This document shows, one piece after another, positions 1-64,000 of a stretch of 64,000 nt of DNA (positions are counted from its first letter, which is position 1; each line of letters starts with the position of its first letter). Origin of the DNA: Methylocystis echinoides (GTDB taxonomy: Bacteria; Pseudomonadota; Alphaproteobacteria; Rhizobiales; Beijerinckiaceae); the NCBI RefSeq assembly GCF_040687965.1, contig NZ_CP156084.1, positions 2,914,501-2,978,500 of the forward strand, read 5' to 3'. The translations under genes and the position numbers were made by a program. Below the pieces are notes generated by a model. The model had not been told where the DNA came from and did no database searches. It was given only the letters and a program-made list of their open reading frames with translations.

Positions 1-255
1 CGCCTTGTTGATGGCGTCGCCGCCCTTCGAAGTGTTGCCAATCGACTGATTGATGGTCGCTGACTGCGACAGATCGCCATGCCACTGGTTGACCGGGACC
101 TGCGCTTGCACGACGAAAGCCTTGTTGAGCGCAAAGCCGCCCTTCGAGGTGTTGCCGATCGACTGATTCAGCGTGAGCGACTGGGTCAGATCGAGAGCAA
201 ATGCGAAGCTAGTGGAAAGAACCAGAGCCGCAGGAATAAGAAGGAGCTTCCTCAT
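1..255 (-). CDS. Small secreted repeat protein, 3' end cut by window
   Basis: The reading frame starts with ATG at 255 and runs off the window after 85 codons. An N-terminal signal peptide of about 20 residues (MRKLLLIPAALVLSTSFAFA) is followed by two tandem units of roughly 40 residues. Each unit has a QSIGNTSKGG core followed by NKA. It is a close paralogue of the gene at 14587-14886, and the GGAG-containing leader before the start is also conserved, which supports this start. The NxAxxxQ pattern of the first unit recalls curlin repeats, but the fit is loose and no curli export gene is visible. This copy lies outside the integrated element, whereas its paralogue lies inside. Function is unknown; secretion is inferred from the signal peptide. 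Confidence 0.75.
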   Translation of the reverse strand, partial: MRKLLLIPAALVLSTSFAFALDLTQSLTLNQSIGNTSKGGFALNKAFVVQAQVPVNQWHGDLSQSATINQSIGNTSKGGDAINKA

Positions 256-508
256 GAGTATTCTCCATACTTAATTGAAGCTGCCTTTTGGCGCTTCAGG
301 TGAGGAAGTAGGCCGTGGCAAGCACACGCACAGGCGCCTCTTTGGATAGGTGTCCATAGGGGTTAAGTGCTATTACTTACAATCTCTGCGGTAGACCCTG
401 CGAGGCTCAAGAGATCGTCGCGTCCGCATATCAAGAGGAACGCGAGTTCAAAGGCGCTTTCCGCGGATCGCGCAGATCGCGTCACTCGCAGGCGCTCAAA
501 GGGGAATT

Positions 509-1411
509 TCAGGGTTTAGGATCGCCGGCAGATAACAGACGTAATGCTGCGGACTTAAGCGTAGATCGCGTGTTCTGTGGCAAGCGGTGGTACACTGTGA
601 TAATAGAAGCGATAAGCCATTTTTGATATCGGGGCAGGTCGCTTCGCCTGATCTCTCTCATCGTAGCTTTTCGAATCGCAGCATTTTGTTCTGAGCCGCA
701 AGCCCACCGCTTGCTTAAGCTGCCTCTCTTGAAGAATTTCCAGCAAAGAACTTCTGGCGTACGGACAAAGTCTCCCAAAAGCGCCATATGAAGAAGCCAA
801 GTATGGTCAGCAGAGTACTCCCCGCAATCGTTTGGCATGATGCCGCCAATGCGATGGAAAGCCTCAGCGCGGAAAAGGCCACGATTCGGGACCCACCAGT
901 TCGCGCCTGTCAGAAACGCGGCTGCTCGCCTGATTGCGCCAGTCACGTTGGTCAAGCTGGTGAAAGCATAGATGCTGGAAGAGCCGTCAAGGTCTATTAC
1001 CTCTACGTCGCTAAACGCAATGATCGCGTTCGGCCGGGCGGATAGCTCATGCGCCAGTCGCTCGACATATGTGGGCGCGACAACATCGTCGTGAAAAGCA
1101 AAGAACATCAGCTCGCCGTGGGCTTGCGCCATCAGGTCGTTGGAGTTCCGCAACCACCCCAAGTTCGAGTCGCGAGGCGCGACGCGCACGTTCGCTCGTG
1201 TGGCGGCAAAGCGCTCGACGATTTTCAGCGTCGAGTCAGTCGAACAATCGTCGCCGATGAGGATTTCGAGGTTCGGCCAAGTTTGGGCGGCTAGGCTGTC
1301 AAGGGTGCGCTGGATGAAGTCCTCTGCATTGTAACACGGGACGAGCGCCGTAACCTTCGGGCGCCACTCCATCTCGCCGACAGGGCCAGGCGCATTGCCG
1401 CCATCAGTCAA
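509..1411 (-). CDS. Glycosyltransferase family 2
   Basis: The product (300 residues from a TTG start; an ATG 13 codons in is an alternative) has a GT-A fold signature. A VTALVPCYNAEDFI first strand is followed by the nucleotide-binding DDCSTD motif near residue 54 and a metal-binding HDD near residue 107. It should transfer a sugar from a nucleotide sugar to a surface glycan or lipid acceptor in the cytoplasm; the acceptor cannot be predicted. The gene lies 43 bp downstream of the oxidoreductase on the same strand, so the two are probably co-transcribed. Base composition is visibly less GC-rich than the chromosome to the right, which fits a transferred glycan locus. Confidence 0.85.
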   Translation of the reverse strand: MTDGGNAPGPVGEMEWRPKVTALVPCYNAEDFIQRTLDSLAAQTWPNLEILIGDDCSTDSTLKIVERFAATRANVRVAPRDSNLGWLRNSNDLMAQAHGELMFFAFHDDVVAPTYVERLAHELSARPNAIIAFSDVEVIDLDGSSSIYAFTSLTNVTGAIRRAAAFLTGANWWVPNRGLFRAEAFHRIGGIMPNDCGEYSADHTWLLHMALLGDFVRTPEVLCWKFFKRGSLSKRWACGSEQNAAIRKATMREIRRSDLPRYQKWLIASIITVYHRLPQNTRSTLKSAALRLLSAGDPKP

Positions 1412-1454
1412 TAGTCACCCCCTCAATCTGTCGATTGGCGCGCCTGGTTGCGCG

Positions 1455-2681
1455 TCAATTTCCTATAAGCTCCTGCGCCAAATTCCAAGCCAGCCAAGGC
1501 GCTGTCGAATATTTTCCAGTGTCTACCGAGTAGTAGCGCCCGCGCCTCAATATACCGAACCGGTCTCGCCTATGCAGCGTTGACCGCGGGTCTGCAAGCG
1601 AACCCCGGCCCTGAGCAAAAACGAAGCCTCCTTGAACGACGATCGTTTCAGCGGAATCGAAAATCTTGCTCGTCCAGGGCAAAAGCTCTCCCAAGGCTGC
1701 CCGCACCTTCGCAATCAACTCCTTCTGTTGCGAGGTGGTCCAGGGCTGCAGCGCCGGCGGGCTGATCTCGTTAGATTCAAAAATAAGACCGGCAGGATAC
1801 CATGAAGCGTAAAAATCGCGTCCGTTATAGTTCTTAACGTCTCCGAAGGGGCCGAAAGCGACTACGACGCTAGGAAGGTCGAGATCATTTGGGGTCTGGA
1901 TGAAAAGGGAATGTCGAAACCGATTTGACCATTGGTCTGGAGCCGGCGCCCCTGCCGTCAGATCAATTTCCAGCCGACCATGCCACAGCGCATTCACTAC
2001 AATATCGAAGCGGTCATCGACATCCGGCGTTCCTCGAACGCGCCAAGGACCGTTTACCGAATCCACCGGAGTAGCCGCTTTAATGGCGATGCCGGGGCAA
2101 AAAGAAATGCGAGACTCATTCAAAAGTGCATCGCAAAGGCGATCCGCAATCCATCGCGTATCCACGGAGCGCTCTGGCGTGACAAAGCCCGCGGTCAGCA
2201 GGTCATCATTCGCAACATTGCCCACCTCCTTGCGAGACATGCGGCGGAAATTGGCGCGCGACACGTCGACCAGATACCGGCGAGAATCTGGATGTTCTCT
2301 AAGGAGCGCGCTAACGCCCTCGAAGGTTGCCGCGACTGCTTCCGGAGTGGCGACCGAGTCGCGATGTATAAGATAAATGTCGTCCTGCTCCGTGATTGCA
2401 GGGGAAATATCGGCGCCGATAAGCTTCGAAATCAACGGTCCGAAATTTAAGCCCCCTGGAATGACGCGGCGAGCCGTATCCAAGGAGGGGTCAGCGCCGT
2501 ACAAATAGCCGAGGTGGATTTTTCCTTCGTTCCACCGGCTGGCCCCCGCAAGCGGCACGTTCTCCCTATCGAAAAGAGATACTCTAAAACCGTGCCTGGC
2601 CAAAAAGAGCGCTAGACTTGCGCCCATAATTCCTGCGCCAAGGATAGCAACCCGGCGCCCTCCTCCCTCAGTAGACCTCAT
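1455..2681 (-). CDS. FAD-dependent oxidoreductase, DadA-like
   Basis: A dinucleotide-binding motif GAGIMGASLALFLARHG lies within the first 30 residues, followed by a basic/acidic strand end (LFDRE), as expected for FAD enzymes of the D-amino acid oxidase superfamily. The C-terminal part (VQGGFVFAQG, then YYSVDTGKYSTAP) resembles the substrate-side and second FAD contacts of this family. I chose the ATG at 2681 because it places the FAD motif right at the N terminus; an ATG at 2750 adds 23 residues, but its AGGAG abuts the start codon. Substrate is unknown. Pairing with a glycosyltransferase suggests modification of a sugar or amino-sugar, which is inference only. Confidence 0.75.
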   Translation of the reverse strand: MRSTEGGGRRVAILGAGIMGASLALFLARHGFRVSLFDRENVPLAGASRWNEGKIHLGYLYGADPSLDTARRVIPGGLNFGPLISKLIGADISPAITEQDDIYLIHRDSVATPEAVAATFEGVSALLREHPDSRRYLVDVSRANFRRMSRKEVGNVANDDLLTAGFVTPERSVDTRWIADRLCDALLNESRISFCPGIAIKAATPVDSVNGPWRVRGTPDVDDRFDIVVNALWHGRLEIDLTAGAPAPDQWSNRFRHSLFIQTPNDLDLPSVVVAFGPFGDVKNYNGRDFYASWYPAGLIFESNEISPPALQPWTTSQQKELIAKVRAALGELLPWTSKIFDSAETIVVQGGFVFAQGRGSLADPRSTLHRRDRFGILRRGRYYSVDTGKYSTAPWLAWNLAQELIGN

Positions 2682-3221
2682 GCTAGAGCTTTCTAAATTG
2701 CGGTCAGTCACAGGTAGCGAGAGGCCTCGCTGCAACTTCTTGCTTTGCATCTCCTAGCACTTGTAAACGAAGCGAACCAGTTGAACTACGACGCTGAGAA
2801 CGCTCTCATCGAAGAACGTCGCCAATGCGCGGGGCTATCAGGCGGGCCAAGTGCGCCGTCGCGGCAGGATGCGGTCGCTTGTCCAAGAGGCGAGGCTTTA
2901 TATGCCCCTCCGAGCAAGGAATGCATCAAGTGGACGCGTCGTTATCACCCATCGGACGGTTTCGGCCATAAGCGTTGCGTTCACTGGAGATAAGCGGGAG
3001 CGGTAGCTTTACGCGGATTGAGGACGCCTGCCTTCGAAGGGCGTGCGGCCTGGCCGCAACACAGGGCGAGGGACTGGCGGGGCGTAACGGCGGGTAAGGC
3101 TGCTCAGCTGACGGCGCAAGAGTGGGCCCTGTGCGCGCCTGTCCAACAACGCCTTTTCCGTAAATTCTCCGTATGGGGAGCCGGAATTCGTGCGGCGAAG
3201 GCGGCAAAGGGCTGATTTTAC
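2682..3221. other. Intergenic stretch left of the integrated element
   Basis: About 540 bp between the oxidoreductase start and the left attachment site. I see no convincing open frame, tRNA or strong terminator. It should contain the promoter of the oxidoreductase-glycosyltransferase pair and, before the insertion, was the region just downstream of tRNA-Glu. Confidence 0.5.
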
Positions 3222-3269
3222 TGGCGCTCCCTAGGGGACTCGAACCCCTGTTTTCGCCGTGAGAGGGCG
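3222..3269. repeat. Left attachment site, displaced 3' end of tRNA-Glu
   Basis: These 48 bp match 22220-22267 base for base and equal the T arm, acceptor 3' strand, CCA and part of the anticodon arm of tRNA-Glu on the minus strand. Identity stops at 3270. This is the host tRNA end displaced by integration, because the intact tRNA with its upstream flank is at the other end. Confidence 0.92.
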
Positions 3270-3379
3270 TTGTCGGCGTCCATTGAGATCCATCCTTATG
3301 CAATATAAGACATTGATGTTACTTCGATATATTCGTGATGGCTCCAATCCCGCCCGCCCTTGTTTAGGGCTGTGTAGGT

Positions 3380-3403
3380 GCGTATATTACACAAAATTAC
3401 ACA
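3380..3403. promoter_or_regulatory. Putative integrase arm-binding site, left
   Basis: Two TTACACA heptamers at 3387-3393 and 3397-3403 are spaced 10 bp apart, so they lie on one helix face. The 24-bp block matches 22160-22183 near the other end at 22 positions. Its placement between the attachment core and the integrase start fits arm-type sites of tyrosine integrases. This is inferred from position and repetition only. Confidence 0.55.
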
Positions 3404-3418
3404 GCGGAGCCCGCTACA

Positions 3419-4681
3419 GTGGCGAACAAGACGAAGGCCGTGCGCCTCGACAGCAAAAGCGAGCGCGCTAAGCTCGCGCCGCGCGGCGTGCCCTATTACG
3501 CCTCGATAGGGCGGGACCTGCATCTCGGCTATCGAAAGGGCACGAAAGGCGGGGTTTGGGTTGCACGGCGTCGCGTTGCTGGAAAGTATATGGGCGAGAC
3601 CCTCGCCGACGCCGACGACATTCACCCGGCCAACGGAAAAACAATCCTAAGCTGGACAGAGGCGCAAGACGCCGCCCGGCGGTGGGCAGGCGGCGACGAC
3701 GCCTTTGCGGCAGAACCGGGCGCGCCGTTATCCGTGGCGCAGGCGGTCGAGGATTACCTTAAATTCCTCGAAGCCCACCGCAAAAGCGCCGCTACCGCCC
3801 GCAACCGGGCGAAGAACGACATCGTTCCGCCGCTCGGCCATCGCCGGGTAGACAGCTTGACCGCAAAAGATTTGCGAGACTGGCTCTCGGCGCTCGCCGC
3901 CCGTCCGCGGCTGACGAGAGGCAAAAAAGGCCAACCCGCCCGCGCCTTGGCCTGCCCAGAAACTGAAGAAGAGATACGGCGGCGGCGGTCCACCGCGAAC
4001 CGAACACTCACGATTTTAAAAGCGGCGCTCAACTATGCGTTTGCCGAAGGGCGCGTCGCCAACGACACGGCCTGGCGCGCAGTAAAGCCGTTTCGGGAAG
4101 CCGACACCGCCAAAGTCCATTTCCTCACGCCCGAGGAAGCTGCGCGCCTCGTAGCGGCTTGCGAACCGGGCTTCGCCGAGCTTGTGCAAGGCGCTCTTCT
4201 GACCGGCCTGCGATACGGCGAACTGACGAGGCTGCGCTGCGGCGATTTTACCCCCACTGCGAACCGGCTGACGGTTGGCAAATCTAAATCGGGCAAGCCG
4301 CGCCACGTCGCGCTGACCGGTGAGGGCCGGTCTTTCTTCTCTCAGCTGGCCGCAGGGCGGCCGCTACGAGATGTGATGTTCCTGCGGCCGAATGGCGCGC
4401 CTTGGGGAGCGTCTCACCAAGCCCGTCCGCTGGCTCGCGCATGCGAGCGCGCTATGATTGATCCTCCGGCCACGTTCCACATTTTACGTCACACTTACGC
4501 TTCTGCTTTGGCTCAATCTGGCGCGCCGTTGGGTGTCATCGCGGCCCAGCTGGGGCACGCCAACGTGCGCATGACCACGCGGCACTACGCGCATTTGTCC
4601 GACGATTACATTGCTGAGACAGTTCGGGAAAAGCTACCGACGTTCGGCTTCAACAGAGAAGACCAAGAGGGCGCATCATGA
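3419..4681 (+). CDS. int: Tyrosine-type site-specific integrase
   Basis: This 420-residue protein has the phage integrase layout: an N-terminal arm-binding region, a SAM-like core-binding domain (about residues 105-215) and a C-terminal catalytic domain. Visible catalytic residues are the first Arg in TGLRYGELTRLR, His-x-x-Arg in HILRHTYAS, and the late His and nucleophilic Tyr in LGHANVRMTTRHYAH. It should catalyse integration and, with a directionality factor, excision at the tRNA-Glu attachment site 150 bp upstream. The start is GTG at 3419. The stop overlaps the next start (ATGA), so the two are translationally coupled. Confidence 0.95.
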   Translation: MANKTKAVRLDSKSERAKLAPRGVPYYASIGRDLHLGYRKGTKGGVWVARRRVAGKYMGETLADADDIHPANGKTILSWTEAQDAARRWAGGDDAFAAEPGAPLSVAQAVEDYLKFLEAHRKSAATARNRAKNDIVPPLGHRRVDSLTAKDLRDWLSALAARPRLTRGKKGQPARALACPETEEEIRRRRSTANRTLTILKAALNYAFAEGRVANDTAWRAVKPFREADTAKVHFLTPEEAARLVAACEPGFAELVQGALLTGLRYGELTRLRCGDFTPTANRLTVGKSKSGKPRHVALTGEGRSFFSQLAAGRPLRDVMFLRPNGAPWGASHQARPLARACERAMIDPPATFHILRHTYASALAQSGAPLGVIAAQLGHANVRMTTRHYAHLSDDYIAETVREKLPTFGFNREDQEGAS

Positions 4682-5184
4682 CTAAGCGCCAGTTGCCGAT
4701 TATCTACGATGAAGACGAATTCGCGTCGCCCAGTCAAATCTTGAATAGCCTATATTCGTTCGGTCATCTCGAAAACGTCGAAAGTCCAGAATGCGCCCCG
4801 TGGCTGGAAATGTGCATAGCCGTTGACATCGGGCGCGACTTCCAGCCGCTACTTGAACTTCTGCAATCGGGGCGACAGGTTCCTGCGGCAGCCATGCCGT
4901 ATGTGCGGGACCTTTTCGAACGGCATGGATTGATTAGCGGCGTCCGAGGAGATAAGCGCCGCACGCCACTCTATGAGCTGACCTATAAAGAAGTTTCACT
5001 CTTGCTGGCATGCGATGAGGTGAAAGAATTGGTTGAAGACGGAATGAACGCCGATGAGGCTATTGATCTTGTAGCGAAACAAAGAGACCTGAGTGCTGAG
5101 ACTATGACTGCGGCTTACAAGGGCAAGCTTGGCGCAATGCAACGGATGAGAGCGCGCCTTAAACGGCGGAAGATGTCCTCATAA
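4678..5184 (+). CDS. Hypothetical protein coupled to integrase
   Basis: This 168-residue protein begins inside the integrase stop codon (ATGA overlap), so it is translated from the same message. It is acidic in the first half and ends in a strongly basic tail rich in Arg and Lys (around KGKLGAMQRMRARLKRRK). The middle looks helical, with no signal peptide or membrane segment. No family is recognised. Coupling to the integrase makes a role in recombination or its control possible, but nothing in the sequence proves this. A clear hairpin terminator follows 33 bp after the stop. Confidence 0.7.
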   Translation: MTKRQLPIIYDEDEFASPSQILNSLYSFGHLENVESPECAPWLEMCIAVDIGRDFQPLLELLQSGRQVPAAAMPYVRDLFERHGLISGVRGDKRRTPLYELTYKEVSLLLACDEVKELVEDGMNADEAIDLVAKQRDLSAETMTAAYKGKLGAMQRMRARLKRRKMSS

Positions 5185-5216
5185 AAGCGTCTCAGCGCAC
5201 CACGCGTTGTAATGAG

Positions 5217-5242
5217 GAGCCGCCCTTTGGGCGGCTCTCTTT
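5217..5242 (+). terminator. Rho-independent terminator after the integrase operon
   Basis: A perfect 9-bp GC-rich stem (GAGCCGCCC/GGGCGGCTC) with a TTT loop is followed by TCTTT. It sits 33 bp after the second gene of the integrase unit and ends that transcript. Confidence 0.8.
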
Positions 5243-5374
5243 ACGCTGAGCGCCGTGATTTTCAGTTGTGCCTCTGCCGCCCACATAACCTTCTTTTCTT
5301 GGCGGTTTCGACGCCTAAAAATTGTGTCTACTAGGAAGGTCCAGTGACGTTCAACCGAACCCACGAGGACCAAA

Positions 5375-5608
5375 ATGACAGAGCTGCTATGCGCCTTTTC
5401 CATTGCCCAATTCTGCAAGGCGCACGGGATTAGTAGGGGCACTTTCTACAACTTAGCCGCTCAAGGACTTGCCCCGCGCGAAATGCGCGTCGGCAGCCGT
5501 GTGCTGATTACCGTTGAGAGCGCCGCCGATTGGCGAAAGGCCATGGAGCGCCGTGCAGACGACAGCAAAGCTGCTATGGCTCACGCGGTCAGGGGGGGTG
5601 GCAAATGA
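5375..5608 (+). CDS. AlpA/excisionase-like HTH protein
   Basis: This 77-residue protein carries a MerR/AlpA-type helix-turn-helix near the N terminus (FSIAQFCKAHGISRGTFYNL), followed by the short strand-wing expected for excisionases (REMRVGSRVLITVESAADW). Such proteins bind DNA as integrase directionality factors or as activators of integrase. A good Shine-Dalgarno (GAGGACC) precedes the ATG. It overlaps the next gene by ATGA and starts a new plus-strand operon after the terminator at 5217-5242. Which of the two roles it plays cannot be told from the sequence. Confidence 0.75.
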   Translation: MTELLCAFSIAQFCKAHGISRGTFYNLAAQGLAPREMRVGSRVLITVESAADWRKAMERRADDSKAAMAHAVRGGGK

Positions 5609-6489
5609 CCCCCAACGGCATTTATCACCCTAGCCCTATAAAGCGCCATCGAGCCACGAAAGACGAGGTAGAGACCCGTCGCGACCGCCTCTATGAGATC
5701 GTCCGCGACGGGCGACCGATGACCGTCCGCCAAGTCTTCTATCAGGCGACTGTCCAGGGTTTCATTGAGAAGACCGAGGCCGGATATCAGAAGGTCCAGA
5801 CCGATCTCACCATCATGCGACGCGCGGGTCGCCTCCCTTATAACTGGCTCGCCGATAATACCCGCTGGCAGCGCCGTCCTAAGACCTTCGACTCTGTGGC
5901 CGACGCGTTGGTCGAGACGGCGCGCCTCTATCGCAAGAGTCTGTGGTCAAGTGCTGACTGCTACGCTGAAATCTGGCTCGAAAAGGACGCCCTGTCCGGT
6001 GTCATTTTACCAGTGACCGCCGAGTATGATGTGCCGCTCATGGTCGCACGTGGCTATGCCAGCCTTTCGTTCCTCCATAGCGCCGCCGAGCAAATCGCCG
6101 ACCTAGATATTCCGGCATACATCTATCACCTTGGCGACTATGACCCGTCTGGCGTCAACGCAGGCGAAAAGATCGAACAAACTCTCCGCGAGCTTGCGCC
6201 TGACGCCGACATTTACTTCGAGCGCCTAGCTGTCACACCTGATCAAATCCGTGATTGGAACCTTCCCACGCGCCCGACGAAGATGACAGACACGCGCGCC
6301 AAGCGCCATGGTGACATCAGCGTCGAACTTGACGCCATTGATCCGAATATGCTGCGCGAGCTTGTTCGCGAGGCTATCGAACGGCACCTTCCCGCCGATG
6401 AACTGGCAGTCCTCAAAGCCGCTGAAGAGAGTGAGCGGGAGCACTTCATGGAACTCGCCGCCATGCTTGCCGGGAATGCGGAGGAATGA
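5605..6489 (+). CDS. TOPRIM protein resembling Spo11/topoisomerase VI A subunit
   Basis: This 294-residue protein starts at the ATG overlapping the previous stop. A winged-helix-like N-terminal region includes TVRQVFYQA, with Tyr46 placed where Spo11/TopoVI-A enzymes have their catalytic tyrosine. It is followed by a TOPRIM pattern: Glu126 in WLEKDAL and the DxD of LGDYDPSG (Asp178, Asp180). The DxDPxG form is typical of the Spo11 family. A DNA-cleaving or topology-altering role in replication or packaging is plausible. No B-subunit ATPase is present in the window. The assignment rests on motif reading, not an alignment. It overlaps the next small gene (ATGA). Confidence 0.7.
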   Translation: MTPNGIYHPSPIKRHRATKDEVETRRDRLYEIVRDGRPMTVRQVFYQATVQGFIEKTEAGYQKVQTDLTIMRRAGRLPYNWLADNTRWQRRPKTFDSVADALVETARLYRKSLWSSADCYAEIWLEKDALSGVILPVTAEYDVPLMVARGYASLSFLHSAAEQIADLDIPAYIYHLGDYDPSGVNAGEKIEQTLRELAPDADIYFERLAVTPDQIRDWNLPTRPTKMTDTRAKRHGDISVELDAIDPNMLRELVREAIERHLPADELAVLKAAEESEREHFMELAAMLAGNAEE

Positions 6490-6755
6490 CCGTTTATCAA
6501 GCTAGCCCGATAAGTTCGCCAGGCCCGGCGCGAGGCCGTCGCCGTGCATGCTTTGCACGCCTCTCGCCAGGACTGCTTCTGTTCAAGGTGGATCATCGGC
6601 TTCGACACCCGCGCCACGGCCGTTGGTATTGGCGCGCCGTCTGCGACGGTTGCGAGCCGCTCCCACGAGACGAGGTTCTCGCCGGGTTCGAGCGGCGCAT
6701 GGCGGTCGAATGTCCAGGCGTGCGCCGCGTCGCGCCGCCGGACGACGCCGCGTAA
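6486..6755 (+). CDS. Small hypothetical protein
   Basis: This 89-residue basic protein starts inside the stop codon of the TOPRIM gene (ATGA), so it belongs to the same operon. It contains a Trp/Arg-rich middle (GRWYWRAVCDGCEPLPRDEV) with three scattered cysteines, too few and too irregularly placed for a firm zinc motif. No family is recognised. Codon use in this frame is normal for the region, and the overlap pattern supports it over the other frames. Confidence 0.55.
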   Translation: MTVYQASPISSPGPARGRRRACFARLSPGLLLFKVDHRLRHPRHGRWYWRAVCDGCEPLPRDEVLAGFERRMAVECPGVRRVAPPDDAA

Positions 6756-6769
6756 CAGGGGAGAGAGCA

Positions 6770-6958
6770 ATGTTGGACACGCCAACCAAAACGACACGGA
6801 CCGAGACCAAGCGACCGCCGCCGCGCTTCGCGATTGATAAGTTCGCGGCGCTGATCGTGGAACGCTTCAACAGCCAAAAAGAAATCGACGACGCCATCGC
6901 GCTGGCGCGGGCGTTCTGCTCGTCGCTTGCAACCGCGCTCTCGAATGCGCGGAAGTGA
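6770..6958 (+). CDS. Small helical hypothetical protein
   Basis: This 62-residue protein has a strong Shine-Dalgarno (GGGGAGAGAG) ahead of the ATG at 6770. After a Thr/Pro-rich start it is predicted helical (FAALIVERFNSQKEIDDAIALARAF). It sits between two operon genes with short spacing. No family is recognised. The upstream in-frame extension to 6548 is discarded because it runs over the previous gene in another frame. Confidence 0.6.
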   Translation: MLDTPTKTTRTETKRPPPRFAIDKFAALIVERFNSQKEIDDAIALARAFCSSLATALSNARK

Positions 6959-7101
6959 CGTGCGCTTTTCGACGAGCGACTCAGACCGTCGCGGAGCAGC
7001 GCCGATGTGAGAGCCCCCAAAAATCGCCCCGGCGCATAGCGCCGTATCGAGAACAAGCACGCGCCCTTCGCAATTCGGCGAGCGGCGGACAGGATCAAAA
7101 G

Positions 7102-9891
7102 ATGACTGAGGAACTGCACCCAGAGCACCCGCAGGATGAGCCGCACAAGGAGAGTGGATACGGCGGCACTGGCAATGGCCACACGACGCTATCGGTTGAG
7201 GAAGCCTTCGCCGCCGCGATTGAAGCTAAATTGGAATATGGGCCGGACGAAATCATTGCGGATGGCGAAATCCATCGTTTTGGCGAGAGCGGCGAATGGG
7301 GCAAACAACCCGGCTGGTATGTCCTCCACGCCGACGATCCGCAGCCCTTTGGCATGTTCGGTGACTGGCGCACGGGCGAGAAATACCCATGGCGCGGGCA
7401 AGAGACGCGCCCGCTGACGCCAGAGGAACGCGCGGAGCGTGATAGGCAGCGCGCCGAGCGCAATAGCGAAGAGGCTAAGAAGCAACGCGCGGCGGCGCGC
7501 GAGGCTGAAAAGATTCATCGCAAGGGGCAGGAGTATTACGGCGACGCGCTTTTCGCCAAATTCCCATATTTCAGAAGGAAAAATGTGCAAGCGCACAGTG
7601 GAGTCGCTCAAATTGACGTGAACAAAATCGCGATCCCAATCTATGATCACGAAGATGCTCGCACGACTCTAGTCTCGCTGCAATATATAACGGCCACAGG
7701 CGACAAACGCTTTCTTCCAGATGGCAAAATCAAAGGTTGCTGGTTCGAGATTGGCTTACGGCAATCACCGAATAGAAACTTGATTGTGGTTGTCGAAGGC
7801 TACGCGACCGGCGCGACGATCCATGAAACGAGCGGTCTTCCTGTGATCGTTGCGTTCAATGCGGGAAACCTCGAAGCCGTAGCGAAGAAGATCGCAGCGA
7901 AATATCCGAACGCGTTGATAATCATCGCGGGCGACGATGATTACAAAACCGAACTTAAACTTAGGAATAACACCGGCGTGGAAAGCGCGAAAGCAGCCGC
8001 CAAAGCCGTTGGCGGCGTGGCGGTTTTCCCGCCCTTCGACCGCGCTAAGGACGGCGACGAGCCGAGCGACTGGAATGATCTAGCGACGCTGATCGGCAAG
8101 GATAAGCTCGCCGAGATCTTCCGGCAGACGGTCGAAGAGGCGAAGCAGCATCGCGAGGATGATCCGCCGCCCGCGCCGCCGCCTCCGCCGCGCGATCTGC
8201 TTCCGCCGCCGCCTGATGACGCTCCGCCTCCCCCTCCTGGCGATCAGACGCCGCCTGACGATCCAGACGGCAAGGCGACCATCTATATCAGCGCCGACAT
8301 GGATGTAGATCTTATCGCCTGCGCCAAGGCGCTGATTGAATCACGTCGAGTGGAAATCTTCCAACGCGGCGGATCTCTCGTCATGCGGGGTATCATTAAA
8401 GGGAAGAGCCACACCGGAGCAGAGTTGCACGACGATGCGATTATTACCCATTGCACCGAAAGCCTGCGCGTCGTGCTGGCGGCGGCGGCCGACTTTTATC
8501 GGCTCGGCAAGAAAGGCTTTTATGTCAAATGTTATCCGCCCCTGAATTTGGCGGCGGCGCTGGCGAAGTGTTCGCCGCTGATCGGGCATTTTCCGATCTT
8601 GCGCGGTCTGACGAGCATTCCAATCATCCGCGCCGATGGCACCATATTGGACAAGCCCGGCTATGATCCGGCGACCGGCATATACTACGATCCGAAAGGG
8701 ATCGACTTCGGCGACATGCCCCATGACGCCACCATGGCGGACGCCGAAACCGCTTTGCAGAAGCTAGAGGTGCTGATCAAAGACTTCCCGTTCAAGGATG
8801 AAGCGTCTCGATCCGTGGCGCTCGCGCGCATCCTCACAGGAGTGGCGCGCAGCGCCATGAAGGTCGCGATGATGTTTTTGTATGATGCGCCTGCACCGCG
8901 CACAGGCAAGAGCAAGCTGAATGATATCGCCAGCATGATCATTTCTGGGCATGAAGCGCCAGTGATCAGCGCCACAGATGATAAGGATGAGCGCGCAAAG
9001 CAGCTTGTCTCTGCGCTTAGGGGCGGCTCTCAAACCATAACGCTCGATAATCTGCCGAACGGCGAAGCGTTAGAGAGTGAGCTACTGTGCCAAATGCTGA
9101 CGCAGGAACGCGTCGAGGTCCGAGCATTCTGCACAAACGACAAGATGATTGTCCTGCCTAACATCGCAACTGTTGTCGCGAACGGCAATAATATTGGGGT
9201 CGGCGCTGACATGACTGAGCGCACATGCCTGTGCCGCCTCGACGCCAAGATGGAATTCCCCGGCGAACGCAAGTTTGATTTCGATCCGGTTGAAGTCGTC
9301 CGCGCCGATCGGGCGAAATATGTGCGCCTCTGCCTTACAGTCCTACGGGCCCATGCGCTCGCCGGTTATCCGAAGTCAGATGAACTTTCACCTGTCGGCG
9401 GCTTCGAGGAGTGGAGCAAGTTCGTGCGCGCTGGGCTTGCATGGCTCAATCGCGCTGATCCATGTGAGTCGATGAAAGCCATCAGAGAGAGTGATCCGCA
9501 GAGAGGCAGTTTGGAAACAATTATGGAGCACTGGCATAAGGCTTTCGGCATAAGTCCAAAGACCGCAGCGGACGCGATCAAATATGCCGAGGATATGGCG
9601 AAAGGCGAATATAAGGACGAAGGCGGGAGCAGGGAGACCGTTCGCGAAGCCAATGGAGAATTCCTTGCTGCAATATCAGAAGTGGCGGCAGGCACACGCG
9701 GCGGTGTCAGTCCCGTCTCGTTTGGGAAATGGTTGAAGAAGAATGTCGGCGTGGTGATTGGCGACCTTCGTTTTTATTCACCGCCGCAAGGGAAACATAA
9801 GGGCAGCGGCAAGGTGTATCACTTGGTCACGATTAAGGAGGAGGATGAGATTCGCGCTCACGGATATGGGGGCCATGATGGCCTTATGTGA
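7102..9891 (+). CDS. TOPRIM primase / helicase-like replication protein
   Basis: This product (929 residues from ATG 7102; a GTG at 6955 would add 49) has three parts. A TOPRIM domain shows VVVEGYATG with Glu232 and IIIAGDDD at residues 274-280, the acidic residues that bind metal in bacterial and phage primases. A proline-rich linker follows at about 353-390. The C-terminal half has an ATPase-like core with a degenerate P loop (APRTGKSK, near residue 600), as in plasmid and phage primase-helicases. It probably primes and drives replication of the excised element. An N-terminal zinc-ribbon is not visible. Confidence 0.82.
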   Translation: MTEELHPEHPQDEPHKESGYGGTGNGHTTLSVEEAFAAAIEAKLEYGPDEIIADGEIHRFGESGEWGKQPGWYVLHADDPQPFGMFGDWRTGEKYPWRGQETRPLTPEERAERDRQRAERNSEEAKKQRAAAREAEKIHRKGQEYYGDALFAKFPYFRRKNVQAHSGVAQIDVNKIAIPIYDHEDARTTLVSLQYITATGDKRFLPDGKIKGCWFEIGLRQSPNRNLIVVVEGYATGATIHETSGLPVIVAFNAGNLEAVAKKIAAKYPNALIIIAGDDDYKTELKLRNNTGVESAKAAAKAVGGVAVFPPFDRAKDGDEPSDWNDLATLIGKDKLAEIFRQTVEEAKQHREDDPPPAPPPPPRDLLPPPPDDAPPPPPGDQTPPDDPDGKATIYISADMDVDLIACAKALIESRRVEIFQRGGSLVMRGIIKGKSHTGAELHDDAIITHCTESLRVVLAAAADFYRLGKKGFYVKCYPPLNLAAALAKCSPLIGHFPILRGLTSIPIIRADGTILDKPGYDPATGIYYDPKGIDFGDMPHDATMADAETALQKLEVLIKDFPFKDEASRSVALARILTGVARSAMKVAMMFLYDAPAPRTGKSKLNDIASMIISGHEAPVISATDDKDERAKQLVSALRGGSQTITLDNLPNGEALESELLCQMLTQERVEVRAFCTNDKMIVLPNIATVVANGNNIGVGADMTERTCLCRLDAKMEFPGERKFDFDPVEVVRADRAKYVRLCLTVLRAHALAGYPKSDELSPVGGFEEWSKFVRAGLAWLNRADPCESMKAIRESDPQRGSLETIMEHWHKAFGISPKTAADAIKYAEDMAKGEYKDEGGSRETVREANGEFLAAISEVAAGTRGGVSPVSFGKWLKKNVGVVIGDLRFYSPPQGKHKGSGKVYHLVTIKEEDEIRAHGYGGHDGLM

Positions 9892-10566
9892 TCCGGGGGG
9901 GGGGAGGGGGGAGGCAGGAAGCACGACCTTTGGCGTTTGTTTTTTGCCGACTCAGCCAAAAAAGACTGGAGCTTGTCGCTTGGGGGGATGGGTAGATTTA
10001 GGGGGACGCCCTACCCGCCCCGCGAGAAAAAACATACTGCAGTGCAGCATAAACTTAGGGTAGCAGGGGCGTAACACCACCCCAAATCGCCCCATCCCCC
10101 CAATTGGCTTTCAGCGTTATCTCGGGTGTGTCGTCGCATCAGATCGCGAGCAAACAGAGACGCTCGCCTTATGGTTTTTTCTCGCTCTCGCCGAGCCGCC
10201 CGCCGCCACCTGCGCGCGAGTCGTCGAAAGACGAAAGCTGAGTAGGCTTCGCGGTGTCAGCTGATACCCGGCGAGACTACCGCGCGGGCCAATTGGCCCA
10301 CATTGATGAGCGCGGCAATGAGCGCGGCGTCCATGTCCGATAACACCCGCTTATCGGACATAACTAATCCCGGTAACGCCTTGAATCATAAAGTGCTTGC
10401 CGCTGGTTGACTCTCATTATCACTTAGTAGCGCCTAAAAACCTACCCAAAACCTACCCGTTTCCAACCCTCGATGTGGTGATTTGTTACCTCACAAAACT
10501 GGCCGCCTTGCCGTCGAGCCTTGTGGTAATTAGATACCATTTCATCCCAGCATATCGGGCAGATGC
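9892..10566. other. Gene-free region between primase and terminase genes
   Basis: About 675 bp with G- and C-runs near 9893-9912 and 10013-10100 and no convincing reading frame. It holds a perfect inverted repeat at 10333-10361 and a short palindrome TCAGCTGA near 10257. Lying right after the replication gene, it is a candidate for the element's origin or for a promoter of the terminase operon; neither is proven. Confidence 0.5.
10333..10361. promoter_or_regulatory. Perfect 11-bp inverted repeat with 7-nt spacer
   Basis: ATGTCCGATAA pairs exactly with TTATCGGACAT across CACCCGC. There is no T-run on either side, so a terminator is unlikely. It could be an operator or replication-initiator site about 205 bp upstream of the terminase operon. 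Confidence 0.6.
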
Positions 10567-11094
10567 ATGTCGGATTTTCAAACTGCCATCGCACCAACAG
10601 CGTCGCAACGCTCAAAGATCACGAATGCGCGTATGCGCCCGCGCATTGGTTCGCGCGCCCTCTTGATGGAAACGGACGGCCGCACGGCATGGGCGCGCCG
10701 CTACAAGGACCTTGTGGCGCTCCTGATCGACGACCTTGGGGGCATGGCGGGCCTAACCGAATTGAAGCTCGGTCTGATCCGCCGGGCCGCGACCCTGATG
10801 CTCTCTTGCGAGAGGCTCGAAACCGATATCGCGGAAGGCCGCGAAGTGGATCTTGATTTATTGGGCCGCCTCATCGGCCACGTGCGCCGCGTCGCCGAAA
10901 CGCTCGGTCTCGACCGCGCCGTAAAAGACGTAACGCCCTCGCTCGCCGATATCGTCGCCAACTCGGCCAACCCACATCACAACGCCGCCAGAAAGGCCGC
11001 TTGTGCGCCGAGACAACCCGCTACCGTCATTGAGGCGGAACCGGCCCAGGCGCTCCACGGCGCTCCTGAGCCCATTGCGGAGGCAGGGAAATGA
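10567..11094 (+). CDS. Hypothetical protein, possible small terminase subunit
   Basis: This 175-residue protein overlaps the large-terminase start (ATGA). The middle is helical and Leu-rich (around RYKDLVALLIDDLGG and LDLLGRLIGHVRRVAETLGL), with a disordered Pro/Ala C terminus. In phages and satellites the gene immediately before TerL is often TerS, which binds DNA at the packaging site. Here that role is inferred from position only; no clear helix-turn-helix is seen. An internal ATG at 10666 could be the true start. Confidence 0.55.
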   Translation: MSDFQTAIAPTASQRSKITNARMRPRIGSRALLMETDGRTAWARRYKDLVALLIDDLGGMAGLTELKLGLIRRAATLMLSCERLETDIAEGREVDLDLLGRLIGHVRRVAETLGLDRAVKDVTPSLADIVANSANPHHNAARKAACAPRQPATVIEAEPAQALHGAPEPIAEAGK

Positions 11095-12551
11095 CGCCGC
11101 TTGTCGATCTACGCTTTGCGCTCGAAAGCGAGCATCTACTTGGCCGCGTTATGGGCGGCGTTTCCCGCGAGGCAATGCGCGCCGTGCTACTCGCGTCACA
11201 AGGCGAAGAACTGACGGAATCCGAAGGCGAGCACTACCGCAAACTGACGTCACGCGACGCCTCGCCGACCGAGCCGGTTTCCGAGCTTCACATTTTCGCA
11301 GGCAGGCGGTCGGGCAAAAGCTCCGGCTGCGCGGCGCTTGCCGTCTACGCGGCTGCTCTCTGCGATTACAGCGACCGCCTGTCTCCCGGCGAGCGCGGCG
11401 TCGTCTTGCTGATCGCCGAAAATCAGAAGCAAGCCAAGATCCTGCTTAACTACATCGTCGGCATTTTCGATAGCTCGCCCGCGCTCTCGAAGCTGATCGT
11501 CGGTCGCACCCAAACGAGCTTGTCGCTCAATAATCGTATCGACATTGAAGTTAGATCAGCTGACTTTCGCGGGCTGCGCGGCCTCACGCTCATTTGCGCT
11601 ATCGGCGACGAAATCTGTCACTGGCGCAGCGACTACAGCAGCAACCCGGCAGAGGAAATCATCATCGCCGTGCGCCCCGGTCTGATCACGACCGGCGGGC
11701 AGCTAATCACGATTGGAAGCCCCTACAGCAAGACTGGCTTCGGCTATAACACATGGCGCAAGCATTTCGGTCCGCACGGCGAAGACCCGCAGGTTCTCGT
11801 CGCCAATGGTGCGACCCTCGACTTCAACAGCACGATCCCACAACGCGAAATCGACCGCGCCATCAAGGATGATCCGGCAGCAGCGCAAAGCGAATGGTTG
11901 GGCCAGTGGAGGCAGGATGTTGAAGCCTTCATTTCGCGCGAAGTTGTCGAAGCTTGCGTCATCCCCAATCGTTTCGAACTGCCGAAGACGCCATTGGCAT
12001 ATTACCACGCGTTCTGCGACCCGAGCGGCGGCAGTGGCGACGATATGGCGCTCGCCATCGCGCACCGTGAAAACAATGTCGTGGTCCTCGACGTTCTGCG
12101 CACGATCAAACCGCCGTTCAATCCCGACGAGGCGACATACGAGTTTGCCCAAATCCTAAAAGCTTATGGCTGCATGTCTGTGCTAGGCGACCGCTATGGC
12201 GGCGAATGGCCTTCACAGCGTTTCAGCGCGCATGGGATCAACTACGTTCATTCCGAGAAAACCAAGAATGAGATTTATGTGCAGGCGCTCCCTCTTCTCA
12301 TGGGCCAGCGTTGTGAGTTGCTCGACTCACAGAAGCTTATCTCGCAGCTCTCGTCGCTTGAACGCAAATGCTCTCGCGGCGGGCGTCAATCAATCGACCA
12401 TCCGCCTTCGGGGCATGACGACGCGGCGAACGCCGCTTGTGGGGCATTGGCGTTGGCTGGCGGTTGGGCCGACGACTTCAATCTCGATGAATATGTCCGC
12501 GCATATGGAACAGACGACATCGTCCGAAGATGGGAAGCAGGAGAACGATAA
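11091..12551 (+). CDS. Phage terminase large subunit
   Basis: This 486-residue protein has the two-domain layout of TerL. The ATPase half has a Walker A-like AGRRSGKSS at residues 70-78 and a Walker B-like LICAIGDE with the catalytic acidic pair. The RNase H-like nuclease half shows CDPSGGSGDDMALAIAH, LGDRYGGEW and a late GHDDAANA, matching the acidic metal-binding residues of the family. Length is normal and all key motifs are present, so it looks functional. It would pump DNA into a procapsid, yet no capsid or portal gene is present in the element. Confidence 0.88.
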   Translation: MTPLVDLRFALESEHLLGRVMGGVSREAMRAVLLASQGEELTESEGEHYRKLTSRDASPTEPVSELHIFAGRRSGKSSGCAALAVYAAALCDYSDRLSPGERGVVLLIAENQKQAKILLNYIVGIFDSSPALSKLIVGRTQTSLSLNNRIDIEVRSADFRGLRGLTLICAIGDEICHWRSDYSSNPAEEIIIAVRPGLITTGGQLITIGSPYSKTGFGYNTWRKHFGPHGEDPQVLVANGATLDFNSTIPQREIDRAIKDDPAAAQSEWLGQWRQDVEAFISREVVEACVIPNRFELPKTPLAYYHAFCDPSGGSGDDMALAIAHRENNVVVLDVLRTIKPPFNPDEATYEFAQILKAYGCMSVLGDRYGGEWPSQRFSAHGINYVHSEKTKNEIYVQALPLLMGQRCELLDSQKLISQLSSLERKCSRGGRQSIDHPPSGHDDAANAACGALALAGGWADDFNLDEYVRAYGTDDIVRRWEAGER

Positions 12552-12582
12552 CGCAGCTTCCCAAAATTGAAAGGTAAATGCA

Positions 12583-13161
12583 ATGACTCTCGACACGCTC
12601 AAACACGTTCGTGCAATGCAGGAAACGAGTATGGCGCTCGAATCCCAACTCCGCGACGCAGGCGCTTACACCCGCGACTGCGCCAGAGTGTATGACGCCA
12701 TCGCTCGCGGCCACAAGAGCGGAATCGCTTTGCTTTGGGGCGCGGATGGAAAGATGGAAATCGTCGATTTGAACGGGGGCAGTAAGCATGTGTCCGTAAC
12801 CGACGAAGGCGAGCATGTGACCATCGAAACGAACTTCGAGGGCTGGCACAACCCCGGCCGCGAAGAGAAGCGCCGCGACGATACCAGTAAGATCACCACA
12901 GAAGCGGGCGAAGCGCCGTATCGTCAAGTGGCGGGCGAGGAATTCGCCAAGGGCTCAGCGCGTTCGCATGAACGCGAGAACGCGACCAAGGGGCGTTTCG
13001 AGCCGCAGACTCACGCCGCCGATAAAGCACTCGCCGTGCGCCTTGCCGAAAAACGCAAACAGATGACCGCTGACGCCAAGCGTTTTACCGCCGAGCAATA
13101 TGCCCGGAACGAACGCATCGCCGCCGCCATGAAAGAGCGCAGTGCACAGATTCATCGTTGA
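12583..13161 (+). CDS. Hypothetical protein after terminase
   Basis: This 192-residue hydrophilic protein lies 31 bp after the terminase gene with a reasonable Shine-Dalgarno (AAGGTAA). The first half looks globular, with a strand-rich GIALLWGADGKMEIVDLNGG segment. The second half is charged and probably helical and disordered. There is no signal peptide and no membrane segment, and no family is recognised. Position suggests it belongs to the packaging operon. Confidence 0.65.
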   Translation: MTLDTLKHVRAMQETSMALESQLRDAGAYTRDCARVYDAIARGHKSGIALLWGADGKMEIVDLNGGSKHVSVTDEGEHVTIETNFEGWHNPGREEKRRDDTSKITTEAGEAPYRQVAGEEFAKGSARSHERENATKGRFEPQTHAADKALAVRLAEKRKQMTADAKRFTAEQYARNERIAAAMKERSAQIHR

Positions 13162-13169
13162 CAAAGGCT

Positions 13170-13195
13170 GGCTTACAATCGGGCGATTGTAAGCC
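13170..13195 (+). promoter_or_regulatory. Perfect hairpin, 11-bp stem and 4-nt loop
   Basis: GGCTTACAATC and GATTGTAAGCC flank GGGC. It starts 9 bp after one stop codon and ends 20 bp before the next ATG. No U-tract follows, so it may be an attenuator, RNA-stability hairpin or operator rather than a simple terminator. Confidence 0.65.
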
Positions 13196-13214
13196 AAAAC
13201 CCCGGAGCGCCCCC

Positions 13215-14021
13215 ATGGGCACAACATTAATCCAAAACCCGCGTAAAACTCTTGCAGCGGCCATCGAAATCAACGCCGAGGCGCTCGCCGCCATGCACAG
13301 TGTGGAGCTAACCCTGCAAAAGGCGCGCGACCTGCATTGCGGGCTACTGGCGCAGAAGGCGGACGCGTTTACGAATCTCGACAACTCCATTGCGTCGGCG
13401 CGCGCCGCCAACTTGAAGCGCGTTCTCGAAGGGGGCGATGAAGAGGCGCACCTATTGACGCAAGAGCCGCAAGGCTTCGCCGCTGCGAAGATCGCGCGTG
13501 AGCAACTAGACGAAAAGATTCAGGCGGTCGAAGCCAGCCTGCCGACGCTGGAATCAGAACTGATCGAAGCGCGCAAAGCGGCTGAAATGGCCGACTTCCA
13601 TTTGGATCAAGCCCGCGCCGCCGTGTTCGCTTATGAGGCCGAAAAGCTCGCCATCGAATTCCACGAGCGCCTTCACGACCTGCGGCTTGCAAGCATCCGC
13701 TTGGCGGCGATGGCGAACCGCCCGATGAAACGCAATCCAGCCGTGCAACGTTCTGACGGTCCATACTATGGGGGCGGAAGCACCACGATTCCCATGCCTC
13801 CGAGCGTCCTCGAAGCTGTCGCCGAGCCCATAATGGGAAACTTCGATCGAAAGACGCCTCCCGCCCGCAAGAATGAAATCGCCGCCGCCGTCTCGGAATG
13901 GTGGGGCGCGTTGCGAAATGATCCGAATGCGACTCTCAGCGCGGAGACAAAAGAGGGGCTGTTTCTGTCTCGCGTTCGGTCCAATGTATCCGACGCTTCC
14001 GACGTTTCAGGCGCGGGATAA
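13215..14021 (+). CDS. Coiled-coil hypothetical protein
   Basis: This 268-residue protein starts at an ATG with CGGAG eight bases upstream; a TTG at 13158 would run through the hairpin and is less likely. Residues around 25-160 are Ala/Glu/Leu-rich and predicted as a long coiled coil (for example KIQAVEASLPTLESELIEARK). The C terminus is Gly/Ser/Pro-rich and then charged. There is no signal peptide. Long coiled-coil proteins occur as phage scaffolds or tail-related parts, but I cannot assign one here. Confidence 0.65.
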   Translation: MGTTLIQNPRKTLAAAIEINAEALAAMHSVELTLQKARDLHCGLLAQKADAFTNLDNSIASARAANLKRVLEGGDEEAHLLTQEPQGFAAAKIAREQLDEKIQAVEASLPTLESELIEARKAAEMADFHLDQARAAVFAYEAEKLAIEFHERLHDLRLASIRLAAMANRPMKRNPAVQRSDGPYYGGGSTTIPMPPSVLEAVAEPIMGNFDRKTPPARKNEIAAAVSEWWGALRNDPNATLSAETKEGLFLSRVRSNVSDASDVSGAG

Positions 14022-14586
14022 CTGGCCGCTGTCTATCTCACGTATCCACGATACGGAAAGCGTCGTATTCCAATTCGGTCCCGTTGGGCTTTCGCGCTTT
14101 TCCCAACGGACGCGCGGAACGCAAGCCTTCCTGTCTTGCATCCCTGCGCGAGCTGGGAGACGTGGGGCGTCTCGGGATGCGGCGCTCTGCGATTCCCACA
14201 TATTTGAACAGCGGCGCGGACATGGTTGCCAGTATCTCTATCGCGTCGCCCAGAATTCCGCGTGATCCATTAGATTGCGCGGGGCTCGCCCTATCACTTG
14301 GTGAACGAACGACGCGGAGCTCGCTTAGCCGTTCTTCCTAGTAACAAATAAGATTGCCCCTCATCGCCAGTTCAAAGCGATCACGATATCGCCACGGCAA
14401 AGAAGAGCGCCGCCGCCACGATAGGCGTGAACATGACAGGGAATCAGTAAAGATACTTAATCCTAAAGATACTTAATCCTCTTGAACACCCATCCTAAAA
14501 GGCGCCTGGCAGCGCCTTCGTACCGCCTTATTTCCTGACCTGAAGCGCCGAAAGGCAGCTTCGTACAAACCATGGAGTATTTGCTC
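14022..14586. other. Intergenic stretch with a 16-bp tandem duplication
   Basis: About 565 bp separating the phage-like genes from the cargo genes. Overlapping frames here have no coding character that I can trust. It ends with a 16-bp tandem repeat and the leader of the secreted repeat protein. Confidence 0.5.
14449..14480. repeat. Exact 16-bp tandem duplication
   Basis: TAAAGATACTTAATCC occurs twice back to back, about 107 bp before the secreted repeat protein gene. It could be promoter-proximal slippage or a doubled binding site. Confidence 0.75.
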
Positions 14587-14886
14587 ATGAGGAAGCTCCT
14601 TCTCATTCCCACCATTCTGGCCCTTTCAACGAGCTTCGCCTTTGCGCTCGATCTGAGCCAGTGGGCGAGCGTCAAACAGTCGATTGGCGACACCTCGAAG
14701 GGCGGCTTCGCGCTTAACAAGGCGTTCGTCGTGCAGGCACAGGTCCCGGTGAACCAATACAATGGCGATCTTTCGCAGAAGGCGAGCGTCAAACAGTCGA
14801 TTGGCGACACCTCCAAGGGTGGCGATGCCATCAACAAGGCGACCGTGATCCAGGCTCAGGTTCCGCTGAACTTCGGCGCTCCGTGA
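14587..14886 (+). CDS. Small secreted repeat protein, paralogue of the gene at 1-255
   Basis: This 99-residue precursor has a signal peptide (MRKLLLIPTILALSTSFAFA) and two tandem units of about 40 residues. Each contains QSIGDTSKGG, then NKAxVxQAQVP. The start at 14587 matches the paralogue, and GGAG lies ten bases upstream. The mature protein is small, polar and Gly/Gln/Asn-rich. The NxAxxxQ spacing recalls curlin strands, so a fibre or surface role is possible but unproven. It is carried within the mobile element while its relative is just outside, implying exchange between host and element. Confidence 0.78.
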   Translation: MRKLLLIPTILALSTSFAFALDLSQWASVKQSIGDTSKGGFALNKAFVVQAQVPVNQYNGDLSQKASVKQSIGDTSKGGDAINKATVIQAQVPLNFGAP

Positions 14887-15002
14887 GAATAGCTCTGCGG
14901 TCTTGAAGTAGATCGCGGTCAATATGGCCGCGATCTCACCTCCAAAAGCGATTGAATGGCGATCTGTCATCGCCATCGACGACGAAAGCGGGGGAATAGA
15001 AA

Positions 15003-15338
15003 ATGAAATATTGGCTTATTCCCGTTCTTGCTTGCATCGGCGTCGGCCAGGCGCACGCGGGCGATTTCATCAGCGTCAAGCCGAGCTTCATCGGCGTCAA
15101 CTTCGGAAACAACCCGCTTTTGAGCGCCAAGGCCGGGGTGTCGCTGGGCCAACACAACACCGACAACACCACCCAGACCAGCCGCGTTAATTTCTACGGC
15201 GTCCAACAAGTCGCCATTGGCAAGGCAGGCAGCTCCCTCAGTAACGATACGACGGTCACTCAAGTCGGGAAACAAAGCTACGCGGGCGTTGGCCAGCACA
15301 TTGAGTCGTTGCCTCCTTTGCCATCCGGTCAACCCTAG
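15003..15338 (+). CDS. Small secreted Asn/Gln/Ser-rich protein
   Basis: This 111-residue precursor follows the secreted repeat protein by 116 bp, with a strong GGGGGA ribosome site. It has a signal peptide (MKYWLIPVLACIGVGQAHA). The mature part is rich in Gly, Gln, Asn, Ser and Thr, with repeated short motifs such as GQHNTDNTTQT, VQQVAIGKAG and VTQVGKQSYAGVGQ. These resemble curlin-type QxGxxN strands loosely. It is probably exported together with the preceding protein. No transporter or nucleator gene is near. Function is unknown. Confidence 0.7.
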   Translation: MKYWLIPVLACIGVGQAHAGDFISVKPSFIGVNFGNNPLLSAKAGVSLGQHNTDNTTQTSRVNFYGVQQVAIGKAGSSLSNDTTVTQVGKQSYAGVGQHIESLPPLPSGQP

Positions 15339-15404
15339 TTGGCGCGGCGGTCCAATAAACGGGGCGCAGGAAATATCGCTGACGATGGCGTGTGGGGGTG
15401 GGCC

Positions 15405-15821
15405 ATGTTTGCATCAGATTGGCCTCATATCGACCACGAATGGCGCAACTGTAAACGCGCTATTCTAGCCTATCACGTCGGAGGCTGGCGCGAGGGGGAG
15501 TCGCCGCTGGACGCCCTCGCCCGGGCTCTGGGCGTTTCGGCGCAGAACATTCGATTAGAACCGACCGACTCCGCGGCCAACGAACTTGAACAGCTTTCGG
15601 CCTGTCTGGGGGTGGGCTGGGGTGAATTTCCTGGGCTTAACATCGCGGAAGTTGTCTCCCTCGCGATATCAGCACTCAATGAAAAGCTCAGAGTAGTTCC
15701 GCCCGAGGTTTGCGCCTTTTTTGGCGCGCCGCAACAACTTGAGCCTTTCCCGCTAGGGCGTTCAAGTGAGGGCGTCGCGAGAGCGCGACGCGAGAGGCTT
15801 CCTATTGTACTCGAGCTATAA
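15405..15821 (+). CDS. Hypothetical protein
   Basis: A 138-residue product if translation starts at ATG 15405, which has a G-rich leader. A TTG at 15339, directly after the previous stop, would add 22 residues. It is acidic and helical with no signal peptide (GWREGESPLDALARALGVSAQNIRLEPT). A segment around DALARALGVSAQNIR has the look of a helix-turn-helix, but the match is weak. No family is recognised. Confidence 0.5.
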   Translation: MFASDWPHIDHEWRNCKRAILAYHVGGWREGESPLDALARALGVSAQNIRLEPTDSAANELEQLSACLGVGWGEFPGLNIAEVVSLAISALNEKLRVVPPEVCAFFGAPQQLEPFPLGRSSEGVARARRERLPIVLEL

Positions 15822-16586
15822 TTCGGTAGTGAGCTCATGACGTTCCCAGAGCAATTGACCGGGAGCATGTTGCGGGCGTAGGGCGACGTTCCGGCCCTCG
15901 CGGCGGCACAAGTCGTAAGCCGCGCGGGCTTCCGCAGCCCCTCACCGTCATGTTAAAGGCGACGGTCAGCTTTAACTCTTCTTCTGCCGAGTTACCAGAT
16001 GGGAAGCCCCGTGGTACGCGAAACGGACGAGGCATAGGTTAACCCTCCCATATTTCACCCCTGCGCCAGCGCCCGCCGCTGCGGCGAGGAATCCATGAAC
16101 AGCACGGGAGGGGCGGCAAGATCACTCCCGGGCTTCGTTTTGCTACGCCAATGCCATCGCCAATGCCGAGAATTCTGCTACACCGCGTTTGAGCGCGCGA
16201 CGATATTGTGAACAGGAGGAGGGAACCCGGCGGGGGGCGGCTCGATCTTCCAAAAGCCATCGGGCGGGCGGCCTTCCGACTGCGCTTCCGAGAAAACGAA
16301 GGTGAAGCCGCCGAGAGGGGTTTCAAGACTCCGGCGGCTTCGTGTCGGCGCGTATGGCAGGGGGGCTTTAAAGACCGTGGCATGTCTCCTGATCGCTACG
16401 AAGCCCGTATGTGCGGGCACGCACAGCACAGAGAGAAACTTGTGAACGGCATTAATATGATTCACGCCATTGGACTTTGTTTTCGCTTCCGCTTGTCTTT
16501 GTGGGGGACGCGAAAAATTGCAGTCGGCGCGAACGATTATGTCGAGCGGCAAGTTAAGCACGTAAAGCAAAAATAAAGGTATAATC
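15822..16586. other. Intergenic stretch before the NepR-like genes
   Basis: About 765 bp. Open frames exist on both strands, including one on the minus strand from 16588 to 16178 with a hydrophobic start. Their composition and lack of ribosome sites give no support, so I call no gene. The last 100 bp are more AT-rich and likely hold the promoter of the first NepR-like gene. Confidence 0.45.
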
Positions 16587-16796
16587 ATGCCGTCCCCGAA
16601 ACTCAGCCTTGTGGCACAGACCGAGTCGAGTGACGCTCTGGTAATTCAGCACGCGCTTGGCGTCGCTTTACGGTTTTCACACGCGAGGATTGCCGAAGAG
16701 GCACTGCCTCGCGATTTCGCGCTGTTGCTGATGCGGCTGGCGCTGGCCGAAGTTGTCAAAAGCACGCCGGAGGACGAAGGCGGGGGACAAAAGTAA
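16587..16796 (+). CDS. NepR-like anti-sigma protein, divergent copy
   Basis: This 69-residue protein has AAAGG upstream of its ATG. Its core (residues about 22-55: ALGVALRFSHARIAEEALP, then DFALLLMRLALAE) follows the NepR pattern of a short helix, an E-x-L-P turn and a second Leu-rich helix. It is the most diverged of three copies in 2 kb. NepR proteins hold the stress sigma factor EcfG inactive until PhyR binds them. Neither partner is in the window. The family assignment for this copy depends on its better-matching neighbours. Confidence 0.55.
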   Translation: MPSPKLSLVAQTESSDALVIQHALGVALRFSHARIAEEALPRDFALLLMRLALAEVVKSTPEDEGGGQK

Positions 16797-16968
16797 ACGG
16801 GGGCGCACCCCTTCTTTCGCCGTTGACCAAAGACCCTCTGATCCGCTTTTCGTTCTTCGTTCCGTGCAACCGCCCCCCTTTGTGGTTGGCGTGAAAAATT
16901 GCCGCACAGAAACCATTTTCCTCACGCGTTAATTGAAAGGTCCGAGAGCAAACAAAAAGGGTGGCGCT

Positions 16969-17160
16969 ATGTCTACTCCCGGCGTTGAAGATACGGCGCT
17001 CATTGAGCGCGAATTGGGGAGCGCCCTTCGATCATTCTTTAGCCCGATCATTTGTGAGCCATTGCCGCCGCAAATAAGGGTGCTTCTTGATAAGCTTGCA
17101 GCGAGAGAAAGGCGCTGCGCCATGGATAAAAAGGCATGGGCTGCGATGCACCGCCTTTGA
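16969..17160 (+). CDS. NepR-like anti-sigma protein
   Basis: This 63-residue protein starts at an ATG with AAAGGG upstream. The stretch ALIERELGSALRSFFSPI is followed by CEPLPPQIRVLLDKLAARE and matches the NepR consensus LRxxYxxVxxEPxPxxFxxLLxxLxxxE well, with Phe replacing Tyr. NepR binds the EcfG sigma factor in the alphaproteobacterial general stress response and is titrated by phosphorylated PhyR. Followed 62 bp later by a conserved 190-bp non-coding repeat shared with the copy at 18504. Its presence on a mobile element is unusual. Confidence 0.72.
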   Translation: MSTPGVEDTALIERELGSALRSFFSPIICEPLPPQIRVLLDKLAARERRCAMDKKAWAAMHRL

Positions 17161-17222
17161 AAGCGCGCCCGCCAAGTTTTGGTTCTTCTCAAACAGAACA
17201 GGCGGCCCACCCAAGCGCTGTG

Positions 17223-17414
17223 GGCGAGCCGTCGCCTCTCAAAGAAACCTCTTGAAAACACAACCACGGTAGCCCGCGCCTGCCAGAGCGCAAATGCGTA
17301 TTTTCCCTTATTTGCCGGTGCATTTTATCGCCGATAGATTCGGTCACTTCTGCGCAAGCAGACGAGTCGGGCTGGCGGCGCGAACCTTTGGCTACGGGCT
17401 GCCAGTCCGATGAG
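17223..17414 (+). ncRNA. Conserved non-coding repeat, copy 1 (candidate structured RNA)
   Basis: These 192 bp align almost gap-free with 18757-18947 and begin about 60 bp after a NepR-like gene, as does the other copy after about 25 bp. Near the 3' end an 8-bp hairpin (17372-17379 with 17398-17405, 18-nt loop) is kept in both copies although three paired bases differ. This suggests selection on RNA structure. It could instead be a DNA element. Transcription is not shown by the sequence. Confidence 0.5.
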
Positions 17415-17762
17415 CGCCGATATGGCGGGGTGCAGCTTGACTGTGATTCGCCGCACGCCAGTAATGTTCAGACGGGGCTCGTGCAACGCCAAGCTTGGTT
17501 TCGCCAAGGGTGCTGACGCTGGCGGATGAAATTCCCCGACGTTGCGGGAACATGCGACGTTCAATCCGTTAATAGAGGCTTACCGTCTTGGACTTGTGGC
17601 TTTTGCCAAAGAGGACGAAGGGAGTCGCGTTCGCTTCTGGCTTCGCGGCCCGACCATGAATTCATCGGCCGGGCCGCTTGTCGCTCAGACCGCCGCGTAG
17701 GCCCTAGAAAAGCGCCTACCCTTGGCCAGTGGAGGGATGGCCGGTTCTGAGCGTCACCCGGC

Positions 17763-18245
17763 TTAGCGCGATTGGTTCGCGGGGCGTCCCGCAATTTCCT
17801 CCGGCGGTTGCCAAACGGTATCCAAGTGTGCGTTGGCGCTGGAGCTGTTGGCGTTCTTCGAACCGCGCCGACTTTCGGCGACTGCCTGTTCGGCAATGCG
17901 CCAATCTTCATCGCTCCAATTTTTCGCGTCCGTCTTGGCCGACTTCGAACCGATGGAAGGCAGGACTGCCTTGATGCCGCTCGTTATCTTCTCGCCGATT
18001 GACTGTTCAGAACCTCGCGCCGATCCATACGCATTTTGAGGGATTTGCTTAGGTTGATCCATCATATTCCAGATCGAAGCGTTCGGGGCTGGCGCTTGTT
18101 GCGCAATCGCGAAGCCTTCTTCTGGAAGGCTTGCCACACGACGCGGCGTTGCTGCGGTAGTGGCGTAGCCCAATACCGCGAGAGCGGCCAATAGTGCGGA
18201 AGCACCGACGATGTGTCGATTGATGGTAGCTGGCAGCTTCATCAT
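17763..18245 (-). CDS. Membrane-anchored or exported hypothetical protein
   Basis: A 160-residue product from an ATG with AGGAGCG seven bases upstream. The N terminus has one hydrophobic segment (about residues 11-32, ending AVLGYATTAATPRR), either a signal anchor or an uncleaved signal. The rest is polar and Ser/Ala/Gln-rich, with a conserved-looking NWSDEDWRIAEQAVAESRRG segment. It is the only minus-strand gene in the element interior, lying between the two NepR-like units. No family is recognised. Confidence 0.6.
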   Translation of the reverse strand: MMKLPATINRHIVGASALLAALAVLGYATTAATPRRVASLPEEGFAIAQQAPAPNASIWNMMDQPKQIPQNAYGSARGSEQSIGEKITSGIKAVLPSIGSKSAKTDAKNWSDEDWRIAEQAVAESRRGSKNANSSSANAHLDTVWQPPEEIAGRPANQSR

Positions 18246-18503
18246 AAACTCGCTCCTGATTGACAGGGAAAGCATGTAGAAAGGCCCTTCGGTCCGATCC
18301 CATTAGCGCCGTTAGGTAGCGTTGCTTAGCTGATTTCCAGCGTTGCTAGAACGCTAACCTTCATCGCTTGCTGGACAAAGAAGAGAAGGAGCAGGCGGCA
18401 GAGCGTTAGGGTGAGCCCTGAGAAATATTTTCAGGAATTTTGTTGGATCACGGCTCGAACGGCGTGCGTTGCTCGAAAGACTACAACTGGTTTTCCCCTC
18501 GCA

Positions 18504-18731
18504 ATGTCACGCACCACTCAACTTGCTCGAGAGGACAAAGCGCTCATTGAACGCGAAATCGAGAACGGTCTTCGCTCATACTACGGCCCGGTCGCTCGTG
18601 AGCCTCTACCGGCTGAATTCGAGGCGCTGCTAAAGCAGTTGGAAGAGACGGAGGCGCGTTGCGGGGACGCGACGAGGACGGGCCTTCCGGGCTGTGTGGT
18701 TAACGTCGTGTTTTGTGTGTGTCGGAAATAG
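18504..18731 (+). CDS. NepR-like anti-sigma protein, best-matching copy
   Basis: Residues about 13-47 (EIENGLRSYYGPVAREPLP then EFEALLKQLEETEAR) fit the NepR consensus closely, including the Tyr-Tyr and EPLP turn. The 75-residue length is normal for the family. The C-terminal tail is odd, being hydrophobic and Cys-rich (GCVVNVVFCVC). ATG 18504 lacks a clear ribosome site; a GTG at 18411 would add 31 residues. NepR homologues sequester EcfG. Having no PhyR or EcfG nearby, this protein may act on the host's system. Confidence 0.72.
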   Translation: MSRTTQLAREDKALIEREIENGLRSYYGPVAREPLPAEFEALLKQLEETEARCGDATRTGLPGCVVNVVFCVCRK

Positions 18732-18756
18732 ACGGCTCGCCCGGAGGTGCTTCCAA

Positions 18757-18947
18757 GGCGAGCCATCCAATTGCCCGTGAAAAGCTCTCTTGAAACACAA
18801 GCACGGTAGCCCGTGCCTGCCAAAGCGCAAATGCGTATTTTCCCTCATTGTTTTGGCATTGTTGGCCGTTAGGGTCGGCCCTTCTGCGCGAGCAGAGTGT
18901 CGGACTGGCGGTGCGAACCTTCGGCTACGGGCCGCCAGTTCGATGAG
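18757..18947 (+). ncRNA. Conserved non-coding repeat, copy 2 (candidate structured RNA)
   Basis: Aligns with 17223-17414, with long shared blocks such as AGCGCAAATGCGTATTTTCC. The 3' hairpin is formed by 18905-18912 and 18931-18938. Relative to copy 1, one G-U pair becomes G-C and one C-G becomes U-G, so pairing is retained. The loop differs at only one base. The unit NepR-like gene plus this tail appears to have been duplicated. Confidence 0.5.
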
Positions 18948-19044
18948 TGTTCGACATTCAGACTTTGCCAAACATCGGCGGTTTACCGCGTAGCCGTTTC
19001 AATTTGGTCCTCTCGCCCTATTTTGGAACGAAGAAGAGGATGAA

Positions 19045-19707
19045 ATGAAAGAAAATTGGGACGTGAGCATCAGTCGGGAGGCCGCGGAAATGGTCCTTGA
19101 TTTCTTAGGCCCGCCTGAAGGACCGCCGTGCGAAAAAAAGGATGCGCTCCGCGACATAATAAGAGCTGCTCTAGACACGCCCGCTCTCGAATCGGCAAAG
19201 GAGGAGTCGCGCATTAACCTGGCGCAAGCGATTGACGGGCTCGCGCAGGCGGAAAGTGCGTTCGTGGAGTCTCTCGCGCATGGCAGTGAAAGCGTCCAGC
19301 GCATTGCCTCGGCGGCGGTTGATGCCCAGGAAACTAGGCTGCGAGGTGCGCAGGAAATGTATGACGCCGCTGCGGGAAATGCGCTGGATGCAACGGCTGA
19401 AAGCGCCGAGAGAAATCGCAGGCTCGCCTACAGTAAGTCTGAGAAAGCCCATGACGAGGCGCTTGCCGCGCTTCGGGCTTTTGAGCCAATGGCACAAGAG
19501 TTGTCAAAGCTCTTCAGGATCCTTTCCTTTCACGCCGATCTCGCGCTGGCGGATACCGAAGCAGCCGACAGGGCGAGGATCAGCCCTCACGCGGCAAACG
19601 CAGCCGATCACCTACAGAAAATTCTTCAGCAGCAGAAACTGGGTCATTTGGAAGCCGTGACGAAACACGCCCTTGCGGCCTTGCACGAGCTGGAGTTGGC
19701 GCAGTAG
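19045..19707 (+). CDS. Alpha-helical hypothetical protein
   Basis: This 220-residue protein has AGAGGATGA before its ATG. It is rich in Ala, Glu and Leu throughout and predicted almost wholly helical, with heptad-like patterns from residue 55 on. There is no signal peptide or membrane span. No family is recognised. It follows the second NepR-like unit, about 100 bp after the repeat, and is followed by a 720-bp gene-free stretch. Confidence 0.65.
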   Translation: MKENWDVSISREAAEMVLDFLGPPEGPPCEKKDALRDIIRAALDTPALESAKEESRINLAQAIDGLAQAESAFVESLAHGSESVQRIASAAVDAQETRLRGAQEMYDAAAGNALDATAESAERNRRLAYSKSEKAHDEALAALRAFEPMAQELSKLFRILSFHADLALADTEAADRARISPHAANAADHLQKILQQQKLGHLEAVTKHALAALHELELAQ

Positions 19708-20428
19708 ATCAGTCGAGAGAGGCTGGTTCCGCCAGAGAGAGTCACCTGATCGCGCAATAGGCCAAGCGCCCGAACATGATCGACATGCGTTGAGGGACGC
19801 GGGGCAGGGGGCGCTCGCTGAATCGGGGGGGGCGCTTACCTACCGCCCCCACCCGTTCCGCGCATATGAACAAAGTTCTTTGGCTTGGTCTTACTGGCCG
19901 GAGCGGGCACGCCGCAATGTCGCCGCGTCACCTTGCGTCTAATAGCGCCGCCGAGAGTGTGCGGGTCCGCCGACTTCCCGCACCCGGCTGGCGGCTCGTT
20001 GGCCTAGCTCTCCGACGAGCCGCCTCTGCTGAATTCAGGGCTCGCACCAAGATCGCGCATCACCCTGACGCCCGCCGCTTCGCACAAAGGATCAGCGCCG
20101 GGGCATGGGCGACGATTTGGTTTTGAACCCCGGCGACGCCTTATGTCCAATTTTCTCCCGCATAGGTCCAGCGTCGGACTCTGATACGCTAACTTGACTG
20201 CGGACCGCTGCAATACTAAGGCCCCCTACGTGCGCGAAAGCGAACCGGCCGGTAGTCCGTGCCCCCAGATTTTGCCCCTTGCGCCCTGCCCGGCGGCAGG
20301 GGCGGCAGGCAGGCGACCTTCGCCGTTTGTCCTGCCTTGTGAATCTCAAAAGCTTTTGATTGCGAGCTTGCCGAGAAAAAAAGAATCTCGGCGTGCCGTA
20401 TATGATTCGTAATCGGGGACAACTCTAA
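19708..20428. other. Intergenic stretch with repeat and hairpins
   Basis: About 720 bp without a supportable gene. It contains one copy of a 32-bp repeat (20094-20125) and a 7-bp hairpin with an A-rich loop at 20370-20392 (GCCGAGA/TCTCGGC). GC content falls sharply near 20400, where the AT-rich cargo begins. Confidence 0.5.
20094..20125 (+). repeat. 32-bp direct repeat, left copy
   Basis: AGCGCCGGGGCATG, then GCGACG, then TTTGGTTTTG is shared with 21650-21680, differing by one substitution and one indel. A partial third copy lies at 21560-21578. The two full copies flank the AT-rich membrane gene in the same orientation. Confidence 0.65.
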
Positions 20429-20548
20429 ATGTCGGAAGTCACGACCCCACCCGCCGCGCCAAAAATGATTATTTCCTACAGTTGGACCCAGTGGAGATCA
20501 TGTAATTTCTCTTGCGGAAGACTTTATACGAATGAGCCTGCCAAATAA
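20429..20548 (+). pseudogene. Frameshifted start of a TIR/SEFIR-like domain
   Basis: The frame from ATG 20429 encodes APKMIISYSWT, the typical first strand and loop of TIR/SEFIR domains, then loses sense and stops at 20548. Skipping one base after residue 20 (in the run CCCA near 20487-20490) continues as SGDHVISLAEDFI, which resembles the following TIR helix. That frame runs straight into the membrane gene. No later TIR motif is present, so the domain is both frameshifted and truncated. TIR domains act as NAD-consuming or signalling modules in antiphage systems; this copy looks dead. Confidence 0.5.
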
Positions 20549-21359
20549 TACACAACATCAGTCGAATCGAGCGAACTACATGAATCTGAAATCACCGACC
20601 AGCACAGTTCGACGTTCGATCTTTATGGAAAGCTCCGATCGGATAGAGCAGCTCTTAGGGGACGAGTCAAATCGCGATTTATTCAGCGAATCATACTTCG
20701 CCCGGATCGAAACTCAACTTGATAAGGTAACAGGGAAGCTTACTAGCATTTATTTGTCGACAATCGTCATTGGACTGGTCATGTTTCTGGTTTTTATAAA
20801 TGAGGAGATAAGCTTCAGTATTGGTGGATTGTCATTTAGTAAATCAGACAAGGTTATAAGAGACGTGATTTTCTTTTTCTTCCTGAACGCATGTCTTCTG
20901 ATTTCATATTTATACAGATACAGAATGACTTTAATCTCGATCTTGGACAGTCGCTATAAGTCAAGGTTGAATCAGGATAGCTTCCACCTGTTTAGAGCGG
21001 CTTATATTTACATGCCATTCGCCATTGTATTTATGAAAAAGACAGACGATCAATTTACCCCGACCATTTTTACGATATTAATGCAAGTTTTTTCGGGTGT
21101 CACTCTGATGTGTGTAATTGCTATTCTTGGTATGGCCGCGATCTCTATACAACTTGGTTTAATCAGCTATGCTATATACACGATTTTCAATGACCCATCA
21201 AAATTTACTTGGCTTTCCTACCTCGTCGGAGTTTATGCAATTTTGGTCTTCGTCCACGACATTGCATTTGGGATACTCGGATTGCCTCTAGTTTACGACC
21301 GCATCGCCGAGAACGCGGCGAACTTGAGCGTTGAGCTAAAGCAGAAAGGCGATGCCTAA
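20532..21359 (+). CDS. AT-rich multi-pass membrane protein
   Basis: This product of up to 275 residues has about five hydrophobic segments, including around STIVIGLVMFLVFI, VIFFFFLNACLLISYLY, the MPFAIVFM region, a long span after FTPTIFTILMQVF, and WLSYLVGVYAILVFV. The true start may be 20580 or 20625, since the first 30 residues are low-complexity and in frame with the shifted TIR fragment. Base composition is far more AT-rich than its neighbours, a sign of recent transfer. No family is recognised. With the TIR remnant it may come from a membrane-effector defence gene pair, which is speculative. Confidence 0.72.
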   Translation: MSLPNNTQHQSNRANYMNLKSPTSTVRRSIFMESSDRIEQLLGDESNRDLFSESYFARIETQLDKVTGKLTSIYLSTIVIGLVMFLVFINEEISFSIGGLSFSKSDKVIRDVIFFFFLNACLLISYLYRYRMTLISILDSRYKSRLNQDSFHLFRAAYIYMPFAIVFMKKTDDQFTPTIFTILMQVFSGVTLMCVIAILGMAAISIQLGLISYAIYTIFNDPSKFTWLSYLVGVYAILVFVHDIAFGILGLPLVYDRIAENAANLSVELKQKGDA

Positions 21360-21649
21360 TACGGCAAAACTGCCGGGTGTGGCATTTTCGGCATCGCCGC
21401 ATTGCGTCGTAAGCGCGAAGAACGCCCCCCGCCGATACATCCACGGTCGGGGCGTTTCGGGGTGCTGGGATCACACGCCCGCGTCGAGGAATAAATACCT
21501 CACCAAGCGGCCACCACCAAGCCCGAGGGCGAGCTTTAAGCCGGGGACCGCCAAGGGTCAGCGCCGGGCATGAGCGAGGGACTCGCCCTCCAATCAACCA
21601 AAGCCAAAACTCAACCGTCAAGCGAAGCGCGCCAGTCCGCATCGGGGCG

Positions 21650-21680
21650 AGCGCCGGGGCATGTGCGACGTTTGGTTTTG
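21650..21680 (+). repeat. 31-bp direct repeat, right copy
   Basis: Matches 20094-20125 in the same orientation. Together they bracket the TIR fragment and AT-rich membrane gene. Confidence 0.65.
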
Positions 21681-21701
21681 GACGCGGGAAGGGCGCGCAG
21701 A

Positions 21702-21735
21702 AACGCCCCGACGCCTGATAGACGCACGGGGCGTT
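21702..21735 (-). terminator. Hairpin terminator of the molbindin gene
   Basis: A perfect 9-bp stem (AACGCCCCG/CGGGGCGTT) begins 8 bp after the molbindin stop codon and is followed on the minus strand by TTTCT. The same stem-half sequence recurs in the hairpin at 21421-21456. Confidence 0.65.
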
Positions 21736-21742
21736 GGCTTCT

Positions 21743-21952
21743 TTAATCGACCGCAACCATGACTTCGGAAGATTTAATGACTGCGTAAGCCTTCTTTCCA
21801 ACCTGAAGGTCAAGTTCATCCACGGATTCATTAGTAATCGATGCTGTGATGGTGGCACCCTTCACGTCGAGCAGAACGTGCGAAGTGGTCGCGCCTTTTT
21901 TAATTTCTTTGATGGTGCCTTCGAGCACGTTGCGGGCTGAAATTTTCTTCAT
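21743..21952 (-). CDS. mop: Molbindin, molybdenum-binding Mop-domain protein
   Basis: This 69-residue protein is a single Mop/TOBE domain. It starts with the typical MKKISARNVLEGTIKEI and has the GATTSHVLLDV strand and ITNESVDELDLQVGKKAYAVIKSSEVM pattern of molbindins. Such proteins assemble into hexamers that store molybdate or tungstate oxyanions in the cytoplasm. GGAGGAGG precedes the ATG. It has its own terminator and is cargo near the right end of the element. No molybdate transporter or ModE is adjacent. Confidence 0.88.
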   Translation of the reverse strand: MKKISARNVLEGTIKEIKKGATTSHVLLDVKGATITASITNESVDELDLQVGKKAYAVIKSSEVMVAVD

Positions 21953-22219
21953 ATGCGCCTCCTCCGCTGAAAGCCAAAGCGGTTGTCACTTTGGAATAGC
22001 GCTCAGCTAATCGCCCGAAGAAGAAAAGAAAAGGGACAGCGAGCCGCACGCGTGCCTGACCTTTGGGCGAAGCGCCAAGCCATGACCGACGCCCGTTGAC
22101 GCGGGGGCAGGGGGCGCAAACATCCACTCCCGCCCATCAAAATCCATCCGCTTCCACGGGCGTATATTACACAGATTTACACAAATCCGTGCAGCAATTT
22201 CGTAATGCATTGAAAAGAT
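21953..22219. other. Right-end flank of the element
   Basis: About 265 bp between the molbindin promoter region and the right attachment site. It contains the second arm-type site at 22160-22183 and no gene. Confidence 0.5.
22160..22183. promoter_or_regulatory. Putative integrase arm-binding site, right
   Basis: TTACACA at 22167-22173 and 22177-22183, again 10 bp apart, in a 24-bp block matching 3380-3403 at 22 positions. It lies 37 bp from the attachment core. Confidence 0.55.
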
Positions 22220-22267
22220 TGGCGCTCCCTAGGGGACTCGAACCCCTGTTTTCGCCGTGAGAGGGCG
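22220..22267. repeat. Right attachment site within tRNA-Glu
   Basis: Identical to 3222-3269 over 48 bp. It covers the 3' part of the intact tRNA, so insertion regenerated a complete tRNA gene. Confidence 0.92.
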
Positions 22268-22295
22268 ACGTCCTAGACCGCTAGACGAAGGGAGC
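22220..22295 (-). tRNA. tRNA-Glu (anticodon CTC)
   Basis: On the minus strand the 76-nt sequence folds into a full cloverleaf. The acceptor stem GCTCCCT/AGGGAGC, the T arm with GTTCGAGTC, the anticodon loop CTCTCAC (anticodon CTC) and a genomically encoded CCA are all visible. It is the integration target of the element to its left. Confidence 0.95.
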
Positions 22296-22411
22296 GGGCG
22301 CTGCGGTTCTATAGACTGGCCGGGTCGGCTTCGCAAGGCCCCGGCGGGGCGACTTTCGCGCCTGCCTGCGGCGTGATAGCGGATGTCCTTCCTGTCTTGG
22401 ACCTAACGATC

Positions 22412-23707
22412 ATGACGCAGCCGCTCATCAACAATACGCCGGAGGCAGCGCGCCTCGAGGCTTCGCTTGTCGCTCTCGGGCGCGCCGCGCGCAAAGCGGC
22501 GCGGGCTGTCGCGCTCGCGCCGGCGGAGGTCAGGAACAAGGCGCTGCGGGTCGCGGCCGCGGAGATACGCCGCCAGAGCGGGGCGATTCTCGCAGCGAAC
22601 GCGCTCGACGTCGCCGACGCTGAAGCGCGCGGCACGGCTGGCTCCTTCATCGATCGGCTCACGCTCGATCCGGGTCGGGTAGAGGCCATTGCGCGGGGCG
22701 TCGAGGAGATCGCCGATCTGCCCGATCCCGTTGGAAAAGTGCTGGCGCGCTTCGAGCGGCCGAACGGGCTCGTCATCGAGCGCGTCGCGACCCCGCTCGG
22801 GGTCATCGGCGTGATCTACGAGAGTCGTCCCAATGTTACGGCCGACGCCGGAGCGCTCTGCCTCAAGGCCGGGAACGCCGCCATTCTGCGCGGGGGCTCA
22901 GAAAGCCTGCGCTCGTCGCGCGCCATCCACGCCTGCCTCGTCACGGGGCTCGAGGCCGCAGGCCTGCCGGAAGCCGCGATCGCGCTGATCGACACGCCCG
23001 ACCGCGCCGCCGTCGGCGCCATGCTCGCCGGCCTCGACGGCGCCATCGACGTCATCGTGCCGCGGGGCGGCAAAAGCCTCGTCGCGCGCGTCCAGCACGA
23101 GGCGCGCGTGCCGGTGTTCGCGCATCTCGAAGGTATAGTGCATGTCTTCGTGCACGAGGACGCCGATCTCGACATGGCGAAACGCGTTCTGCTCAACGCC
23201 AAGATGCGGCGCACCGGCATTTGCGGCGCGGCCGAGACGCTGCTCGTCGACAAGGCCTGCGCGGCGACGCATCTCGCGCCGCTCGTCTCCATGCTCATCG
23301 ACGCGGGCTGCGAGGTGCGCGGCGACGCGGCGACTCAGGTGGCGGACGCGCGCGTAAAGCCCGCAGCCGAAGACGACTGGCGCGCGGAATATCTCGACGC
23401 CATCATTGCGGCGAAGGTGGTCGACGGCGTCGACGCGGCGATCGAGCACATCGAGACCTATGGCTCGCACCATACCGATTGCATCATCACCCGCGACGAC
23501 GCGGTCGCCCAGAGGTTCATGAACGAAGTCGACTCGGCGATCGTGCTGCACAACGCCTCGACGCAGTTCGCGGATGGCGGCGAATTCGGCTTCGGCGCCG
23601 AAATCGGCATCGCGACCGGTCGCATGCATGCGCGCGGGCCGGTGGGGGTCGAGCAACTCACCTCCTTCAAATATCGCGTGCGTGGCGCCGGACAGGTGCG
23701 GGGGTGA
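22412..23707 (+). CDS. proA: Gamma-glutamyl phosphate reductase (proline synthesis)
   Basis: A 431-residue cytosolic enzyme that reduces glutamyl-5-phosphate to glutamate-5-semialdehyde with NADPH, the second step of proline synthesis. It shows the family's [22 protein letters not shown] block, the catalytic-Cys region [16 protein letters not shown], and the C-terminal [19 protein letters not shown]. Length is typical. The start at MTQPL is chosen over an upstream in-frame ATG at 22373 because it fits the family. nadD follows 29 bp later, likely in the same transcript. Confidence 0.95.
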
Positions 23708-23736
23708 GCGCGGCTTTGAATGCAGGCGGCGCGTGA

Positions 23737-24342
23737 ATGACGGCGCAGCCGGTCCGCCTGCCGCCGCATGCGCCCGGCATGCGCATCGGGCTCTTTGGCG
23801 GCTCCTTCAATCCGCCGCATGAAGGCCATGCGCTCGTCGCGCGCCTGGCGTTCACCCGGCTTGGACTCGACCGGCTGTGGTGGCTCGTGACGCCCGGCAA
23901 TCCGCTGAAGGACACGCGCGCCTTGCCGCCGCTCGCGTCGCGGATCGCCGCCGCGCGCCGGATCGCTCAAGATCCGCGCATCGTGGTGACGGGATTAGAG
24001 GCCGACGTCGGCGCGCGCTATACCGCGGACACGCTGCGCTTTTTGCGCAAGCGCTGCCCGGGGGTCCATTTCGTCTGGATCATGGGCGCGGATAATCTGC
24101 TTCAATTCCACCGCTGGCGCGACTGGGAGGAGATCATGCGCACGACGCCGGTCGCGATCATCGACCGACCCGGCGCGACAGCCAAGGCCGCAAGCGCCAA
24201 GGCGATGCAACGGTTTCCGCGCGCGCGCCTCGACGAGAGAGACGCGCGTCTCCTTCCAACGGCTGCGCCCCCGGCCTTGGTGTATCTGCATGGCCCGCGC
24301 AGCGCCTCGTCTTCGACGGCGCTGCGGCGGAAAGCGCCTTGA
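23737..24342 (+). CDS. nadD: Nicotinate-nucleotide adenylyltransferase
   Basis: A 201-residue nucleotidyltransferase that adenylates nicotinate mononucleotide in NAD synthesis. The family motif GLFGGSFNPPHEGH lies near residue 18. WWLVTPGNPLK and the FVWIMGADNLLQFHRW active-site segment follow, and the C-terminal SSTALR motif is also seen. It lies 29 bp downstream of proA, an arrangement seen in Hyphomicrobiales, often with rsfS next; here a convergent minus-strand gene ends one base away instead. Confidence 0.94.
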   Translation: MTAQPVRLPPHAPGMRIGLFGGSFNPPHEGHALVARLAFTRLGLDRLWWLVTPGNPLKDTRALPPLASRIAAARRIAQDPRIVVTGLEADVGARYTADTLRFLRKRCPGVHFVWIMGADNLLQFHRWRDWEEIMRTTPVAIIDRPGATAKAASAKAMQRFPRARLDERDARLLPTAAPPALVYLHGPRSASSSTALRRKAP

Positions 24343-24636
24343 TCACTTCTTCTCGAACAGCGGCAGAATCCAGCGCTTATAGGCCCAGAAGCTCGCCGGA
24401 ATGCCGATGAAGATGGCGACCCACATCAGGGCCGAGTTGTCGACGCCGTTCTCATAGAAGGTGCCGCCCTCGTGCACAGACTGGGTGTAGGGGTTACGCA
24501 CGAACAGCGTGAGCAGAAAGGAGCCGACGACGATTGCGCCGACGATATAGATGAAGCTTTTCGGGATCAGCATGACCGGCTGCCCCGGCTTCTGCTTTTG
24601 CGGTGGCTCGCGGCGGTCGTTGCGGTCGTCGGTCAT
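24343..24636 (-). CDS. Small two-span membrane protein, paralogue of next
   Basis: This 97-residue protein starts at an ATG preceded by GAGGAGCG. A hydrophilic N terminus leads to a membrane helix (SFIYIVGAIVVGSFLLTLF). An external loop with VRNPYTQ and FYEN follows, then a second helix (ALMWVAIFIGIPASFWAY) and a basic end. It is clearly homologous to the gene at 24741-25058, with shared VRNPYTQ and IFIGIPASF blocks, and both are on the minus strand. No function is recognised. Confidence 0.75.
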   Translation of the reverse strand: MTDDRNDRREPPQKQKPGQPVMLIPKSFIYIVGAIVVGSFLLTLFVRNPYTQSVHEGGTFYENGVDNSALMWVAIFIGIPASFWAYKRWILPLFEKK

Positions 24637-24740
24637 GGGGTCGCTCCTCAAGGCGTGGCTTTCGGCGTCTAATATGGATCAGACCGAAAGCCCGCGCCAT
24701 AGAGCGTCCCCGCGCCCCGCTCCGCAACGTGCCGAAAGGC

Positions 24741-25058
24741 CTACCGCCGCGCCTTCGCCCGGCGCTCGAGCATTGGCAGGAGCCAGTGCTTATAGGCGAG
24801 GAAGCTTGCCGGAATTCCAATGAAGATCACGACCCAGAGGGCCATATTGGTCTCCATGCCGCGCTCGTAGTAGAGGCTGCCTTCCGTGGTCGCCTGCGTA
24901 TAGGGGTTGCGCACGAAGAAGGTCACCAGCAGCGAGGCGACCACCACCGCGACCGTCCCATAGACCATGTTCTTCGGCACGGGGAAAATGAACTGAGGCT
25001 CCTCCCCGCGGCGGCGCTGCGACGTGAGCTTGTTTTGCTGGCTTTCGTTCTCTAACAT
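24741..25058 (-). CDS. Small two-span membrane protein, paralogue of previous
   Basis: A 105-residue product from the ATG with AGGAAA upstream. It has the same layout as its neighbour: a charged N terminus, helix VYGTVAVVVASLLVTFF, loop with VRNPYTQ and YYERG, helix MALWVVIFIGIPASFLAY, and an Arg/Lys-rich tail. The tandem pair could form a heteromeric inner-membrane complex. The function is unknown and no enzyme partner adjoins them. Confidence 0.75.
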   Translation of the reverse strand: MLENESQQNKLTSQRRRGEEPQFIFPVPKNMVYGTVAVVVASLLVTFFVRNPYTQATTEGSLYYERGMETNMALWVVIFIGIPASFLAYKHWLLPMLERRAKARR

Positions 25059-25157
25059 GACGTTTCCTCGCGTTGTTCGCGGATGATACGGACGCGAGGC
25101 CGGCAGGGAAGCGGCGGTGTCCGCCAAACCGGAACGGATATCCGCCAAGATGGGCGG

Positions 25158-26504
25158 CTAACCGGCGGCGCCGCCGTAAACGTCATAAGCGTCGGCGCGG
25201 TCGACCTTGATGGTCACGACGTCGCCCGCCCGCAGCGGGCGGCGCGACGAGACGAAGGCCGAGCCGTCGATCTCGGGGGCGTCGGCCTTGGTGCGGCCCT
25301 TGGCGAGCGCGCCGGACGGGCCGCCGCCGGGCTCGTCGATGATGACCTGGAGCCTCTTGCCGATCTTTCGCTTCATCAGCCGGGCGCTCACCGCCTGCTG
25401 CTTCTCCATGAATCGCTTCCAGCGCGTCTCCTTCACCTCGTCCGGAACCAGCGCGAGGCCGAGGTCATTCGCCGGGGCGCCGGCGACAGGCTCGTATTTG
25501 AAGGCGCCGGCGCGGTCGATCTCGGCCTCGTCGAGCCAGTCGAGCAGCGTCTCGAAATCCGCGTCCGTCTCGCCGGGGAAGCCGACGATGAAGGTCGAGC
25601 GCAAGGTAAGGTCGGGGCAGGCGGCGCGCCAGGCCTTGATCCGCGCCAGCGTCTTTTCCTCATTGGCCGGGCGCTTCATCGCCTTCAGCACATTGGGAGC
25701 CGCGTGCTGGAAGGGGATGTCGAGATAGGGAAGGACCTTGCCGTCCGCCATCAGGCCGATGACCTCGTCGACGTGAGGGTAGGGGTAGACGTAGTGGAGG
25801 CGCACCCAGAGGCCGAGGTCGCCGAGTTCACGCGCGAGATCGAGGAAGCGCGTGCGAATGACGCGGTCGCCGAACTGGCTTTCGGCGTAGCGCAGGTCGC
25901 GGCCGTAGGCGCTCGTGTCCTGGGAGATGACGAGCAATTCCTTCACGCCGGCGCGGGCGAGCTTCTCCCCCTCGCGCAGCACGTCGGCGGCTGGGCGCGA
26001 CACGAGCGGCCCGCGCAGATGCGGGATGATGCAGAAGGAGCAGCTATTGTCGCATCCCTCCGAGATTTTCAGATAGGCGTAATGGCGCGGGGTGAGCTTC
26101 ACCCCCTGCTCGGGCACGAGATCGAGGAAGGGGTCATGCGCCGGCGCGGCGGCGCGGTGCACGGCCTCGACCACGCTTTCATACTGCTGCGGGCCGGTGA
26201 TCGCCAGAACGTCGGGAAAGCGCGCGCTGATCGCCTCGGGCTCGGCGCCCATGCAGCCGGTGACGATGACCTTGCCGTTTTCGGCGAGGGCCGCGCCAAT
26301 GGCGTCGAGCGACTCGGCCTTGGCGCTGTCGAGAAAGCCGCAGGTGTTCACGACGACGACGTCGGCGCCGGCATGATGGCGGGCGAGCTCATAGCCCTCG
26401 GCGCGTAATCTCGTGACGATGCGCTCGCTGTCGACGAGCGCCTTGGGGCAGCCGAGCGAAACGAAGGAAACGCGCGGGCCGGTGCGCTTCAGGTCTTCCT
26501 GCAT
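25158..26504 (-). CDS. rimO: Ribosomal protein S12 methylthiotransferase
   Basis: This 448-residue radical-SAM enzyme attaches a methylthio group to an aspartate of ribosomal protein S12. An N-terminal UPF0004 domain begins [16 protein letters not shown], with further iron-sulfur ligands in VVNTCGF and VTGCMG. The radical-SAM CxxxCxxC motif is in [11 protein letters not shown], and a C-terminal TRAM domain closes the protein (VIIDEPGG onward). RimO rather than MiaB is indicated by [12 protein letters not shown] 21-codon reading frame with a good ribosome site precedes it. Confidence 0.95.
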
Positions 26505-26556
26505 CGCGCCCGATTGCCACGGCGCGACGCGGAAGGCAATCGAAACCGCAGAAAAG

Positions 26557-26622
26557 TCAGGCGGTCAGCGCGCCGACGAGGGCGTAGAGCGCCACAGCGG
26601 CAAAGATCAAGGCGTGGATCAC
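26557..26622 (-). CDS. Candidate 21-residue membrane peptide
   Basis: A GTG start with TAGGAGA eight bases upstream opens a 21-codon frame encoding [21 protein letters not shown], a single hydrophobic span with no charged residues. It lies 52 bp before rimO on the same strand. Single-helix peptides of this size are real in bacteria, but a leader or chance frame cannot be excluded. Confidence 0.35.
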
Positions 26623-26979
26623 GGGCAAAATCTCCTATTGCGGCGGGCGGCGGCCCGTCACGAAGCAAGGACAAATGACGACGAGGTAAGGCGAGGCGAC
26701 GGCCTATGCCTTGGCTCCCGTTAATAAATGAACCCTCTTAAGGAATGCTTGCGCGGCGCTGCGCCGGACTGTGCGAAATCCGGACGCCGATTCTCCCGCG
26801 CACGACTGGGCCGGTTAGAAGGCTTTTTGAAATCAGATGATTATCTTGCGCCGCAAAAACCGTTTGCGCTTCCTGCCCGCGCCGATATGAATAGCCGCGC
26901 CGGAGCCCGCCGGGCGCCTCGAGGCGCTGGCGCTCGTTAACGCCGCGTTGGACGGCGGCTTTTTCAGAAAGACCCTGCC
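26623..26979. other. Divergent intergenic region, rimO side to fabH
   Basis: About 355 bp between divergently oriented units. It should contain both promoters. I see no additional gene or clear operator. Confidence 0.5.
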
Positions 26980-27963
26980 TTGCCGAATTCGATCGTTCTC
27001 GGAACCGGTTCCTATGCGCCTGAGCGCATTCTCACCAACGCCGATCTCGAGAAAATCGTCGCCACCAACAGCGAGTGGATCGTCAGCCGCACCGGCATCA
27101 TGGAGCGCCATGTCGCGGCCGACGGCGAGGCGACCTCGGACCTCGCCGCCGCTGCGGCGCGGCAGGCGCTTGCGAACGCCGGCGTCTCGGCCGCCGAGGT
27201 CGACATGATCGTCGTCGGCACGGTCACCGGCGACACGCCGACGCCCTCCTGCGCGGCCTATGTGCAGGAATTGATCGGCGCCCGGAACGCCTTCTGCTTC
27301 GACGTCGCCGCCGCCTGCGCCGGATCGATCTACGGGCTTACCATCGCCGACCAGTTCATCCGCTCGGGGATGGTCAAGCGCGCGCTGGTCATCGGCGCGG
27401 AGACCTTGAGCCGCTTCGTCGACTGGACCAATCGCGAGACCTGCGTATTGTTCGGCGACGCCGCCGGGGCGATCCTGCTCGGCGGGACGGAGGAGGAAGG
27501 GCACGGGCTGCTCGCCGCCACCTTGCGCACCGACGGCTCGATGACGGGCATTCTCGGCATTTTCGGCGGCGGCAGCCGCCGCCCGGTTTCGTCGGAAATG
27601 CTCGCGGACAATGGCAATAAAATCAAAATGCGCGGCCGCGAGGTCTATAAAGTGGCGACCCGGCTGCTGCCCGAGGTTGTGGCCGACACGCTGGCGAAGG
27701 CAGGGCTGTCGCCCGACGACGTCGATCACGTCATCTGCCATCAGGCCAACCAGCGCATCATCGAGTCGGCCCTGGATTCCTTGGGCGTCCCGCGCGAGAG
27801 GTGCTGGATCAACATCGACCGCTACGGCAATACGTCGAGCGCCTCCATGCCGATCTCGCTCGACGAGGCCCATCGCGCCGGCAAGCTCAAAAGAGGCGAC
27901 GTCATCGCCATGATGGCCATCGGGGCCGGCATGACCTGGGGCGGGGCGGTGCTGCGCTGGTGA
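26980..27963 (+). CDS. fabH: 3-oxoacyl-ACP synthase III (KAS III)
   Basis: This 327-residue thiolase-fold enzyme condenses acetyl-CoA with malonyl-ACP to begin fatty acid synthesis. The catalytic triad is visible: Cys in DVAAACAGSIYGL (near residue 112), His in ICHQANQRI (near 249) and Asn in YGNTSSASMP. The start is TTG at 26980, weakly supported by an AGAAAGA leader. It does not neighbour plsX, rpmF or ihfA as fabH usually does, so it may be a second, dedicated KAS III. A hairpin follows the stop. Confidence 0.9.
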   Translation: MPNSIVLGTGSYAPERILTNADLEKIVATNSEWIVSRTGIMERHVAADGEATSDLAAAAARQALANAGVSAAEVDMIVVGTVTGDTPTPSCAAYVQELIGARNAFCFDVAAACAGSIYGLTIADQFIRSGMVKRALVIGAETLSRFVDWTNRETCVLFGDAAGAILLGGTEEEGHGLLAATLRTDGSMTGILGIFGGGSRRPVSSEMLADNGNKIKMRGREVYKVATRLLPEVVADTLAKAGLSPDDVDHVICHQANQRIIESALDSLGVPRERCWINIDRYGNTSSASMPISLDEAHRAGKLKRGDVIAMMAIGAGMTWGGAVLRW

Positions 27964-27977
27964 CGCCCGCGCCGAAA

Positions 27978-28003
27978 GGGCGAGCCGCTGTGGCCGCTCG
28001 CCC
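27978..28003 (+). terminator. Hairpin after fabH
   Basis: A perfect 8-bp stem GGGCGAGC/GCTCGCCC lies 15 bp after the fabH stop. It is followed only by TTG, so it is a weak intrinsic terminator at best. Confidence 0.5.
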
Positions 28004-28193
28004 TTGTGGGGATCAATACGACTCTACGCCGCCGCAACGCGATCCCTCGCCAGGGAGGTAGGGTCCCGCGCCCTCCAGAGAAGCGCGGCGCGGCGATTCA
28101 TCGCAGCTTCCAGCCCAAAAGGGCGGCCTCCCCGGGAGATGCGCTGGCCCTTTATGCGCGACTAGTGTAGGCATGCCGCCGCAAGAGGGATGC

Positions 28194-29267
28194 ATGAGCA
28201 CGGACGCAAACGGGTCTAAGAAGCGCGGCATGTTCTCGCGCCTGTTCGGCAGGGGCGGGGAGCCGGAGGCCGAGGAGCCTGCGGCGCCCGAAGCCGCTGT
28301 AGAGCCGGAAGCGCCCAAACGCTCCTGGTGGAGCCGGCTGTCCGGCGGCCTCGCCCGCACCTCGCAGGCGATCACCCAGGGCGTCGCCGACATCTTCACC
28401 AAGCGCAAGCTCGACGCCCTGACGCTCGAGGAACTCGAGGATGTGCTGCTGCGCGCGGACCTTGGCGTCGGCGCCGCGACGCGCATCACCCAGGCGGTGG
28501 GCAAGGCGCGCTACGAAAAAGACATCGCTCCCGAGGAAGTCCGCGCCATTCTCGCCCGCGAAGTCGAGGCCGTGCTGACGCCCGTCGCGACGCCTTTCGA
28601 ACTCGACGAGGCCAAGAAGCCGTTCATCATTCTGGTTGTGGGCGTCAATGGCTCCGGCAAGACGACGACCATCGCCAAGCTCGCCTCCAAATGGACCGGC
28701 GAGGGCAAGAAGGTGGTGCTGGCCGCGGGCGACACCTTCCGCGCCGCCGCAGTCGATCAGCTGAAAATTTGGGGCTCCCGGCTTGGGGCCGAAGTGGTTT
28801 CGGGCAATGAAGGGGCGGACGCCGCCGGCCTCGCCTTCGACGCCATCAAGCGCGCCCGCGAGACTGACGCCGACATTCTGTTGATGGACACGGCCGGACG
28901 TCTGCAGAACCGCGCCGAACTCATGGCCGAGCTCGAGAAAATCGTGCGCGTCATGAAGAAGGCGGAGGGCGAGGCGCCGCATGCGGTGCTGCTTGTCCTG
29001 GACGCCACAGTCGGCCAGAATGCCTTGCAGCAGGTCGAGATTTTCGGGCGCACGGCCGGCGTCACCGGACTCGTCATGACCAAGCTCGACGGCACGGCGC
29101 GCGGCGGCATTCTGGTCGCGATCGCGGAAGCCTATGGCCTGCCGATCCACTTCATCGGCGTCGGCGAGGGCGCCGAGGATCTGGAGCCCTTCACCGCCCG
29201 TGACTTCGCCCGTGCGATCGCCGGCCTCGACGAAGAAGACGCGCCGGAGGCGGCGCCGGAAAGCTAA
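28194..29267 (+). CDS. ftsY: Signal recognition particle receptor FtsY
   Basis: This 357-residue GTPase docks SRP-ribosome complexes at the inner membrane. An acidic, Ala/Glu/Pro-rich A domain of about 60 residues leads to the NG domain. G motifs visible are GVNGSGKTTTIAKLA, the DTFRAAAVDQL and DTAGR blocks, TKLDGTARGG and the late GVGEGAEDLEPF. ATG 28194 with GAGGG upstream is chosen over an ATG at 28173. yciB follows after 3 bp, probably in one operon. Confidence 0.96.
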   Translation: MSTDANGSKKRGMFSRLFGRGGEPEAEEPAAPEAAVEPEAPKRSWWSRLSGGLARTSQAITQGVADIFTKRKLDALTLEELEDVLLRADLGVGAATRITQAVGKARYEKDIAPEEVRAILAREVEAVLTPVATPFELDEAKKPFIILVVGVNGSGKTTTIAKLASKWTGEGKKVVLAAGDTFRAAAVDQLKIWGSRLGAEVVSGNEGADAAGLAFDAIKRARETDADILLMDTAGRLQNRAELMAELEKIVRVMKKAEGEAPHAVLLVLDATVGQNALQQVEIFGRTAGVTGLVMTKLDGTARGGILVAIAEAYGLPIHFIGVGEGAEDLEPFTARDFARAIAGLDEEDAPEAAPES

Positions 29268-29270
29268 GCA

Positions 29271-29897
29271 ATGACCCAGGAAACGACGACCTCGATCAAG
29301 ACCGCGCCGGCGGCGAGGCAAAAGAAAAAACTCAACCCCGGACTGAAAATCGCGCTCGAACTCGGGCCGCTGATCGTCTTCTTCGTCGTCAACAGCAAGT
29401 TCGGCATCTTCTACGCGACCGGCGTGCTGATGGCCGGCGTGCTGCTGACGCTCGCCGTGTCCTGGGCGATCACGAAACATCTGCCGGCGATGCCGGTCGT
29501 CACGGCGATCCTCGTGCTCGTCTTCGGCGGGCTCACCGTCTTTTTGCAAAACGAGGATTTCATCAAACTGAAGGTGACGATCCTCTATTCCATGTTCGGC
29601 GCGGCGCTCATCGGCGCGCTCTATTTCAACAAGCTATTGTTGCCGATCGTCTTCGACATGGCGATCCATATCGACGACGCCGGCTGGCGCAAGCTCACCT
29701 GGCGCTGGGGCTTGTTCTTCTTCTTCCTCGCCGGGCTCAATGAAGTCGTCCGCCACATGGTCTCGACAGACTCCTGGGTGAACTTCAAGGTGTTCGGCAT
29801 TTTGCCGCTGACGATCCTCTTCGCCGTCGCCCAGGCGCCCTTGATCATGCGCCACGAGATCGCGCCGGAGGAGGAAGACACGGAGTCGCATTTCTGA
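29271..29897 (+). CDS. yciB: YciB/IspA-family inner membrane septation protein
   Basis: This 208-residue protein has about five to six membrane helices. The family-typical starting segment ALELGPLIVFFVVNSKFGIFYATGV, the FGGLTVFLQNEDFIKLKVTI block and TDSWVNFKVFGILPLTILFA are all visible. YciB homologues are linked to cell-envelope synthesis and septation. It is immediately downstream of ftsY, an order common in Rhizobiales. The Lys-rich N terminus is cytoplasmic. Confidence 0.92.
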   Translation: MTQETTTSIKTAPAARQKKKLNPGLKIALELGPLIVFFVVNSKFGIFYATGVLMAGVLLTLAVSWAITKHLPAMPVVTAILVLVFGGLTVFLQNEDFIKLKVTILYSMFGAALIGALYFNKLLLPIVFDMAIHIDDAGWRKLTWRWGLFFFFLAGLNEVVRHMVSTDSWVNFKVFGILPLTILFAVAQAPLIMRHEIAPEEEDTESHF

Positions 29898-30045
29898 GCC
29901 GGCGGAAGCGCAAGAAACGATTCATGGTTAAGCGACACTTGCGCGTAACCATGTAACTAGACGCGCGTTTACGGTATAGCTTAAGCATAGCAGAGTGGTC
30001 GCCATCGTCATTCGCACAAGCCCGCAGAGGGCCGCGCGCCTGTCA

Positions 30046-30786
30046 ATGGTTTCCAACATGGCTGACCGATCCGCTTTCTTTCGCCGCGCCGCGCCGGCGG
30101 CTTTCCTGGTGCTTTTGCTTGGGGCCGCCTATGCCGACCCGGCCGGCGCCAATCCGGCGCTCACCGCCGCGCCGCCCTATCCCGAGGCCTATTACCCCCA
30201 GCAGAGCGCGCTCGGCGGCGGGTTGATCGAGGCGCTCGTGGGGGCCGGCGCGCCGCGGGTGCGCTCCGCCGCGCCGCCGCCGGGCGCACATGTCGCGGCT
30301 TATGCGCCGGCGGCGCCCCTGCAGCAGCCGCAGCGCGCGCTCGATCCAAGCTATGCGCGGACCGATGTGGCCTACGATGGCCCCGAGGCGCCGGGCACAA
30401 TCGTCGTCGATACGCCGAGCAAATTTCTCTACTTCATCAACGGTCGCGGCCGGGCGACCCGCTACGGCGTCGGCGTCGGCCGGCCAGGGTTCGAGTGGTC
30501 GGGCGTGAAGACGGTGAGCCGCAAGGCGGAATGGCCGGACTGGACGCCCCCTGCCGAAATGCTGGCGCGGCGCCCCGACCTGCCGCGGCACATGGACGGC
30601 GGCCCCGCCAATCCGCTCGGCGCCCGGGCGCTTTATTTGGGTTCATCTCTCTATCGCATCCACGGCACCAATGAGCCCGGCACCATCGGCCAAAATGTCT
30701 CCTCGGGCTGTATCCGCATGATGAATGAGGACGTGATCGACCTCTATGATCGCGCGCCCGTGGGGACGAGGGTCGTCGTTCGCTAG
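30046..30786 (+). CDS. Exported L,D-transpeptidase (YkuD domain)
   Basis: A roughly 246-residue precursor with a signal sequence (FFRRAAPAAFLVLLLGAAYADPAGA), a Pro/Ala-rich linker and a C-terminal YkuD domain. The catalytic motif is seen as HGTNEPGTIGQNVSSGCIRM, with the nucleophilic Cys in SSGCIRM. Such enzymes make 3-3 crosslinks in peptidoglycan or attach proteins to it in the periplasm. The start is uncertain (30046 or 30058). Small polypeptide and xerD genes follow on the same strand. Confidence 0.9.
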   Translation: MVSNMADRSAFFRRAAPAAFLVLLLGAAYADPAGANPALTAAPPYPEAYYPQQSALGGGLIEALVGAGAPRVRSAAPPPGAHVAAYAPAAPLQQPQRALDPSYARTDVAYDGPEAPGTIVVDTPSKFLYFINGRGRATRYGVGVGRPGFEWSGVKTVSRKAEWPDWTPPAEMLARRPDLPRHMDGGPANPLGARALYLGSSLYRIHGTNEPGTIGQNVSSGCIRMMNEDVIDLYDRAPVGTRVVVR

Positions 30787-30859
30787 ACTCCCGTCGGTTG
30801 CATTCGGCCGCGCTTCGCGCGATAGACTTGAGAAGGATTCTTGCTGACGAGCTCTTTCC

Positions 30860-31003
30860 TTGCCGAGTCTTCTTCGTTTCCTCGCCATCGTGGCGGCAAT
30901 CGTTGCGCTCGTTTACGGCGCGATGGTCGCGGTCGTCTCCTACGTGACGCCGCAGCCGCGCGAAATGACCTATACGATCCCGGCCCAGCGCCTCAACAAG
31001 TGA
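30860..31003 (+). CDS. Small single-span membrane protein upstream of xerD
   Basis: A TTG start opens a 47-codon frame: MPSLLRFLAIVAAIVALVYG, then a continuing hydrophobic stretch to about residue 28, followed by a periplasmic tail with TPQPREMTYTIPAQRLNK. The PQPREMT tail and position just before xerD are what I recall of a conserved short Rhizobiales gene. It ends 4 bp before the xerD start. No function is known. Confidence 0.7.
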   Translation: MPSLLRFLAIVAAIVALVYGAMVAVVSYVTPQPREMTYTIPAQRLNK

Positions 31004-31007
31004 GGCG

Positions 31008-31967
31008 ATGGCCATGAAGGCGCGCGCCGCCCGCCAGCTCGACGCCTTCCTCGACATGCTGGCGGCGGAGCGCGGCGCGGCGCATAATACGCAGGACGCC
31101 TATCGCCGCGATCTTTCCGATTACGTCGACTTTCTCGCCCGCCAGGGGCGCGATCCCGGCAACGCCGCGACAGAAGATCTACGCGCCTATCTCGCCGCGC
31201 TCGACGCGCGCGGCATGTCCGCCGCGACGGTTGCGCGGCGGCTCTCGGCGCTGCGGCAGTTCCACAAATTCCTCTATGTCGACCGCCATCGCGCCGACGA
31301 CCCGGCCGCCGCCCTCGAGGGGCCCAGGCTCAGGCGAAGCGCGCCGGGCGTCATGTCGATCGCGGAGGTCGATCGTCTGCTCGCCACGGCGCGCGAGGGG
31401 CTCGACGACGAGAAGCGCCCCTTGCGCGAACGGCTGCGCGCCGCGCGCCTTCACGCGCTGCTCGAAACGCTTTATGCGACCGGCCTGCGCGTCTCGGAGC
31501 TTGTTTCCCTGCCAAAAAGCGCGGCGCGGGCGCGCGATCCTTTCGTCACGATCAAGGGCAAGGGCGGCCGCGAGCGGCTGGCGCCGCTGACCGGCCGGGC
31601 CAAGCGCGCGCTCGCTGATTATCGCGACCTTCTCGAAGCGGTGACGCCAGCGCTTGCCGAAGGCCCCTTTCTTTTTCCCGCTGACAGCGATAGCGGCCAC
31701 CTCACCCGCCAGGCTTTCGCTCGTGAACTGAAAACCCTCGGCGTCGCCGCCGGTCTCTCGGCAGCCCAAGTTCATCCCCATGCGTTACGCCACGCTTTCG
31801 CGAGCCATCTTCTGCAGAACGGGGCCGATCTGCGCGTGGTGCAGGAGCTGCTTGGCCACGCCGATATCGCCACGACTCAGATTTACACGCATGTCCTCGA
31901 CGAGCGGATGCGCGCCATGGTGCGCGACCTGCATCCGCTCTCCGACCCGCCCGCAAAAGGCGAGTAG
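31008..31967 (+). CDS. xerD: Tyrosine recombinase XerD
   Basis: This 319-residue recombinase resolves chromosome dimers at dif with XerC and FtsK. An N-terminal SAM-like domain covers about residues 8-95. In the catalytic domain the first Arg is in YATGLRVSEL, Lys in TIKGKGGRER, His-x-x-Arg in HALRHAFASHLL, and His with the Tyr nucleophile in LLGHADIATTQIYTHV. These and the length fit XerD. It is unrelated to the element's integrase at 3419 beyond the superfamily. Confidence 0.93.
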   Translation: MAMKARAARQLDAFLDMLAAERGAAHNTQDAYRRDLSDYVDFLARQGRDPGNAATEDLRAYLAALDARGMSAATVARRLSALRQFHKFLYVDRHRADDPAAALEGPRLRRSAPGVMSIAEVDRLLATAREGLDDEKRPLRERLRAARLHALLETLYATGLRVSELVSLPKSAARARDPFVTIKGKGGRERLAPLTGRAKRALADYRDLLEAVTPALAEGPFLFPADSDSGHLTRQAFARELKTLGVAAGLSAAQVHPHALRHAFASHLLQNGADLRVVQELLGHADIATTQIYTHVLDERMRAMVRDLHPLSDPPAKGE

Positions 31968-32083
31968 AGTTCGTCGAAGGCCGGTTCTTTCGCGGCCGCA
32001 GCCTTTTTCGTGGCCGGGGGCTGTGCGCCATTTGCCGCGCCTTATCTAAAAACGAATTCCCACCGCGCGTGCAGGAGCGAGTA

Positions 32084-33013
32084 ATGGCCGAGTCGGCGCG
32101 CACTTTCTGGAAGGGCCACTTGCGTCTGGCCCTCGTTTCGATCCCCGTGCGTCTGGTCGCGGCGGAGAAGGCCGAATCCGAGATCCGCTTTCATCAGGTG
32201 GACCGCAATTCGAAGCAGCGCATCCGCTATCTCAAGGTTGCGCCCGGCAAGGGCGAGGTGGCGAAGGAAGACATTGTGCTGGGATACGAGGTCGAGCCCG
32301 GCAATTATGTTTTCATGGAGGACGAGGAGCTCGACTCGCTCAAGCTCTCGTCTCGCCACACCATCGAACTGTCCCAGTTCGTCGACGCCGACGAAATTGA
32401 GCCGGTCTATTACAACAGGCCCTATTTCGTTCTGCCGGACGGCGAGGTCGCCGAGGAAGGCTATCGCGTGTTGCGCGACGCGCTCTGGGCGAAGCATAAG
32501 GTCGGCATCGGCCAGCTCACGTTGCGCGGACGCGAGCATCTCGTCGCGCTTTACCCGACGGGAGAAGGGCAGGGGCTCGCGCTCGATACGCTGCGCTACG
32601 AAACCGAGCTCAAAGCGGCCGACGATATCTTTTCCGGCATCGGGCGCGAGAGGCCGCGCGAAGATATGGTGCAGATGGCGGAGGATTTGATCGAGCGGCG
32701 TAGCGAGCCTTTCGACGCCGCGAAATTCCGCAATCATTACGCCGAGGCGCTGCGCGATCTGGTGAAGGCGAAGCTCGGGCGCGGCGAGACCGTGCCGGTC
32801 GAAGAGCAGGCCGAACCGGGCGGCGCCAAGGTTCTCGACTTTATGGAGGCGCTGAAACGCTCGGTCGCGGCGAGCGGTGGCGGCGAGGCGCCGCCAGAGC
32901 CTCCCCGCAAGGGCGAGCCGCCGAAGAAAGGCCGGGCGCCGGCGAAAAAGCCGCCGCCGACGAAATCCGCCAAGCCCAAATCGGCCAAGGCGCCCACGCG
33001 CCGGCGAGCCTGA
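32084..33013 (+). CDS. ku: Ku DNA end-binding protein
   Basis: This 309-residue protein begins ARTFWKGHLRLALVSIPVRL, the usual bacterial Ku opening, and has the Ku core with GYEVEPGNYVFMEDEELDSL and the aromatic ring-strand segment EIEPVYYNRPYFVLPD. The C-terminal 60 residues form a Lys/Pro/Ala-rich tail, typical of bacterial Ku and able to bind DNA or ligase. It homodimerises on double-strand ends for non-homologous end joining. ligD lies 3 bp downstream. Confidence 0.95.
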   Translation: MAESARTFWKGHLRLALVSIPVRLVAAEKAESEIRFHQVDRNSKQRIRYLKVAPGKGEVAKEDIVLGYEVEPGNYVFMEDEELDSLKLSSRHTIELSQFVDADEIEPVYYNRPYFVLPDGEVAEEGYRVLRDALWAKHKVGIGQLTLRGREHLVALYPTGEGQGLALDTLRYETELKAADDIFSGIGRERPREDMVQMAEDLIERRSEPFDAAKFRNHYAEALRDLVKAKLGRGETVPVEEQAEPGGAKVLDFMEALKRSVAASGGGEAPPEPPRKGEPPKKGRAPAKKPPPTKSAKPKSAKAPTRRRA

Positions 33014-33016
33014 TCC

Positions 33017-35479
33017 ATGCCGGCGCGCGCGCGAGGCACGGACGAGAGCGCGCTCGCCGCCTATCGCGCGAAACGCGACTTCTCCGTCACGCCGGAGCCG
33101 CAGGGCGGCGCCTCGCGCGGACGAGCGCCGCGACTGGTCGTGCAGCGCCACTTCGCCCGGCGGGAGCATTTCGACCTGCGCCTCGAAATGGACGGCGTGC
33201 TGAAAAGCTGGGCCGTGACCCGCGGCCCCTCCGCCAATCCCGCCGATCGACGCCTCGCCGTGCGCACCGAGGACCATCCGCTCGATTATGGCGATTTCGA
33301 AGGCCTGATTCCCAAGGGCGAATATGGCGGCGGCACGGTGATGCTCTGGGAAGACACGACCTATGCGCCGACGAACGGCGATCCGCTCGCGGCGCTCGAC
33401 AAGGGCGAGGTCAAGTTCCGCGTAAATGGCGAGAGAATGCAGGGCGGCTATGTGCTCGTGCGCATGAAAACGCGCGACAAGCACGAGAACTGGCTGCTGA
33501 TAAAAGAGCGCGACGAATTTGCCGACCCGGATGAAGACCTTGCCGAGCATTTTACGACGAGCGTCGCCACTGGCCGCACGCGCGAGGAGATTGAACGCGG
33601 CGCCAAGGCCAGGCGAAAGAGAGCTCCCGCCGCCCGCGCCAAAGCCGCTTATTGGTCGGATAAGCCGCTCGCGAGCGCGCCCACGCCGAAATTCGTCGCC
33701 CCGCAGCTTTGCGAAACATCCGAGACGCCGCCAGCGGGCGCCGACTGGATTTTCGAGCTGAAATACGACGGCTACCGTCTGGAGCTGGCGACCGGCGCCG
33801 ATGGGGCGGTGGTCTATACGCGCTCGGGGCTCGACTGGACCAATCGTTTTCCGGGGCTCGCCCGCGCCGCCTTCGCGCTTCCCTGCCGCAATGCGCTTCT
33901 CGACGGCGAGGCGGTGGTCTTCGACGAGAAGGGCCTTTCCGATTTCGCCATGCTCGTCTCGGCGCTCGAGGCCGGCCGCAGCGAGCGGGTGGAGTTCGTC
34001 GCCTTCGACCTGCTCATGCTCGACGAGAAGGATTTGCGGCGCCAGCCTTTGCGCGAGCGCAAGGCGATGCTGAAGAAGCTTCTCTCCGGCGCCTCCGGCC
34101 CGCTGCGTTACGGCGATTACATCGAGGGCGACGGCGCCGCGGTCTTTCGACAGGCGACGCAGGCCGGGGCCGAAGGGATCATCGCCAAGCGCGGCGACGC
34201 GCCCTACCGCAGCGGGCGCTTCTCGGACTGGCTGAAAATCAAGGGCGATTTCCGCGAGGACGTGGTCATCATCGGCTATCGGCCTTCGGACAAGGGGGAG
34301 AGCTTCGCGTCGCTCGTCGCCGCCAAGGAGACGCCGGAGGGGCTGCGCTATGTTGGCCGAATTGGAACCGGCTATGGCGGGCCGACGCGCCGCGCGCTCG
34401 AACCTTTGCTCGCCAAGCGCGCCGGCGCCAAGCCGCCCCAACCGATCGCCGCCGCGAACCTAATTCCAAGAGGCATAGTCTTTCTCGAAAACCCCTTTCC
34501 GGCGGAAGTGCGGTTCGGAGGCTGGACCATGGACGGACAGATGCGGCAGGCGCGGTTCCTGGGCGTGCGCGAAGACGTAAAGCCAAATGCCGCGGCCTCG
34601 CAGTCGAAAGAGCCGCCGAAGCTGGCGCGCATCACCCATGCGAGCCGCGTGGTTTTCCCCGACGATGGCGTCACCAAGGGCGAGATCGCCGCCTATTACG
34701 ACGCTGTTGCGCCCCGTATGGCCCCGCATCTCGCCGACCGCCCGATCAGCCTGCTGCGGGCGCCGGAAAATATCGGCGACCTCTTTTTCCAGCGACATCC
34801 GCTCAAGGGGATGACGAAAGGGATTCTCAAGGTCGAGGACGAAGGCGGCGAACCTTATATCGCGCTCGACGGCGCGCTCGGCCTGCATACGGCGGCGCAG
34901 TTCGGGGCCATCGAGATTCATGGCTGGATGTCGCTCGCAGCCGATCTCGACCGGCCGGACCGGATGGTCTTCGACCTCGATCCGGACGAGGAGCTGCCGT
35001 TCAGGGAGGTCTGCAAAGCGGCCGCCGACATTCGCGACTATCTGAAGGCGATCGGCCTCAAGAGCTGGCCAATGGTCACGGGCGGCAAGGGCATACATGT
35101 CGTCTTGCCGCTCGACCGCTCGCTTGCCTACGCCCAGACGGAAGTCTTCGCCGCGGGCTTTGCGCGCGGTCTGGCGCAGCAGGAGCCCAATCGATTCGTC
35201 GCCACTATGAGCAAGCGCCGGCGCGTGGGGCGCATTTTCATCGACTGGCTGCGCAACAAGAAAACCGCGACGGCCATTCTGCCCTGGTCGCTGCGCGCCC
35301 GGCGCGGCGCCACCGTGGCGACGCCCTTGTCATGGGAAGCGCTGCAATCGGTCGAGAGCGCCAGCGCCTTCGACATTCGCAGCGCGCTCAAGGTCAAAGA
35401 CGCTTGGAATGGCTTCTTCAAGACAAGCCAGACCATCGCACCCGGCGCGCTCGCCTTCATGCGCGAGAATGCGCTCTGA
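33017..35479 (+). CDS. ligD: Multifunctional NHEJ DNA ligase
   Basis: This 820-residue protein has three domains in the order PE-LIG-POL. The phosphoesterase domain (about 1-165) shows HFARREHFDLRLEMDG and GDFEGLIPKGEYGGG. The ATP-dependent ligase has the adenylated Lys in FELKYDGYRLE near residue 249 and DGEAVVFDE. The primase-polymerase domain (about 535-820) includes DLDPDEELPF and the late RIFIDWLRN. It processes and seals broken ends with Ku from the gene upstream, with which it is coupled. Confidence 0.96.
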   Translation: MPARARGTDESALAAYRAKRDFSVTPEPQGGASRGRAPRLVVQRHFARREHFDLRLEMDGVLKSWAVTRGPSANPADRRLAVRTEDHPLDYGDFEGLIPKGEYGGGTVMLWEDTTYAPTNGDPLAALDKGEVKFRVNGERMQGGYVLVRMKTRDKHENWLLIKERDEFADPDEDLAEHFTTSVATGRTREEIERGAKARRKRAPAARAKAAYWSDKPLASAPTPKFVAPQLCETSETPPAGADWIFELKYDGYRLELATGADGAVVYTRSGLDWTNRFPGLARAAFALPCRNALLDGEAVVFDEKGLSDFAMLVSALEAGRSERVEFVAFDLLMLDEKDLRRQPLRERKAMLKKLLSGASGPLRYGDYIEGDGAAVFRQATQAGAEGIIAKRGDAPYRSGRFSDWLKIKGDFREDVVIIGYRPSDKGESFASLVAAKETPEGLRYVGRIGTGYGGPTRRALEPLLAKRAGAKPPQPIAAANLIPRGIVFLENPFPAEVRFGGWTMDGQMRQARFLGVREDVKPNAAASQSKEPPKLARITHASRVVFPDDGVTKGEIAAYYDAVAPRMAPHLADRPISLLRAPENIGDLFFQRHPLKGMTKGILKVEDEGGEPYIALDGALGLHTAAQFGAIEIHGWMSLAADLDRPDRMVFDLDPDEELPFREVCKAAADIRDYLKAIGLKSWPMVTGGKGIHVVLPLDRSLAYAQTEVFAAGFARGLAQQEPNRFVATMSKRRRVGRIFIDWLRNKKTATAILPWSLRARRGATVATPLSWEALQSVESASAFDIRSALKVKDAWNGFFKTSQTIAPGALAFMRENAL

Positions 35480-35481
35480 CC

Positions 35482-35772
35482 CTATCCGAAGAAGCGCTTC
35501 TTGAGGACGTTATAGGCCAATGTCACGACGGCGCCCGTCACGCCGCCGCCGGCCGCCTGTCCGAGAAGCACGCCGAGATCGAAAGCGCCGCCGCCGCTCG
35601 CGGCGCTCGCGAGCGAGGGGATGATGGCGGCGAGGATCTGGCCGCCAATGCCGCCGCCGAGCGCGCCGCTGATCAGATCGCCCAGCGCATTATCGCTCTT
35701 CGTCGCCTTGCCAGCCGCCTTGCCGCCGAGCGCGCCGGCGACGACCTGAATGAGAATATCGGTAATCGACAT
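35482..35772 (-). CDS. Small Gly/Ala-rich hydrophobic protein
   Basis: A 96-residue product from ATG 35772, with GGAG eight bases upstream. It is rich in Gly and Ala with hydrophobic stretches (ITDILIQVVAGALGGKAAG; GGGIGGQILAAIIPSLASAASGG) that may insert in or associate with membranes. Its glycine-zipper-like spacing resembles small cell-surface or bacteriocin-like proteins, but there is no leader or modification gene. It converges with ligD. No family is recognised. The long upstream extension of this frame overlaps hemW and is not real. Confidence 0.6.
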   Translation of the reverse strand: MSITDILIQVVAGALGGKAAGKATKSDNALGDLISGALGGGIGGQILAAIIPSLASAASGGGAFDLGVLLGQAAGGGVTGAVVTLAYNVLKKRFFG

Positions 35773-35840
35773 TGAGAAAGCTCCAGACCAAGTCATCATC
35801 CACAAAGGATAATTCCTCAGTCCGAGCTTTGGTTCCGTTG

Positions 35841-37007
35841 CTAGGCGGCGAGATCGGCGACGACGGCGTCGAGCACGGGGAAGCCTTCCGAACTCACCCG
35901 AAGCCGGTTTTCGCGCGTGACCTCGACGAGGCCGTCGCCGACCAGTTCGCTGATGCGCGACTGGGCGAGCTTCTTGCCGGTCAGCAGGAAATAGCGCTGC
36001 GGATCGATCCCCTCGCGCAGGCGCAGCCCCATCAGCAGAAACTCGTCGCCTTCCTGCTCGGCGTTGAGCAATTCGTCTTCGACGAGGCCATGCCCCTCGG
36101 TCTCGACGCAGGTGAGCCACATCTCGGGATGGCGTTCGCAGGCCTGCGCGCGCCGTCCGCGCGGGGTGACGATGCGGCCATGCGCGCCGGGTCCGACCCC
36201 CACATATTCGCCGTAGCGCCAATAAACGAGATTGTGCCGGCACTCGGCGCCCGGGCGCGCGTGGTTCGAGACTTCGTAGGCCGGCAGGCCGTGGCGCGCG
36301 GTGATCTCCTGCGTCACGTCCCACAGCGCGCGCTGCGTGTCGGCGTCGGGAATCGCCATCTTGCCGGTGTTGACCATGCGCTCGAACATGGTGTCGGGCT
36401 CGATGGTCAATTGGTAGAGCGACACATGCTCGGGCGCGCGGGCGAGCGCGAGGTCGAGCTCTTTGCGCCAGGCCGCCGGCGTCTGGCCCGAGCGGCCGTA
36501 GATCAGATCGAAAGAGGTGCGGTCAAAGACCGAATTGGCGATATCCACCGCCATCAGCGCCTCGGCGACGGAATGCTGGCGGCCGAGCGCCTTGAGGTCG
36601 ATGTCGTTTAAGGCCTGGACGCCGAGCGAGACGCGATTGATCCCGGCCGCCTTGAAGCCCCTGAAGCGGGACGCCTCCACGCTCGTCGGATTGGCTTCGA
36701 GCGTGATCTCGACATCCTTGGCCAGGGTCCAGTGGCTGGCGATCTGCGCCAGGATCGCTTCGGCCGTCGAGGGCGACATCAGCGAGGGCGTGCCGCCGCC
36801 GAAAAACACAGAACGCACCTCGCGCCCCGGCGCGAGCCGCGCGCGATGGGCGAGCTCGACCGCGAAGGCCTCGACAAAGCGGTCCTCATCCACGTCGCCG
36901 CGGCGGACGTGGCTGTTGAAGTCGCAATAGGGGCATTTCGACAGGCAGAACGGCCAGTGGACATAAACGCCGAAGCCAGGGTCGAAAGCATTCCGAATCG
37001 TCGCCAT
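35841..37007 (-). CDS. hemW: Heme chaperone HemW, radical-SAM family
   Basis: This 388-residue protein begins near GVYVHWPFCLSKCPYCDFNSH, giving the radical-SAM CxxxCxxC cluster motif in its first 35 residues. FFGGGTPSLMS, LGVQALND and a C-terminal HemN winged-helix region follow. HemW proteins lack the extra N-terminal residues of true HemN and insert heme into respiratory enzymes. The usual partner rdgB is not adjacent here. The gene is divergent from the SDR gene 60-90 bp away. Confidence 0.92.
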   Translation of the reverse strand: MATIRNAFDPGFGVYVHWPFCLSKCPYCDFNSHVRRGDVDEDRFVEAFAVELAHRARLAPGREVRSVFFGGGTPSLMSPSTAEAILAQIASHWTLAKDVEITLEANPTSVEASRFRGFKAAGINRVSLGVQALNDIDLKALGRQHSVAEALMAVDIANSVFDRTSFDLIYGRSGQTPAAWRKELDLALARAPEHVSLYQLTIEPDTMFERMVNTGKMAIPDADTQRALWDVTQEITARHGLPAYEVSNHARPGAECRHNLVYWRYGEYVGVGPGAHGRIVTPRGRRAQACERHPEMWLTCVETEGHGLVEDELLNAEQEGDEFLLMGLRLREGIDPQRYFLLTGKKLAQSRISELVGDGLVEVTRENRLRVSSEGFPVLDAVVADLAA

Positions 37008-37098
37008 AGTCCCCTTATCGCATGAAATCGCCCTAAACGCAGGGCGCAGCCGGCGGAACGCCTATATGTCCGCCGGTGGCGCCGTGCGGGAGGAGAGC

Positions 37099-38352
37099 TT
37101 GGCCCGGATTCTCATCGTTGGCGGGACCGGCTTCATCGGCCGCCATATCGCCGGGCGGCTTGCAGCCGCGGGCCATTCGGTCATGGCCGCCGGACGCGGC
37201 GACGTCGACCTCGCCCGCGACGACGCCGCCCGTCTTCAGGCCAAGGTCGCGGGCTTCGACGTCGTCGTCAACTGCGCCGGCCTCGTGCGGGACGTTGGCG
37301 GCAATACCATGGACGCCGTGCACGCGGAAGGCGCCATGCGCCTCTTTTCTGCCTGTATCGGCGCGGGCGTCGTGCGCTTCATCCACCTTTCAGCGCTGGG
37401 CGCGGCCCCGCAGGGCGAGACCGATTATCAGCGCAGCAAAGGCACGTCCGAGGCCTTTTTCATGGACGCCGATCCAGATGGCGAACGCCTCGACTGGCGC
37501 GTGCTGCGCCCCTCCGTCGTGGTGGGGCGGGGCGGGGCGAGCACGACCTGGCTTCTCGCCGCCGCCGCCTTGCCAGTCCTGCCGCGCATCGGACGCGAGG
37601 ACTGGAAGTTCCAGCCGGTCCATGTCGATGATCTCGCCGAGCTCGTGATGCGGCTCGCCGAAGGCGCCAGCTCGCAACGGATGATCGACGTCGTGGGGCC
37701 AGAGCCCATGACGGCCTATGAACTGACCCGGATTTTGCGGAATTGGCTGCGCCTGCGCCCGACGGGCTCCGTGCGCATTCCCGACCGCCTGTTCGAGATG
37801 GCGACCACGATCGGCGGCCGCTTCACCAGCGGCCCGCTCAATCCAGATGTGATGAAAATGCTGGCGGGCGGAAATGTCTCGGATCCGGCGGGACTGACGG
37901 CGGCGCTGGGGCGTCCGCCAAGGAGCATCCGAACTGCGCTCGCCATGGAGCCGGCGTCCGACGCCGATCGCTTGGCGGCGCGCCTCTTCCTTCTCAAGCC
38001 CGTGTTGCGCTGGAGCCTGGCGATCCTGTGGATCGTCACCGGCCTGTTGTCCTTTGGCCTTTATCCCGTGGAGAAGAGCTACGAGATGCTCGCGACGCTT
38101 GGCCTTACGGGGCTTGTCGCATCGCTGTCGCTTTATGGCGGCGCGGCGCTCGATCTTTTGCTTGGGCTGCTCCTGCTGCGCGGCTGGCGCCCGGCGCTCA
38201 TCGGCTGGCTGATGCTGGCGAGCATGGCGGCCTTCACTTTGCTCGCGTTCGGCCTTCCCGCCGATTACTGGCTGCATCCGTTCGCGCCGATTGTGAAGAA
38301 TTTGCCAATCGCGGCGGCGATCCTCGTGATGATCGCGATGGAGGCGGGTTGA
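37099..38352 (+). CDS. SDR nucleotide-sugar/NAD(P) domain fused to DoxX-like membrane domain
   Basis: This protein of about 417 residues joins an N-terminal atypical SDR (ILIVGGTGFIGRHIAGRL, then VVNCAGLV and a YQRSK catalytic pair) to a C-terminal membrane domain. That domain has four hydrophobic segments (from WSLAILWIVTGLLSFGLYP on), DoxX-like. TTG 37099 has GGAGGAG upstream and places the Rossmann motif at the N terminus; an ATG at 37066 lacks a ribosome site. The soluble part resembles NDUFA9-like SDRs. It abuts a DUF2269 gene (TGAATG). Confidence 0.82.
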   Translation: MARILIVGGTGFIGRHIAGRLAAAGHSVMAAGRGDVDLARDDAARLQAKVAGFDVVVNCAGLVRDVGGNTMDAVHAEGAMRLFSACIGAGVVRFIHLSALGAAPQGETDYQRSKGTSEAFFMDADPDGERLDWRVLRPSVVVGRGGASTTWLLAAAALPVLPRIGREDWKFQPVHVDDLAELVMRLAEGASSQRMIDVVGPEPMTAYELTRILRNWLRLRPTGSVRIPDRLFEMATTIGGRFTSGPLNPDVMKMLAGGNVSDPAGLTAALGRPPRSIRTALAMEPASDADRLAARLFLLKPVLRWSLAILWIVTGLLSFGLYPVEKSYEMLATLGLTGLVASLSLYGGAALDLLLGLLLLRGWRPALIGWLMLASMAAFTLLAFGLPADYWLHPFAPIVKNLPIAAAILVMIAMEAG

Positions 38353-38820
38353 ATGGATATCGACTTACTAAAATTGATTCACATCATCAGCTCCACGGTG
38401 CTGTTCGGCACCGGGCTGGGCACGGCTTTTCACGGGCTCGCGAGCAATCTTCGCGGCGATCTGCGCGCCATTGTCGTCGGCAACAAGAACGTGGTGCTGG
38501 CCGACTGGATCTTCACGACTCCGGCCGTCATCGTCCAGCCCGCGACCGGCGTCGCGCTCGCGCTCCAGGAGGGCTGGCCGCTCGACAGCCATTGGATATT
38601 GGCGTCGATTGCGCTCTACATCTTCGTCGGCGCCTGCTGGCTGCCGGTCGTGTGGCTGCAGATGCGCATGGCGAAGATCGCCGAGGCCTGCTTAGAGACA
38701 GGCGCGCCGTTGCCGCGGGAATACAAGCGTTACTTCTGGTGGTGGTTCGCGCTCGGCTGGCCCGCCTTCATCTCCATGCTGGTTATTTTCTGGCTGATGG
38801 TCGCGAAGCCGCAGTTCTGA
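38353..38820 (+). CDS. DUF2269 integral membrane protein
   Basis: A 155-residue protein with four membrane spans. It begins MDIDLLKLIHIISSTVLFGTG, the usual DUF2269 opening with the HI(I)S motif, and includes PAVIVQPATGVALAL and FVGACWLPVVWLQMRM. The start codon directly follows the stop of the SDR-DoxX gene, so the two are translated together. The pairing suggests one membrane function. The activity of the family is not known. Confidence 0.88.
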   Translation: MDIDLLKLIHIISSTVLFGTGLGTAFHGLASNLRGDLRAIVVGNKNVVLADWIFTTPAVIVQPATGVALALQEGWPLDSHWILASIALYIFVGACWLPVVWLQMRMAKIAEACLETGAPLPREYKRYFWWWFALGWPAFISMLVIFWLMVAKPQF

Positions 38821-38866
38821 CCAAGGCGTGGATGGCCGGAACGAGCCCGGCCAAGACGGGGAGCCC

Positions 38867-40099
38867 TCATCGGCTCGCGAAGGCCTTCCCGCGCGGCGGC
38901 GGCTTTGCGCCCTTGTCGAGGTTATAGATGTCCCGGCGGAAATGAGCCGGGCCGTCGTCCGTGGCCCAGCCGGTCATATAGACCCACGCCACGGCGGTTG
39001 GTTCGTTGAGGTCGATCTTTTCGCTATCGCCCTCGTCGACTTTGTCGCGCAACGCCGCTTCGTCCCATTGCTGCGAGCCGTCGTCGAGAAGCCAGGCGGC
39101 GAGGTCGTAAACGCCCTCCACGCGCACGCAGCCATGCGAGAGGAAGCGATAGTTCTTGTCGAACAAATCCTTCCTGGGCGTGTCGTGCATGAACACCTGC
39201 TCCTTATTCGGCATGAACAGCCTCAGCGAGCCGAGCGCATTCTTGGGGCCGGGCTCCTGGCGGAAGGTAAAATTCGCCGCGCGCGCGGCTGAGAGGCGCC
39301 GCAGCCGCTGCAGGTCGACTTCACGGCCGCGGCCATCGAGCACCTTGATGTTCTCGCGCTCGAAATATTTCGGGTTGCGCCGCAGTTTCGGCGCCAGCTC
39401 CTTGCGGATGATCGAGGCCGGGACGGTCCAGGTCGGATTGATGTCGACCGAGACGATCCGCGCCGTGATCTGCGGCGAGCGGTTGCGCTTGCCGCCAACG
39501 ATGGCGTCATAGCGCGCCTGCATTTCGTCGTTTTCAACCGCCTCGACGGAGGCGGCGGGAAGATTGACGGCCACGTAACGTTCGGGGAAGCGGAATCGCA
39601 TTTTTGAGAGCCGCGCGGCCGTCGCAGAGAGGGCGCGGGCGCGCGCTGCAGGCGCAACGTTGAGCTGGCGCAGGGTCTGACGCGACGCCTCTCCGGTTTG
39701 TTCAAGTCCAACATGCGCCTGGAAGCGCCTCACGGCGTCGCTGAGTTCGTCGTCCCAGTTCTCGTCGCCGTCCCGGGCTTGGGCCTCAGGCAGATAGCCT
39801 TCGAGCGCAAGCCTCCTGCGAAGATCGGCGACGGGCTTGCCATGGGAGTCCGGGCCGACCGGGCGCAGGATGCGCGGCCAGCCGCCGGACGCCGCGATAT
39901 CCGCATATCGCCGCGCGGCCTGAAGCGTCGCGCTTTCGGTTTCGGGCCCGTAGCTCGGAAGCGCCTGCGTTGGTCTTTCCGCCTCGCGCGCATCCGCGGG
40001 CGGCCCTTCGGCGGGCTCAGCCCAGACCGGGGCCAGGGGCATGGAGAAAATTGCGGCGGCCAGCAGCCCAATGGCTGCGGCGTAAGACTTCATTCTCAT
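38867..40099 (-). CDS. Periplasmic L,D-transpeptidase (YcbB-like)
   Basis: A roughly 410-residue precursor starting with a signal peptide (SYAAAIGLLAAAIFSMPLAPVWA). A peptidoglycan-binding domain near residues 85-150 (PVADLRRRLALEGYLP, FQAHVGLEQTG) is followed by a YcbB-type YkuD domain with the catalytic Cys in YRFLSHGCVRVEGV. It forms 3-3 crosslinks in the cell wall. GGAG lies eight bases before the ATG at 40099; an upstream in-frame start at 40159 is less likely. It differs in layout from the transpeptidase at 30046. Confidence 0.9.
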   Translation of the reverse strand: MRMKSYAAAIGLLAAAIFSMPLAPVWAEPAEGPPADAREAERPTQALPSYGPETESATLQAARRYADIAASGGWPRILRPVGPDSHGKPVADLRRRLALEGYLPEAQARDGDENWDDELSDAVRRFQAHVGLEQTGEASRQTLRQLNVAPAARARALSATAARLSKMRFRFPERYVAVNLPAASVEAVENDEMQARYDAIVGGKRNRSPQITARIVSVDINPTWTVPASIIRKELAPKLRRNPKYFERENIKVLDGRGREVDLQRLRRLSAARAANFTFRQEPGPKNALGSLRLFMPNKEQVFMHDTPRKDLFDKNYRFLSHGCVRVEGVYDLAAWLLDDGSQQWDEAALRDKVDEGDSEKIDLNEPTAVAWVYMTGWATDDGPAHFRRDIYNLDKGAKPPPRGKAFASR

Positions 40100-40183
40100 G
40101 GGAGGCGCTCCGCCGGCGCCACTTGCGCCGACTGTCGCCGTTCTATTTAGCGCCCGCACGAAAGGCGGAAGCGGCGGCGCGGG

Positions 40184-40477
40184 TTATTTTTGCGTCGCCT
40201 CCAGCGCGCACGTCACGTCGCGCAAGAGATCTTCCAAATCGGGGCTGGAGAACGCCTCGCCCGAAGGCTCGAGCCGCACGACAGGATCGCGGGTGCAGAG
40301 CCGAAGGCAGTCGCGCGTGGCGATCGCGAGCCGCCCCTCTGCAAACGCCTCCGCGAAGCGCTCGTTCAGAGAAGCCTGCGCCTTGTCGAGCAGCGCGCGC
40401 CCGCGTCCCTCGGCGTCACAGCGCGGCCCGACGCAAATAAGAAGGCGGATGGTTTGACTTGCGGCCGCTATTGCCAC
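40184..40477 (-). CDS. Thioredoxin-fold [2Fe-2S] ferredoxin-like protein
   Basis: This 97-residue protein has four cysteines in two pairs: CVGPRC near residue 15 and CLRLC near residue 57. The spacing is like thioredoxin-like [2Fe-2S] ferredoxins (NuoE/Shethna type), with the typical CxRxCxxDPVVRLEP context. It likely carries electrons in the cytoplasm. The GTG start overlaps the HEAT-repeat gene stop by ten bases, so the two are coupled and may act together. Confidence 0.82.
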   Translation of the reverse strand: MAIAAASQTIRLLICVGPRCDAEGRGRALLDKAQASLNERFAEAFAEGRLAIATRDCLRLCTRDPVVRLEPSGEAFSSPDLEDLLRDVTCALEATQK

Positions 40478-41262
40478 TTTGGCGTGGCCTCGCCGTTGAA
40501 GCGCGCGCGCAGGGCCTCGGCGTAATCGAGGCCCGTCCAGCCGGCGGGCTCTCTGCCGAGCCCCAGCAGGGCGCAGGCGGCGTCGATGAGCTTCTGCTCG
40601 GGATCTTCTTGCGACTCGAGCGTTTCGATCAGCACTGAAAGCACCCGAAGGTCGTGACGTTTCGCCAGGCCGGCGATGGCTTCGATCCGGACGCTTTCGA
40701 AGGCGTCGTCGAGCCGCGCGGCGAGCGCTTCACGCACGCGCGGCGAATCGAGATCGCCCAGATCGCCAAGGCTGAAAGTCGCCCAGTCACGCACATCTTG
40801 GTCGGCGTCGATCATGAGCAGCATGAGCCCGGGATGGCTGGCCGGGTCTTTGACGAAGCAGCCCAGCGCAAAGGCGACGGCGTGCCGCAACACCGCGTCT
40901 TCATGCCCGATAAACCTGTAGATCACGGGCAACGCCCGCGAATCCTCGATATGGCCGAGCGCGATGAGCGCCGAAGCCGCCACGCGCGGGTGCTGCTCGT
41001 TGAGCAACAGTTCGATGAGCAGTTCGCAGGCTTCCGCTGGCGATTCGTGCGGGCGTCCGGGACCGACCCCGATCTGGCCCAGAATATCGGCCCCGCGCGC
41101 GCGCTCCAAGGGTCGCGGGGATTTGAGCCATTGCGCCGCTGTGCCGAAGACCTCTCGACCGCCCCTCTTTCTGAGCGCATTGACCGCCTCCCATGCGCTG
41201 TCGTCGTCGTAATCGCAGGCGAGCGTGCGCTCGAAGAGCGTAACAAGGTCTTGCTTTTTCAT
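40468..41262 (-). CDS. HEAT-repeat protein
   Basis: This 264-residue protein consists of about five HEAT-like helical repeats, each with a pattern such as DVRDWATFSLGDLG, VRIEAIAGLAKRHD and HAVAFALGCF. HEAT proteins act as binding scaffolds; members of this type are PBS lyase-like. There is no signal sequence and no predicted enzyme activity. It is coupled to the ferredoxin-like gene downstream and lies 28 bp after gyrB's stop on the opposite side. Confidence 0.8.
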   Translation of the reverse strand: MKKQDLVTLFERTLACDYDDDSAWEAVNALRKRGGREVFGTAAQWLKSPRPLERARGADILGQIGVGPGRPHESPAEACELLIELLLNEQHPRVAASALIALGHIEDSRALPVIYRFIGHEDAVLRHAVAFALGCFVKDPASHPGLMLLMIDADQDVRDWATFSLGDLGDLDSPRVREALAARLDDAFESVRIEAIAGLAKRHDLRVLSVLIETLESQEDPEQKLIDAACALLGLGREPAGWTGLDYAEALRARFNGEATPKWQ

Positions 41263-41290
41263 AACTCAATACTCGGGGGCCGAAGCCCCG

Positions 41291-43915
<2,625 letters not shown>

Positions 43916-44521
43916 TCAGCGATAGCCTTCTTCCGCCAGCACCTGGACAACCGCGGGTCGCGATTTCATGCGCGCGTAATGCGCCAGGCAATTGGGCGGC
44001 AGAGTCATGCCGGTCTTCGCCGCCCAGAACTCGACATAGAACAGCGCCGCATCGGCGATGGAAAAGCCGCCGGCGACATAATCCCGGCCCGCGAGCGCGC
44101 TGTTGACGGCGTCGAAGGCGGAGGTCGCGATGGCCTGGCCTTCCGCGATCGTCGTCTCGCGGTCGCCGCCATAACGTTCGGGCGTGAAGACGCGGCGAAA
44201 GCCTTCGCCATGAATGTGGCGCGTGCAGAATTCGAGCATGGCGCGGGCCTCCTCCGCCAGCGCCGGATCGTCCGGCATGAGCTTGCGGCGCGGATAGGTT
44301 TCGGCCAGCCATGTCGCAATGCTGACGAAGTCCGTGAGCGCCACGCCGTCGTCGCGCACCAGCGTCGGGATCGTCCCGTGCGGATTGATGGCGAGATAGT
44401 CGGGCTTGAGATGATCGCCGCGCGGCAGGTTGAGCACATAGGCTTCGAAAACGACGCCGATCTCTTCGAGCAGGATGTGAACGCCCGTCGAGCAGGAGCC
44501 GGGGGTCATGTAGAATTTCAT
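43916..44521 (-). CDS. Glutathione S-transferase
   Basis: A 201-residue protein with an N-terminal thioredoxin-like domain (KFYMTPGSCSTGVHILLEE, with Cys in the PGSCS position typical of beta-class enzymes), cis-proline segment HGTIPTLV, and a C-terminal helical domain with AGGFSIADAALFYVEFW. It conjugates or carries glutathione in the cytosol. It is on the same strand as recQ and gyrB, but spacing suggests its own promoter. An upstream in-frame start at 44581 is rejected. Confidence 0.9.
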   Translation of the reverse strand: MKFYMTPGSCSTGVHILLEEIGVVFEAYVLNLPRGDHLKPDYLAINPHGTIPTLVRDDGVALTDFVSIATWLAETYPRRKLMPDDPALAEEARAMLEFCTRHIHGEGFRRVFTPERYGGDRETTIAEGQAIATSAFDAVNSALAGRDYVAGGFSIADAALFYVEFWAAKTGMTLPPNCLAHYARMKSRPAVVQVLAEEGYR

Positions 44522-44577
44522 GCAAGCAGCCTTTCTGTTGCGCCCGTTTTGCAACAGTGGCGCCAGAGAATCGTGCT

Positions 44578-46377
44578 TCACAGCGCCTCGTTCAGCGCCT
44601 CCAGAAAAGCGTCGCCGTAGCGCGCGAGTTTTCTCTCGCCGACGCCATGAACGCTCAGCATCTCGTCGAGCGTCGCCGGACGCTTTTCCGCCATGTCGAT
44701 CAGCGTGCGGTCGGCAAAGATGACGTAAGCCGGGACGCCTTCCTCCTGCGCGAGTTCGCGCCGCTTGCGTTTCAGCGCGGCGAGAATGCGGTCAGTTGCT
44801 TCGTCGAGGCTCGGCGCCTCTTTGCGGCGGCGGCGATCGCGCGGCGTCAGCGGGTCGCTGCGTAGAAGGATTGTCTCGCGGCCGAAGAGAATGTCCTCGC
44901 CCTTCGACGTCAGCGCGAAGCCGCCGTGTTCCGCGCTCGCCGATTGCAGCGCCCCGACGGCGAAAAGCTGGCGCAGAATCGAGGCCCATTCCGGTTTTGA
45001 ATGTTCCCTGCCGGCGCCGAAGGTCTTGATTGCGTCATGTCCATGGCGGCGCACCGCCTCGGTCGGCTCGCCTCTCAGCACCTCGGCGATATGGCCGGCG
45101 CCGAAGCGTTGCCCGGTGCGATAGACCGCGGACAGCGCTTTTTGCGAGGGGATGACCCCGTCGAAAACCGCAACCTTGCCCTCGCACAGGTCGCAGCGCC
45201 CGCAGGGCGACGCTTCCTCGGCGAAATAGGCGAGCAGCGTCTGGCGCCGGCAGCGCGGCGTCTCGCAGAGCATGGCCAGCGCGGAGAAACGCTCATGCTC
45301 GATGCGTCGCCGCTCTTCGCCGATTTCCTTCTCGTCGATCCGGCGGCGGCGGAACGCCATATCGTCGAGACTGTAGAGCGTCAGCGTATCTGCGGGCAGC
45401 CCGTCACGGCCGGCGCGGCCGATCTCCTGATAATAGGCTTCGACGGAGCCTGGCATGTCGGCATGGGCGACAAAGCGCACGTCCGGCTTGTTGACGCCCA
45501 TGCCGAAGGCGATGGTCGCGACCGCGATCACGCCGTCTTCGCGAAGGAAACGGTCCTGGTTGCGGTTGCGCGTCTCCTGATCGAGGCCGGCGTGATAGGC
45601 GAGGGCGTCATGGCCCTGATCGGCGAAGTAACGCGCAAGGTCTTCCGTGCGCTGGCGTGACGAACAATAGATAATGCCGCTCTCGCCCTTGTGGCGTTCC
45701 AGAAAGCGCGACAATTGCCGCCGCGGCTGGTCCTTTACGGCGAAGTTCAACGCAATGTTGGGCCGGTCGAAGCTGTGCAGGAAGAGTTGCGGCGACGACG
45801 GGAAGAGACGCGCGGCGATGTCCGCGCGCGTCGCGGCGTCGGCGGTGGCGGTGAGGCCGATGACCTGCAATTTGCCGAGCGCTTCCGCGGCGCGGCCGAT
45901 GTCGCGATATTCGGGGCGGAAGTCGTGGCCCCACTCCGAGACGCAATGCGCTTCGTCGATGGCGAGGCGGCGCGGCCGCGCGCGGCGCAGATCGGCGATG
46001 AGTCCGTCCATCAGCAGACGCTCCGGCGAGACGAAGAGCAGGCGCAGATCGCCCGCGCGCATGGCGCGGCGCGCGTCCTCGTTCTCTTCGGCGCTGTTCG
46101 TCGAATTGAGCGTCGCCGCGGCGACGCCGAGCGCCCGCATCTGCCGCACCTGATCGCGCATCAGCGCGATGAGCGGCGAGACCACGACGGTCAGCGCTTC
46201 CTCGATGATCGCCGGAAGCTGGTAGCACATGGATTTGCCGCTGCCGGTCGGCATGACGGCGAGCACCGGGCCGCCCTCGAGCACGGCGGCGATGATCTCC
46301 GCCTGGCCAGGCCGGAAGTCGTCGTAGCCGAAGACGGATTTGAGAAGCGCGCGCGCCTGCGGGGGAAGCTGGGGCAT
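44578..46377 (-). CDS. recQ: ATP-dependent DNA helicase RecQ
   Basis: This 599-residue helicase has all RecQ parts. The RecA-like core shows VMPTGSGKSMCYQLPA, DEAH box AIDEAHCVSEWGHDFRPEY, GLTATA and QEIGRAGRDG. A zinc-binding segment follows with CETPRCRR and CGRCDLCEG. A winged-helix RQC region comes next, and an HRDC domain ends the protein (HGVGERKLARYGDAFLEAL). It restarts stalled forks and acts in recombination. The start is the ATG at 46377; the frame before it is not used. Confidence 0.95.
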   Translation of the reverse strand: MPQLPPQARALLKSVFGYDDFRPGQAEIIAAVLEGGPVLAVMPTGSGKSMCYQLPAIIEEALTVVVSPLIALMRDQVRQMRALGVAAATLNSTNSAEENEDARRAMRAGDLRLLFVSPERLLMDGLIADLRRARPRRLAIDEAHCVSEWGHDFRPEYRDIGRAAEALGKLQVIGLTATADAATRADIAARLFPSSPQLFLHSFDRPNIALNFAVKDQPRRQLSRFLERHKGESGIIYCSSRQRTEDLARYFADQGHDALAYHAGLDQETRNRNQDRFLREDGVIAVATIAFGMGVNKPDVRFVAHADMPGSVEAYYQEIGRAGRDGLPADTLTLYSLDDMAFRRRRIDEKEIGEERRRIEHERFSALAMLCETPRCRRQTLLAYFAEEASPCGRCDLCEGKVAVFDGVIPSQKALSAVYRTGQRFGAGHIAEVLRGEPTEAVRRHGHDAIKTFGAGREHSKPEWASILRQLFAVGALQSASAEHGGFALTSKGEDILFGRETILLRSDPLTPRDRRRRKEAPSLDEATDRILAALKRKRRELAQEEGVPAYVIFADRTLIDMAEKRPATLDEMLSVHGVGERKLARYGDAFLEALNEAL

Positions 46378-46502
46378 GTGCGTGCAATAGCACAGGCGTG
46401 GACCGCGCCATACCGGGCCCTGGAACGATCGCCATCCGGATACGTTGACCACGGGGGGCGCGCGTTGGCGCGCGGCCATCTGGCCGAATCGGAGCTTCGC
46501 AC

Positions 46503-47672
46503 ATGAAAGCGCTCACCTTTCACGGCAAAGGAGACATTCGCTGCGAGAGCATCCCGGACCCTGGGATCGAAGATCCCCGCGACGTCGTGATCAAGGTCAC
46601 CGCCTGCGCGATCTGCGGCTCCGATCTGCACATCTATGACGGGGTCATCCCGCAGATGCATGACGGCGACGTCTTGGGCCACGAAACCATGGGCGAAGTC
46701 GTGGAAGTCGGCTCGTCCGTCAAGAATTTGAAGGTCGGCGATCGCGTCGTCGTTCCCTTCACCATCTCCTGTGGCGACTGCTGGTTCTGCCAGCATGGCT
46801 ATTATTCCGCGTGTGAGCGCACCAATCCCGACCATAAGAAGGCCGAGACTCTCTGGGGCCACTCGCCCGCGGGCCTTTACGGCTATTCGCATCTGCTCGG
46901 CGGCTATCGCGGCGGCCAGGCGGAATATTTGCGCGTGCCCTTCGCTGACTCGGGGCCGATCAAGGTGCCGGAGTCGCTTGCCGACGATCAGGCGCTGTTC
47001 CTCTCGGATATTTTCCCCACGGGCTACATGGCGGCCGAGTTCTGCGACATCAAACCCGGCGACACCATCGCCATATGGGGCTGCGGCCCCGTCGGGCAGT
47101 TCGCCATCCGCAGCGCCTTCATGCTCGGAGCTGAACGCGTCATCGCCATCGACAACGTGCCGGAGCGGTTGGCGCTCGCGGAAAAGGCCGGCGCGGAGAC
47201 GCTCGATTTCTCAAAAGCCGATATCTACGACGCCATCCAGAGCATGACCAATGGCCGCGGCGCCGACGCCTGCATCGACGCGGTCGGCACCGAGCCCGAT
47301 CCAACCGCCAGCATCGATTCGATGATCGATCGCGTCAAGGTCGCGACCTTCCTCGGCACCGATCAGCCGCATGTCTTGCGGCAAGCGATTCACTGCTGCC
47401 GCAACTTCGGTACGGTCTCCGTCGTCGGGGTTTATGGCGGCTTTATCGACAAATTCCCCATGGGATCGGCGATCAATCGCGGCCTGACGTTCCGCATGGC
47501 GCAAACGCCGGTGCAGCGCTATCTGCCGCGTCTTCTGGAGCGCATCGAGCGGGGAGACATCGATCCCTCCTTCATCGTCACGCATCGCGCCGCGCTCGAG
47601 GAAGGGCCGGAGATGTACAAGACTTTCCGCAATCATAAAGACGGCTGCATCAAGGTGATGCTGCAGCCGTAG
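46503..47672 (+). CDS. Zinc-dependent alcohol dehydrogenase, FDH-like
   Basis: This 389-residue MDR enzyme has the catalytic zinc Cys in [14 protein letters not shown], the [12 protein letters not shown] motif, and a four-cysteine structural zinc loop in [18 protein letters not shown]. An NAD-binding [14 protein letters not shown] motif follows. Sequence and length match the glutathione-independent formaldehyde dehydrogenase-like branch found widely in Rhizobiales. The substrate is not proven. It starts 125 bp from divergent recQ. Confidence 0.9.
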
Positions 47673-47861
47673 TCAGCCGATAAGCTTGGCGGCGATCCAG
47701 CCGATTAGCAGCGCGACGAGCGTCGTGAAGACCGACATGCCGGCCCAGACCGAGAGGCCGGTCACGACGCCGCCTTCCTTGAAGGTGTTGCGCAGGCTTT
47801 TGCCGAGGATGATCCAAGGCGCCGCAACGCCGGCGATGATTGCATAAACGTACCAATGCAT
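47673..47861 (-). CDS. Small two-span membrane protein
   Basis: A 62-residue product with AGGAG before its ATG. Two hydrophobic segments are MHWYVYAIIAGVAAPWIILG and GLSVWAGMSVFTTLVALLIG, joined by a short polar loop with two Lys residues. It lies 24 bp downstream of recF on the same strand, so it may be co-transcribed with it. No family is recognised. Confidence 0.7.
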   Translation of the reverse strand: MHWYVYAIIAGVAAPWIILGKSLRNTFKEGGVVTGLSVWAGMSVFTTLVALLIGWIAAKLIG

Positions 47862-47884
47862 GGCGTCTCCTGTCCTGGCTCCGG

Positions 47885-49000
47885 CTAGCGCGTAAGCTTT
47901 CCCGGCGTCACTTGAAATATTTCCGCGCGGCCCCTCAGCGAAGCGAAGAGCAGCGGATCGGCGCCGCTCATCCATACTTGCCCGCCGAGCGCCTCCAATT
48001 CGGTGAACAAAGCCTCGCGCCGCTTCGGATCGAAATGCGCGGCGACTTCGTCGAGAAGGAGCCATGGCGCCTTGCCGGTCATTTCGCCGACGAGACGCGC
48101 ATGCGCCAGCGTCAACCCCATCAACAGCGCCTTTTGCTCGCCAGTCGAACAGTCGCGCGCGGCCTCTTGCTTCGGGCCATGGCGGACGAGGAGGTCGCTG
48201 GTTTGCGGCCCCGTGAGCGTTCGGCCCGCGGCGGCGTCCCGGCGGCGGGTCGCTGAAAGCGTCTGGCGGAAATGCTCTTCGACGGCAAGCGCGGGCGCTT
48301 CGGCCAGCATGTTCTCGATCTCGCCGTCGATCGACGCCTCGGCCCAGGGAAAGGCGCTTTCTCGGGTCACGATCAAGGCGGTAAGACGGGTGACGGTCTC
48401 GCGGCGCGCGGCGGCGACGGCGACGCCGAGCGCGACGATTTCCTGTTCCGTCGCATCGAGCCAGCGGCGGTCGGAGACGCCGTCCTCCAGCAGGCGGTTG
48501 CGATTGCGCAAAGCGCGCTCGAGCTTGTTGACGCGCGCGCCGTGATCCGCGTCGACGCCCAGCGCGAGGCGGTCGAGGAAACGCCGACGCTCGCCGGCGG
48601 GGCCATTGAACAATCCGTCCATCGCGGGCGTCAGCCATAGGACGCGCAGATGGTCGGCGAAGGCGCGCGCAGAGCCGACGGGGGCGCGATCGATGCGGAA
48701 TTGCCGCTCCCCTTCAGGCGTCAGGCCATGTCCGAGCTGCGTGGCCGCGCCATCGGTTTCCATCTCGATCGAGACCGCAAAGCCGCCGGCGCCGCCGCGC
48801 CTCGCGCAGTCGCCGAGCTCGGCGCGACGCAGGCCCCGGCCGGGCGAGAACAGCGATAAAGCCTCGAGCACATTGGTCTTGCCGGCGCCGTTTTCCCCGA
48901 CAAGCGCCACAAGCTGCGCGTCGATCTCGCAGCGCGCCTGCGCATAGGAACGATAATCGGAAAGCGACAGGCGCCGCAGGCGCGGCGCGGGCAGAGTCAT
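47885..49000 (-). CDS. recF: DNA replication and repair protein RecF
   Basis: This 371-residue SMC-like ATPase loads RecA at gaps. LRRLSLSDYRSY opens the protein. The Walker A motif is VGENGAGKTNVLEALSLF and the signature region is STGEQKALLMGL, followed by the Walker B motif WLLLDEVAAHFD. Length and order are normal. In many Alphaproteobacteria recF is near dnaN and dnaA; here dnaA is 5 kb away and dnaN is not in the window. Confidence 0.94.
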   Translation of the reverse strand: MTLPAPRLRRLSLSDYRSYAQARCEIDAQLVALVGENGAGKTNVLEALSLFSPGRGLRRAELGDCARRGGAGGFAVSIEMETDGAATQLGHGLTPEGERQFRIDRAPVGSARAFADHLRVLWLTPAMDGLFNGPAGERRRFLDRLALGVDADHGARVNKLERALRNRNRLLEDGVSDRRWLDATEQEIVALGVAVAAARRETVTRLTALIVTRESAFPWAEASIDGEIENMLAEAPALAVEEHFRQTLSATRRRDAAAGRTLTGPQTSDLLVRHGPKQEAARDCSTGEQKALLMGLTLAHARLVGEMTGKAPWLLLDEVAAHFDPKRREALFTELEALGGQVWMSGADPLLFASLRGRAEIFQVTPGKLTR

Positions 49001-49012
49001 CGCGTCAGCGCG

Positions 49013-49564
49013 TCATTGCGGGCGCGACACGCGCCGGCCCGGCGAGAGGAAGCTATAGCTGCGCGTTCCGACGAAGGACGCCATGAGCGCGTCGACCACG
49101 GGCTCGTCAGCGCCCGCTGCGGCGCCCCAGTCGACGGTGAAGCTGGCGCCGACGCCGGCGCGCACGTCGTCCTGGGCGATGATGACCTGCAGGGAGGCAT
49201 AGGGCTTCAGATAGATCGGCGCGGGAAGATAGCTCTCGACAAGCTGGCCCGACCCGCTGCGATAGTCGATTTGCTGCACGGCGAGCACGTGAGTCGCCGA
49301 CGCATTGTGGATCGAGAGCGTCGCCGAGAAATTGAGCCGCGTCACGCCGCCTTGTCCGATGAGGGTCGAGTGCAGCGGCACGAAGCTGCGTCCGAGGTTG
49401 GAAAGCTTCTGCTCCGGCGCGGGCGCGGTCGCTTCGGGGCTGACGATGACCGCGGATTGGTCCCGGTCGCGTGAAGAGACAGCGTCGGCGGCAAAAAGCG
49501 CGGCGAGGGCCGCGCCGAGAGCGAGCAAGCGCCGGCTTCTTTCTGAAACTGTCATGTACATCAT
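49013..49564 (-). CDS. DUF3124 exported protein
   Basis: A 183-residue precursor with an N-terminal hydrophobic signal (RRLLALGAALAALFAADAVS). The mature domain matches the DUF3124 pattern: an LxxxFVPLHSTLI start, NFSATLSIHNASATHVLAVQQIDY, the ESYLPAPIYLKPYASLQVII block and the C-terminal GTRSYSFLSPGR. It is probably periplasmic with a beta-sandwich fold. No activity is known. The start may be 49555 instead. Confidence 0.82.
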   Translation of the reverse strand: MMYMTVSERSRRLLALGAALAALFAADAVSSRDRDQSAVIVSPEATAPAPEQKLSNLGRSFVPLHSTLIGQGGVTRLNFSATLSIHNASATHVLAVQQIDYRSGSGQLVESYLPAPIYLKPYASLQVIIAQDDVRAGVGASFTVDWGAAAGADEPVVDALMASFVGTRSYSFLSPGRRVSRPQ

Positions 49565-49588
49565 TGAGGAAAGGCCTGAAGGCAGGTC

Positions 49589-51001
49589 GTGGCGCCAAAC
49601 GCGCGTAAACCTAAACGCGTCGACGCCAAAGGTCCAACGCCAAACCCCCGCTTTGACGACGTCCCCTATCGCCGCTTTGGCGCCGCGCCCAAAATCTGTA
49701 TTCTCCGCGCCCTACGGGAGAGGAAATTTGCGCGCTCGGCGGGGTTTAACTTGAGGCAAAGCCTTGATGGCAAGACGATTCTGCTGATCGTTGGCGGCGG
49801 GATCGCGGCCTATAAGTCGCTCGATCTCGTGCGCCGGCTGCGCGAGCGCGGCGCGCGGGTGCGGGTCGTCATGACCGCCGCCGCCAAGGAATTCGTCACG
49901 CCGTTCGCCTTCGCCAGCCTGACGAACGAGAGGGTTCACGAGAACCTTTTCTCGCCGACCGACGAACAGGAGATGGGCCATATCCAGCTCTCGCGCGCGG
50001 CCGATCTGATCGTCGTCGCGCCGGCGACGGCGCATCTTCTCGCCCGCGCGGCGCAGGGGCTTTGCGACGATCTCGCCACCACGCTTCTGCTCGCCACCGA
50101 CAAGCGCGCGCTCTACGCGCCCGCGATGAATCTGCGCATGTGGCTCGCGGCGGCGACGCAGCGCAACGTCGCGACGCTGAAACAGGATGGCGCCCTGTTC
50201 GTCGGGCCGGAGGAGGGCGATATGGCCTGTGGCGAGTATGGGCCCGGCCGCATGAGCGAACCGTTGGACATCGCTGCCGCGGTCGAGGCCGCGCTCCAAG
50301 GCGACGCGCGTCTGCCGCTGCCGCTCGTCAAGGCAGGCCCGCTCTCGGGCCGCCACGTGATCGTGACCTCGGGCCCGACCCATGAGGCGATTGATCCAGT
50401 GCGCTATATCGCCAACCGTTCCTCCGGCAAGCAGGGCCACGCGATCGCCGCGGCGGCGGCCGCCGCCGGCGCGCGGGTGACGCTCGTGTCCGGGCCGGTG
50501 ACGCTGCCCGATCCAAAAGGCTGCGCGGTCGTGCGCGTCGAAAGCGCGCGCGAAATGTTCGCCGCGGTCAACGACGCGCTGCCGGCCGATGTGTTCATTG
50601 GGGCGGCGGCGGTCGCCGACTGGCGTGTCGAGGCCGCCGCTCACAAGATCAAGAAAGAGCAGGGGGCTTCGGCGCCGGCTTTCTCTCTGGTCGAGAACCC
50701 CGACATTCTCGCAAGCGTCGCGCGCGCGTCGCGACGCCCGCGCCTCGTCGTCGGCTTCGCCGCCGAGACTCGCGACGTGATCGCCCACGCGCGACAGAAG
50801 CTGAACCGCAAGGGCTGCGATCTCATCGTCGCCAACGACGTCTCCGAGGGGTCTGGCGTTTTCGGCGGCGACGCCAATGAAGCGCATCTCGTCTCCAGCG
50901 GCGGCGTCGAGAGCTGGCCGCGCATGAGCAAGGAGGCGGTCGCCGCGCGCCTTGTCGGGCGCATTGCTGAAATCATCGCCGACAGCGAGGCCCCCGAATG
51001 A
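49589..51001 (+). CDS. coaBC: Bifunctional coenzyme A biosynthesis protein CoaBC
   Basis: A bifunctional flavoprotein of up to 470 residues. The N-terminal CoaC decarboxylase ([48 protein letters not shown]) is followed by the CoaB ligase ([35 protein letters not shown]). Together they make 4'-phosphopantetheine from phosphopantothenate and cysteine. The first 54 residues are atypical, so translation may begin at TTG 49751. It overlaps dut by ATGA. Confidence 0.94.
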
Positions 51002-51459
51002 AACTCTCCATCCGCCGTCTGACCAATGGCGAGGGCTTGCCGCTACCGGCCTATGCGAGCGACGGCGCCGCCGGACTCGATCTCTATGCGGCCTTGCCCG
51101 CCGGACAGAAACTCGTGCTCGAGCCGGGAGCCCGCGACCTGATTCCAACCGGCGTGCAGATTGCGCTGCCCGCCGGCTTCGAGGCGCAACTGCGGCCGCG
51201 CTCGGGACTGGCCGTCGAATTTGGCGTGACGGTGCTCAATGCGCCGGGCACGATCGACAGCGATTACCGCGGCGAGGTGAAGGCGCTGCTCATCAATCAC
51301 GGCGGCCAGCCCTTCGAGATCACGCGCGGCATGCGCATCGCCCAGCTCGTGATCGCCCCGGTCGCGCATGCGGCCCTGGTCGAATGTGAAGAGCTCGAGG
51401 AGACCGCCCGCGGCGCGGGCGGCTTCGGCTCGACCGGGCTCGGAGAGCGCGGGGAATGA
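50998..51459 (+). CDS. dut: dUTP diphosphatase
   Basis: This 153-residue homotrimeric enzyme hydrolyses dUTP to dUMP and pyrophosphate. The five motifs are visible: [48 protein letters not shown] and GGFGSTG at the C terminus. It overlaps coaBC by ATGA and the next gene by ATGA, forming one translationally coupled operon. coaBC-dut order is common in Rhizobiales. Confidence 0.96.
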
Positions 51460-51893
51460 AGCTTCTGCCGCGGCCCGCGCGATTCGCCCTCATGGCGACG
51501 CTCGACGTCGCGCTCCATGCGCGCGGCCGGCCGGTCTCGTCCAAAGAGCTCGCGGCGCGCCACGATCTGCCGCCGCGGCGTCTGGAGACGCTGCTGCAGG
51601 CGCTGGTGCGCGCGGGGATCTTGAAGAGCGTCCGCGGCCCCGCCGGCGGCTATGAACTCGCCCGCGAGCGGCGCCGCCTTTGCGTCGGCGAGATCGTGCG
51701 CGTCGCCTTGCGCGCCGAGGAGGAAGCCGACGAGGCGCCGGCGCTGCTCGTCGCGGTGCTCGAGCCGCTGATTGCCGAAACCGAGGAGGCGACGCTCGCC
51801 CGGCTCGACGACATCACGCTCGAAGACCTTTACGCCCGCGCCGTCGCCCAGGGCTTCGGCGAAAAACAGCCGACGAGCGATTTCGAGATTTAA
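51456..51893 (+). CDS. Rrf2-family regulator lacking cluster cysteines
   Basis: This 145-residue winged-helix protein has the Rrf2 start [21 protein letters not shown], the recognition region [20 protein letters not shown] and the wing [15 protein letters not shown]. Iron-sulfur Rrf2 proteins carry three Cys in the dimer region; only one Cys is present here, so it probably does not bind a cluster. It overlaps dut, and its target is unknown. Confidence 0.85.
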
Positions 51894-51920
51894 AGCGCCC
51901 CGGCGCATGAGGAGGCCCGC

Positions 51921-52694
51921 ATGACCTATGAGACGATTGAACTGGAGTCGCACGGCCGCGTCGCCCTGGTGCGGCTCAACCGGCCGCAGGCGCTCAATGC
52001 GCTGAATGCGCTGCTCATCAGCGAACTCGATTGCGCGCTTGCCGGCTTCGCGGCGGACGAGGGCGTCGGCTGCGTCGTCATCACCGGCTCGGAGAAGGCC
52101 TTCGCCGCCGGCGCCGACATCAAGGAAATGGCCGACAAGAGTTTCGCCGACGCCTTCTTGAGCGACTTCATCGGCCGCTGGGACACGTTGGCGCGCTTCC
52201 GCAAGCCGACCATCGCCGCCGTAGCGGGCTTTGCGCTCGGCGGGGGCTGCGAGCTCGCCATGATGTGCGACTTCATCATCGCCGCCGATACGGCCCAGTT
52301 CGGCCAGCCCGAGATCAAGCTCGGGGTCATTCCCGGCGCCGGGGGCACGCAGCGGCTGACCCGCGCCGTGGGCAAAGCCAAGGCGATGGACCTTGTTCTT
52401 ACAGGGCGGATGATGGGGGCGGAGGAGGCCGAGCGCGCGGGGCTCGTGGCGCGGGTGGTCCCCGCCGCCGACCTCCTTTCCGAGGCGCTCAAGGCGGGCG
52501 CGGCCGTCGCCGCCATGTCGCTGCCGGCGGCGCTGATGGCCAAGGAGGCGGTGAACGCCGCCTTCGAGACCACTTTGACCGAGGGCGTGCGATTCGAGCG
52601 GCGGCTGTTCTACTCTCTCTTCGCCACGGAGGATCAGAAAGAGGGCATGGCCGCATTCGTGGAAAAGCGCAAAGCCGGCTTTCGCCACCGGTAA
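51921..52694 (+). CDS. Enoyl-CoA hydratase/isomerase family protein
   Basis: This 257-residue crotonase-fold enzyme has the oxyanion-hole segments [13 protein letters not shown] and [15 protein letters not shown], and the catalytic Glu region [20 protein letters not shown] with both Glu residues kept. It therefore should hydrate trans-2-enoyl-CoA in fatty acid or butyryl-CoA metabolism. It lies 28 bp after the Rrf2 gene and may share its transcript. rpsT follows with its own spacing. Confidence 0.9.
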
Positions 52695-52832
52695 GGGACG
52701 CGGAGGCGGGCGGCCGCCATTGACGAAATGAGGCCTCCCGCTTATAAGGCGCGCGACGTGGCCGCGATTTCGCGGCCGCAACGGTTTTTGGCCGCCATCG
52801 CGGCCGCCCACAGCTTCGAGGACAGATAGAAC

Positions 52833-53102
52833 ATGGCCAATACTGCTTCGGCCAAAAAAGCCGTTCGCAAGATCGAGCGCCGCACGGCGGTAAACCGCGC
52901 GCGCCGCAGCCGCATGCGCACCTTCGTGCGCAAGGTCGAAGAGGCGATCGCCTCGGGCGACGCGTCGGTCGCCGCCGCCGCCCTGCAGAGCGCCGTTCCG
53001 GAAATGATGCGCGCCGCGCAGAAGGGCGTCCTTCACAAGAACACGGCGTCGCGGAAGGTGTCTCGCCTCAGCGCCCGCGTTAAGGCGCTTGCCGCCAAGT
53101 AG
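52833..53102 (+). CDS. rpsT: 30S ribosomal protein S20
   Basis: This 89-residue basic protein starts [17 protein letters not shown] and ends [20 protein letters not shown], the S20 pattern. It binds 16S rRNA early in 30S assembly. A strong terminator follows. Its position directly upstream of dnaA is a recognised alphaproteobacterial arrangement. Confidence 0.97.
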
Positions 53103-53160
53103 GCGGGCATTGTGCAAGTTTAGCGCGCAAAATGCCTCGTTCGCGGTTACAAAGCCCACA

Positions 53161-53191
53161 AAAAAGGCCCGGCTCAGCCGGGCCTTTTTTT
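53161..53191 (+). terminator. Rho-independent terminator after rpsT
   Basis: A GC-rich stem (GGCCCGGC/GCCGGGCC) extended by A-T pairs, with a three-base loop, is followed by seven T residues. It lies about 60 bp after the rpsT stop. Confidence 0.93.
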
Positions 53192-54036
53192 ATTCGTCTC
53201 GCGCCTGCAGCAGGAAAGACACAAGCCGTATAATTTTTTTCACGGGAAAGTTGTGATCAGGCAAATTCGCCATGATTCAATCTGTTGCAACCAAGACCCC
53301 GAGAGGGCGTCGTCAGCGCCCCTCTTGACAGGCCTCCCCGGCGAAATTGCGCCGCTTAAGCGCGCGATCGCGCCGCCTGCGACGTTTCGATCGTACACGC
53401 GTCGAATCATAAATTTAGAAAGACATTAGTCGAAGGCGCGCGCAGGATGGCGCCAAAGACGCGGCAAAAGCGCGACGCTGGGGCGCCGGGGTCGTTGCGA
53501 GAAGACAGCCTCGCGTGTAGGTTCTTTTGTGTCGAACGAAAGAGATCGACGCCTGACCAGATCAGCTTTCGGCTGAGCGCATCAAAGGAGCGACGTCGTG
53601 TCGGTATCCTGCCTCAAAGAGCCAAGGCTTCAGGCGTCTGATCGTCTCCCTTCCCGTTCGACCTGATTCAAACAGTCTGAGTTCAGGGCGCGTGCGCTCT
53701 GTGTGTAATCTAGTGCAAATCCGGGTTCTGTTCGATCCCGGGAACCGGGGGCTTTGTCATGACGGAACTGCGGCGAACCAATGTGATTGGCGTGCTGCGT
53801 ACCGAGCGCGATGGCGTCGCGCGACTTTGTGTTGCTTCCGTTTTTTGCGTTGGTTTCAGTAAAGACGACTCCAAGCCAAACGCCAGCGGCGTGGGGTGCG
53901 CGGTGGGACCGCCGCGCTAGCTTTTTCCAACACCCGGCGTTCCGCCGCGGCGACACGTATCTGACTTCAGGAAAGGGCGCTGCTCGCGTTTTGTGACGCG
54001 GGGATTTGGCGCCGTGCGCAATTTTTGGAAAGCACA
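53192..54036. other. Long leader region between rpsT and dnaA
   Basis: About 845 bp with no supportable gene. It must hold the dnaA promoter; a TTGACA occurs at 53325-53330 without a clear partner at -10 spacing. I found no TTATNCACA DnaA box by eye, so there is no sign of an origin here. Confidence 0.5.
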
Positions 54037-55530
54037 ATGTCGAACCGAGAGATGCGGGCTGACGAAATCCCCGCGGAGCACCAAAATCGATGGGAACGCG
54101 TTCGCCAGCGACTTCGCGCCGAACTCGGCGACGCTGTCTATAATTCCTGGTTCACGCGCCTCGAACTCGATCGCGTCGAGAGCGGCGCCTTGCACCTTTC
54201 GGTGCCGACCAAATTCTTGAAGAGCTGGGTGCAGTCCCACTATGCGTCGCGAATCAAGGCGCGCGCGGCCAATGAATTCGACAAGATCGAACGTGTCGTG
54301 ATCGACGTCCGGTCGACAGCGCGCAAGCCGAAGTTGCGAGAGGCGGCGGCGGAGCGCGAGCCCGACGCGCCGACGCTTATTTTTGAAAAGACGCCTGCGC
54401 AGGCGAACGGCGCCGAGGCGGCTGACGTCGTCATGGCGCCGCGCCGCACGATGCGCGCGCCCGCCAGGGCCGACGGCGACGCGCTGATCGGCTCTCCGCT
54501 CGATCGGCGTTTGTCTTTTTCGACCTTCCTGGTCGGACCCTCCAATCAACTCGCCTACGCCGCCGCCTGCCGCGTAGCGGAGGCGCGTCCGGGCGACACG
54601 CCGATGTTCAACCCGCTTTACGCGCACGCCGCGGTGGGGCTCGGCAAGACCCATCTGCTGCAGGCGCTCGCCCACGCGACCAACGACAATCGCCGCCGGG
54701 CGGTCTATTTGACGGCGGAGCGTTTCATGAGCGGCTTCGTAGCGTCGCTCAATTCACAGACCTCGATCGCCTTCAAGGAAAGACTGCGCGCGATCGACAT
54801 GCTGATCATCGATGACGTGCAGTTTCTGCAGGGCAAGTCCATTCAGCAGGAGTTCTGTCACACGCTCAACGCGCTGATCGACGCCGGCCGCCAGGTGGTG
54901 GTTGCGGCGGACCGTCCGCCGTCCGACCTGGAGACGCTCGATGAGCGGGTTCTCTCGCGATTCAAGGGCGGGCTCTGCGTCGATATCGGACCGCTCGACG
55001 AGGCGCTGCGCGTCAAGATTTTATCGGCGCGCATTTTTGCCGCGCAGGAGGCTAATCCCGGTTTCCACGTGCCGCCGGAGGTCGTCTCTTACGTCGCGCG
55101 CACCATCATCACAAACGGCCGCGATCTCGAAGGCGCGGTTAACCGCCTACTCGCGCATGTGACGCTCAATGGCGCGCCCTTGACGGTCGACACGGCCGAA
55201 ACGGCGATCCGTGATCTCGTGCGCACGCAGGAGCCCAAGCGCGTCAAGATCGACGACATTCAGAAGCTCGTCGCGTCGCATTACAATATCTCGCGCGCCG
55301 ACATTCTTTCCTCGCGTCGCACCGCGAATGTCGTGCGCCCGCGGCAGATCGCCATGTATCTGTCGAAAGTGTTGACGCTGCGCTCGCTGCCCGAGATCGG
55401 CCGGCGCTTCGGCGGCCGCGACCATACGACCGTGCTACATGCGGTGCGCAAGATCGAAGAGCTTGTCTCCAAGGACAAGAGCCTCGCCGAAGTCGTCGAT
55501 TTGTTGAAGCGGATTCTGAGCGAGCAGTAA
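54037..55530 (+). CDS. dnaA: Chromosomal replication initiator DnaA
   Basis: A 497-residue AAA+ protein that opens the origin. Domain I begins around [22 protein letters not shown], and a variable linker covers about residues 100-155. The AAA+ core has [24 protein letters not shown] and the [12 protein letters not shown] sensor region. Domain IV ends with the DNA-binding [20 protein letters not shown]. Start 54037 has GGAAAG a few bases upstream; the frame can extend to 54025. Confidence 0.96.
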
Positions 55531-55651
55531 TGCGCAGGCGTTCGTCCCGCCCGCAAGGAAAAGCGTAGGACTCTGAAGCATCTGCGTCCCGGCGTTGACG
55601 GCCGGACGGGGCCGGCCGCGCCAGTTATCGACAGCGCTTCTGGCGTTGCGG

Positions 55652-56731
55652 CTATTTGCCGGTCTTCACCGTCGTCCAGAGGCGCGTGATGAATTTCTGC
55701 TCGGGCTGATTGGGCGTCGTCACGGTGAAGAGGCGGCGCATGGTCGATTCCGGCGGATAGACGCCCGGATCGTCGGCGATGGATCTGTCGATGAGCGGGC
55801 GCGAGGGGCCGACGCCATTGGCGAAATTGGTCGCCTTGGTGTTGCGCGCCGCGACGTCCGGCCGCAGCATGTAATCGATGAACTGATAAGCCTCCTTGAC
55901 ATGTGGCGCGTCGATGGGGATGGCGAAATTGTCCATTGACATCAGCGTGCCTTCCGTCGGGATGACGTAGGCGATATCGACGTCGGCGCCGGCCTCGCGC
56001 GCGCGGTTGCGCGCCTGCAGGCTGTCGCCCGCCCAGCCGATGGCGAGGCAAATGTCGCCATTGGCGAGCGCGTTGATATATTCCGAAGAGTGGAATTTCT
56101 TGATGTAACGGCGCAGTCCCGAAAGATGGTCGGCCGCGCGCTTCAAATCGGCCTCGCGCTTCGAATTGGGATCGAGCTTGAGATAATTGAGCGTGATCGC
56201 GAAAACGTCCTCGGGACTATCGAGCACATAGACGCCGCAGTCGGCGAGTTTCTTCAAGGCTTCCGGCCGCAGCACCTGGTCCCAGCTGGTGATCGGCTTG
56301 CCGAGGCGCTGCGTGATCTTGGCGACATTATAGGCGACGCCGGTCGTGTACCACATGTAGTTTACGGCATGCGCGTTGCCGGGGTCGTAACGCGACAGCC
56401 GGCCGTCGATCTCGCTCCAGATATTCGCCGCGTTTGCGAGCCGTTTGCGATCGATCGGCTGCAGCACGCCCGCCTTGATCTGACGCTCCAGGAAGGTCGC
56501 CGAGGGCACGACGATGTCATATCCGGTGGCGCCGGCGAGAAGCCGCGACTCGAGCATCTCATTGGAGTCGTAGGTGTCGTAGACGACCTTGATCCCCGTC
56601 TCGCGGGTGAAATTCTCCAGCACGCCCGGATCGATATAGTCGCTCCAGTTGAAAATATTGACGACGCGCTCGGCCCCGGAGGCGGGCGCGCAGGCGAGGG
56701 CGAAAAGCAGAGCGGCGAAAAACTTCTTCAT
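55652..56731 (-). CDS. Putrescine/spermidine ABC transporter substrate-binding protein
   Basis: A 359-residue periplasmic precursor. The signal peptide (KKFFAALLFALACAPASGA) is followed by the PotD/PotF opening RVVNIFNWSDYIDPGVLENF and motifs such as VYDTYDSNEMLESRLLAG and DICLAIGWAGDSLQA. This points to polyamine binding, nearer to PotF than PotD. No permease or ATPase gene lies beside it, so it is an orphan here. The longer in-frame extension to 56821 is not used. Confidence 0.9.
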   Translation of the reverse strand: MKKFFAALLFALACAPASGAERVVNIFNWSDYIDPGVLENFTRETGIKVVYDTYDSNEMLESRLLAGATGYDIVVPSATFLERQIKAGVLQPIDRKRLANAANIWSEIDGRLSRYDPGNAHAVNYMWYTTGVAYNVAKITQRLGKPITSWDQVLRPEALKKLADCGVYVLDSPEDVFAITLNYLKLDPNSKREADLKRAADHLSGLRRYIKKFHSSEYINALANGDICLAIGWAGDSLQARNRAREAGADVDIAYVIPTEGTLMSMDNFAIPIDAPHVKEAYQFIDYMLRPDVAARNTKATNFANGVGPSRPLIDRSIADDPGVYPPESTMRRLFTVTTPNQPEQKFITRLWTTVKTGK

Positions 56732-56932
56732 GAGGCGGCGGCTTGTTGAGGCGGCTCGCGCCGCTGGACGATCGAGAGAGATTATCACGCCCGCCAAGGG
56801 CTTGGCGACGGGCGCAGGCATGCCGTTTCTGGACCCGGACGCGCTTCCCGCAATGTAAACAACGACTCAAACTATTTTAATAAATTGCAGTTTTGCTGAA
56901 GCCTTCGAAAGGACGTCCATAAGGACGAAAAG

Positions 56933-57514
56933 ATGTCAGTAATAGCCAAGCTCATTTACTTCAGTTCTTTACTTCCGGGCGGGGCGCGCAGCGCAGCCCC
57001 GCCGCTTTCCGACAGGCGCGAGCCGACGATTGGCGACCCTTTCGAACGCGCGGTCGTCGAGTTTCAACGGCATATCGAGGACAGCAAGAACGACTCGACC
57101 GCCTTTTCGGGGAGAGACCTCTACATTTATCTTCATCTGATCCGGTCGTGGTTCAAATATCTGAGCCTGAAGCACCAAAACGACCCCGCGACAATCCAGA
57201 ACATGAAGGAGAACTACGTCGAGTATATTCTATGCATGAAGGAAATGCAGAAATGCGGGTTTATCTTCGTCAAGGGCGGGGGCGCGGAAACCTATAGGGA
57301 CCGCTATGCCGCCGCAAAGAAGATAAAGGAAGAAATCGAGCGCGCCTTCGCCGACGCCCTCGGCGACGAGGCGGCGCGCGAGCTGAAGACCATCAAAGAC
57401 CTCCCATGCCGGTGCTTCAACAGGCACGGCGATAAGGCGCCGGAGGGATATTGGTTCAGCAAATATGAGACGGACGTAGAGAAAATTCCGGACGCAGAGA
57501 GCGCCCTCACCTAG
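56933..57514 (+). CDS. Hypothetical protein
   Basis: A 193-residue product with AAGGACG before its ATG. The N-terminal 20 residues are moderately hydrophobic, but not a clear signal peptide. The rest is mixed and charged, with helical stretches (DRYAAAKKIKEEIERAFADALG) and a C-terminal CRCFNRHGDKAPEGYWFSK segment. No family is recognised. It lies alone between the divergent binding-protein gene and proS. Confidence 0.65.
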   Translation: MSVIAKLIYFSSLLPGGARSAAPPLSDRREPTIGDPFERAVVEFQRHIEDSKNDSTAFSGRDLYIYLHLIRSWFKYLSLKHQNDPATIQNMKENYVEYILCMKEMQKCGFIFVKGGGAETYRDRYAAAKKIKEEIERAFADALGDEAARELKTIKDLPCRCFNRHGDKAPEGYWFSKYETDVEKIPDAESALT

Positions 57515-57663
57515 CAGGCGGCCAAGCTCCCGCTTGAATTGCTCCCCCGTCGACCTGCCGGCCACGCCCGAGGCGCTTGCCTTTTGCGTGGTTAGGCGCT
57601 TCAACCGCCCGCGAGCGGCCGTTATGCTCGCCAACCCGTCCGAATCGTTGAGTGGAAGCTCCC

Positions 57664-59007
57664 ATGCGCCTGTCCCGTTACTTCCTGCCCATCCTGCGCG
57701 AGACGCCCAAGGAGGCCGAGATCGTCTCGCATCGGCTGATGCTGCGGGCGGGCATGATCCGGCAGGAGTCGGCCGGCATTTACGCCTGGCTGCCGCTGGG
57801 CCTCAAAGTGCTGAACAACATCAACCGCATCATCCGCGAGGAGCAGAACCGGGCGGGCGCCGTCGAATTGCTGATGCCGACGATCCAGTCGGCCGATCTG
57901 TGGCGCGAATCCGGCCGCTACGACGCCTATGGCAAGGAGATGCTGCGCATCGCCGACCGGCATGACCGGGAAATGCTGTTCGGCCCGACCAACGAGGAGA
58001 TGATCACGGAGATTTTCCGCGCCTATGTGCGCTCCTACAAGGATCTCCCGCTCAATCTTTACCATATCCAGTGGAAGTTCCGCGACGAGGTGCGCCCGCG
58101 CTTCGGCGTCATGCGCTCGCGCGAATTCCTCATGAAGGACGCTTACTCCTTCGACCTCACCGCCGAAGCCGGCCGCCATTCCTACAATAAGATGTTCGTG
58201 GCCTACCTGCGCACGTTCGGGCGCATGGGGCTCACCGCCATTCCGATGGCCGCGGAATCCGGCCCGATCGGCGGCAATCTGAGCCACGAATTCATCATTC
58301 TCGCCGAGACCGGCGAGAGCGAGGTGTTCTGCCACAAGGATTTCCTGTCCTTCCCGCCGCCGCCCGCAAACATCGATTTCGACGATGTTACGGCGCTCGA
58401 AGGGATCGTCGGCCAATGGACGAGCCGCTACGCCGCGACGAGCGAGATGCATGACGCGGGCGCCTTCGCCGCCGTGCCGGCGGAGTCGCAAGTTTCTGCG
58501 CGCGGAATCGAAGTCGGCCATATTTTCTACTTCGGGACCAAATATTCCGAACCCATGAAGGCCGTGGTCAACGGCCCCGACGGCAAGGAGGTCGTCGTGC
58601 AGATGGGTTCCTACGGCATCGGCCCTTCGCGTCTCGTCGCCGCGATCATCGAGGCCAATCACGACGACGCGGGCGTCATCTGGCCGGAAACGGTCGCGCC
58701 CTTCCATGTCGGCGTGGCCGATCTGAAGGTCGGAGACCCGACGACCGGAAAGGTCTGCGCCGAACTGGTCGAGCAGCTCGAAAACGCCGGGCTCGACGTG
58801 CTCCATGACGATCGCGACGAGCGGCCGGGCGGGAAGTTCGCCACGCTCGATCTCATCGGTCTGCCATGGCAGATTCTCGTCGGCCCCAAGGGGCTCGCCG
58901 ACGGCCGCGTCGAGGTGAAGAACCGGCGCACCGGCGAGCGTGAGCTGCTGTCGCCCGCAGAGGCGGCGGCGCGAGTCGTCGCCGCGGTCAAGCAGGCGGG
59001 CGCATGA
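57664..59007 (+). CDS. proS: Prolyl-tRNA synthetase, alphaproteobacterial short form
   Basis: A 447-residue class II synthetase. Motif 1 and 2 regions are visible ([59 protein letters not shown]), as is motif 3 ([16 protein letters not shown]). It ends with an anticodon-binding domain. It lacks the large INS editing domain of E. coli ProS, as expected for the alphaproteobacterial type. It overlaps lolC by four bases, giving the operon proS-lolC-lolD. Confidence 0.96.
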
Positions 59008-60293
59008 GCGAGAGCGGAGCCGCCCCGACGCCGCAGGACGGCGCCAGGGCCTTCTCGCCTTTCGAATGGATGGTGGCGCTGCGCTATCTGCGGGCCCGCC
59101 GCGCGGACGGCTTCGTCTCCGTCATCGCCGGATTTTCCTTCCTCGGCATCATGCTCGGCGTCGCGACGCTGATCGTCGTCACCTCGGTGATGAATGGATT
59201 TCACCGCGAGCTCATGGACAAGATCATGGGCGTCAACGGCCACGCCTTTCTGCAGGCCGTCGAGACGCCCTTCACCGACTGGTCAGAGGTCGCCGCGAAG
59301 ACCTCGGCCGTGCAGGGCGTCAAGCTCGCCGTTCCGATGGTCGAGGGCGCGGCCGGCATTTCGACGCAGTTCGGCCAGTCGGGCGTCTTGGTGCGGGGCG
59401 TGCGAGAAAACGATCTTTCCCGCCTGCCGGGCATCGCCGGCAATGTGAAAAGCGGCGCTCTCAAAGGATTTGACAAGGGCGAGGGCGTCGCCATCGGCCA
59501 GCGTCTCGCCGAGACGCTCGGCGTCTCCGTTGGCGACAAGGTGAGCCTGCTTGTCGCCAAGGGCGCGCAGACGCCCTTCGGCGTCGCGCCGCGCATCAAG
59601 GCCTATACGGTGGCGGCGATCTTTTCGATCGGCATGTCGGAATTCGACAATGTGTTCGTCTACATGCCGCTCGCCGAGGCGCAGCTCTTCTTCAACAAGG
59701 CCAAGGAGGCGACGGTCGTCGAGGCTTTCGTCGACGATCCCGACGAGATGGACCTCTTTCGCGCGCGCCTCGACAAGGCGGTCGCGCGGCCGCTCATCGT
59801 CACGGACTGGCGTCAGCGCAACAAGACCTTCTTCGACACGCTGCAGGTCGAGAAAAACATCCTCTTCATCATCCTCACGCTCATCGTCATCGTCGCCGCC
59901 TTCAACATTATCTCCGGCCTGACCATGCTGGTGAAGGACAAGACGCAGGACATCGCCATTCTGCGCACCATGGGGGCGTCGCGCGGCGCGGTGCTGCGCG
60001 TTTTCCTCATCATCGGCGCGTCGATCGGCGTCATGGGCGCCCTCGCGGGCTTCCTGCTCGGCCTGCTGATCGCCAAGAATCTCGACACGATCCGGGTGGC
60101 GCTGAACAAGGCTTTCGACGCCAATCTTTTCCCGGCGGAATTCTATTTCCTGTCGCGGCTGCCGGCGATCGTCGACATGCGGGAGGTGACGATGATCGTC
60201 GCGATGACTCTGGCGCTCGCCGTTCTCGCCTCGATCTATCCCGCCTGGAAGGCCGCCTCGCTCGATCCGATCGAAGCGCTCCGGCACGAATGA
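59004..60293 (+). CDS. lolC: Lipoprotein-releasing ABC transporter permease
   Basis: This 429-residue inner-membrane protein has the LolC/E layout. One N-terminal helix ([20 protein letters not shown] start) precedes a large periplasmic domain. Three C-terminal helices follow, with the FtsX-type [22 protein letters not shown] signature. It extracts outer-membrane lipoproteins for LolA. A single LolC/E-type gene (LolF form) is usual in Alphaproteobacteria. It overlaps proS, and lolD follows. Confidence 0.93.
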
Positions 60294-60310
60294 GCGCAGA
60301 AGGCCAAGGC

Positions 60311-60994
60311 ATGAGCGACGCCGTTCTCGAATTGCGCAACATCGCCCGGCATTACCGCGAGGGCGAGGCGCGTCTCGACATTCTGGTCGACGCCAATCTC
60401 GCCATCTATCCCGGCGAGACGGTGGCCCTCGTCGCGCCCTCGGGCGCGGGAAAATCGACGCTGCTCCATATCGCCGGCCTGCTCGAGCGGCAAGACAGCG
60501 GCGAAACCCTGATCAATTCGGCGCCGACCTCCAGCATGAGCGACAATGATCGCACGAGGCTGCGCCGGGACGCCATCGGCTTCATCTACCAGTTCCATCA
60601 TCTGCTGCCGGAATTCACGGCGCTGGAGAATATCGTCGTGCCGCAGATGATCTGCGGTCTCGCCCGCAAGGAGGCGGAGGCCCGCGCGCAGCAGTTGCTG
60701 GAGTATCTGCGGCTTGGGCCGCGCGCCTCGCATCGGCCGTCCGAGTTGTCGGGCGGCGAGCAGCAGCGCGTCGCCATCGCCCGCGCGGTCGCCAATGCGC
60801 CGCATCTTCTCCTTGCCGACGAGCCGACCGGCAATCTCGACCCGCGCACGGCGGAACATGTCTTCGCGACGCTGATGACTCTCGCCCGCCACTCCGGACT
60901 CGCCGCGCTCATCGCGACCCATAATCTCGACCTCGCCAAACAAATGGACCGCCGCGTAACGCTACGCGACGGTCGCATCGAAGAACTGACGTAA
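60311..60994 (+). CDS. lolD: Lipoprotein-releasing ABC transporter ATPase
   Basis: A 227-residue ABC ATPase with Walker [19 protein letters not shown]-loop [16 protein letters not shown], signature [14 protein letters not shown], Walker [13 protein letters not shown] and the switch His in ATHNLDLA. It powers the LolC-type permease encoded upstream. ATG 60311 has AAGG upstream; ATG 60290 overlaps the permease stop and would add seven residues. Confidence 0.95.
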
Positions 60995-61031
60995 GGCCTC
61001 TGCCAGCTGCGCGGTCGACCCCCTCGCGGTG

Positions 61032-61055
61032 GAGGCGCCGCCGTGGCGGCTCCTC
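61032..61055. terminator. Hairpin between convergent lolD and exported-protein genes
   Basis: GAGGCGCCGCC and GGCGGCTCCTC form an 11-position stem with one mismatch and a GT turn. It lies between the convergent stops and could end both transcripts, but neither side has a T-run. Confidence 0.4.
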
Positions 61056-61073
61056 AGCGGGGGGGCCTGCCGA

Positions 61074-61643
61074 TCAGGCGGCCTTCTTCTTGTCGTGGAT
61101 GAAGTGCTTGTACCACAAGCCGAAGCCCACCGCGGCCGCGGCGCCGAGCACGAGGAAGGTCATCAACTCCTTGTTGGCGGTGAGGCCGACGGAGAAGGGG
61201 AAGCGGGCGACATATTCTTTGCTGCCGTCGTCGCTCTTCGCCTTGACGATGCCGATATATTTGCCTTCGTTCACGAAATTGTGGTCGAAGGTCAGCGTGC
61301 CGGTCTTGTACTTCTTCGGCGGAGAATAATATTCGGTATTCGCCTCGAGGTTCTCGTTGTCGTCCTTTTGGCCGACGTCGCGCAACACGCGCATCTCGAG
61401 GTTCATATCACGCAATTCGTCCTGCTGCGCGTCGAGGGTGATGATGGTCGGGCCCGCATCGGGGATGTCGTCACAGAACTGCTCGCGCGACTTGAGCGGC
61501 TGATAGCCCGTGAAGCTCATCGTGTCCGGCCCGATTTTCATCAGGCACTGCCCCTGGTTGGAGCCGACGTCGCCGTGAGCGTGCGCCTGAGCCACCCAAC
61601 CGACCGTCGCCAACGTCATGGCGACGAGAAAGCGCATTTTCAT
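61074..61643 (-). CDS. Exported protein with C-terminal membrane anchor
   Basis: A 189-residue precursor starting at ATG 61643 (GGGAG upstream). A signal peptide ends at AQAHA and leaves an N-terminal HGDVGSNQGQCLMKIGP with His, Cys and Met. A soluble domain with FDHNFVNEGKYIGIV follows, and a single C-terminal helix (MTFLVLGAAAAVGFGLWY) anchors it with a Lys-rich cytoplasmic end. The layout and the early His/Cys/Met suggest a periplasmic metal-handling or copper-linked protein, but no family is recognised with certainty. Confidence 0.75.
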   Translation of the reverse strand: MKMRFLVAMTLATVGWVAQAHAHGDVGSNQGQCLMKIGPDTMSFTGYQPLKSREQFCDDIPDAGPTIITLDAQQDELRDMNLEMRVLRDVGQKDDNENLEANTEYYSPPKKYKTGTLTFDHNFVNEGKYIGIVKAKSDDGSKEYVARFPFSVGLTANKELMTFLVLGAAAAVGFGLWYKHFIHDKKKAA

Positions 61644-61967
61644 CTTAGTTTTCTCCCTTACCAATTATTTGCCGCTTCTTGGCCAGCGGGCGCTCCTTTA
61701 CGTGATCGTCGCCACGGGACGAACCGCAGGACGACCCCTTGCCCGGGCGGGCGGGGAGCCGCCTGATTAGCAGCTTGTGGTTAGCATATATCAATTCAAG
61801 GGCGCCTGTCTTGCGACCTTCAGCCACACACGAATGCGCCAAAAGGGTAAAAGCGGCGGCGGGTTCTTATACGCAACGCAAAGCCCCGCAGCAGACGTTT
61901 CGCCCAGTGGACCAACGCGAAGCCTTAATGTAAAGGTCAAGTCGGGCTTTCGCCACACCAAACGGCG
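61644..61967. other. Intergenic region upstream of the exported protein
   Basis: About 325 bp between two minus-strand genes. It likely carries the promoter of the anchored protein; I see no further gene or clear terminator. Confidence 0.5.
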
Positions 61968-63302
61968 TCAGCCGACGTCGAACCAGGTCGCGAGTCCCGC
62001 GGCTTCATGCTCCAATATGTCGTCGTGGATCGCCCATTTGCCTGGGGCGTCGGCGATGAAGGAGACATGCTTCGTCTTTCCTGCGGGAATGATGACGCCG
62101 TTGCGCCAGTACGGCTCCCAGCCGTCGTCGAGATCGTGAAGAAGCCGCATCGCATGCCCGTGCACATGCATAGCGAGCGGAACCTTGGATTTGTTGACAT
62201 AGCCGAGCGTGACGGGCGTTCCGGGTTTCACCCGGAACAGCGGCGGCCCCTCGTAGCCCTTGGTTGCGGCGCCGTTGATCGTCCAGCCGCCGGCGCCGAC
62301 GTCGATGGCGAGGTCGACCTTCTTGGCGTTGTTGAGCTTGATTTCCGGCGGCAGCGTCGGATTTTGCGGCAAGGAATAAATGAGGCCGCGCCGTTCGGCC
62401 TTGGCTCCCTTGGCCGTCGCCACGAGCAAGTCGCTGTCCGCGCCGCCCCCGCCGCGCAACATGACGCGCGCCTTGGCGCCTTCCGTCGGCGGCATGTCGA
62501 AGATGAGTTCGAAGCGCGCGCCGGGCGCGACCGGAATGCTTCGGCGCACCGGCTCGAAAGCGTCGCACGGCTGGCTGTCGATCGCGACGACGAAGGGCTG
62601 CACCCCATCGAAGGTCAAAATCATGATGCGGGCGTTGGCGAGATTGGCGAGGCGCAGCCGCACGCGGGAATTGGCTGGAAAGTCGTAGGTCGCCGGCGCC
62701 GCCTTGCCGTTGACGGCGAGGAGCGGGCCGATGCGCCCCGCGCCCTGCGCGGCCGCCGCATCGCCGAAGGCCCCTTCGATCTTCCCCTTGGCGTCGAGCC
62801 GCCAGTCGTCGAGGACGAGCAGCAGGTCATGGTCGGCGGGCAGGGGCTCCGGCTCATCGACGATCAACAGGCCCTTGAGGCCGCGGCCCATCAATTCGGG
62901 CGTCTTGCCGTAGACGCTCGGCCGGTAGCAGAAGAGGCCGGGCTCCGTAAGCTTGCGCCGGTAGTCGAAGGAGCCGCCCGGCGCGACGGCGGGCTGAGTC
63001 AGGGGGGCGACGCCATCCATGGCGTTCTCCCCGCGCAGGCCGTGCCAGTGGATCGAGGCGGGGAGATCGAGCTTGTTGACGAAGTGGACGTTCAGCTCCT
63101 GTCCCTGCTTGTAGCGGAGCACGGGCCCGGGCGAGACGCCGTCGAAGCCGAGAATGTCGGTCTCCCCGGCTGGCGCCAGCGCCGCCATTCCCGGCCGCGC
63201 CTCGAGCGCCCGGGGGCCGAGCGGCGCCGTGGCCCCGGCCGGGAGCGCCAGGACGGTGGCGGCGGCGCCGGAGAGGAAGGCGCGGCGATCGAGCGAGGGC
63301 AT
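61968..63302 (-). CDS. Degenerate multicopper-oxidase-like (cupredoxin) protein
   Basis: A 444-residue Tat-exported precursor (DRRAFLSGAAATVLALPAGA; no cleaner signal upstream). Three cupredoxin domains are visible, starting with ASIHWHGLRG, the first copper HxH motif. The other copper sites are degenerate. The second HxH region reads FCYRPSVYGK, the T1 His is replaced before HVHGHAM, and the usual HCHILEH is HDDILEH with the T1 Cys changed to Asp. It probably has no oxidase activity and may be structural, like FtsP/SufI. Start MPSLDRR is chosen for the Tat signal. Confidence 0.82.
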   Translation of the reverse strand: MPSLDRRAFLSGAAATVLALPAGATAPLGPRALEARPGMAALAPAGETDILGFDGVSPGPVLRYKQGQELNVHFVNKLDLPASIHWHGLRGENAMDGVAPLTQPAVAPGGSFDYRRKLTEPGLFCYRPSVYGKTPELMGRGLKGLLIVDEPEPLPADHDLLLVLDDWRLDAKGKIEGAFGDAAAAQGAGRIGPLLAVNGKAAPATYDFPANSRVRLRLANLANARIMILTFDGVQPFVVAIDSQPCDAFEPVRRSIPVAPGARFELIFDMPPTEGAKARVMLRGGGGADSDLLVATAKGAKAERRGLIYSLPQNPTLPPEIKLNNAKKVDLAIDVGAGGWTINGAATKGYEGPPLFRVKPGTPVTLGYVNKSKVPLAMHVHGHAMRLLHDLDDGWEPYWRNGVIIPAGKTKHVSFIADAPGKWAIHDDILEHEAAGLATWFDVG

Positions 63303-63617
63303 GGGCGGTTCTTCCGTATCTTGGCGGGATTTCCCTATGACCGACGAAATGAGAGGGGGCAACCTAACCGCGCTTCCAGGAGCGCGCAGGCCAGCCTCCG
63401 CTTGCCCGGCAAACCGAGAATCGCTTGCGTGTTCGTCGTCCGGAATTCAGCTTCGCCCCGCTTCCGCGCCGCGCCGGTCGGCCAGCGCGGACTTTAGCGG
63501 CCAGACCCCGAAACGCCTCGTATTTTTTTCGAGCATCCTGCGCCGACCATGCTATAGAGCGGCGCCCGCGCTCGCGGGCGTTCGGGTTTCGCGGCGGGTC
63601 CGAATGGGGCCGCTCTC

Positions 63618-63702
63618 GCGGGCGTGGCGGAACTGGTAGACGCGCCGGATTTAGGTTCCGGTGACGAAAGTCGTGGGGGTTCGACTCCCTCCGCCCGCAC
63701 CA
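63618..63702 (+). tRNA. tRNA-Leu (anticodon TAG)
   Basis: An 85-nt class II tRNA. The acceptor stem GCGGGCG pairs with CGCCCGC, the D arm TGGCGGAACTGGTAGACGC is of Leu type, and the anticodon stem CCGGA/TCCGG encloses TTTAGGT (anticodon TAG). A long variable arm, a T arm with GTTCGACTC and an encoded CCA follow. It sits directly upstream of tig. Confidence 0.95.
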
Positions 63703-63784
63703 AAGGCCGCAGTTTCGCGGAAATTATCGACATAACCGCCCGGGCGCGCGCCGGCGGCATTGAAGTTGTAGAAGGCGATCGACA

Positions 63785-64000
63785 ATGCAAGTGACGCAAA
63801 CCTCCTCGCAGGGTTTGAAGCAGGAATTCAAGGTCGTGCTGCCGGCGGCGGACCTCGCGGCCAAGCTCGGGGCGCAACTCGCCGAGGTGCAGGCCAAGGC
63901 CCAGATCAAGGGCTTCCGTCCCGGCAAAGCGCCGATCGGCCATCTCAAGAAGCTCTATGGCAAGAGCATCATGGGCGAGGTGCTGCAGGAGGCGGTCAAC
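63785..64000 (+). CDS. tig: Trigger factor, 5' part only
   Basis: The first 72 codons of trigger factor run off the window end. [20 protein letters not shown] opens the ribosome-binding domain, and the signature [18 protein letters not shown], which docks on ribosomal protein L23, is present. The protein is the ribosome-bound chaperone and peptidyl-prolyl isomerase. The order tRNA-Leu then tig is typical of Rhizobiales. Confidence 0.93.

Follow-up and report, generated by a model that had tools for sequence, protein, structure and literature searches.

The anti-sigma factor NepR holds back the EcfG general stress response, which governs stress survival in Alphaproteobacteria. The canonical NepR proteins (PDB 3t0y, 2lfw, 4qic and 5uxx) have, by profile, a common core of LR, then E-P/A-L-P and then a Leu-rich stretch, and the canonical gene lies beside ecfG or phyR. 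Small NepR-family proteins beyond the canonical NepR were described in M. extorquens AM1 (MexAM1_META1p1275, META1p2700 and META2p0735) as host genes, with no mention of phage in the available part of the report (PMC4814048). According to the same part of that report, two of the three NepR paralogues co-precipitate PhyR and EcfG binding was detected for none, with the authors allowing for missed interactions; one paralogue lowers stress resistance on overexpression and is induced through EcfG and PhyR. Two types of viral element are also comparable. Phage satellites of the PICI-like type are 7-20 kb long and carry att repeats, an integrase and replication genes, and no structural genes, as summarized in the accessible part of PMC13376191. 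Phages of Bacillota encode sigma factors that alter dormancy (PMC9429907, available in part) and are thus viral carriers of genes of a host sigma-factor control circuit.

The locus described here lies in a window of 64,000 nucleotides, the whole stretch of DNA analyzed (C1:2914501-2978500), in a genome of 4.35 Mb whose two ammonia/methane monooxygenase A family genes (PF02461) mark the host as a methanotroph. Part of its second replicon has matches in plasmids, 5 of 83 records being from Methylocystis, and the host is taken to be Methylocystis-like. Unlike the orphan genes of M. extorquens AM1, the NepR-like copies of the window are located on a tRNA-integrated phage-like element, three in a row, together with a non-coding block. 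Unlike canonical NepR, they have no detected PhyR or EcfG on the same element, and the first and second copies have diverged below the family threshold. Judged from its genes alone the element resembles the phage satellites, from which it differs by its large terminase gene, by the absence of a known helper and by its relatives of a host regulator. Whereas the phages of Bacillota carry sigma factors, this element carries anti-sigma-type NepR in an alphaproteobacterium. The NepR family and its orphan paralogues were already known; the phage-like carrier and the non-coding companion are new.

The element occupies positions 3222-22267 (about 19 kb) and is flanked by an exact 48-bp direct repeat of the 3' end of tRNA-Glu(CTC), with attL at 3222-3269 and attR at 22220-22267, within the tRNA-Glu(CTC) gene at 22220-22295 (minus strand). 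The protein-coding genes named in this paragraph are on the plus strand. A tyrosine integrase (3419-4681; Pfam Phage_integrase, 87.9 bits) adjoins the left repeat; aligned over 416 aa, it shows 86.8% identity to its counterpart in element A of genome G018. It is followed by a topoisomerase-like protein (5602-6489; phrog_6247, E 1.4e-56, without Pfam match), a primase-type replication protein (6955-9891; phrog_29234 and DNA-primase PHROGs, Pfam Toprim_3) and the terminase large subunit, terL (11091-12551; phrog_2, E 2.1e-21). The gene directly before terL (10567-11094) is without match in Pfam or PHROG and is assigned to the small-terminase position by place only; a 58% identical gene occupies the corresponding position in G018 element B. 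Two genes after terL (12583-13161 and 13158-14021) are 54% and 58% identical to their counterparts in G018 element B, where the order is kept, and are also present after terL of locus L104. Among 18 element proteins scanned against PHROG, a part of all ORFs, the terminase was the sole head-and-packaging match and no capsid or tail match was obtained; PADLOC defence models gave zero matches to eight element proteins. With its integrase, att repeats at a tRNA and own replication gene (6955-9891), the element is classified, with some reservation, as a phage-satellite-like integrative element that a helper phage may mobilize. The original prediction of a phage-like mobile element is thereby borne out. 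The same prediction held that PhyR and EcfG are missing from it, in agreement with a blastp search with host PhyR1 and EcfG1 (E<=0.01) that found nothing among element ORFs of at least 60 aa; by this search the NepR-like genes also lack the canonical position beside ecfG or phyR.

The three ORFs on the plus strand are NepR-like 1 (16587-16796, 69 aa), NepR-like 2 (16969-17160, 63 aa, with the ATG at 16969 and an open frame from 16933) and NepR-like 3 (18504-18731, 75 aa). The Pfam NepR model (PF18557, curated cut-off 25.7 bits) was passed by the third protein (36.0 bits, E 5.2e-9) but missed by the second (17.5 bits, E 0.0032), and the first had zero matches at E<=10. Because this model has only 35 positions, a second profile was derived from other loci of the genus, using 59 NepR-like ORFs, canonical and orphan and many of them similar to one another, with no window sequence included. 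Searched against 5209 ORFs, this window-free profile recovered all three window ORFs, with E-values of 2.5e-10 (third), 6.5e-10 (second) and 9.1e-8 (first). Conversely, a profile made from only the window's three proteins had four matches at E<=10 among 177,635 distinct PDB sequences, all of them NepR (5uxx, 4qic, 2lfw and 3t0y; E 5.7e-6 to 2e-4). NepR-like 3 alone found three of these four chains weakly (E 0.08-0.2); two unrelated chains followed at E 0.42 and 1.6. At the level of sequence profiles, all three ORFs are thus confirmed as homologues of the anti-sigma factor NepR, and the earlier assignment of genes starting at 16587, 16969 and 18504 is upheld. The claim that all three match the core motif LRxYY/EPLP stands for the third, which is exact; the second (LRSFF/EPLP) and first (LRFSH/EALP) deviate. 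In the strict sense of family membership the third classifies as NepR, and the first and second are named NepR-like only, since they fall under the Pfam cut-off and their homology comes from the other profiles.

Rough signs of purifying selection were obtained with the NG86 method, with dN/dS values of 0.43/4.6 for NepR3, 0.52/1.41 for NepR2 against NepR3 and 0.35/1.42 for NepR1; dS is saturated in these comparisons, and for several pairs YN00 failed or yielded no estimate. In a tree built on 40 columns of the NepR core, too few to be relied on, NepR-like 1 and its counterpart from G017 grouped close to the copy of the L016 island, and NepR-like 2 and 3 grouped with the second G017 gene and L052.

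The host genome contains two complete PhyR-NepR-EcfG modules (C1:1488095 and 1680417), and a search with EcfG1 returned EcfG1 itself, one 49% identical paralogue and three distant sigma factors. A count of NepR copies in the genome and in related elements, which the original prediction had called for, gave eight matches in the genome at E<=0.05, five of them above the Pfam cut-off; two of the eight are the second and third genes of the window, and copies are also carried by the related elements G018 A, G018 B and G009. Across 39 genomes of the genus, some incomplete, the number of matches at E<=0.05 ranged from 0 to 9 with a median of 5, and 30 genomes had at least three; at this threshold one of 14 control genomes (Caulobacter) gave a match. 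Extra NepRs are the rule in the genus, so that the presence of several is not special. The orphan NepR-like gene at C1:90809 has, by eye, no element around it and adjoins a divergent DUF4118-HisKA2 kinase gene; this pair (L018 9744-11200) is similar to that on the G009 element, with 55% identity between the two kinases. Two other orphan copies of the host (L016 and L017) have an integrase gene within 3-8 kb.

Phage-like elements integrated at tRNA genes repeatedly carry NepR-like genes as cargo, as drawn from the repeats and NepR-like genes of four elements (window, G018 A, G018 B and G009) in three species and at three tRNA targets. The terL of the window had 13 matches above 300 bits in seven of the 39 genomes and any match in ten. 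A NepR-like gene was present near three of the 13 long matches, namely in the window, at G018 C2:2326280 (element B) and at G009 C1:1270268; this is a lower bound, as up to 20 kb was read around each match and at least two stretches (L107 and L108) were shortened by contig ends. Element B of G018 has a 144-bp repeat at tRNA-Val and its own integrase (Pfam), and its order is the small-terminase-position gene, terL, two genes, a NepR1 remnant, a gene for a 170-aa protein on the opposite strand and NepR3. It is decayed, with an in-frame stop in NepR3 and NepR1 reduced to a remnant. Element A of G018 is flanked at tRNA-Glu by a 46-bp repeat and shows no terminase match. The integrase of element A is 87% identical to that of the window, and the element shares with the window the arrangement NepR1, 170-aa gene and NepR3. 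Its NepR1 had no Pfam NepR match and an E-value of 2.4e-11 to a profile that included this NepR1 itself. Directly upstream of it lie genes for PAS, HWE_HK (76 bits) and receiver (29.7 bits, cut-off 30.2) domains; the kinase gene may be split, because the PAS and kinase parts are spread over three ORFs. The G017 contig carries the same NepR cassette, without visible element ends, and repeats the PAS, HWE_HK and receiver series in unchanged order. The G009 terminase element has 19-bp repeats at tRNA-Thr, one of which is adjoined by an integrase (Pfam). Its distinct NepR-like gene (E 1.4e-7 to a profile without this gene; Pfam 13.8 bits, under the cut-off) adjoins a DUF4118-HisKA2 kinase gene. 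A NepR-like gene thus stands beside an HWE/HisKA2 kinase gene on two elements, G018 A and G009. This kinase class feeds the general stress response, according to the part of PMC12148442 available.

Searches with the G018 A kinase and receiver as queries found nothing in the window element. Two more terminase elements of the host genome (C1:3207464 and 3405177; L103 and L104) have no NepR-like gene within the 20 kb read. In a tblastn search of 50,697 phage records the third window protein had four weak matches only (E 3 to 6); the match in a rhizobial phage falls inside a 987-nt gene and was judged to be due to chance. No NepR match was found in a plasmid collection at E<=0.1, and single-protein scans of IMG/VR, sensitive to close relatives only, gave confirmed relatives for neither NepR-like 3 nor the terminase. 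These results are weak evidence of absence, because records near the window's genome are left out of the phage, plasmid and viral collections. Among the open-access titles searched, a set that leaves aside most subscription journals, none reported NepR on a phage or mobile element.

The 170-aa protein between NepR-like 2 and NepR-like 3 (17763-18275, minus strand) has, by eye, a hydrophobic N-terminal stretch and is 65-70% identical to its neighbour-gene counterparts in G017, G018 A and G018 B. It had no match in Pfam (E<=0.05), PHROG, NCBIfam or PADLOC. As for the NepR-like genes, dN of the 170-aa gene is well below a saturated dS. Beyond 17763-18275 the family has 23 matches, in 12 of the 39 genomes. 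Four of its six close members (>55% identity) lie beside a NepR-like gene, one of these broken, with L115 beside a weak NepR remnant (E 0.04) and L114 beside none; distant members mostly have no NepR-like gene in the stretch read.

A block of about 165 nt (163-174 nt) is positioned after NepR-like 2 and again after NepR-like 3. Copy 1 (17256-17425, plus strand; hairpin core 17372-17405) is 82-86% identical to copy 2 and the G017 and G018 copies, and copy 2 (18793-18955, plus strand; hairpin core 18905-18938) is 81-83% identical to copy 1 and those copies. Between the window copies and against the relatives the block is 81-86% identical, compared with 56-60% for the preceding NepR ORFs; among the close G017 and G018 copies, block and NepR ORF are both 92-100% identical. 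Between window and relatives the block therefore appears to be under stronger constraint than the NepR gene. When 145 nt of three copies were folded, they were more stable than shuffled sequences (z -2.32, -1.70 and -3.32), as was the hairpin part of two copies (z -2.55 and -3.65). In a consensus structure of five sequences, one of 46 pairs was changed on both sides with pairing kept, and the covariation term was small (-0.32). The long hairpin showed several one-sided pair changes and three broken cells, all in the decayed G018 B copy; the fold outside it had six further broken cells, in other copies. Taken together, these data back the hairpin but not the remaining structure. With <=3 mismatches allowed, the 34-nt hairpin occurred four times in the 39 genomes, each time behind a cassette NepR gene, with the G018 B copy too diverged to count, whereas a reversed control pattern had no occurrence. 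The window's own genome has the block twice only. Rfam at E<=0.1 returned tRNA only and no family for the block. The block was rejected as coding sequence, as copies differ by single-base indels, and, by eye, as an integron attC site, since the AAC/GTT core that we take to mark attC is not kept in copy 1. Its 20-nt core was found in three stretches of public genomes, with about one chance match expected by estimate; one stretch is the G017 contig (RXIY01000073.1). In the two others and in one viral contig the 20-nt core alone was kept and the stretch read had no NepR-like ORF. The stronger conservation of a non-coding block than of the gene before it stands as an unexplained finding by itself.

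An EcfG-type promoter at the cassette is not supported. With the consensus taken to be GGAAC-N16/17-CGTT, a weak promoter-like match with one mismatch, GGATC-N17-CGTT, lies upstream of NepR-like 3 (18445-18470, plus strand). GGATC-N17-TGTT precedes NepR3 in three relatives, so that the spacing GGATC-N17-YGTT is kept in all four aligned sequences. A scan of positions 14000-19500 (<=1 mismatch, spacers 15-18) gave five sites, against 4.4 expected from shuffles. Among the five, a single site is exact, with a 15-nt spacer; it is located at 17547, about 1 kb before NepR-like 3. Each of the two canonical-module stretches has a single exact site, in both cases with a spacer of 16 nt.

The original prediction had taken several NepR copies to suggest manipulation of the host stress response. 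Similar cargo on three further elements, two of them with HWE/HisKA2 kinases, favours this idea; the copies found genus-wide and C1:90809, by eye element-free, weaken it. Extra NepRs alone do not show manipulation, because copies occur throughout the genus, at least one orphan has no element around it by eye and the host has two general stress response modules. The observation is thus more general than first seen with respect to recurrent cargo, and less special with respect to NepR multiplicity. For the mechanism we give about an even chance to the reading in which the orphan NepR paralogues are element cargo that enters the host PhyR-NepR-EcfG switch, mainly as a PhyR decoy that dampens or shortens the general stress response. 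The element proteins would bind the sigma-like domain of host PhyR in competition with the host NepRs; more host NepR would be left on EcfG, and the response would be dampened or shortened. The third, most canonical copy may also bind EcfG directly, which is less likely than an action on PhyR. The M. extorquens results (PMC4814048, as far as available) provide a precedent for PhyR titration in host paralogues, and the two host modules offer a target. PhyR binding and an effect on the stress response are presumed here, with element or host as possible beneficiary; a benefit to the element is plausible. Against this mechanism stand the low Pfam scores of NepR-like 1 and 2, G018 A NepR1 and the G009 gene, all under threshold, the decay of G018 B with its NepR3 stop and NepR1 remnant, and the presence of a NepR-like gene in the stretches read at only three of 13 long terL matches. 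Further points against it are the genus-wide NepR multiplicity, in which not all copies look mobile by eye, the promoter scan with no more sites than chance, and the phage, plasmid and IMG/VR collections without a significant NepR match.

The copy numbers in the genus (0-9 per genome, median 5, 39 genomes) would also be expected if the genus expands NepR to wire many kinases into one general stress response and elements merely shuttle host-serving paralogues that ride on islands. The kinase beside C1:90809, paired as in G009, and the integrase genes near two other host orphans fit with this explanation, which we consider possible and rather doubtful; the cassette of the window type exceeds random shuttling, because the linked 170-aa gene and the conserved block recur on elements at two different tRNAs. 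It is unlikely that the genes are functionless, decaying passengers copied with the element. The stop codon and remnant in G018 B and a NepR-like 1 outside the reach of Pfam would agree with decay, but copies are open in the window, G017 and G018 A, dN is well below the saturated dS for NepR3, NepR1 and the 170-aa gene, and the non-coding block appears more constrained than the gene between window and relatives. That same block raises the improbable case of an element-borne cassette that pairs a NepR-like anti-sigma gene with a conserved structured RNA of its own and lets the element hold the host response down, or sense it, while it integrates, replicates or transfers; the putative RNA may set the dose of the NepR-like protein or act on the host alone. 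A private switch, by which element NepRs and an element-borne kinase/receiver or other partner sense host stress and control excision or replication, is very unlikely. It would account for the PAS, HWE_HK and receiver series that immediately precedes NepR1 in G018 A and recurs in unchanged order in G017, and for the HisKA2 kinase beside NepR in G009; the G018 A kinase and receiver are without match in the window element, the receiver is just below the Pfam cut-off, and the kinase gene is maybe split, its PAS and kinase parts being spread over three ORFs. If the element NepRs do act as decoys or otherwise work in the host, mobile elements would target stress physiology in Alphaproteobacteria, much as they target dormancy in Bacillota, and would be the source of some of the orphan NepR excess. 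These elements may then tune the host stress response, a question made directly testable by the small size of the cassette.

Further observations concern the surroundings of the cassette. A gene trio at 14572-14886, 15003-15338 and 15339-15821 encodes two small, by eye secreted-looking repeat proteins and a 160-aa protein. The trio is also present at L016 16307-17541, L017 5578-7540 and L102 15911-17261; two further NepR orphans of the host genome have it at a distance of 2-6 kb, and it is also found to the left of the element. The G+C content left of the element (window 1-3000) is 0.54-0.58, compared with 0.64-0.70 right of 22000, which puts the element at the margin of a more extensive low-GC region. 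About 130 kb to the left of the element, locus L017 (C1:2787346) contains a sequence (2347-2396) 90% identical to the 3' end of tRNA-Glu, beside an integrase 52% identical to that of the window, and this is probably another, older integration.
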